Source of the DNA: Bacteroidota bacterium
GTDB lineage: Bacteria; Bacteroidota; Bacteroidia; Bacteroidales; UBA1402
Assembly: GCA_030706285.1 (NCBI GenBank)
Contig: JAUZOU010000004.1
Coordinates: 1-34,173 of the forward strand
Direction: 5' to 3'
Length of the DNA: 34,173 nucleotides
How positions within the stretch are numbered: the first letter of the stretch is position 1; the number at the start of each line of letters is the position of its first letter. The notes under the pieces were generated by a model. The model was not told where the DNA came from. It did no database searches and saw nothing but the letters and a program-made list of their open reading frames with translations. Position numbers and translations under genes: made by a program. Shown here piece after piece: positions 1 through 34,173 of the stretch.

Positions 1-780
1 AGGAGGTAGATAGACATCGTGCAGCAATTGCAAGGACATGTCCACGGTGTTGTAATCCCGGCCTGCAATCGCTGCCCCGTACCCGACATAATGTTTGGCA
101 CAGGCAGCCACTGTATTATTCTTACTTAAGTCATCTCCTTGAAACCCTTTGACACGCGCATAAGCAATTTGAGACGACAGATAAGTATCTTCCCCGCCTC
201 CTTCGGCAATCCGTCCCCACCTGGGATCTCTGGCTATGTCAACCATCGGAGCGAAAACCCAGTTGACCCCTGTAGCCGTCGCTTCCACGGCGGCCACCCG
301 TTCTGCTTTTTCAATGGCAGTCATATTCCAACTGGCGGCCTGAGCCAAAGGAATCGGAAAGATTGTTTTCATGCCGTGAATGACGTCCAGTCCAAACATC
401 AATGGAATATGGAGGCGGCTGTTTTCGACGGTAAAACGTTGGTAATTTCTGACAACATCAACACCCCAGATATTTAATACGGCTCCAACACCGCCGTTTT
501 TCATTTCCTGGCCTTGGGCACTCACAGGGTTGATCGGTCCCGTATCGGCCATACTCCCTCCTACCTGATTTAACTGGCCGATCTTTTCTTCCAAGGTCAT
601 CGAATTGATTAGCTGGTCGATGAAGGCATTCATTTTAGTATTAGCCGCTTCTCGGCTGACCGGTTCGCTTCGTTTCGCGGAAACGGCGGCCCCAAGATGG
701 AAGGGTAACGTCAAAAGGACACTTAAAAAAACTATTTTATAAAAAGGATATTTGTTATAGGTGGATTTTAACACAATCAT
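1..780 (-). CDS. bglX: GH3 beta-glucosidase (BglX-type), 3' end truncated by the left window edge
   Basis: Reverse-complement reading frame from ATG at 778-780 (MIVLKSTYNKYPFYKIVFLSVLL..., signal peptide) runs open to the window edge. It contains GH3 motifs MTLEEKIGQLNQVG, FGLDVIHGMKTIFPIPLAQAASW, MVDIARDPRWGRIAEGGGEDTYL and GDDLSKNNTVAACAKHYVGYGAAIAGRDYNTVD. Absent from the ORF track because it is incomplete. Confidence 0.9.
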   Translation of the reverse strand, partial: MIVLKSTYNKYPFYKIVFLSVLLTLPFHLGAAVSAKRSEPVSREAANTKMNAFIDQLINSMTLEEKIGQLNQVGGSMADTGPINPVSAQGQEMKNGGVGAVLNIWGVDVVRNYQRFTVENSRLHIPLMFGLDVIHGMKTIFPIPLAQAASWNMTAIEKAERVAAVEATATGVNWVFAPMVDIARDPRWGRIAEGGGEDTYLSSQIAYARVKGFQGDDLSKNNTVAACAKHYVGYGAAIAGRDYNTVDMSLQLLHDVYLPP

Positions 781-831
781 TTGATTAGAATTTGTCTATA
801 AAAAAGTCGCTAAACAGACAGGATAAAAATT

Positions 832-839
832 CAAATTTA
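832..839 (-). promoter_or_regulatory. Candidate Bacteroidota -7 promoter element (TAAATTTG, matches TAnnTTTG) for the GH3 at 1-780
   Basis: Plus-strand CAAATTTA at 832-839, about 50 nt upstream of the ATG at 780. The -33 TTTG is only weakly matched (CTTG near 861). Confidence 0.4.
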
Positions 840-853
840 AACTATTTATCAGG

Positions 854-894
854 AAAAAGACAAGGCTGCCTTTACAATTTAAAAAGCAGCCTTG
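854..894 (-). terminator. Intrinsic terminator downstream of the 917-2329 gene
   Basis: Inverted repeat CAAGGCTGC (861-869) / GCAGCCTTG (886-894). On the minus strand the stem is followed by TCTTTTTCC. Confidence 0.8.
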
Positions 895-916
895 CTTAAT
901 CAAGCATAAAAAAGCC

Positions 917-2329
917 TTATTTCTTTATAAACTTCACTGTTTTTCCAGCCACTTTCAGGAAATAAACGCCCGGATCGAGTGTCTTAACATCTGCCTTTGT
1001 TTCCGTTCCTTTCTGCAACAATTTACCGGTCAGGTCAAATATAGCAAAATCAGTCTTTGTACTGGCAAAATTAATCACATCGGAGGTTGGGTTCGGATAA
1101 ACATTGATGGCATCTTTAGCGGAATTCTTATCAATGCCCAACGTACTCTTGAGAACTCTTACTTCGAAACAATCCTGATGCCATTCTCTAGCCAAAGAAA
1201 CGACCTTAACGGTATGTCTGCCTTGAGTAAAGTTAACAGAAGGGCAGTCAATGGTTGGATTGAAAACCGACTTCCAGTCACCGTTGCCATGAACCCAAAT
1301 AGTATCATTCATTTTTCCCTCATAATCCACTGCATGAGAAATAACCTTTCCATCCAGATAAATAATGTATGAAGCCATGTACCTGCTTACCCAAGGGCAA
1401 TTGCAATTAAATCTCAATCCTTTTACTGCATCGTGGATACCACCTTGCAACGTAAGATCTCCAACAAACGGCGTTGTTACGTCAACCGTATAATTGGTCC
1501 ACTGGCTATGGAATTCGAACGGTGCAATTCTTATGGCACTGTCTCTATCAGCTACTGCAACATAGGCTGTATCCCATTCGCCAAGTCCATTTCCCTGAAT
1601 AGTCCAGCCATTACTTTCATAAGAATCCGGAAGGACTTTAATATAAGGAGCATCCATACGATATTGATTCTGATTAGTCTTTATTCGTGTCTTATAGGCT
1701 ACCCCAAAAGGGCCTTCATCAAAATCTTCGGACTCAATCCGAACAACCAAAGAATCTCCGGATGCACTTAATGTATTACCTGGAAGAGATGGATAGACCC
1801 ATTTCGATTTGGCATACGAAGAGCTCATCACCAGAATATCGCCGTCAACCAAACCGCCGGACACCGTCAGTTTGTAGCTTGACACCGTACCACCTTCGAT
1901 CGTTCCGGATACGACGTCCTCAGCCTTGAATTCAATAGCCTGATCCAGAAATCCATCATTCGTCAAATCCTTGGTTGCAAAGACAACAGTGGATCCGTCG
2001 CCTTTGGTCGCTGTCAAGCCGATTTTATACGTTGTCGTCGAACTGGCACTTGCAAAAACCACATTAAAATGATATTTCTCAAAATTGGTGGCGTTGTGCT
2101 GTTCTACAAAGTTGATCTCCATATCGCCTCCGGCACTTTCACAATACATAGCACCGTCAGTAATGACGATCGTCGAACTTTTCGTATTCTTGAACGTCCA
2201 GTTGCTGGCATTGCTTGTATTAAAGTTGCTGAAATTGTGAGTAAAATACCACTCAGCTTTGGCGTTCGCTTTGTTGGAAAACAACGTCACCATACAGGCA
2301 ATCAATAATAAATAAGTAGTTTTTTTCAT
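917..2329 (-). CDS. Secreted T9SS-sorted protein with an N-terminal beta-rich domain and a CBM6/CBM35-like module; no catalytic domain recognised
   Basis: 470 aa. Signal peptide MKKTTYLLLIACMVTLFSNKANA; CBM6/35-like VVRIESEDFDEGPFGVAYKTR; C-terminal INVYPNPTSDVINF...FDLTGKLLQKG...GVYFLKVAGKTVKFIKK, a type-A T9SS sorting domain. Confidence 0.85.
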   Translation of the reverse strand: MKKTTYLLLIACMVTLFSNKANAKAEWYFTHNFSNFNTSNASNWTFKNTKSSTIVITDGAMYCESAGGDMEINFVEQHNATNFEKYHFNVVFASASSTTTYKIGLTATKGDGSTVVFATKDLTNDGFLDQAIEFKAEDVVSGTIEGGTVSSYKLTVSGGLVDGDILVMSSSYAKSKWVYPSLPGNTLSASGDSLVVRIESEDFDEGPFGVAYKTRIKTNQNQYRMDAPYIKVLPDSYESNGWTIQGNGLGEWDTAYVAVADRDSAIRIAPFEFHSQWTNYTVDVTTPFVGDLTLQGGIHDAVKGLRFNCNCPWVSRYMASYIIYLDGKVISHAVDYEGKMNDTIWVHGNGDWKSVFNPTIDCPSVNFTQGRHTVKVVSLAREWHQDCFEVRVLKSTLGIDKNSAKDAINVYPNPTSDVINFASTKTDFAIFDLTGKLLQKGTETKADVKTLDPGVYFLKVAGKTVKFIKK

Positions 2330-2393
2330 AGTAAGAAGTTTAGTTAATACATTCAGTAAAAGAAATGTTTATTTTCACACTGCAATGTTACAA

Positions 2394-2401
2394 CAAAGGT
2401 A
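2394..2401 (-). promoter_or_regulatory. Candidate -7 promoter element (TACCTTTG, matches TAnnTTTG) for the 917-2329 gene
   Basis: Plus-strand CAAAGGTA at 2394-2401, about 65 nt upstream of the ATG at 2329. No perfect -33 TTTG at the expected spacing. Confidence 0.45.
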
Positions 2402-2420
2402 TGCAAACGGACATTTCTGA

Positions 2421-2454
2421 TTGTTTCAATCTTTTTCCAATTTGTTTCAATCTT
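2421..2454. repeat. Tandem 13-bp direct repeat TTGTTTCAATCTT, 21-bp period
   Basis: TTGTTTCAATCTT at 2421-2433 and again at 2442-2454, in the intergenic region immediately upstream of the candidate -7 element. Confidence 0.85.
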
Positions 2455-2490
2455 ATAATCATTTGATAAACAATAACATAGCAAGCACTT

Positions 2491-4563
2491 TTAGCGGGTT
2501 TTTGAAGCCATGATTTTTTGAACAATGACTTTCTCGCCTAAAACAGCCTTAACGAAATAGACACCATCGGATCCGTATCCTGAAAGGGTCCCGCCACTCA
2601 ACTCATAGACACCGGCTTCGCTGTGAAACGCCGGAAACGATTTCATCAATTGGCCTCTCAGATTGTACAGATAGAAGGAGATGGTGGCCGGATAAGTCAA
2701 TGTATAAGTTAAGCTCAGTTCATTGTCCCGGGAGACGATGGCCGAGAAACTCAGCGAGTGGCTGTTAACCGGTGTTAAATAGGTTGACACGTCTGAACCT
2801 TTGTAGCGGTAGTTAAACCGGCCGTTCGGAGCGACGTCACCATCGGTGATGAAATCGAGAATATCGGGATTTGATGGGACATTGTCAGCCCATTTGAAAT
2901 CCAGGTCTTTGGCATCAGTCATGCCGATCAGGTTTTTAGGAATGGCTAACTGAAGCACATTACCAACAGGCTGGCGATACGTTACAAGGGAAACCGTCTC
3001 CCAGTGATAGGTATTGCCGGTATTTCTCATCAATGAATACTTGCCGGTCAGTGTGTCCCGTTGAACAATAAAGTCATAACCTTTCCAACCGGTCGAATAA
3101 TCGGCGTCTGTATTCAGGTATAGGATCATCCAGTTTTTTGACAGCAGGAAATTGGTCATCCGGCTGTTGGTCCTGACATAGAAATATAGATTGTCGGCAT
3201 CCTTAGTCACCTTGGCGCACACGATGTCATTTCTGCCCGTCGTATTGACCACAGGCGCCGTATTCTGATAGCCTTTCGTGTCGCGGTGGGTAATGTCACC
3301 GATATCATCCCGGAATTCCGGATAAACGGATGTCCACTGTGAGGTATCACCGTTTATATCGATTGTTTTGGCAGCCGACGGAACCGGAATCGGTCGGACT
3401 CCCTTGTACCGCCGGGCATGAGAGACGAATTGCATCCAATAATTATCCCTGATCAACGGGTGCCAACTTGGTTCAAGATCACGGCTGAACTCGCCGTTGT
3501 ATTCATCCACAAAATAGGATTCACCAATTTTCGGAGTCGCCCCCGGGCGGCAGTTGCCGAATTCACTGGTCGATTTGATGACAAAACGGCCGGCTGTCCA
3601 TTCATTAAACTGAGTGACCATAATCAAAGGCGGATCGACCTCATGAGCCCGTTTCCACTGTTCCTCAACATAAAGGCCGTAAGAAGTCGAATCGCACAGG
3701 GCATAGCGATTGATGGAAGGTTCCTTGCGATTATGATAACTCCGGCCGATTTTTGATGTGGCATGTTGCGAAACGCCAACGGTTATCTGTTCGATCTTGC
3801 CATTGCTGTCATAGCCAAAATCCTGAGGATAATAATCGAGCCATTGCCAGTAATTTGGCTGGGAACTCATCCACGCCCAGGAATATCGAAATGTAAAGTG
3901 TCCGGTAATGGTCTGATTCCAGCTGCTGATATTGTTCTTTTCATCCGCATTGAACAAAACTAACGGTTTCCCTTCATAATAATACCAATATTTATTGTTG
4001 GCCGGATATTTGTAGAACTGATCATAAATGTGATACAGTGTGGACTGAGCCGCCGAATGGATCATGTAACATAGTTTCGGACTTTTTTCGCCGTTGGCTG
4101 TCCGTCTGTCAATGGCACTCAACAACGCCTGAACAGCATCATCGTAGGTAAACGCATTGGTGATATCCAGAAAGAGAAAATCGATTCCTGCATCGGACAG
4201 CATCTGTAAATGTTTGTCGTACAGGTACGGATCGCCGTTGACGTAATAATTCATGACCGGTTTGGACCACCAGATGGCTTCTCCTTCCTCTCCCCAAGTG
4301 ATACTGTCCGGATTATTGGTCAGCATATTGGTCATGTCATAAACCGGATGGCCATTGATGCCATGAGGGCCGAAACAAATGAAATAAAACATGCCGAGCG
4401 TTTTGTCCGTTCTGGGAGCGGACAAACCATCATCGGAAGAAGGTACCTTTCTGCCAAGATCATCGACAGCTACCCACGTGTCACTATAGGTATCCCATGT
4501 GGCAGCTGTTGCTACATAGGACCAACCGGCCAATAACAGCAAGAGAAATAAGACTCTTTTCAT
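2491..4563 (-). CDS. Putative glycoside hydrolase, GH71/GH99-like TIM barrel, with CBM9-like domain and T9SS C-terminal sorting domain (paralog 1)
   Basis: 690 aa. Signal peptide MKRVLFLLLLLAGWSYVATA; GMFYFICFG, LSDAGIDFLFLDITNA, MVTQFNEWTAGRFV; CBM9-like TIDINGDTSQW...NTTGRNDIVCAKVTKDADNLYFYVRT...GWKGYDFIV; C-terminal LYNLRGQLMKSF...GVYFVKAVLGEKVIVQKIMASK. Confidence 0.8.
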   Translation of the reverse strand: MKRVLFLLLLLAGWSYVATAATWDTYSDTWVAVDDLGRKVPSSDDGLSAPRTDKTLGMFYFICFGPHGINGHPVYDMTNMLTNNPDSITWGEEGEAIWWSKPVMNYYVNGDPYLYDKHLQMLSDAGIDFLFLDITNAFTYDDAVQALLSAIDRRTANGEKSPKLCYMIHSAAQSTLYHIYDQFYKYPANNKYWYYYEGKPLVLFNADEKNNISSWNQTITGHFTFRYSWAWMSSQPNYWQWLDYYPQDFGYDSNGKIEQITVGVSQHATSKIGRSYHNRKEPSINRYALCDSTSYGLYVEEQWKRAHEVDPPLIMVTQFNEWTAGRFVIKSTSEFGNCRPGATPKIGESYFVDEYNGEFSRDLEPSWHPLIRDNYWMQFVSHARRYKGVRPIPVPSAAKTIDINGDTSQWTSVYPEFRDDIGDITHRDTKGYQNTAPVVNTTGRNDIVCAKVTKDADNLYFYVRTNSRMTNFLLSKNWMILYLNTDADYSTGWKGYDFIVQRDTLTGKYSLMRNTGNTYHWETVSLVTYRQPVGNVLQLAIPKNLIGMTDAKDLDFKWADNVPSNPDILDFITDGDVAPNGRFNYRYKGSDVSTYLTPVNSHSLSFSAIVSRDNELSLTYTLTYPATISFYLYNLRGQLMKSFPAFHSEAGVYELSGGTLSGYGSDGVYFVKAVLGEKVIVQKIMASKTR

Positions 4564-4568
4564 GCCAG

Positions 4569-6857
4569 TCAGAATTCCAGTCGATTAATCTTCACCTTTG
4601 GTGCCAACGCATTGGTCGTTTTCTGCATCCAGGTCTTGGCCAGTTTAAATGATACGTGTTGACGAACATCGGCTACGGAAGCAGCAAAAAAGGCTGTATA
4701 ACTACCTTTGTCGGCAACCCACGACGAAGAGGATTCGTGATACGAAGCAAGATCGGAGACATTGAACGTCATGGTCACAACCTGACTTTCTCCGGGAGCC
4801 AACAACTTGGTTTTAGCAAAGGCTTTCAGCTCGCAGGCCGGTTTTTTGATGTCACTGGCGGGTGCCTTAATGTACAGTTGAACAACCTCCTTGCCCGGGC
4901 AATTGCCGGTATTGGTCAGCTTGACCGTCGCTTTCCACTGTCCGTTACCTTGTGCCAGTTTGGCATTGGCATAACTAAATGTGGTATAAGACAATCCATA
5001 CCCGAATGGATACGAGACCTCCTTTTTAGCCGTTGAAAAATACCGGTAGCCAACCCAGATATCTTCTTCGTAGTCCGTATAATCGACATTCTTTCCGGAC
5101 TGGCTGATGCCTTCGACCGGGAAATTCTTTGAGGAAGGTAGATCGGAATAATTGACCGGGAATGTCATCGGCAATCTACCGGAAGGGTTCGTCTTGCCTG
5201 TCAGCACATCGGCCACAGCGTTTCCTACCTCCATTCCGGGAATCCAGGCAACGACCACCGCGTCAGGTAGGTTTTTCCAGGAGGCCGTTTCGATGGCACT
5301 TCCAATATTAAGAACCACCACGACCTTTTTGTGTTTGGCATGGAAGGCATCACAAACTGATTTTAACAGGCTCTCTTCTGTTTGGGTCAGGTTGAAATCG
5401 CCCTCGATGGTCCGGTCGGTCCCTTCACCTGAATTCCGTCCCAAGGTCACAACAGCAAGATCTGTCACAGCAGCTTGCCTTTCCGCCAGGGCCTTATCCA
5501 TTTCCATTTCAGGCAGTGTCGGTCTTCTGTAGGAGATGAACGGCCAGCCGTTCTGATCGAGGTCTTGGGTCATCTTGACATTCTGATAGGTCCTATAGTC
5601 CGTATAAATCCTGTTGAGCAACGGATCGAGGGCAAAGCCGGCATTTTCAAGTCCTTTGGAAATATCGACAATGTATGGTTTGTTCACATTGCCTGAACCG
5701 GTACCTCCGGCGATGGATTGGTAGGAAGTCGCTCCGAAAAGTGAAATCGTCTGTTTCGGGTTATTCAGCGGCAAGGTTGCCGCATCGTTCTTGAGCAGCA
5801 CCATGCCTTCGCCACCTGAAATGCGGGTGATGCGGGCATGTTCTTTCAAATCAGGCTTGTTTGAATACTGATAGTTTTTGAAACTCGGCGTCTTGACGAT
5901 ATACTCAAGCATCCGTCTGACACAGGCATCCACATCCTTTTCTGCCAGTTTCCCGCTTTTTGCATCTGCAACAAGCTGGTCCGACTGGCTTTTATAACCG
6001 GGCATCATCAGATCATTGCCGGCATGTACCTGCTTCGACGTATTTTTTGGATCGCTCCAATCTGTCATGACCATGCCTTTGTACAGCCAGTCATTCCGAA
6101 GGACTAACGTCAGCAAATCAAAGTTTTCCTGGGTATAGTCGCCGTTCAGTCTGTTGTAGGAAGACATAATTGTCCAGGGGTTGGATTCTTTGACACAAAT
6201 CTCAAACGGTTTCAGGTATATCTCACGCAAGGCTCGTTGCGAAATATGGGCATCGTTGGCACCTCTGTTTTTTTCCTGATTATTGGCAGCAAAGTGTTTA
6301 ACACAGGCTCCGATACCCATCGATTGCAACCCTTTGACCATCGCTGCACCCAATTTTCCGGCCTGAAGCGGGTCTTCTGAAAAATATTCAAAATTGCGTC
6401 CGTTCAGCGGATTACGCAAAATATTCACTCCAGGGCCAAGAAGTACGTCCACACCGTATTCCTTGACTTCATTTCCCATGGCCCGGCCGATTTCCGACAC
6501 CAGTTGGGTATCCCAGGAAGAAGCCAGCAATACGCCGCAAGGAAAGCCTGTACAAAAATAGGTAGCCGGATCATTGTCTCTCAAAGGCCTTATTCTTAAT
6601 CCGGCAGGCCCGTCAGAAAAGACCGTGGCCGGAATCCCCAACCGGGGTATCGGGGCTGTGTATCCAGCCGCATCAGGAATAGTCCGCGTTGTTGCTCCGG
6701 AACCGGCCAACAACGTCGCTTTTTCTTCCAGTGTCATGGAAGCCAATACTTCGTCTATGGAATTCACACCCAATTGCGGTGGATTTTTGGCATTTAGACC
6801 TGAAACACAAGATAAGATGAAAACAATGAATGCGAGTGATTTTTTAATTATTGCCAT
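4569..6857 (-). CDS. GH3 beta-glucosidase with C-terminal Fn3-like domain
   Basis: 762 aa. MTLEEKATLLAGSG, IPRLGIPATVFSDGPAGLRI, ACVKHFAANNQE, MVMTDWSDPKN (nucleophile Asp), NPSGRLPMTFPVNYSDLP, YPFGYGLSYTTFSY, Fn3-like NTGNCPGKEVVQLYIKAP. Confidence 0.93.
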   Translation of the reverse strand: MAIIKKSLAFIVFILSCVSGLNAKNPPQLGVNSIDEVLASMTLEEKATLLAGSGATTRTIPDAAGYTAPIPRLGIPATVFSDGPAGLRIRPLRDNDPATYFCTGFPCGVLLASSWDTQLVSEIGRAMGNEVKEYGVDVLLGPGVNILRNPLNGRNFEYFSEDPLQAGKLGAAMVKGLQSMGIGACVKHFAANNQEKNRGANDAHISQRALREIYLKPFEICVKESNPWTIMSSYNRLNGDYTQENFDLLTLVLRNDWLYKGMVMTDWSDPKNTSKQVHAGNDLMMPGYKSQSDQLVADAKSGKLAEKDVDACVRRMLEYIVKTPSFKNYQYSNKPDLKEHARITRISGGEGMVLLKNDAATLPLNNPKQTISLFGATSYQSIAGGTGSGNVNKPYIVDISKGLENAGFALDPLLNRIYTDYRTYQNVKMTQDLDQNGWPFISYRRPTLPEMEMDKALAERQAAVTDLAVVTLGRNSGEGTDRTIEGDFNLTQTEESLLKSVCDAFHAKHKKVVVVLNIGSAIETASWKNLPDAVVVAWIPGMEVGNAVADVLTGKTNPSGRLPMTFPVNYSDLPSSKNFPVEGISQSGKNVDYTDYEEDIWVGYRYFSTAKKEVSYPFGYGLSYTTFSYANAKLAQGNGQWKATVKLTNTGNCPGKEVVQLYIKAPASDIKKPACELKAFAKTKLLAPGESQVVTMTFNVSDLASYHESSSSWVADKGSYTAFFAASVADVRQHVSFKLAKTWMQKTTNALAPKVKINRLEF

Positions 6858-6981
6858 AACATATTCATTTATTTATATAAAAATTAATCTAAAAGACTTT
6901 GACAAATAATAATATAAAATTCAATTATAAACATGCCATTCATGCTTTATTATAGACCTCTCATTGACTGATTTGCGATGC

Positions 6982-9507
6982 TTAAAGCTTTATTATCTTT
7001 ATTTTTTGTCTGAATCCATTCTTACCAGCAACACTCACGATATAGGCACCCCGACGCAATTTAGATCCGAATCTAGCCTGAAAAGCGTTTACATCAGGTC
7101 CTAACCGATCAACAACAGAACCAGACAAGTCATATACGACCAGGTCTGAGATTATTTCCGGAGCTTGAATCAAGAAATCCATGGTTGATGGATTCGGCGA
7201 AACCTTTAAGGATAGACTGTTCACTTCTTTAAGGCCAGTTACCAACCTTTCATTGTAGACATAGTTGAACCTTCCACCTGGAGCAACATCACCGTTTACA
7301 TAGAAATCCATGATATTTCCATCTTCTTGCATATTGTCACTCCATTTAAATTCGAAATTAATTGGAGCACTTCCGGTTAGACCGAGCAAAGAACGTTTAA
7401 CCTTAATGACCAACGTTTTTCCATTGATGACATAGTCTGCTGATCCGCTCTTTTGCCAATTCCACGAAGTTGTACTCTTTTCAACTATAGCAGAATCTTC
7501 AGGGTTCATCCGATTTACCACATAGTCATAGCCTTCCCAACCTGTAGCTTTGTCACGATCCACATCAATAAAAAGCCGCATCCATTTCGCATTTGTCTTG
7601 TCAGTAAGAGGTTCGGCCGTTTCGACATAGAAATAGATGCAGGAAGAATCTCTGGCTACTTTGGCTCTGAAAATATCATTCCGTCCGGTTGTATTGGTAT
7701 AGACAAGCGAGCCCTGACCAGCAGCATTACGATGCAGCACATTGCCTTTATATGATTTGTATTCTGGTTTAACACCTTCCCAACTTGTTATATCCTGCAT
7801 ATTGATGGTTTTGGGGGCAGAAACAGAATCCAGTGGATCCATTCCTTTAAACCTACGTATATTACTTATAAGTTGCATGTAATAGACATCCCCCTTATTT
7901 CCCCATGATTTCACAGGTTCAATATCGCGGCTCTTATCGGCATTGTATTCATCAACAAACCCCATCGGTATCCCCCACGTAGACCAACGACCAGCGACCC
8001 ATTCATTCCAGCCGGTTACAAATACTAGATCCGGATCAAGTTCATGAGCTCTTTCCCATTGTTCCTGAAAATTCAGTCCTTTAAGATAGGCTCCGGCTGA
8101 TGTATCCTGTTTATTCGCCTGTGTATAGCTTCGTCCATAAGTTTCATAAGCAGGCCCACTCTTAAATTCATGCATATTAAATGCACAGCAATGACCACCT
8201 GTATAATCGCAAGCATTCTGACCGACACCGACTGTAACTTCCTCATAACCGCCATCTGTTTTAGGGGCATAACCTTTTTGCGGGGCGATTTCCAGCCAAC
8301 CCCATTGATCATTTCGTTTCGGACCACTTACATAATCCGGCTGCCCGGGACGGAAAGTGAAAAAATTCTTTATCGCATTAATCCTCCTCTGACTGATGCC
8401 GCTTCCTGAAATTTGAACTGCCGTACGAGCGATCCCCGTAGTTAAAGGGGTAAAATTAGTAGCAGTACTGCCATAAGAAATTTTGCTATAATAGAAACCA
8501 TTTACTTGTGATCCGGCAAAATAGCTGACAGCAGAATTAGTACCATAGATCAATTTCCAAACGCCAACTTCTTCGGTACCATCAGACAATTCCCACACAT
8601 AATCGCCAGCTGGCTGGGTTGGAAATGTCAATACAACATCCGTATTATCATTGAAATTGACAATCGTATCGACTGCTATTGGAGTTTCTGCAACACTTTG
8701 AGCATATGAAGTCTTCCATTTATAAAGGCTGAATGTCAAACTGCCTATATTATTTGAATAACTTGTACAGGATGCACTGATAGCGGAGAAAGAGTCTTTA
8801 GCCGTAAACTTGAGGCCTGCATTATTGGGTATCTTAGCTGACAGTTCGGGATAAGCCATGATCAAAGGCTTGTCATGCCACATAAACCACAAATCTTTAT
8901 ACAATTGAGGTTCATATAAATCCGTATATAATTCATTGATAGACGTTGCTTCATCTGAAGAAGCACTGAATGGTAAGAGAAACGCAATTTTAGGTGTGTT
9001 CACGCCATCCAACCTTGCTTGCTCCCATACTTTCAACAACTCCTTATAAGATGATTTCCAGGTAATGGAGCCGTTTGTACAATCGAAAAAAACCACATCA
9101 ACACCAGCATCAGCCAACATCTCCGCATGTTTTCTCAAGACCCAGTCATCTGTTGTACGATAATAACCAAACAGGGGCTGATTCCACCAGAAAACACCTC
9201 CTTCTATCCCTTTCCACAAGGCATTGCCCGGATTGGTTGCAGCAGTAGGATCTGTCAACAGAATCTGCGAGATATCCATTACTTCAGGTGTTGCAATATT
9301 GTCGCAATGCCATGTCCAATAAAACAGCCCTATGAATTTTCCACTTCTGGTACCGCCTGTTTGTGTTCTATCCGGCAGCTTCCGTCCTAAGCCATCTGTT
9401 GCTGCCCATTGATTGCTAATTCTGTTTGAGACTTGAGAACAGAGCATTTCAGGAAACAAAAGAACAGCTATTAAAAATAATAACTTGAGCGTTTTTTTTA
9501 TCTTCAT
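6982..9507 (-). CDS. Putative glycoside hydrolase, GH71/GH99-like, with inserted beta-rich domain, CBM9-like domain and T9SS sorting domain (paralog 2)
   Basis: ORF 6982-9528; the Met at 9507 (MKIKKTLKLLFLIAVLLF, signal peptide) is the more likely start. FIGLFYWTWHCDN, LADAGVDVVFFDCTNG, FVTGWNEWVAGRW; CBM9-like TGRNDIFRAKVARDSSCIYFYVET...GWEGYDYVV; C-terminal LKVSPNPSTMDFLI...YDLSGSVVDRL...GAYIVSVAGKNGFRQKIKIIKL. Confidence 0.8.
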   Translation of the reverse strand: MKIKKTLKLLFLIAVLLFPEMLCSQVSNRISNQWAATDGLGRKLPDRTQTGGTRSGKFIGLFYWTWHCDNIATPEVMDISQILLTDPTAATNPGNALWKGIEGGVFWWNQPLFGYYRTTDDWVLRKHAEMLADAGVDVVFFDCTNGSITWKSSYKELLKVWEQARLDGVNTPKIAFLLPFSASSDEATSINELYTDLYEPQLYKDLWFMWHDKPLIMAYPELSAKIPNNAGLKFTAKDSFSAISASCTSYSNNIGSLTFSLYKWKTSYAQSVAETPIAVDTIVNFNDNTDVVLTFPTQPAGDYVWELSDGTEEVGVWKLIYGTNSAVSYFAGSQVNGFYYSKISYGSTATNFTPLTTGIARTAVQISGSGISQRRINAIKNFFTFRPGQPDYVSGPKRNDQWGWLEIAPQKGYAPKTDGGYEEVTVGVGQNACDYTGGHCCAFNMHEFKSGPAYETYGRSYTQANKQDTSAGAYLKGLNFQEQWERAHELDPDLVFVTGWNEWVAGRWSTWGIPMGFVDEYNADKSRDIEPVKSWGNKGDVYYMQLISNIRRFKGMDPLDSVSAPKTINMQDITSWEGVKPEYKSYKGNVLHRNAAGQGSLVYTNTTGRNDIFRAKVARDSSCIYFYVETAEPLTDKTNAKWMRLFIDVDRDKATGWEGYDYVVNRMNPEDSAIVEKSTTSWNWQKSGSADYVINGKTLVIKVKRSLLGLTGSAPINFEFKWSDNMQEDGNIMDFYVNGDVAPGGRFNYVYNERLVTGLKEVNSLSLKVSPNPSTMDFLIQAPEIISDLVVYDLSGSVVDRLGPDVNAFQARFGSKLRRGAYIVSVAGKNGFRQKIKIIKL

Positions 9508-9589
9508 TGCAATGACATTATAATTCACAATTAATTATACATTTAGTCATTAATTAGCACCTATGAACCCATGCAATTCATTCAGTCTG

Positions 9590-11860
9590 TTAGTTCAACT
9601 GGAAGTTGGTCTTCAACACATCTCTTGAATTTCCACCGACAAACACAGTAAATGTCCCAGGCTCAACACGCCACTTCATGTTGGCATCATAATAGTTCAA
9701 GTTCTCTGGAGTCAATACAAATTGAACTGTTTTCGTTTCTCCGGATTCAAAAAACAACTTTTGAAAACCTTTTAGTTCCTTAACCGGTCGACAAACGGAA
9801 GCCGACAAATCTCTGATATACAATTGAACCACTTCCTCACCGGAACAATTTCCGGTATTTTTTACATCAACACTTATCTTGATGCTCCCTTTCATTGGCA
9901 AAACGGGTTGGTCGGTTCTTAAATTGGAATATTCAAAGGTGGTATAGCTCAATCCGTATCCAAAAGGATAAACAGCATCATTGGTCGCATCAGCATACCT
10001 TGACCGGAAAGGATCATCTGGCTTTTCAGCCTTAGGACGTCCCGTGCTCAACTCACTGTAATATAGCGGAACCTGCCCAATGTTATAGGGGAAAGAGACT
10101 GGCAGCTTCCCGGAAGGATTGCAATCGCCAAACAATACATCAGCAATGGCATTACCAGTCTGAATGCCCAGAAACCAAGTTTCAACAATGGCTGGAACAT
10201 GCTCAGCTTCCCATGGAATGGAAAGAGGTCGACCATTGGTCAATAGAACCACCACCGGTTTCCCCAGTTTCATCACCTCTTTCAAAAGAGCTTCCTGATT
10301 GCCCGGAATGTCAATTCTAATTCTGGATTGCGACTCTCCAGTCATTCCGGCCGATTCTCCCATAACCATGATAATCTGATCCGCTTGCCTGGCCACATTC
10401 AATGCTTCAGTAAAATCCTCAGGAGTTTTAGATTCAAGTTCACAACCGTGGCTGTATAAGATTTCCGTATTAGGAGATACCGCTGCTTTTATCCCTTGTA
10501 AAATAGGAACCACGTCTTTCTGATCGCCAAGACCGCCCCAGCACCCTAACATATCATGACTATCAGCTAAAGCGCCTATTACAGCGAGTTTTCCTATGTC
10601 TTTCTTCAGTGGCAACGTGTTGTTTTCATTCTTCAAAAGGACGATGGACTTTCTGGCCATATCCCGTGCTGCACGAATATGCTCCGGAGTCAATAGCTCT
10701 GTTTTCTCCCGGTTTGCATCACAATAACGGTAAGGATCTTCAAAAAGGCCCAATCTATATTTAATGGTCAGAATCCGGCGAACAGCTTCATTGATTACTT
10801 TTTCTGAAACAAGACCTGCTTCTACCTGTTTAAGCAATTCATTGCGGTAAGTATTGCTTTTCATCTCCATATCCAGTCCTGCATTTGCAGCCAATCGGGC
10901 TGCGTCCTTCTCATTCTCTGCATAGCCGTGTGCGACCAATTCTTTCACGGATTCAAAATCCGAGACAACAAACCCATCAAACCCCCACTCTTCTTTCAAT
11001 ATTTTTCTTAACAAGAATGAATTGGCCGAAGCCGGAATTCCGTTCACGGTATTGAATGAAGCCATCAACGTCCCAGCGCCAGCCTCTACGGCAGCTTTGA
11101 ATGGCAACAAATAGACTTCCCGCAACTGTCGCTCGGATAAATCGACTGCATTATAGTCCCGCCCGGCAATACCGGCACCATAGGCTGCAAAATGTTTTGC
11201 ACAAGCCACCACCGTATTGTTTTTGCTCAGATCATCCCCTTGATAGCCTCTCACACGGGCTTTTGCTATCAAAGCTCCCAAATAAGGATCTTCGCCCGCA
11301 CCTTCAGCAATTCTGCCCCATCTGGCATCGCGTGCTATATCCACCATGGGAGAAAAAACCCAGTGAATACCCATCGCAGAAGCTTCTACGGCAGCAATTC
11401 TGGCCGAACGTTCAATCGCACTGAGATCCCAACTGGCTGCCTCCGCCAAAGGAAGAGGAAAAACAGTCTTAAGTCCGTGAATTACATCAAACCCGAAAAT
11501 TAATGGAATATGCAGACGTGTCTCTTCCACTGCGATCTTCTGCAATTTATAGGAAACATCTACGCCTGCTACATTGAAAATAGATCCGACACGTCCCAGT
11601 CTTAAATCTTTTCCACCATCACTGCCTGGATCCAGGGGATTTTTGTCTGGCGACCAATCAAGAAGAGCCTGTGACATTTGACCGATTTTTTCTTCCAATG
11701 TCATTTTCTTAAGCAAGTCATCAAGAAACCGGTTCATCTTTTTTTCCTTTTCAAGCTGAACCTTTTCCGTAGTTGACAAAGAAACAGACTTTGCTTGTAC
11801 AGGAAGCATCATTAAGAGAAACAAGCATCCCAATACATTGATTTTTAAAATATTACGCAT
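9590..11860 (-). CDS. bglX: GH3 beta-glucosidase, BglX-type
   Basis: 756 aa. KMTLEEKIGQMSQ, FGFDVIHGLKTVFPLPLAEAASWD, MVDIARDARWGRIAEGAGEDPYLG, GFVVSDFESVKELV, MGESAGMTGESQSR, NPSGKLPVSFP, YPFGYGLSYTTFEYS. Confidence 0.95.
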   Translation of the reverse strand: MRNILKINVLGCLFLLMMLPVQAKSVSLSTTEKVQLEKEKKMNRFLDDLLKKMTLEEKIGQMSQALLDWSPDKNPLDPGSDGGKDLRLGRVGSIFNVAGVDVSYKLQKIAVEETRLHIPLIFGFDVIHGLKTVFPLPLAEAASWDLSAIERSARIAAVEASAMGIHWVFSPMVDIARDARWGRIAEGAGEDPYLGALIAKARVRGYQGDDLSKNNTVVACAKHFAAYGAGIAGRDYNAVDLSERQLREVYLLPFKAAVEAGAGTLMASFNTVNGIPASANSFLLRKILKEEWGFDGFVVSDFESVKELVAHGYAENEKDAARLAANAGLDMEMKSNTYRNELLKQVEAGLVSEKVINEAVRRILTIKYRLGLFEDPYRYCDANREKTELLTPEHIRAARDMARKSIVLLKNENNTLPLKKDIGKLAVIGALADSHDMLGCWGGLGDQKDVVPILQGIKAAVSPNTEILYSHGCELESKTPEDFTEALNVARQADQIIMVMGESAGMTGESQSRIRIDIPGNQEALLKEVMKLGKPVVVLLTNGRPLSIPWEAEHVPAIVETWFLGIQTGNAIADVLFGDCNPSGKLPVSFPYNIGQVPLYYSELSTGRPKAEKPDDPFRSRYADATNDAVYPFGYGLSYTTFEYSNLRTDQPVLPMKGSIKISVDVKNTGNCSGEEVVQLYIRDLSASVCRPVKELKGFQKLFFESGETKTVQFVLTPENLNYYDANMKWRVEPGTFTVFVGGNSRDVLKTNFQLN

Positions 11861-11990
11861 ATAGTCATTTCATTTCTAATTATTGAACTTAAACTGATCT
11901 ATCGGGGCAATTGGATTTATGGCTGATAATTTCAAATCATTCGTATTCAATAGCAAAAAACTTTCAAACAGGTATAAAATAATTTCATGG

Positions 11991-12031
11991 TATAAAAGAT
12001 AAGCTGGCAAGGCTGATAGTGTCTTGCCAAC
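11991..12031 (-). terminator. Probable intrinsic terminator downstream of the PA14-GH3 gene
   Basis: Inverted repeat GCTGGCAAG (12003-12011) / CTTGCCAAC (12023-12031): a 9-bp stem with one G-T wobble. The minus strand continues TTATCTTTTATA. Confidence 0.6.
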
Positions 12032-12052
12032 TTCGAATCGATCAACTATTAA

Positions 12053-14566
12053 TCACATAGTTATTTTGGAAGAAAGAACAATTTCCCTGGAATTCTTGCA
12101 GACCTGTATTTCATATTTTCCAGCATCAAAGCTCCAATCATTGACATTGACATTAAAATAAGAGAAATCCTCCTCATCCAGTGCAAAGTCAACGTTTACC
12201 GTCTCTCCCGCTTTCACAAATACCTTTTTAAAGGCTTTAAGCTCGTGCGTCGGACGATCGACAGATGGAGCAAGAGGCTTTACATAAATCTGTACCACTT
12301 CTGATCCGTCTCTCTTGCCTGTATTCTTCACTAAAACTGTTCCTTGTACCGTATGATCCTTGCCTTTTTTCAGTTTCATTTTTTTGTAAGTGAAATCCGT
12401 ATAGCTGAGACCATAGCCGAAAGCAAACTCCGGTTCGACCTGTTTTGTATCGTAATACCGGTAACCGACCATCAGCTTCTCTTCGTAATTGACGAAGTCG
12501 TTGGTTTGAGTAGCCAGTTTATGGCAAGGCACATCTTCCAGCTTTTTCGGCCAAGTAAACGGCAATCTACCTGACGGATTGACTTTTCCGAACAAGATAT
12601 CCGCAATGGCCGTTCCGCCTTCCATACCTGGATACCAGGCTTCAAGGATAGAAGGGACGTTGGGGCGCCATCCGCCTAATTCCAGCGGAGATCCATTGAT
12701 AAGCACCACCGACAACTTGCTGTTGACGCCGGCCAGATGGTTGATCAGGTCTTCCTGGGCCTTCGGGAATGTCAGGCTGACTCTGTCCCGGCCTTCCGTA
12801 TCAAGGCTGTAATCGATCCCTCCGACAAAAATGACTGCATCAGCCTCTTTGGCAGCACGGTCCAGTTCTGTCCATTTAGGCTTATTTTCTGAGTTTTCAG
12901 GCATTTCCCATTCGATCCGGAAAGCCGCGTCTCCGGATTGTTTGGAAAATGTGGTGCAAAGGTGGAACGGGACACCTTTCTTCAGATCGACCGTTGCCGT
13001 CACGGTGCCCATGCCTCTGTCTTTGTCGACAATGGCCATCGGAGCGCCTCCCCATTCATTATCAAAAACCAATGAATAACCACCCGAAATAAACCGGAAC
13101 GTATACTTGCCATCTACCGGAGGCATTATTTCGGCATCAAACCTGGCTTCCCTAAAATCTTCCAGCTTAATACTCGGTTCCGGTGATTTCATTTCCCACA
13201 TAAAATCAACATTCGGCACAGTCTTTGTTACCACCGGGTCGTCTTTTCCCTTGGCATAATATTGAGCCCTGAAGCCGGGTTTACCGTCTTCTGTCTTGAT
13301 GTATTGATCAGGAATCAGCTGAAAACCGCCTAAGTCATCGGAAGACATATACTGAACCTTTTCCGTTCCGATGGCCTTCCGGATACCCTGCAAGGCAGTG
13401 ACTTCATAGGGCGATTCCACCCACGAGCTGCCGCCCATGGCGACCAGACAAAACCGTTTATCGGCGTTCGGACCAGTGACCAGGACTTTTTTAATGGCAT
13501 CTGCGTGATACGGCAGATTCTGGTGATCATTTTTCAGCAGGACAATCCCGTCTCTGGCCATATCCAGTGCCACAGCCTGATGTTCCTTTGTATTAAGGGT
13601 AGCGCCTTTTTTCAAGTCAATGCCATCCAAGGCACCGACTCTTCCGTAAAACCGCAACACCCTTCTGACTTTATCATCGATGACCTGTTCGGGCACCTTA
13701 CCGGCTTTCACCGCTTCCAACAACGGTTTACCGAATCCGCAGATGTCACCGCCTGGCATCGAGACATCCAAACCGGCAAACGCCGCTTTTTCGACTGATC
13801 TCGTTTGAAGCCAGTCGGTAATGACAAAGCCGCTGAAGCCCCATTTTTCCTTGAGTATATCGTTCAGCATCTTTTTGCTGTCGCTGACAAATTCCTTGTT
13901 AACACCGTTGGCTGAGGTCATAACCGACCAGACATCCGCTTCTTTAACGGCCGCCTTATAGGCAGGAAGATAAATCTCATGCAGTGTCCGGTCGTCCACC
14001 ATGGACATGTAAAAATTGCGGTTATTTTCGCGATTGTTGCAGCAATAATGCTTCAAGCAAGCGGCCACGCCTTCACTCTGGATGCCCTTTATCTGAGCAA
14101 CGGTAATGACACTGTTCAGAAACGGATCTTCCGTGTAATACTCGAAGAAACGGCCGCCCAGCGGATCTCTAAGAATGTTACAAGCCGGTCCCAGCAACAT
14201 GCCGCGATTCAAGGCTCGTGTTTCCTCTCCCATGACCTTGCCGGCTTTCTGAACCAACTCGCTGTTCCAGCTAGCGCCAAACAACACGCCGGAAGGAAAG
14301 GCTGTCGTCCCGACCTGTCCGTTTGGCCCGCGCGGGCCATCGCAATAGCCTACAGGCGATATATTTAGACGAGGAATGCCTTTATAGGCGCCATCTCCAC
14401 CTGTACACAATCCGACTTTTTCTTCGATCGTCAGTTGTTTCAGGATGGTTTCAACTTTTTGTGCCAGTTGCTTGTCCTCTCTGGGCAATGCCTGGGCTTT
14501 TACCTGGCAACTGCAGATGGTCTGAACCAGAACTATGATTGTCAGCAATTTTCTAAACTTGTTCAT
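12053..14566 (-). CDS. GH3 beta-glucosidase with inserted PA14 domain
   Basis: 837 aa. LTIEEKVGLCTGGDGAYKGIPRLNISPVGYCDGPRG, GGRFFEYYTEDPFL, GFVITDWLQTRSV, PA14-like PGFRAQYYAKGKDD...GKYTFRFISGGYSLVFDNEW...FRIEWEMPE, NPSGRLPFTWP, FAFGYGLSYTDFTY. Confidence 0.93.
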   Translation of the reverse strand: MNKFRKLLTIIVLVQTICSCQVKAQALPREDKQLAQKVETILKQLTIEEKVGLCTGGDGAYKGIPRLNISPVGYCDGPRGPNGQVGTTAFPSGVLFGASWNSELVQKAGKVMGEETRALNRGMLLGPACNILRDPLGGRFFEYYTEDPFLNSVITVAQIKGIQSEGVAACLKHYCCNNRENNRNFYMSMVDDRTLHEIYLPAYKAAVKEADVWSVMTSANGVNKEFVSDSKKMLNDILKEKWGFSGFVITDWLQTRSVEKAAFAGLDVSMPGGDICGFGKPLLEAVKAGKVPEQVIDDKVRRVLRFYGRVGALDGIDLKKGATLNTKEHQAVALDMARDGIVLLKNDHQNLPYHADAIKKVLVTGPNADKRFCLVAMGGSSWVESPYEVTALQGIRKAIGTEKVQYMSSDDLGGFQLIPDQYIKTEDGKPGFRAQYYAKGKDDPVVTKTVPNVDFMWEMKSPEPSIKLEDFREARFDAEIMPPVDGKYTFRFISGGYSLVFDNEWGGAPMAIVDKDRGMGTVTATVDLKKGVPFHLCTTFSKQSGDAAFRIEWEMPENSENKPKWTELDRAAKEADAVIFVGGIDYSLDTEGRDRVSLTFPKAQEDLINHLAGVNSKLSVVLINGSPLELGGWRPNVPSILEAWYPGMEGGTAIADILFGKVNPSGRLPFTWPKKLEDVPCHKLATQTNDFVNYEEKLMVGYRYYDTKQVEPEFAFGYGLSYTDFTYKKMKLKKGKDHTVQGTVLVKNTGKRDGSEVVQIYVKPLAPSVDRPTHELKAFKKVFVKAGETVNVDFALDEEDFSYFNVNVNDWSFDAGKYEIQVCKNSREIVLSSKITM

Positions 14567-14581
14567 CTACCTATGTATCAT

Positions 14582-16348
14582 TTATTTGACAACTTCAATT
14601 TCTTTCGGGGCATCAACGGTTGTTTTAACTGTACCGTCCGGTTGCTTCACATGATGGACCTTAATGAGGCCATACGGCGTCGGGAATGTACCCTCTACCC
14701 ATTCGAGATTTCCCAGATGGGGGCTGATGCGTACTTTTTTACAACCAGGCTCCAAGGGCTCTACACCAAGAATATACCGGCTCATCCAGGCTGTCGGACC
14801 GGAAGCCCATCCATGACATAGACTGTGACGATAACCGGTATAACAATAAGCACCATACGTCGAATGGACATCGACTTTGTCTTTTGAGACCAGCTCATCG
14901 ATACGGCCGGCATTTTTCATCCAATCGATGTTGAAATCTTCCCAGAATGTTGTGGCACCCAGATCGAGCATGGAACCCCAATACTCTCTGATGTTATCGA
15001 TAGCACCCTGAAAATCGCCGGCCTTGGCTTTGGCTTCAAGCATATAATAACCATAAAACGTCGACATACCATGAACACCGTTCATGGACAATACCTTCTG
15101 ATCAGCTTCTCTAGCCGGGACTAGCCCTGACAGGCTCAGCAAAGCCGCCGCTTGCTTGGACTGTCCCAGATGAGGCACCTGTTTTTTTAGTCTTTTCAAT
15201 GAGGCCTCACACAACGAAGCTGTTTCTTTATCCTGCAGCGCCTGGCTGATTTCGTCACCTGCCTGAAAAGCCATGACCATCAACGATTGCAATCCGGCAT
15301 GAATGGCTTCCGGATTTTCACTGGAAGGCCAGTCCAGGAAACGGGTCCCATCAAGTGTCTCTTTCCCGTTCTTGTCAATATGTATGCTCAATAATTTCAA
15401 AAGTTGAGATAAATAGCTCTGTTGCTGCTTAAGATAAGCCAGGTCACCTCTGTACATATACCAGTCTCGTTGAATGATGATCCACCACATTGAATAAGAA
15501 CTGATCCCGTTGAACCATGCCGGCAGCGGGGTCAAACTGCGAGCCAGATCCAGGCTTTTCGGCACGACTTCATTGTAGCCGAAAGCTGAACAAATGGTCA
15601 TGATCTCAGGATGCAGGTCGCCGACCCAAACCAGTCTGTCTCGCTTAATTCCATCCCATAAATAGTCCTGCATATTCAAATGGACGGTATAGGCACCCGT
15701 CTGCCAAATGTTGTTCAGTTTTTCATCATTGCATTTGAACGTACCAAGATAGGGTATGTCACGGAAATAGGAAACAGCATTGATTTCTTTTATTTCAACA
15801 ATATTGGCCGGATCCACGAGATCGATGCGCATAAACCGGAAACCGGATTCGCCGACTTCTATGTGTCCGAGCCACGGCAAAGAAACGATTTGATCGCGAA
15901 TGGCATGGTCGTTTGTCGATCCCTGCTGGCCTATTTCGCTCATGGCTTCCGAAACAGATTCACCGAAACGGATCCTCACTTTTCCGGCAGGTTTGTTGTT
16001 GGTTGCCGTTGTGATGATTTCGATACCGCCTTCGATTTCACGGCCAAAATCCAGCACAATACCGCCTTTCCCTTTTTCATTGCTAATCAGCCGGAGATAG
16101 TTGCCTGTATTCAGGTCGGCCTGTCTGGTCCCTGTCTTGAGTATTGCTCCGGCATTTTGGACAAATTTTCCGTTCCCATCATCCGACGTCCAGATAATCC
16201 GGACAGGGGTAATAAAAGCCCGTGTTATGTCGGAGCGTTGAGTTGAATTTGTCTGTTCCGGAAGAGGCGACTGAGCATATAAGATGCCGGAAATGCCTGA
16301 AAATATGACGAATACTATTTTTCTAAACTGTTTGATCGATAAGTTCAT
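14582..16348 (-). CDS. Alpha-L-rhamnosidase-like (GH78-related six-hairpin glycosidase)
   Basis: ORF 14582-16417; the Met at 16348 (MNLSIKQFRKIVFVIFSGISGILYA, signal peptide) is the more likely start, because the upstream 23 codons begin at GTG and are not signal-like. GH78-like VLDFGREIEGGIEI, NIWQTGAYTVHLNMQDYLWDGIKRDRLVWVGDLHPE, LGATTFWEDFN, CYTGYRHSLCHGWASGPTAWMSRYILGVEP. Confidence 0.82.
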   Translation of the reverse strand: MNLSIKQFRKIVFVIFSGISGILYAQSPLPEQTNSTQRSDITRAFITPVRIIWTSDDGNGKFVQNAGAILKTGTRQADLNTGNYLRLISNEKGKGGIVLDFGREIEGGIEIITTATNNKPAGKVRIRFGESVSEAMSEIGQQGSTNDHAIRDQIVSLPWLGHIEVGESGFRFMRIDLVDPANIVEIKEINAVSYFRDIPYLGTFKCNDEKLNNIWQTGAYTVHLNMQDYLWDGIKRDRLVWVGDLHPEIMTICSAFGYNEVVPKSLDLARSLTPLPAWFNGISSYSMWWIIIQRDWYMYRGDLAYLKQQQSYLSQLLKLLSIHIDKNGKETLDGTRFLDWPSSENPEAIHAGLQSLMVMAFQAGDEISQALQDKETASLCEASLKRLKKQVPHLGQSKQAAALLSLSGLVPAREADQKVLSMNGVHGMSTFYGYYMLEAKAKAGDFQGAIDNIREYWGSMLDLGATTFWEDFNIDWMKNAGRIDELVSKDKVDVHSTYGAYCYTGYRHSLCHGWASGPTAWMSRYILGVEPLEPGCKKVRISPHLGNLEWVEGTFPTPYGLIKVHHVKQPDGTVKTTVDAPKEIEVVK

Positions 16349-16503
16349 AGACTGCTGTTTTTTTCGTTTAAGGCGACGCAGGGCATAACATGCTATCTTT
16401 CCCGTCAGCATGGGCACTTGTTAAAACCTGTTTGCCTTATCTATTTTTCAAACTTGTCACTTGCCTATTAACTATTTATATGGCAGGTGATTGTATAAAT
16501 AAA

Positions 16504-18516
16504 TCAAAATGAATGTTCAGGTTTTTTCCATATAAATCGATAATTAAACCTTCGATTTGGAGCAGCGTCACCACCGGTACAAAATGAAACAGGATCTTTC
16601 AGTTCTTCGGCATTGTCGCTCCATTTGAAATCAATGATAAATTCACTGCTCATTAAATCCAACACGTTCCTTGGAATGGCCGCCTCAATCTTGTTTCCCT
16701 TTTTCCGGTACTTAACCCGGCATCGTTCCACCCAGTTTCCTCCTGCAGGTGAAGAAACATAAGCCATCAGAACAGTCGTTTTCGCATCGACGACTTTCAG
16801 GTTCAGGACATAGTCATAGCCATACCATCCCGTCGCAGAGTTGTGATCGGTATCGATGAAAAGCAGCATCCAGTTTTTGCCGGTACACGGTGAAATGTCG
16901 TTGGCTGTTTCCATATAGAAATAGATATTTTTCTTATCGACAGCTACTTTCGATGTCAGAAAATCGTTCCGTCCTGACTGATCGGAATAATGCAGACCGG
17001 CATATCCGTCATAATCGCGGTGGGCAACATCGCCTTTCGTATCTCTGTATTCGGTTGTGAGGACGTCCCAGTCTGAAAACCGGCCATCTATGGTAACCGG
17101 ATGGTATCCCTGATTAACAGGAACCGGCCGTACCCCCTTATACCGTCTGATGTTCTGAGCCAACTGCATATAATAATTGTCCGTATACCCATCCTTCATC
17201 GGTTGAATCGTCCGGTTAAACTCCGAATTGTACTGGTCGACAAAGAAGTAGTTGCTTTTCCGTCCCATAAAAGTGACACTATCTGTCTCTTTGTCCGGGA
17301 AAAACATACCGGCTGTCCATTCATTCCAGTCATTCACATAGATAAACTGAGGATCGGCCTGAAGGGCTTCGTCCCATCTTTCCTGAAAATACAAGCCGTA
17401 TTGGGTGGAATTGCCGGACGTTGTGCCGGCCGGTTGGGGTAAGTCATATTGATTGAGCAATGGCTCCCCGCCTTTTCTGGTCCAGGATTTTCCGATCATC
17501 GTAATCGGATGCTGAGCGGCTGTCACGGCCGCTTCTTCCCGTACTCCGTTACAGGTTGAAACCAGGTCAACCACAGGTAAATTCCGGACCCGTTCGTCAC
17601 TAAGATCATAACCGAAACTCCAGTTGCCTTCAGTTCCGACAAAACGGGACCCTCCCCATTGATAGTAACCCCACCACATATTCCGCAGGGTGAAAAATTG
17701 CTTCACCTCTTTAGAATAGTCTTTATAATAGGGTTCAGTATAATCCGGATCTCCATAATGAGGATTCGTCCGGTTAGTTACGGCGTCGGCTTCAAAATGG
17801 CGGTTGGGATGCTTGATGGCATTGGAATTGGCGTCAAAAAACGGCGTCGCATTATATAGCAGCAATGGTTTCCCCTTCCAGTAAAACCAAAGATCCTTAT
17901 ATTGACTGGCCTTGTAAATACGGTCATAAATATCCTGGACCACCGTAATGACGTTCCCGTTAAATGCCCAGAAGCAAAACGCGGGAACTTTGTTGCCTTC
18001 CGTCTTCATTTGCTCCATGACGTCAAAAACCGATGTCCACTCATCCCAATATTCCACCGCATTGGTGGCATCCATAATCAGGACATCTACGCCTGCATCC
18101 GAGAGCATGGACAGGTCTTTTCTGATGACATAAGGATCCCGGCTGAGAAAATAACCATTTTCCGGTTCGCCCCAATGGTAATACCCGCCGCCGTTCTCCC
18201 AGTCTTTACTTTTTCCGTCAAATCTGGCATCCGGATTTTTCTTTAAGATGTCCGTTACATTCTTGTAGCCGGCCGTTTTCAGTTTTGCCAATTGATCTGA
18301 ATGCCAGGTGACATAAAAAATACCAACGATCCTTTGCTTGTCCGGTTTTAACGATCCGGCCTGTTCGATACCTGGCATGATCCGTCCCAAGGCATCCGTA
18401 GCTACCCATGTATCCGGATAGATATCTCTGAACCCGCTCGTTTCCGGTTTAGCAGTTGCCAGTACAGGCAATCCTAAAAAAAACAGCATATAGAGGGCCA
18501 ATCGTCGTTGATTCAT
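16504..18516 (-). CDS. Putative glycoside hydrolase, GH71/GH99-like, with CBM9-like domain, no T9SS tail (paralog 3)
   Basis: ORF 16504-18543; likely start Met at 18516 (MNQRRLALYMLFFLGLPVLATA). IVGIFYVTWHSDQ, LSDAGVDVLIMDATNA, YVNDWNEWTAGMFF; CBM9-like VTIDGRFSDWDVL...DQSGRNDFLTSKVAVDKKNIYFYMETA...GWYGYDYVL; ends at NRRFNYRFIWKKPEHSF. Confidence 0.8.
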   Translation of the reverse strand: MNQRRLALYMLFFLGLPVLATAKPETSGFRDIYPDTWVATDALGRIMPGIEQAGSLKPDKQRIVGIFYVTWHSDQLAKLKTAGYKNVTDILKKNPDARFDGKSKDWENGGGYYHWGEPENGYFLSRDPYVIRKDLSMLSDAGVDVLIMDATNAVEYWDEWTSVFDVMEQMKTEGNKVPAFCFWAFNGNVITVVQDIYDRIYKASQYKDLWFYWKGKPLLLYNATPFFDANSNAIKHPNRHFEADAVTNRTNPHYGDPDYTEPYYKDYSKEVKQFFTLRNMWWGYYQWGGSRFVGTEGNWSFGYDLSDERVRNLPVVDLVSTCNGVREEAAVTAAQHPITMIGKSWTRKGGEPLLNQYDLPQPAGTTSGNSTQYGLYFQERWDEALQADPQFIYVNDWNEWTAGMFFPDKETDSVTFMGRKSNYFFVDQYNSEFNRTIQPMKDGYTDNYYMQLAQNIRRYKGVRPVPVNQGYHPVTIDGRFSDWDVLTTEYRDTKGDVAHRDYDGYAGLHYSDQSGRNDFLTSKVAVDKKNIYFYMETANDISPCTGKNWMLLFIDTDHNSATGWYGYDYVLNLKVVDAKTTVLMAYVSSPAGGNWVERCRVKYRKKGNKIEAAIPRNVLDLMSSEFIIDFKWSDNAEELKDPVSFCTGGDAAPNRRFNYRFIWKKPEHSF

Positions 18517-18549
18517 CTTTTGTATTGTTGTATACCTATTCATGTCCGT

Positions 18550-21500
18550 TTAATAATTCACCGTTGTCAAATAAACAGGGCCCGCCAATCCTGATGGCTG
18601 CAAAGGCGATCCGGTATGGTACGGATTGACGATGCACCATGTCTTCCGGCTTTCTTCCGGCAGTCTGCTGTCGCCGATCAACCGGTTTGCCCAGGTATTG
18701 ACGACTGAGACCTCTATTTCATTTGTTCCGGTTCTGATTGCCTTTTTAATATCAACATGCCACGGTGCCGTCCAGGCACCTCCTACTTCCATACCGTTTA
18801 CCTTAACCCTGGCCATGGCCGAGAGCCTGCCTAGTTCCAAAAAAAGCCTGTCACACTGAGGTATCCGGTCCAGCGTCACGGTCTTTTGGTAAACAGCTGT
18901 GCCTGAATAGTATCTGATACTGTCATTCGAACTGTTGGTCCACCAATCAAGCCTGTTTGTTTTTTGCGGTTGTCTGGGGCCATCGAAGGCCGGATCAAAC
19001 TGAACAGTCCAACCGGCAGAAAGATCGGCCAAGGTGTCCGGTTCCGGGCAATTTATACCGGCAGAACTAGCAACAGTCATTGCTCTGCCGCTTGCTTTTT
19101 TCCTGAAAACAATAAAAGTACTTTCCAAAGGTTCCAGCTTGATGGGGACAGTTATCCCCTCTTTTGCCAGATGATAGTCCGGCAACAACCGGACGGATCC
19201 ATCGACTGGATTCCACCATTCAGGTAACTTGTTTCTGGTATTAAAACAAGGTTGGATCATCTGAACCGTTTCAGCCTGATTGGAAAGAAAATAGATGTCT
19301 TTATCTTTCAATCTTCTGTGTACAAACAAGATGGAATCGTTGTGTTCGATCAGGCAATCCGGTCTGTGACCAATCAGTCGGAAAACCTCCTTCATATCCA
19401 TACCATTGATAATCATTCCTTTTCCGACGTTGGCATATCTCACAGTCTTGCCATCTACCTTTCCCCAGATTTGATGAGCCGTTTCACTGACTTGTTTGTC
19501 AGCTTCCGGATAATGCCGGAGACTCGGAGACCGTTTGGGAGGTATGCCTACAACCACCGCTCCCGCATGGATCAGTTTCGAAATTTTTTTTAGCAGTTCA
19601 GGACGCATAGTCTCTTGTTTGGGCAAAACCAACACCCGGTAGCTCATGCCCCCCGGCAAGATGATTTTTCCATCTTTTACGTTTGCCTTAAACAAAACCT
19701 CGCTGTTGATGTAATCGAACGAATAACCCTGAGGAAGCGCAGGATCGCAGACGCCTGTCATTTTCGGCGTATCTTCTCCGATAAAATAGGCCACGTCGGC
19801 AACGTACGTTCCCTGCTGAAGCAAATAGTCACAACGTTTCAGATAGGATATAAAGAGATCCAGATAGCTAAACCAAGTATTCTTGCGGTTAAACTCGTTA
19901 CCGAACGGCGCATTGACACCCGGATATTTATCGTCATAGGGTTGCTGGATATACACATGAAGCAATGTATTGTTGATGCCTTCGGTAAAGAAACGGTCGC
20001 CTCTGCGTTTCATTTTCAAGGGGTAGCCTGAAAAAGCCGTACCACCGCTCGTGAACGATTCCGATGAGACCTTCCTTTTCCCGTATATATGGGCACAGGA
20101 AGAGGCTGCCCTATTCTCGATGTTTCCTAGTTCTCCCTCACTCCAGAATTCTCCCGAAACTTCGTCGGACTGTCCGCCGTATTGCAGAAATTCGCCTGGA
20201 AATCCCCAGTGCCCATAATTCTCAAGCCAAGTGGTCAATCCGTTTTTATGAGCCATCGTTCTTAACCCCCCGATGTAATTATAAGCAACCTTATCGGCGA
20301 CCAATCGCCTGAGATCCCACAGAAACCGGTCCGATTGATCACGGTTACTAACCACATGACCATTCAACACCGGAATAAACGGTACCGGATCATAGCCATA
20401 GGTTTTCCGGAATGTCTCAATCAAACCATCCGTCCAATTTTGCCCGCCGGTCTCATAACTGTCGGCAACCACCACTTTCCAGGTTTTTCTATCCTCAGCC
20501 GGTATTCGCCGCCTGATCTCACCGATAAAGGCATTGAAATGGGCACAAATATGCTGTTTGCTCATTTTATCGGCTTCCAGGCCTTGTGCCGGATAAAACG
20601 CCGGTTCATTTTTAACGCCGGTTGGTGTCATACCAGCCCTGACAATCTTCCACCGGCCTTCCGGAATGTTCCACTTCAGGTTTCCCGACGCATCCATATA
20701 GCGAGAAATATCTTGGACGGTTGATGGATGAATGTACAATGAATCTGCTGTTTCAGGCTGTCCGGGCCATCTATAATCAGACCATGCAGGAAGGGGAGTC
20801 TGGTGCATTTTGGCCAGAGATTTCTCAATAAAATTTTCCTCCAGCGGTTCCGGAGACAGTAAGATTTTCGAGAGTTCGCTTCCAGGTCTAATTTGATCCA
20901 ATATCAGTCTGACTGAAACCGTCCGGCAGTCGGGTACGGCCACCGTTACCGGTCCGGAAGGGTTAAAACCGACTTTCAGGTCATTGTTTGTCCTGTCCAC
21001 GTCAAATTGCCGGATCAGCCGGTAGCTACCGGCTTCCTGAACCAGCAACTGCACATGAAATGCCGATGTACTGCCAGGACCCGGATAAATCGAAACAGCT
21101 CTCAACACTTGAGCTTTTTCAGACTGAATGTCTATGGTCAATGTGTTCACCGACGGTAACCTGACTGACGTCTTGACATCGGTCTCGACAATCTTAGTCA
21201 ATCCGACAATGTCAGGAATAGAGCGGACCGTCAACGTCCGACCGGCCTGCTGACTGTTTGTTTCAGCCAATACTGGATAGGCCAGCACCCTGACATCCTG
21301 AAAACAGTCATCCGGTTTGACCAACTGGATAGTTGTTTGCGCCGGCCCGGAAACTTCCTTCTCTGACATGGACAAATAGCGCATCGCCTCTTCCGGCTTA
21401 ATCCAGGGACCACCCGACTGGCTCCAGCCGGGGCTGTTAAAAATGCCGATTTCAATGTTCAGTTCCGACGCCTTTTTTAAGGCAGCATGAAGAATGTTCC

Positions 21501-21828
21501 ACCATTCATCGCTGAACATCCTGACCTTTCCTCTCGGCATATCCGACAATCCGATATTTCCGATAAACGCCCTGTTGATGCCGGCCGCTTTCATTGCTTC
21601 CAGATCTTTCACCACGCCTTCTTCTGAAATATGATCGGAAAGCCAGTACCAATAGACAGACGTCTGAATGGACCAAGGCGCCTTGATAAAGGTCCGTTCG
21701 ATGGTTGACATGGAAGCAGCCTTGCATACAGATAGCTGCATGACAGTAAAAATGCCGACCATACAGAATAGCCAAAACTGAGTGGCGTTCCTGAAACTAC
21801 CCATGTATTTTTGCATTCTTACTATCAT
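18550..21828 (-). CDS. GH106-type alpha-L-rhamnosidase with C-terminal GH2-like galactose-binding domain
   Basis: 1092 aa. PWSIQTSVYWYWLSDHISEEGVVKDLEAMKAAGINRAFIGNIG, GIFNSPGWSQSGGPWIKPEEAMRYL, VVADSYETGGQNWTDG, EVSGEFWSEGELGNIENRAASSCAHIYGK, C-terminal LELGRLSAMARVKVNGMEVGGAWTAPWHVDI...VVNTWANRLIGD. The start codon may be internal (for example MQKYMG). Confidence 0.88.
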   Translation of the reverse strand: MIVRMQKYMGSFRNATQFWLFCMVGIFTVMQLSVCKAASMSTIERTFIKAPWSIQTSVYWYWLSDHISEEGVVKDLEAMKAAGINRAFIGNIGLSDMPRGKVRMFSDEWWNILHAALKKASELNIEIGIFNSPGWSQSGGPWIKPEEAMRYLSMSEKEVSGPAQTTIQLVKPDDCFQDVRVLAYPVLAETNSQQAGRTLTVRSIPDIVGLTKIVETDVKTSVRLPSVNTLTIDIQSEKAQVLRAVSIYPGPGSTSAFHVQLLVQEAGSYRLIRQFDVDRTNNDLKVGFNPSGPVTVAVPDCRTVSVRLILDQIRPGSELSKILLSPEPLEENFIEKSLAKMHQTPLPAWSDYRWPGQPETADSLYIHPSTVQDISRYMDASGNLKWNIPEGRWKIVRAGMTPTGVKNEPAFYPAQGLEADKMSKQHICAHFNAFIGEIRRRIPAEDRKTWKVVVADSYETGGQNWTDGLIETFRKTYGYDPVPFIPVLNGHVVSNRDQSDRFLWDLRRLVADKVAYNYIGGLRTMAHKNGLTTWLENYGHWGFPGEFLQYGGQSDEVSGEFWSEGELGNIENRAASSCAHIYGKRKVSSESFTSGGTAFSGYPLKMKRRGDRFFTEGINNTLLHVYIQQPYDDKYPGVNAPFGNEFNRKNTWFSYLDLFISYLKRCDYLLQQGTYVADVAYFIGEDTPKMTGVCDPALPQGYSFDYINSEVLFKANVKDGKIILPGGMSYRVLVLPKQETMRPELLKKISKLIHAGAVVVGIPPKRSPSLRHYPEADKQVSETAHQIWGKVDGKTVRYANVGKGMIINGMDMKEVFRLIGHRPDCLIEHNDSILFVHRRLKDKDIYFLSNQAETVQMIQPCFNTRNKLPEWWNPVDGSVRLLPDYHLAKEGITVPIKLEPLESTFIVFRKKASGRAMTVASSAGINCPEPDTLADLSAGWTVQFDPAFDGPRQPQKTNRLDWWTNSSNDSIRYYSGTAVYQKTVTLDRIPQCDRLFLELGRLSAMARVKVNGMEVGGAWTAPWHVDIKKAIRTGTNEIEVSVVNTWANRLIGDSRLPEESRKTWCIVNPYHTGSPLQPSGLAGPVYLTTVNY

Positions 21829-21855
21829 ACGTCTGATTGATTTGTTTGGTTAACC

Positions 21856-23640
21856 TTATTCCCAACCCGGATTTTGAATGCTGTATCCCAAGTATTTTTT
21901 AAGACGAAGGATTTCATCATTCGGAATCGGAAATAAATAAAATTTATCAGTAGCACAGTTGCGTTTTTCCACGACAAAGCGCTGATAATTATACTTGCCG
22001 ATCATGATTTTGTTTATGCGCATACCAGTGACGACATGATCGGTTGCAGACAGCGTTTTCCATCTTCTCGTATCGAAAAAGCTTTGTTCCTCAAATGCCA
22101 TCTCCACACGGCGTTCATTTCTCACTCTGGCTTTGAACTGTTCGGCAGTCAATCCTTTCAGATCGGGCATTCCCGCTCTTTCTCTAACAGCATTGACGGC
22201 CAAATAAGCTTTTGAAGGTACCGTTGTTTGGCTCTTCCCGACAGCTGCTTCAGCCGATGCCTCTGCATAATTCAGGTACAACTCGGCCAGCCTGAAGGCT
22301 TTGAAATAGCCGTCATATGTTGCATCTATATTTGATTTATAGGAAGCACTTTTTCTCATGTAATAGCCTGTCCGGGTATATTTGAGGCAATTGGGCGCAT
22401 TTTTCTCGACAAGCCCACAGTTGCCCCCCACATAGGTATAGACATTGCTGGATGTCGCTAAATTATAAATAGAGCCGTTGTAATAAATCGACGCTTTCAA
22501 ACGCGGATCACGATTCTCATACGGAGCGCTTTCACTGTATTTGGTAGCCAACGGATTGACGATCGGATCAAGATGCAGCGAATCTCTGTAACCCAGAATG
22601 GGCTGAATGCCGTCAATGGTTTCATAGCAATCGACCAGTTCCTGAGCCGGACAGTCTCCTGCATACATTTGACCGTCTGTGATGGGAAGTCCATCGTATT
22701 TGTACATGCTGTATTGTGCATTCATCTCCAGAATGGTTTCCTTGTCAATGATCCGTTCCGGATCGGACCTGTTCAAAAAATACGCATCATACGCTGAAAT
22801 ACCGTCACTTGCAGCCGGAGTAGCCTTGTACAATTCATATCCATGTGCCAAACAACTATCCAGACAACTTTCGCAGACAGTACTTGCCTCGGCCCAGGTA
22901 ATCGTACCGTCGGCCCATAGCGGACTAGCGGCATAAAGAGCCGTTTGAGACTTGATGGCACAAGCTGTCGCCTTATTAAAACGGCCTCTGTCGGCATCCG
23001 AGGTACCAGATATCCATCCGATCACCTCATTTGAATAACTTAAAACGGAATCACAATCGGCAAAGATCTGTCTGGCACAATCGGAAAAAGGAGCCCGCTT
23101 GATCTTCGAATAATCATAATTCAACGGAATTTCCCTGGTAAGCAATGGCACGCCTCCATACCGTTTGATCAACTGTAAATAGTAATAGGCTCTTAATGCA
23201 TACGCCTGAGCTTTATAGTTTTTTCTGTCGATTTCTGTTTTGACGATGGCCGTATCGATGTTGGCCAGGAATTTGTTGCAATACCGGATGCCACAATAAT
23301 AACGGTTCCAGGCATCACCGTTCAGCGGGATATTTGTCGGAGATACTTCTCCGGCACACCACCTGGTTGCCGAACCGTTTTCTATATCTCTGGCACTATA
23401 CGCTTCCGAACTATAGCCAGCCAGAAAGCCCGACCTGTCATAGCTCATACCGAAGCTTTCGAGCTGACTGTAACATAAGTTCAAATAACCGGCTGTCTTT
23501 TTCGCATTCGAAAACACATCTTCATAGGTGATTTTGCCATCCGGATACTCTTCTATGTCCATACAAGCGGAAAAAGAAAGGCAGACCAGACAAAACAAAA
23601 ATCCGTATAGTTCAATTTTCTTATACATATGCTGTCTCAT
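21856..23640 (-). CDS. SusD/RagB-family nutrient-binding outer-membrane lipoprotein (pair 2)
   Basis: 594 aa. Lipobox LSFSACMDIEE; SusD features YALRAYYYLQLIKRYGGVPLLTREIPL, LYLNYAEASAEA, RVRNERRVEMAFEEQSFFDTRRWK. Start ATG at 23640 overlaps the SusC TAA by 1 nt; a second Met at 23628 is possible. Confidence 0.95.
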   Translation of the reverse strand: MRQHMYKKIELYGFLFCLVCLSFSACMDIEEYPDGKITYEDVFSNAKKTAGYLNLCYSQLESFGMSYDRSGFLAGYSSEAYSARDIENGSATRWCAGEVSPTNIPLNGDAWNRYYCGIRYCNKFLANIDTAIVKTEIDRKNYKAQAYALRAYYYLQLIKRYGGVPLLTREIPLNYDYSKIKRAPFSDCARQIFADCDSVLSYSNEVIGWISGTSDADRGRFNKATACAIKSQTALYAASPLWADGTITWAEASTVCESCLDSCLAHGYELYKATPAASDGISAYDAYFLNRSDPERIIDKETILEMNAQYSMYKYDGLPITDGQMYAGDCPAQELVDCYETIDGIQPILGYRDSLHLDPIVNPLATKYSESAPYENRDPRLKASIYYNGSIYNLATSSNVYTYVGGNCGLVEKNAPNCLKYTRTGYYMRKSASYKSNIDATYDGYFKAFRLAELYLNYAEASAEAAVGKSQTTVPSKAYLAVNAVRERAGMPDLKGLTAEQFKARVRNERRVEMAFEEQSFFDTRRWKTLSATDHVVTGMRINKIMIGKYNYQRFVVEKRNCATDKFYLFPIPNDEILRLKKYLGYSIQNPGWE

Positions 23641-26429
23641 TAAAAAGTTAGATTTAGACCAAGGTTAAAGGTTCTGTAGATCGGATACTGGCTCCAGGAT
23701 CTCATTTCAGGATCAATATTCCTGAATTTAAGGGCCGTCCAAGTCAACAGGTTCGAGCCGTTCACGTTAAATCTGATCTTATTGACAGAAAACTTTCTGC
23801 AAATTTCTTCCGGTAACGAATAACCAAGATCCACACATTTCAACCGGAGATAATCTGTTTTGGAGAAAAAGAAATCATTACCCTGCAAACTGGAAGATGT
23901 CGTGGCAGTCAGAGCCGGATACTCAATTTTCTCTCCGCTGGCATAGCGTTCTGCCGTCCAGGCATGTTTGTGCAGATCCGAATAAATGCCTTGTGAGGCA
24001 GCTGTCTCCTGGATACCTGCTCCGTTGAAATACGATGTAGCGTTGGCTATGCCCTGAAACTGGATGTACAAATCAATGTTTTTATAATTAAATTGGGTAG
24101 ACAGACCGTACGAAATCTGAGGAAATGATCCCTTACCGAAAGGCGCCTGATCTTTTTCATCGATCAAACCATCCTTATTCAGATCTTTATACCGGAAATC
24201 GCCGACACGAGGAGCTGTTCCGCTATACTTCAAACCGGATTCGTCTAATTCTTCTTGGTTGTTGTAAAAACCATTTCCGTTGCTGTAATCGATGACATAG
24301 CCCCACTCCTGACCGGCGCAATATCCGTTCTGACGGTACGGGTAATAATAATTGCTGGACGATTTATCAAGTTCTCCGACATCGGTCACCTTGTTTTTGT
24401 TGTATGCCATGTTTCCGGACAAGTTCATGAACAACTCTTTGGCTAACTCTTTTTTATAGCCCAGCTCGATCTCAAAGCCTTTATTCTCCATTTTGCCAAG
24501 GTTCTGATAAGCCAAATTGCCCAACGCCACTCCTTGCAAACTCGGAATATCTTCACTCTGAATGGCTAAACCAGTCTGATTGACTTTCCAGACATCCATT
24601 TTCGCGGAAACGGTCTTGAACAGTTCAACATCCAACCCGAGGTTTTGTTGAGCCGATGTTTCCCAAGTAATGTCAGGATTCCCCATAACACCCTCCGAAA
24701 CCAGGGATCCGCTAAACAGGCTTGAAATATGCCCGCCGCCACCATGAGTAATGTTATCTTTGTACAGAAACCGTCCGCCGCTGATTTGTTCATTACCCAA
24801 ACGGCCATAAGAAGCTCTCAATTTAAGGAACGAGCACCAATCAAGACCTTTCATAAATGACTCTTGACTGGCAATCCAGGCACCTGAAACGACTGGAAAA
24901 ACACCATTTTTTTTGAACTCTTCCGATCCGTAATAAGAAACGTCAAATTGCAGGTAGTACTTCGAATCGTAGCCGTACTGTACATGTCCGGCCAACCCTC
25001 TGGTATCATACGGCAACGAACCGTCAATATGGTTTTCGGTGAAATAATTCAGGAAGGCATTGACCTCGTGCTTGTTGTCAAACGTTCTCTTATAATCGAG
25101 AAAGCCCTGAAAATTCATAAAATAATAAAAATTGGACGATTTACTGAGTGATAGGGCCGTATTCACATCCGTCCCGAATTTCTGATAGACCAAACTGTCC
25201 ATGTTCGAATAATCCCGGATATACATCGCATAATCACAGGAGCCCCTGGTGACACCTATGTAACGGCTATCATAGCCTAATAATCCCCTCATGCTCAAAC
25301 CCTTGGTAATAAAATTCATATTCCAGTTCATTCCGTAATCGACATTCAGGTACGTCAACATCTGCCTGGTATATCCCGAGCGGTTCAATTGGGCATAGAT
25401 CGGTGCTGTAATGAACTCCGTACCGACAACCTGTCCGTCAGGCGTAAGAGGGCCGTTTATGTAGGATGGCGTTGAAATGATGGTACTCATGGCGCCACCG
25501 GCATTGAACCGGTTGACTTCAACATTGGAGTTCAGAAAGCAATTCAAATTGGACGTCAAAGACACTTCAAGATTCGAGCGTAAATCAAACCTGTTCATGT
25601 ACAAAGAAGGATCGTATTTTTTATTTTTTTCGGTTTTATAAAAATAATCCTGATCGGTAAAACCGGCATTCACGAAATAGCGAATCCGTTGGGTGCCTCC
25701 CCTGATATTGACGTTGTAACGCTGCATGGGGGCAAAATTTTTCACATAGTTGTCATACCAGTTATTATCAGGATATAATTCATTTTTCCCGGCACTTTCC
25801 TTGAACGCCTTGACAACATCGTCGGAAAAAAGTTTGTTGCCTCCGTCGTTTGTCAAGGCCTCATTCCGCAACATCAAATAGTCCCAGGAATGTAACAATT
25901 TCGGCTTGTTTACACTTTGCTGGATGGAATAATCGGCGGTTACATCGACTACCGGTCTGCCGACAAAACCTTTTTTTGTCGTGATCAGGATGACACCGTT
26001 TGAGCCCCTAAAACCATAAAGCGCTACGGCGGCTGCATCTTTCAAAAGGCTGATCGATTCGATCGTGTTAACATTCAGCATATTCATATTAACCACCGGA
26101 TTAGGAATCCCGTCAAGTACAATTAACGGTTTATTGCCGGCTGTGGTGTTAAACCCGCGAATGTACATAGCCCCTTCATCACTGCCGGGTTCATTGGTAT
26201 TTTGTATTAACGTCAGCCCTGCGAGCTTCCCGGCCAGTTTCATGTTTAAGCCGGATGAAGGCATTTTGGCTAATGTGGCACCCGAAACAGTTGAGATAGC
26301 TCCGGTATAAGAACGTGCTGATGTTTTCAGGTTTCCGGCTATGTCGATTGTATCTGTCTGAGCTTTGAGGTATCCTGTTTGACAGGATACCACGAAAGTC
26401 ATTAAAAGCAGTTGGTATTTTATATTCAT
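23640..26429 (-). CDS. SusC/RagA-family TonB-dependent transporter (pair 2), lacking the N-terminal regulatory-like domain
   Basis: ORF 23640-26486; likely start Met at 26429 (MNIKYQLLLMTFVVSCQTGYLKA), which avoids overlapping the upstream SusD stop at 26458. Plug motifs AGKLAGLTLIQNTNEPGSDEGAMYIRGFN, PLIVLDGIPNP, ISLLKDAAAVALYGFRGSNGVILITTKKG; C-terminal YRTFNLGLNLTF. Confidence 0.95.
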   Translation of the reverse strand: MNIKYQLLLMTFVVSCQTGYLKAQTDTIDIAGNLKTSARSYTGAISTVSGATLAKMPSSGLNMKLAGKLAGLTLIQNTNEPGSDEGAMYIRGFNTTAGNKPLIVLDGIPNPVVNMNMLNVNTIESISLLKDAAAVALYGFRGSNGVILITTKKGFVGRPVVDVTADYSIQQSVNKPKLLHSWDYLMLRNEALTNDGGNKLFSDDVVKAFKESAGKNELYPDNNWYDNYVKNFAPMQRYNVNIRGGTQRIRYFVNAGFTDQDYFYKTEKNKKYDPSLYMNRFDLRSNLEVSLTSNLNCFLNSNVEVNRFNAGGAMSTIISTPSYINGPLTPDGQVVGTEFITAPIYAQLNRSGYTRQMLTYLNVDYGMNWNMNFITKGLSMRGLLGYDSRYIGVTRGSCDYAMYIRDYSNMDSLVYQKFGTDVNTALSLSKSSNFYYFMNFQGFLDYKRTFDNKHEVNAFLNYFTENHIDGSLPYDTRGLAGHVQYGYDSKYYLQFDVSYYGSEEFKKNGVFPVVSGAWIASQESFMKGLDWCSFLKLRASYGRLGNEQISGGRFLYKDNITHGGGGHISSLFSGSLVSEGVMGNPDITWETSAQQNLGLDVELFKTVSAKMDVWKVNQTGLAIQSEDIPSLQGVALGNLAYQNLGKMENKGFEIELGYKKELAKELFMNLSGNMAYNKNKVTDVGELDKSSSNYYYPYRQNGYCAGQEWGYVIDYSNGNGFYNNQEELDESGLKYSGTAPRVGDFRYKDLNKDGLIDEKDQAPFGKGSFPQISYGLSTQFNYKNIDLYIQFQGIANATSYFNGAGIQETAASQGIYSDLHKHAWTAERYASGEKIEYPALTATTSSSLQGNDFFFSKTDYLRLKCVDLGYSLPEEICRKFSVNKIRFNVNGSNLLTWTALKFRNIDPEMRSWSQYPIYRTFNLGLNLTF

Positions 26430-26457
26430 TTCGTATGATTTTAAGGTTATTTCTTTC

Positions 26458-28257
26458 TTACCACCCTTCATTCTGCCAATTATCACCCGTTTTTGATTCC
26501 ATGGTCGAGGCTTCGGTGGCAGAAATCGGCCAGAAATGCCATTTTGCCAAATACGATAACTTGGTTGGCGTCACACCATCCTTCGAATTGATGACAAACC
26601 GTTCATAAACACGTCCGAGACCTTTCTTAGTAATCTTCATTCCGACGGTAAATTTCTCGTTTGTCAGGTCTTCATTGGCACTGGTCCATCGTCTCATATC
26701 AAAATAGCGGTGTTCCTCATACGCCAGCTCAACTTGTCTTTCATGACGGACGATTAAGATGGCTGTTGCCTTGTCCGGAGCAGAAACATCCACACTTGGA
26801 TCGAAGCCTGCCCTATGCCGGATCGTGTTAACGAGTTCCATGGCTTTCTGAATCGATTCGGGCGTACCGACTTCGGCTGCAGCTTCAGCGTAATTCAGAT
26901 AAATCTCACCCAACCTGTAATATTTCCACCGGCCATCCTGGATAGCAACCCCATCCCCAGAATTCCAATATTCTCCTTTAAACGGATAATAACCTGTTTC
27001 CGAATAACGGGTACTACCGGACTGCATTTCACAGTTTCCACCAGTGAACGTCTGAACAGCCACTTTTTTACCGGCCAGGTAGATGGAAGATCCATCATGC
27101 AAGACAGTGGCGTCCAACCGCGGATCTCTTCCTGTATAAGGCTTCGACGGATTATAACCGGACGTATTGTCAACGTTAACCTGCAAGCCCTGATCATCCA
27201 GATAAGGCTTATCAAGATGGTAAATTGGTTTCCCCGTAGCCAGCATGTCATACGCATCAACCAAATTCTGACTTGGGCAGGTACCGCACCGGTAATTTCC
27301 TTGCAGCGGCGTTCCCCAGACATACGCCATGGATTCTTCCCCGAAATCGCTTTGCCAGATTGTTTCTTTATCAACCGGATTGGTGGAAAAACTGCCGTTT
27401 TGTACAAAGTATTCTGCATAAGCACAGTTGTAATTTGATGTCTGCATTTTTGTGTACAATTCGTATCCGTGTTGCTTTAATTGGTTGAAACAATCCTGAT
27501 TGATGTCATACGCTTCTTTCCAGTAATTCTGATCGCCGCAGTAAAGCTTGCTGGCTTTGTAGAGGGCGGCCTGAGACTTAATGGCGCAGGCGATTGCCTT
27601 CGTCATCCTGAGCTTTTCAGCCTCATCGACAATACGCCAAGGCATGTATTTTGATTGAAGAGCCGAGTCGCAATCACTGATGATAAAATCAAAAAGTTCG
27701 TTGAACGGTGCTTTCTTTACTTTTGTATAGGTTTCCGTCAAAGGATATTCTTCGGTTGAAATCGGAACCTGCCCATACCATTTAACCAGCTGAAGATAGA
27801 AAAAGGCTCTTAACACAAAAGCTTCACCTTTCCACCTATCGCGGTCGGTTTCCTTGTGCAAGGCTGCAGTCGGCAGATGTTTCAAGAATACATTGATGGC
27901 CCGGATCTGTGTCCAGTATTTTTCCCAGAAGCGGGCATCCATAGATCCGATCAATTCCGTATCCAGGATATTGTTTGAGGCACTGATAGATCCCTGATAA
28001 GCAGATTTGGCAGACTGGGAATCGCAATCGAAGGCTTCATCGCTTAAAGCAACGGGAACGTTGGAAAACCAGAAATACCGGCGGCTCTTTTTCGGAATAT
28101 TGTTGTAACAATTACTGAAATAAGCGGCTGTCAGATCAGGATCCTGAAACACCTGATCCATGGTCAAACGGCCATCCGGCGCAATATCAAGCACATCACT
28201 ACAAGAGGATGAGACAGCCAGCAGGACCAATATACAGATTCTAACTATTGTTTTCAT
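26458..28257 (-). CDS. SusD/RagB-family nutrient-binding outer-membrane lipoprotein (pair 1)
   Basis: 599 aa. Lipobox LAVSSSCSDVLDIAPDGRLT; FVLRAFFYLQLVKWYGQVPISTEEYPL, IYLNYAEAAAEVG, VRHERQVELAYEEHRYFDMRRWT. Confidence 0.95.
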   Translation of the reverse strand: MKTIVRICILVLLAVSSSCSDVLDIAPDGRLTMDQVFQDPDLTAAYFSNCYNNIPKKSRRYFWFSNVPVALSDEAFDCDSQSAKSAYQGSISASNNILDTELIGSMDARFWEKYWTQIRAINVFLKHLPTAALHKETDRDRWKGEAFVLRAFFYLQLVKWYGQVPISTEEYPLTETYTKVKKAPFNELFDFIISDCDSALQSKYMPWRIVDEAEKLRMTKAIACAIKSQAALYKASKLYCGDQNYWKEAYDINQDCFNQLKQHGYELYTKMQTSNYNCAYAEYFVQNGSFSTNPVDKETIWQSDFGEESMAYVWGTPLQGNYRCGTCPSQNLVDAYDMLATGKPIYHLDKPYLDDQGLQVNVDNTSGYNPSKPYTGRDPRLDATVLHDGSSIYLAGKKVAVQTFTGGNCEMQSGSTRYSETGYYPFKGEYWNSGDGVAIQDGRWKYYRLGEIYLNYAEAAAEVGTPESIQKAMELVNTIRHRAGFDPSVDVSAPDKATAILIVRHERQVELAYEEHRYFDMRRWTSANEDLTNEKFTVGMKITKKGLGRVYERFVINSKDGVTPTKLSYLAKWHFWPISATEASTMESKTGDNWQNEGW

Positions 28258-28350
28258 ATGATACTATTTATTTTTTACTAAGGTCATGTGTAACGCCGCA
28301 AGCCTTTCTTTCATCTACATGGACGTTTTTTTAAAGCATGCCCGTTTCAT
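28258..28350 (-). promoter_or_regulatory. Leader copy B, upstream of SusD (pair 1), similar to copy A
   Basis: Minus-strand ATGAAACGGGCATGCTTTAAAAAAACGTCCATGTAGATGA...TGCGGCGTTACACATGACCTTAG... ending at CATATGAAA. The same layout and spacing occur upstream of SusC at 31563-31650. Confidence 0.5.
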
Positions 28351-28367
28351 TGTCAATCGTTTTCAAT

Positions 28368-31300
28368 TTAAAAAGTCACATTGATGCCGATGTTGTAAAT
28401 CCGGATGCTCGGATACACACCCTGGCTGGACTGTTCAGGATCGAGACCGGAAACACGCATATAATTCCTGGTATAAAGATTGCTTGCATTGGAATAAAGG
28501 CGGACTGTCCCGATTCCCGATTTTTTAATCAACCGTTTAGGCAGCGAATAGCCGAGTTCAATGTTTTTGATCCGCCAGAAAGACGCATCCATGATGTAAT
28601 AGTCATTTCTTACATGGCTGGTGCTGCCGTTGACATCACATAAACGCGGGCGATCGATGACAACGTCTTCTCCATTCAATTTGGCAGCATAACGATCGGC
28701 TGACCATCTGTTCACAAAACTCTTGTACATGGCCTTACCGCCATAGGTTTCATCGACACCAGGTCCTTCATAATACTTGCTGTACTTGGAAACCCCTTGT
28801 AACATGACGGAGAAATCAACATTCATGATCTGAGTACCCAGGCTGGTGCTATAGGAAATTTTTGGTATGGTTGACGAATAACCGATCGGAACCAAATCCT
28901 TATCGTTTATCTTTCCATCTTTATTTTCGTCCACATATATGAAATCTCCTGGTTTCGGGGTACCGATTTCATACGCCAATCCACTGTTGTTGATTTGATC
29001 CTGGCTGTTGAAAAAGCCGCTGCCGTCTTTTCCTTTGGATTCGTCAACCGAACGGTCAATTTTGTAACCGAAGTTTTGACCGATGGAATATCCGGTTTCC
29101 CGGTATCTGCAAGCATATGTTTTAGGCAGTTCAGCTTCATCGGTAAACAGAACCTTGTTATCATTGTAGGCATAATTGGTCGAAAGCGTAATGTTCCAGT
29201 TTTTGGTCAGGTTTTTATGGTAGTTGATTTGTGCCTCATAACCTGAATTCCTGACCCGTCCCATGTTCAATAACGGCAAAGAGCTGATGGCACGTCCCTG
29301 AAGCATAGGCACAGTACCCGTTTGAATCAGAATGTTGTTTCTCTTTTCCATATAGTAATCGGCTGTCAGACTCAAATCCTTGAACAACGTCAAGTCGATG
29401 CCGAGATCTTGCTTCAAGGCTGTTTCCCAGGTCAAACCAGGGTTACCGATATACGCTTCTGTGATTTTTGAGCCTTCGGCCAAACTAGGAATGGAAGGAT
29501 TCCAGAAACCGCCTCCTGATTTGTAAATATTGCTCAGATAGAGAAAGCGAGAACCGCTCATCCTGTCGTTTCCGGTCTTTCCGTAGGAAGCTCTAAGCTT
29601 CAAGTTCGTAACAACAGGATTGCCGGTCAGAAACGGTTCGTTTGAAACGACCCAACCGACGGAAGCAGCCGGGAAAAAGCCGAAACGGTTCGAAGGAGAA
29701 AATTGTTCCGATCCGTTGTATCCCATACTGGCCTCACACAAATATTTATAATCATAGGCATAGGAAAAACGGGCGGCCGTTGTCAGAATGTTGTAAGGCA
29801 GATCGGCAGAGGCCTTTTCGCTCATTTCGCGCTCAGCCAACAACATACCGGTCACATAATGTTTCTGATCAAACGTCCTGTCGTACTTAGCCTGAGCCTG
29901 CAAATTGACTTTCCAGTCAGAGCTTTTCCAATTGGATATCGAGATGGTCGGATCGTCGGCATCATCGCCGTCATAATAATAATAAGGCTCTCCCGTTTTC
30001 GGGTCCAGGTCCCAATGATAGATGACAAAATTTTTCGAGCCGGCTACAACATCGCTGGCGTTGGACGCATACGAAACGACGGCTCTGGCGGAAAGGCCTT
30101 TGGTAATGGAAGACAGATTAACGTCTGTCGATAGTGTCGATTGTAAGGCAGAGCGCGTTTCAAGATAATAGCCGGATCTGTTCAAATGGCCGTAGGCTGG
30201 TTGAACCTGATTGCGATCTTCCAATATATGTCCGGCACCGGATTCTTCATTGGTTCCGCTTCCATTGACTGTCTCATAGCCAGCCAGGGTCAATGGACCA
30301 GGTGCTGTCGGACTAGTACTCCAGACACTGGCATACAAGACATTGCTCAATCCGTTGTTGCCGTTGACTTTCTCTATATTCGATGAAATATCGATGGACG
30401 TCTTGATCATCTTATTGACTTGATAGTCGATGTTCGATCTGAAATTGTATCTGTCCAGTTTGGATTGCGGGTCATAGCCCAGGTACGATTTTGGTTCTAC
30501 ATTGAACATGCCTCCCTGATGCAAATAACCGGCGTTGACAAAAAACTGCACCTTATCTGTTCCTCCGCTGATATTCAAGTTGTATCTCGACATAGGGGCA
30601 TATTTTTTGTATAGTATGTCCATCCAGTTGTTGTTCGGATACCAATAAGGATCAACCGGTTTACCAGTCTCCCACGATTTGTATTTGGCCAGTTTCTCAT
30701 CATTGTAATATGCCGGTTGCCCGTCGTTGGCACAAGCTTCATTTCGTAACAGGGCATGCTGGTATGAATCCAGAATCTCAGGCATCGTAACAAATTTTTG
30801 GATGCTGTGCTCGGCCGATCCGTTCACTTCCATTTTTCCTTTTTCACCTCTCTTGGTAGTGATCAGAATAACACCATTTGCCCCTCTGACTCCAAACACA
30901 GCTGTTGCCGAAGCATCTTTCAAAACAGATATCGAAGCAATTTCATTCGCATCAACGGCACGAATAGACTCTCTGACCAATCCGTCAACAAGAATCAACG
31001 GGGATGCATCGTTTGTGGTACCTACTCCTCGCAGGAACATTGTTACATTATCACGGCCGGGTTCTCCTGATGTTTGAATGGTAGTCAGACCGGGTAATTT
31101 ACCGGTCAATGCGGCCGTAATATTCGGTGCAGGGTTCCGGAGCACTTCTTTCGAATTGACCGATGCCACGGAACCTGTCATCGTCACTTTCTTCTGCGTT
31201 CCGTAGGCAACGACCATAACCTCGTTCAACATCTCGGAATTCTGACTCATTTGAACGAGCATATCCTCTTTCGAAACAGCCAGTTCCATCGTTTTGAAAC

Positions 31301-31562
31301 CAACCATGACAAATTGCAGCGTCGAATTTTTAGATGTATTGATAGAAAAAAGGCCATTGACATCGGTCGTTGTTCCATAAGTCGATCCTTTGATTTTGAT
31401 TGTTACCCCTGGTAATGGGAGTCCGCTTTCATCAATAACTTTCCCTTTTACTATGTTTTTCTGATTTATGGCTGTGTTCTGCGCATTAACTTCCCAGGAA
31501 GGATTCGGGATAGCGCATAAAAACAGACAGAACAATAGTAGAAATGATTTTGATAGTTTCAT
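28368..31562 (-). CDS. SusC/RagA-family TonB-dependent transporter (pair 1) with carboxypeptidase-regulatory-like domain
   Basis: 1064 aa. IVKGKVIDESGLPLPGVTIKIKGSTYGTTTDVNGLFSIN, TonB-box-like EVMVVAYGTQKKV, GKLPGLTTIQTSGEPGRDNVTMFLRGVGT, PLILVDGLVRE, ISVLKDASATAVFGVRGANGVILITTKRG, C-terminal IYNIGINVTF. Confidence 0.97.
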   Translation of the reverse strand: MKLSKSFLLLFCLFLCAIPNPSWEVNAQNTAINQKNIVKGKVIDESGLPLPGVTIKIKGSTYGTTTDVNGLFSINTSKNSTLQFVMVGFKTMELAVSKEDMLVQMSQNSEMLNEVMVVAYGTQKKVTMTGSVASVNSKEVLRNPAPNITAALTGKLPGLTTIQTSGEPGRDNVTMFLRGVGTTNDASPLILVDGLVRESIRAVDANEIASISVLKDASATAVFGVRGANGVILITTKRGEKGKMEVNGSAEHSIQKFVTMPEILDSYQHALLRNEACANDGQPAYYNDEKLAKYKSWETGKPVDPYWYPNNNWMDILYKKYAPMSRYNLNISGGTDKVQFFVNAGYLHQGGMFNVEPKSYLGYDPQSKLDRYNFRSNIDYQVNKMIKTSIDISSNIEKVNGNNGLSNVLYASVWSTSPTAPGPLTLAGYETVNGSGTNEESGAGHILEDRNQVQPAYGHLNRSGYYLETRSALQSTLSTDVNLSSITKGLSARAVVSYASNASDVVAGSKNFVIYHWDLDPKTGEPYYYYDGDDADDPTISISNWKSSDWKVNLQAQAKYDRTFDQKHYVTGMLLAEREMSEKASADLPYNILTTAARFSYAYDYKYLCEASMGYNGSEQFSPSNRFGFFPAASVGWVVSNEPFLTGNPVVTNLKLRASYGKTGNDRMSGSRFLYLSNIYKSGGGFWNPSIPSLAEGSKITEAYIGNPGLTWETALKQDLGIDLTLFKDLSLTADYYMEKRNNILIQTGTVPMLQGRAISSLPLLNMGRVRNSGYEAQINYHKNLTKNWNITLSTNYAYNDNKVLFTDEAELPKTYACRYRETGYSIGQNFGYKIDRSVDESKGKDGSGFFNSQDQINNSGLAYEIGTPKPGDFIYVDENKDGKINDKDLVPIGYSSTIPKISYSTSLGTQIMNVDFSVMLQGVSKYSKYYEGPGVDETYGGKAMYKSFVNRWSADRYAAKLNGEDVVIDRPRLCDVNGSTSHVRNDYYIMDASFWRIKNIELGYSLPKRLIKKSGIGTVRLYSNASNLYTRNYMRVSGLDPEQSSQGVYPSIRIYNIGINVTF

Positions 31563-31650
31563 ATGATCATCATTTTATTTAAGGCCATATGCAACTCGCA
31601 TGTCGAATGATCATCTGCTTCGACGGTTGGTATAAACATGCTCGTTTCAT
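31563..31650 (-). promoter_or_regulatory. Leader copy A, upstream of SusC (pair 1), with a 23-codon candidate small ORF (31579-31650)
   Basis: Minus-strand ATGAAACGAGCATGTTTATACCAACCGTCGAAGCAGATGATCATTCGACATGCGAGTTGCATATGGCCTTAA encodes MKRACLYQPSKQMIIRHASCIWP*. It also contains a potential hairpin GTCGAA/TTCGAC. Similar to copy B. Confidence 0.5.
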
Positions 31651-31702
31651 ATATTAGCATTTAAGATTGTACAAAATAAGGGAATCCTGAATGATGTAGA
31701 CC

Positions 31703-31720
31703 TATTGAAATGTTTCAATA
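31703..31720. promoter_or_regulatory. Perfect dyad TATTGAAA-TG-TTTCAATA in the upstream region of the first SusC; candidate regulator site
   Basis: 8-bp inverted-repeat arms with a 2-bp spacer. Contains TGTTTCAAT (31711-31719), the core of the direct repeats at 2421-2454. Confidence 0.45.
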
Positions 31721-31863
31721 TTTTATTTATTTATGCCAAAAGAAGGATCTCCTCTGAGTTCCCAGTTAGTGAAGGCAGGAGCGAAATTTATTCTAACTGA
31801 TTAAGGATGTGGAAAATAAAGTATTATCCATTAATCCGGGCGAGAAAAGCAGCTGAATGCAGA

Positions 31864-31911
31864 CATAAAAAAACTGCATCTGAAAAACACATTCGTTTGA
31901 CAGATGCAGTT
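31864..31911 (-). terminator. Strong intrinsic terminator downstream of the 31952-32872 gene
   Basis: Perfect 11-bp inverted repeat AACTGCATCTG (31872-31882) / CAGATGCAGTT (31901-31911), with an inner AAAC/GTTT stem. The minus strand continues as TTTTTTTATG. Confidence 0.9.
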
Positions 31912-31951
31912 AAGAAGTTTCAATCTCAAAAAAACACTCAGTTTGTTTGTT

Positions 31952-32872
31952 CTATGGCTCAAGCACCAGCACATTCTGAATTTCCCAGGTTGAACAGGAA
32001 ATGCCGCTTTGAGACCGGTACCTGAAGGCAATCCGGACATTGGACTTTCCAGCCCACTCGTTCAGGGAAACAGGGCCAGATGTGGTAAATGTATAAGCAC
32101 TTGAATTGTAGCCATTGGCGAACGAGAGTCTCTTCCACTGAGTCGTATCAATGGCACCGCCATCCGCGTAGTTGTCCGTTGCCCAAAGTTGCAGGCCGAG
32201 GGTGTCAACGGTGGGGCCGTAGCGATTCACCTGGTCAAAGGTCAATTCCGCGGCTGCCCGTTTGGACAAGTTAATGGGGGGTGAAATAAGCCAATCTTCA
32301 TTCTCGTAATTAACACTGCTTTTGTAGCCGGAAATTTTGGCAAAACCATCCCCACTGTAGGAGCTCCAATACCAAGTTTGATCACCGGCTAACGATACAG
32401 CCGTAAAATCACCCATATCCTTACTAAAATCCTCATTCAATATCTCAGCATCATAAAGGGCCCAGATACTGTCAAGCACATATTTTTCCGTAACATCCAT
32501 CACTTCACCTTCCTCGTACACATACTGGCTGGATGTTACCATCACGGACGATTTCCGGTCGCCATATAAATATTTCGAAGCCAGCCAAAGAGGAATATAC
32601 TTGGAAGCTGGTGCTTCTGCTGTAAAATAGCAAAGTGAGGCAATCGACTTGGCCGCGGCAGAGTCGGCCTTGTTTTTGGCAACAGCCAGCCCAAGCTTGC
32701 TGATGACCGCATAATCGGTAGTAAGCAACGTATCTTCATAGGCAAATACATTGGTTGGAATGGCGGCATCCTTGTAACCTGGAAAATTGAGTTCATTATA
32801 ATCGCAGGAGGTAGCCATCAGCACCAGTCCTGTCAGTATGAATAATTGATTGATGAGTTTCATAACGTTCAT
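31952..32872 (-). CDS. Lipoprotein with C-terminal choice-of-anchor-J-like domain, function unknown
   Basis: 306 aa. Lipobox VLMATSCDYNELNF; C-terminal LNEDFSKDMGDFTAVSLAGDQTWYWSSYSGDGFAKISGYKSSVNYENEDWLISPPINLS...LTFDQVNRYG, a pattern typical of choice-of-anchor-J/DUF5017-like modules. Confidence 0.7.
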   Translation of the reverse strand: MNVMKLINQLFILTGLVLMATSCDYNELNFPGYKDAAIPTNVFAYEDTLLTTDYAVISKLGLAVAKNKADSAAAKSIASLCYFTAEAPASKYIPLWLASKYLYGDRKSSVMVTSSQYVYEEGEVMDVTEKYVLDSIWALYDAEILNEDFSKDMGDFTAVSLAGDQTWYWSSYSGDGFAKISGYKSSVNYENEDWLISPPINLSKRAAAELTFDQVNRYGPTVDTLGLQLWATDNYADGGAIDTTQWKRLSFANGYNSSAYTFTTSGPVSLNEWAGKSNVRIAFRYRSQSGISCSTWEIQNVLVLEP

Positions 32873-32888
32873 TTATTAAAGGTACTCA

Positions 32889-34173
32889 TTAGAAGGCCAT
32901 TTTCAAACCGACTGTCCAGGTACGGCCAAAACCGTAATAGACTTTGGCTGTTTTCCAAGTGTGGTCAGCGCCATCCGTCGCGTCGGCAATGTAATCCTGG
33001 TTGAACAGATTGTCCACCGTACCATTCACGGAACAATTGTAGTCTCCCATCTTGAAACGGTAAATGGCATTAAAGTCAAATTCACCGGCTGCAGGAATCA
33101 TCCAAGGTTGCTTGAACGTAGCGTCGGAAATTGATGTGCTGACATCGGTAATCTTGAAATAGGAATAATTCCTGTCCCAATAGACATAATCCAATCCGGC
33201 CCGGAAGCCCTTCAACAATTCGTAATTGGCACCCAACGAAGCCGTCGTTTGGGCTGAATTTCCAACATGAATACCTTTCAGGTTGACAGTCATTTTCGCA
33301 TGTTCAGGACTCATCATCGTTACGATGTTTCCTTTCAGATCGACAGGCTGGCCCTCACGATTGTACAAATAGCCGGAAGCATTGCTGGCCCATCGCCAGT
33401 CACCTAACGAAAGCATACCGGTCAATTCAAGCTTGTTCAATGGTCTGGAAGTCATGTCCAGTTCAACTCCTTGATGCAAGGCATCCAGCCCTTCCATATT
33501 GATAACCAGGCTTTCAGGGCTATCGGCATTCTGGGCACGAACCATCGTCTTGTCAATCCATTTGGTCCGATAGACATTCAGATTGGCTGTCAGTATCCTG
33601 GAACGGTAACCATAGCCAAGTTCCATGGAAAAACATTTCTCATTGACTGCGTTCGGATTCGTCATATTGCTTGTTGTAGACTGCAAAAAAGCCCCGCCGG
33701 AGTAGAAAGGCGCTCTTGAAATGATACCGATGTTGGCAAATACATTGCTGTGTTCATCCAGGTTGCAATTGGCTCCCCCTTTGACGGTAAACCCAGGAAA
33801 GCTGACTGTTTTCGATTTGGCGTCAACCCTGTCGTAATAGAACCGGTCATACCGCCAATAACTGGTGTTAGAAACAGAACCTGAAACAAAGGCATTGATG
33901 TTGTCGTAGGTATATTCTGCCTGGCCGAATACTCCTTCTGACAGCACATAGCCATCATAATCGCGATAAACGATGTCACCTACGCCCAATTTCTTGTAGG
34001 CCCAGTCAGATCCGGACACATTGGTTCTGGTCGTATTGTCAATAAAAAAACTGCCCCCGTACAAATCGGTAATGACATTGGTATGTATACCTTTATAATA
34101 ACGGAGGTCCACCCCACCTGAAATTTCCAGGTTCTTGTCTACCTGCTTGGTATATGTCGACAGCAATCCGTAC
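32889..34173 (-). CDS. TonB-dependent outer-membrane receptor, 5' end truncated by the right window edge
   Basis: Beta-barrel repeats and C-terminal YNCSVNGTVDNLFNQDYIADATDGADHTWKTAKVYYGFGRTWTVGLKMAF. The frame stays open through the window end; the track's start at 34166 is an internal TTG. Confidence 0.85.
   Translation of the reverse strand, partial: YGLLSTYTKQVDKNLEISGGVDLRYYKGIHTNVITDLYGGSFFIDNTTRTNVSGSDWAYKKLGVGDIVYRDYDGYVLSEGVFGQAEYTYDNINAFVSGSVSNTSYWRYDRFYYDRVDAKSKTVSFPGFTVKGGANCNLDEHSNVFANIGIISRAPFYSGGAFLQSTTSNMTNPNAVNEKCFSMELGYGYRSRILTANLNVYRTKWIDKTMVRAQNADSPESLVINMEGLDALHQGVELDMTSRPLNKLELTGMLSLGDWRWASNASGYLYNREGQPVDLKGNIVTMMSPEHAKMTVNLKGIHVGNSAQTTASLGANYELLKGFRAGLDYVYWDRNYSYFKITDVSTSISDATFKQPWMIPAAGEFDFNAIYRFKMGDYNCSVNGTVDNLFNQDYIADATDGADHTWKTAKVYYGFGRTWTVGLKMAF

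Follow-up and report, generated by a model that had tools for sequence, protein, structure and literature searches.

Three paralogous genes in one Bacteroidota PUL, here called P1, P2, and P3, probably encode a glycoside hydrolase family that is unclassified by Pfam and NCBIfam and that acts on a rhamnose-containing polysaccharide, an activity and mechanism that we infer. Homology and predicted structure indicate exported proteins in which a GH99-like (beta/alpha)8 barrel is followed by a CBM9-like beta-sandwich. The family is a widespread, old sister group in which the acid/base Glu has been lost and the active site is otherwise invariant. It offers a clean natural experiment on rebuilding of the GH99/GH71 active site, and a candidate depolymerase for rhamnose-containing polysaccharides.

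Three paralogs and the PUL that surrounds them

The window, a stretch of 34,173 nucleotides, is an entire contig, and P1 (2491..4563, 690 amino acids), P2 (6982..9528, 848 amino acids), and P3 (16504..18543, 679 amino acids) are all intact open reading frames on its minus strand. The initial annotation placed P1 correctly, but its limits of 9507 for P2 and 18516 for P3 fall at internal ATGs, and the reading frames reach 9528 and 18543. Its claim that the genes share one architecture was borne out by BLASTP, which identified true paralogs with 29 to 41% pairwise identity over local segments and best E values of 1e-68 (P1/P2), 4e-100 (P1/P3), and 1e-54 (P2/P3). No fourth paralog was found in the rest of the 3.6-Mb, 639-contig assembly. 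The motifs listed in the same annotation are also present with small deviations, such as NEWVAGRW in place of NEWxAGxF and RFKGMDPLD in the linker of P2, and RFNYRF at the terminus of P3. Chance falls far short of explaining them, since many of the motif positions hardly vary among 50 family members drawn from several phyla. P2 differs in carrying a beta-sandwich insert at about residues 230 to 375, after the strand at 220 to 224.

The other genes described here are likewise on the minus strand. Four encode GH3 enzymes: one truncated at the contig end (1..780), two beta-glucosidase-like (4569..6857 and 9590..11860), and one beta-glucosidase-like with a PA14 domain (12053..14566). A GH78-type alpha-L-rhamnosidase (14582..16417; PF17389, Bac_rhamnosid6H, E 8.9e-19; 3cih, E 7e-51) and a GH106 alpha-L-rhamnosidase (18550..21828; PF17132, E 1.6e-214; best PDB match 6q2f, E 6.9e-140) flank P3, and two SusC/SusD pairs follow, one composed of a SusD-like protein (21856..23640) and a SusC-like protein recognized by its plug domain (23640..26486), the other of SusD-like (26458..28257) and SusC-like (28368..31562) proteins. 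This content confirms the PUL with two rhamnosidase-type enzymes and several GH3s that had been proposed. The remaining gene (917..2329) encodes a T9SS-secreted protein whose domain content was not recognised, and a homolog of it adjoins a P1-clade gene at another locus (L086).

P2 carries a T9SS export tail, scoring 27.8 bits against TIGR04183 (cut-off, 23), and P1, which has a signal-peptide-like N terminus and scores just below the cut-off at 21.3 bits, probably does so as well; no such domain was detected in P3. The genome also encodes SprA (2671 bits), and Foldseek matched the P2 model to the T9SS C-terminal domain 8gl6 with an rmsd of 1.9, in addition to GH99 structures and CBM9. The sandwich that follows the barrel had been described as CBM9-like, a description that stands by structure (1i82, probability 0.99, E 1.7e-3, in the Foldseek search with the P2 model) but not by the Pfam profile, as PF06452 (CBM9_1) matched just one of the 50 members, at E 0.011. 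A profile of the tail by itself found no chain in the PDB. Elsewhere in the family, fusions to CBM6, CBM35, PA14, and T9SS domains also occur.

A GH99-like barrel with an altered catalytic dyad

Homology to GH99 and GH71, which the initial annotation described as a loose resemblance of motifs, is real and can be detected across the superfamily barrel by profile-PDB, Foldseek, and profile-profile comparisons. Single-sequence searches of the PDB with P1 and P3 returned no match, and only a profile built from the 50 family members reached the sequences of GH99 crystal structures (E 6e-7 to 8.5e-4), with no other credible fold in that search. The AlphaFold2 model of P3 (pLDDT 89.7, pTM 0.90) retrieved GH99 at Foldseek ranks 1 to 35 and GH71 at ranks 36 to 38, and the GH99-type barrel was matched at E 8.6e-8 with probability 1.00, a distant correspondence in structural terms (TM of about 0.55 by target, rmsd of 8 to 10 Å over about 440 columns).

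With GH99 and GH71 as the nearest solved structures, P1 to P3 could simply be divergent members of these families that retain a known activity, endo-alpha-1,2-mannanase or alpha-1,3-glucanase, and its mechanism. The GH99 profile PF16317 lends this some weight by matching 20 of the 50 members at E ≤0.1 (best, 2.2e-5), although P3 scores 23.5 bits against a gathering cut-off of 33 and P1 and P2 have no match; the GH71 profile PF03659 matched none of the 50 at E 0.1. On the catalytic domains of P1, P2, and P3, no Pfam model reached its cut-off and no NCBIfam model gave coverage, and no member was found within a characterized subfamily, in keeping with the earlier suspicion that the activity is poorly described or new.

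The catalytic residues weigh against a known activity. The [D/E]xxE dyad that defines activity in GH71 and GH99 is ExxA in this family: the first Glu (E408 in P3 numbering, used hereafter) is present in 50 of 50 members, and the second position is Ala in 48, Val in one, and Met in one, never Glu. In P1 the motif is NEWTA, residues 320 to 324 (3592..3606, minus strand, where residue n occupies 4564-3n to 4566-3n), at the position of the GH99 EWHE and GH71 DYGE dyads. Sampled relatives have NEWHEG, ND[YF]GEG, or NEWAEG there. We rejected an alignment artefact as the source of the missing Glu, as profile-PDB and profile-profile alignments both place NEWxA on NEWHE/NDYGE. The beta-3 Glu of the GH99 HIEPY motif, invariant among sampled relatives, is lost too, with no conserved Glu in the aligned columns of the family. 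In a phylogenetic tree, the family forms one side of a 100/99 branch with all GH99, GH71-like, and WbsX sequences outside, a well-supported separation of its sequences from the GH99, bacterial GH71-like, and WbsX proteins sampled. Taken with the neighborhoods described below, these results leave a known GH99 or GH71 activity very improbable.

The initial annotation would have given up its proposal had the TIM-barrel active site lacked a conserved acidic pair, and half of that objection applies. The canonical pair is not conserved because its second Glu has become Ala, while an alternative invariant set, D158 (in DxTN, at the end of strand 2) and E408 (after strand 7), is present. N161 and Y131 are also invariant among the 50 members, and R287 is found in 48. 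Since D158 and E408 sit at barrel strand ends and never vary, the modeled barrels likely retain an active site, and these two residues would be the likeliest catalytic carboxylates. E336 is a less likely candidate, since the P3 model puts it where strand 6 begins, and D436 was deemed structural, as the corresponding F/Y-x-D segment of sampled GH99 sequences likewise contains an Asp.

The disappearance of the acid/base Glu, and of the Glu at beta-3, is also what would be expected of a non-catalytic binder, and P1 to P3 could be pseudoenzymes in which a dead GH99-like barrel serves to bind glycans at the cell surface, a role that the CBM9-like tail and the CBM6/35 fusions would suit. We consider this unlikely: invariance of E408, D158, N161, and Y131, and near-invariance of R287, across several phyla would be unusual for a scaffold used only for binding, P1 to P3 lie amid many catalytic genes, and lineages beyond Bacteroidota, such as Planctomycetota, have kept the gene.

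Returning to a catalytic role, P1, P2, and P3 fall in three deep subclades of the tree, each grouped with genes from other species, which led us to reject recent tandem duplication. Their placement in separate, ancient subclades suggests that they may have three different jobs. The initial annotation saw in them the main endo-acting activity of the PUL, but the three could be either endo- or exo-acting.

Rhamnosidase neighbors and a proposed route

Family genes are often encoded beside enzymes that remove rhamnose, which suggests action on rhamnose-containing polysaccharides. Of 27 family clusters, 11 have a GH106 gene no more than 20 kb away, compared to 2.1 expected under uniform placement, an expectation that overstates significance because CAZymes generally cluster in PULs; the GH43 control lies near at least three clusters, among the matches listed. 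Rhamnosidase domains were the commonest Pfam families of operon neighbors in two tallies and joint top in a third. Pedobacter operons have the order GH106-GH78-family gene, and one (L010) continues with a protein matching the GH145 rhamnosidase/lyase-type structures 5muk/5mvh (E 1.6e-147). The link may not hold family-wide, as a GH106 or GH78 label accompanies no more than roughly half of the Bacteroidota clusters and neither label was seen near the Planctomycete and Armatimonadota members. None of GH76, GH92, GH38, GH87, and GH97 is among the 25 families listed per neighbor tally, a further point against a known GH99 or GH71 activity.

The bond cleaved could also be something other than a rhamnoside, for example, a beta-glucosidic linkage of a glucan or glycoside that bears rhamnose branches, from which the rhamnosidases only strip decorations. 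The four GH3 genes in the window fit such a substrate, as do P3-clade genes that adjoin GH3 without a GH106 label (L019 to L022), but GH99/GH71 superfamily hydrolases of known activity cleave alpha-linkages (PMC12394665, PMC11025385), and we regard this as a possibility of secondary rank. Somewhat more doubtful still is the most specific proposal, that P1 to P3 are a new family of endo- or exo-hydrolases of alpha-L-rhamnosyl linkages, with a pair rebuilt from the strand-7 Glu and strand-2 Asp on the GH99/GH71 barrel and up to three specificities on one polymer. A limited literature search found no endo-acting enzyme of the superfamily for rhamnose polymers, and among papers on rhamnan or endo-rhamnosidase PULs and on cd11573/5/6 only one was relevant (PMC13421300).

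Under the broader reading of a family acting on rhamnose-containing polysaccharide, P2 and probably P1 would reach the cell surface via the type IX secretion system and either stay anchored or be set free there, and P3, with no sorting tail, may act in the periplasm. Judging from gene context, the three would most likely cut glycosidic bonds within or adjoining the rhamnose-bearing parts of the polysaccharide. The products would next lose alpha-L-rhamnose and beta-linked glucose to the GH106, GH78-type, and GH3 enzymes and be imported by the two SusC/D pairs.

Comparison with GH99, GH71, and their relatives

GH99 and GH71, which share a barrel and a [D/E]xxE dyad, are known to run two mechanisms, one retaining via a 1,2-anhydro sugar and one classical inverting (PMC12394665). 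With the dyad now ExxA, protonation of the leaving group in P1 to P3 would have to differ from both routes. Compared with the GH99 endo-alpha-1,2-mannanases/mannosidases (BtGH99 4acy/4ad0, BxGH99 4ad1, and human MANEA 6zdc), the family shares the (beta/alpha)8 barrel, the NEW motif and F-x-D after strand 7, and a GYxS/T-x-D element, at about 12 to 15% identity in structural alignments. In contrast, GH99 has the catalytic motif EW[H/G]E, with both Glu residues, and H[I/L]EPY after strand 3 (PMC11025385), and the family has neither: EWxA replaces EWHE in alignments to 4acy and 4ad1, and HIEPY is missing. DxTN stands in place of TWW, and the CBM9-like C-terminal domain is extra.

GH71 alpha-1,3-glucanases (AnGH71C 9fnf and Agn1p 8yfh) also pair a barrel with a C-terminal beta-sandwich, but their DxxE catalytic dyad (PMC12394665) is ExxA here, their Foldseek match to P3 is weaker than that of GH99, and the tail of P1 to P3 is CBM9-like. 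WbsX proteins (PF14307) resemble the family in the NEW motif and superfamily barrel but keep NEWAEG and form their own clade on a long branch. PmGH99 of Prevotella melaninogenica, from a bacterial GH71/99-like group (cd11575, GH99_GH71_like_3), keeps DYGE on a single barrel (PMC13421300), whereas this family, in the same superfamily, combines ExxA with a CBM9-like tail. Like P1 to P3, sampled bacterial GH71-like proteins have an Asp where strand 2 ends, in their case within VDWYG.

Old paralogs kept together

The three genes that the initial annotation described as sharing one architecture do so: P1 (2491-4563; 690 amino acids [aa]), P2 (6982-9528; 848 aa), and P3 (16504-18543; 679 aa) are intact minus-strand open reading frames and true paralogs, with local identities of 29 to 39% by BLASTP (up to 41% by genome search) and pairwise best E values ranging from 1e-54 to 4e-100. 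Its listed motifs recur with small deviations, and many of their positions are near-invariant across the 50 homologs aligned. The window is an entire contig (G000:C334) of a 3.6-Mb draft genome, and a genome search found no fourth copy in that assembly.

In a maximum-likelihood tree of 65 sequences, a 100/99 branch sets the family apart from GH99, GH71-like, and WbsX sequences; the tree tool flags long-branch joins among these outgroups, so their branching order is unsure. P1, P2, and P3 fall in three different deep subclades, each including genes of other genera, and are therefore old paralogs kept together. Planctomycetota and Armatimonadota members fall on the P2 side. Several copies also share a contig in other genomes (G034:C52 has four, G603:C112 has three, and G018, G576, and G640 have two each). 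The family is uncommon: within the order, 20 of 393 genomes carry it, and it matches 4 of 297 genomes in a phylum sample, two of them by the tail only. At L052:9604-11538, a 644-aa protein neighboring a 1,202-aa P2-type protein matches the family weakly and in part (78 bits); it is possibly a diverged extra paralog.

Predicted fold and active site

No curated Pfam or NCBIfam model describes the catalytic part of P1, P2, or P3. Pfam Glyco_hydro_99 scores 23.5 bits in P3 against a cut-off of 33, has no match in P1 or P2, and matches 20 of the 50 homologs (best E value, 2.2e-5), while NCBIfam models hit the family only with a T9SS tail and stray matches. The anticipated GH71/GH99 likeness was borne out by a 50-homolog profile, which reached GH99 crystal-structure sequences (E values, 6e-7 to 8.5e-4) but no other credible target, and by a confident AlphaFold2 model of P3 (pLDDT, 89.7; pTM, 0.90), for which Foldseek placed GH99 chains at the first 35 ranks and GH71 at ranks 36 to 38. 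The P3 match to GH99 is distant (TM of ~0.55 by target length; 11 to 15% identity). The P2 model (pLDDT, 83.8) matches GH99, the CBM9 module 1i82, in agreement with the proposed CBM9-like tail, and, at an rmsd of 1.9 Å, the T9SS sorting domain 8gl6; it also shows an additional beta-sandwich, which interrupts the chain at about residues 230 to 375. The predicted family architecture is a signal peptide-like start, a GH99-like barrel, and then a CBM9-like sandwich. The T9SS tail is clear in P2 and just below cut-off in P1, the source genome encodes the T9SS core protein SprA, and CBM6/CBM35/PA14 and T9SS tails are fused to some family members. The CBM9-like module, or a similar one, also matches the N-terminal part of otherwise unrelated Bacteroidota proteins of ~570 to 590 aa (loci L055, L056, and L071).

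Both catalytic Glu residues of GH99 lie within EW[H/G]E (PMC11025385); in GH71, a DxxE dyad supplies the pair as Asp plus Glu, and mutation of either lowers activity 200- to 15,000-fold (PMC12394665). In profile alignments, family NEWxA aligns on NEWHE/NDYGE. Of the conserved acidic pair looked for, the first Glu stands, invariant in 50 of 50 members, but the second is replaced in all (Ala in 48, Val in 1, and Met in 1). This second Glu is retained in the relatives that the Pfam models for GH99, GH71, and WbsX retrieved from Bacteroidota (NEWHEG, ND[YF]GEG, and NEWAEG, respectively). A Glu after strand 3, invariant in the seven relatives aligned (GH99, HIEPF; GH71-like set, VYEDQ), is also absent from the family. 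Such losses are compatible with a main rival reading, that P1 to P3 are glycan-binding pseudoenzymes. Still invariant near strand ends are E408 (strand 7) and D158 and N161 (DxTN, end of strand 2; P3 numbering), as is D436, on the loop that follows strand 7; the GH71-like set shares the Asp at the D158 position (VDWYG), whereas GH99 has Ser or Thr. Because E408, D158, and N161 persist and the Asp is GH71-like, the active site looks changed rather than decayed, and we propose D158 and E408 as a putative catalytic pair. A GH99-like protein elsewhere (L101, on G065:C24) carries NEWSEE, weakly resembles the family to either side of the barrel, and may be an intermediate still holding the second Glu.

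Gene neighborhoods and substrate

Of 27 family clusters in 20 family-bearing genomes, 11 have GH106 at a distance of 20 kb or less, versus 2.1 expected under uniform placement; because CAZymes generally cluster in PULs, the P value carries little meaning by itself. GH43, taken as a control and matched ~1.8 times as often in these genomes, is near at least 3 of the 27 among the matches listed. Alpha-L-rhamnosidase domains head the Pfam tally of operon neighbors in two sets and tie for first place in a third, and the order GH106, GH78, family gene recurs in four Pedobacter-type loci. In the Pedobacter operon L010, the next gene after the family gene matches 5muk/5mvh/5mum (E values, ~1e-147 to 1e-143), the GH145 rhamnosidase/lyase structures active on Rha-alpha-1,4-GlcA; it also matches 7esl, an L-rhamnose-alpha-1,4-D-glucuronate lyase, and is followed by a DUF2264 gene. 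Some clusters lack rhamnosidases, and none is labeled near the Planctomycetota/Armatimonadota members. The other main rival reading is that P1 to P3 cleave a non-rhamnosyl bond.

Homologs of both SusC/SusD pairs (21856-31562) stand in tandem beside a P1-clade gene at loci L009 and L086, so that two SusCD pairs form a conserved cassette associated with the P1 subclade. The 470-aa T9SS-secreted protein at 917-2329, whose sorting tail is its sole known domain, likewise has a homolog beside that gene in L086. Upstream of the PUL, 31952-34172 encodes an uncharacterized protein of 306 aa along with a TonB-dependent receptor that is truncated and has a siderophore-type NCBIfam match well below cut-off.

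The best account is that P1 to P3 are secreted enzymes of an unclassified family in the GH99/GH71 superfamily. P1 and P2 likely depolymerize or trim a rhamnose-containing polysaccharide outside the cell, and P3 perhaps does so in the periplasm; the resulting oligosaccharides would be completed by the GH106, GH78-type, and GH3 enzymes, with import via the two SusC/D pairs. The analysis shows homology, a predicted fold, a distinct clade, loss of the dyad, the association in genomes, and signals for export; from these we infer catalysis, the residues used, linkage, endo or exo mode, and division of labor. We found no description of a clade with ExxA at the dyad and a CBM9-like tail in the literature searched, CAZy and CDD lying outside that search. 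The GH99/GH71 superfamily itself is known, as is the fact that bacteria have "71/99-like" members that are poorly described; PmGH99, whose substrate is not settled, is a bacterial 71/99-like member with DYGE (PMC13421300).
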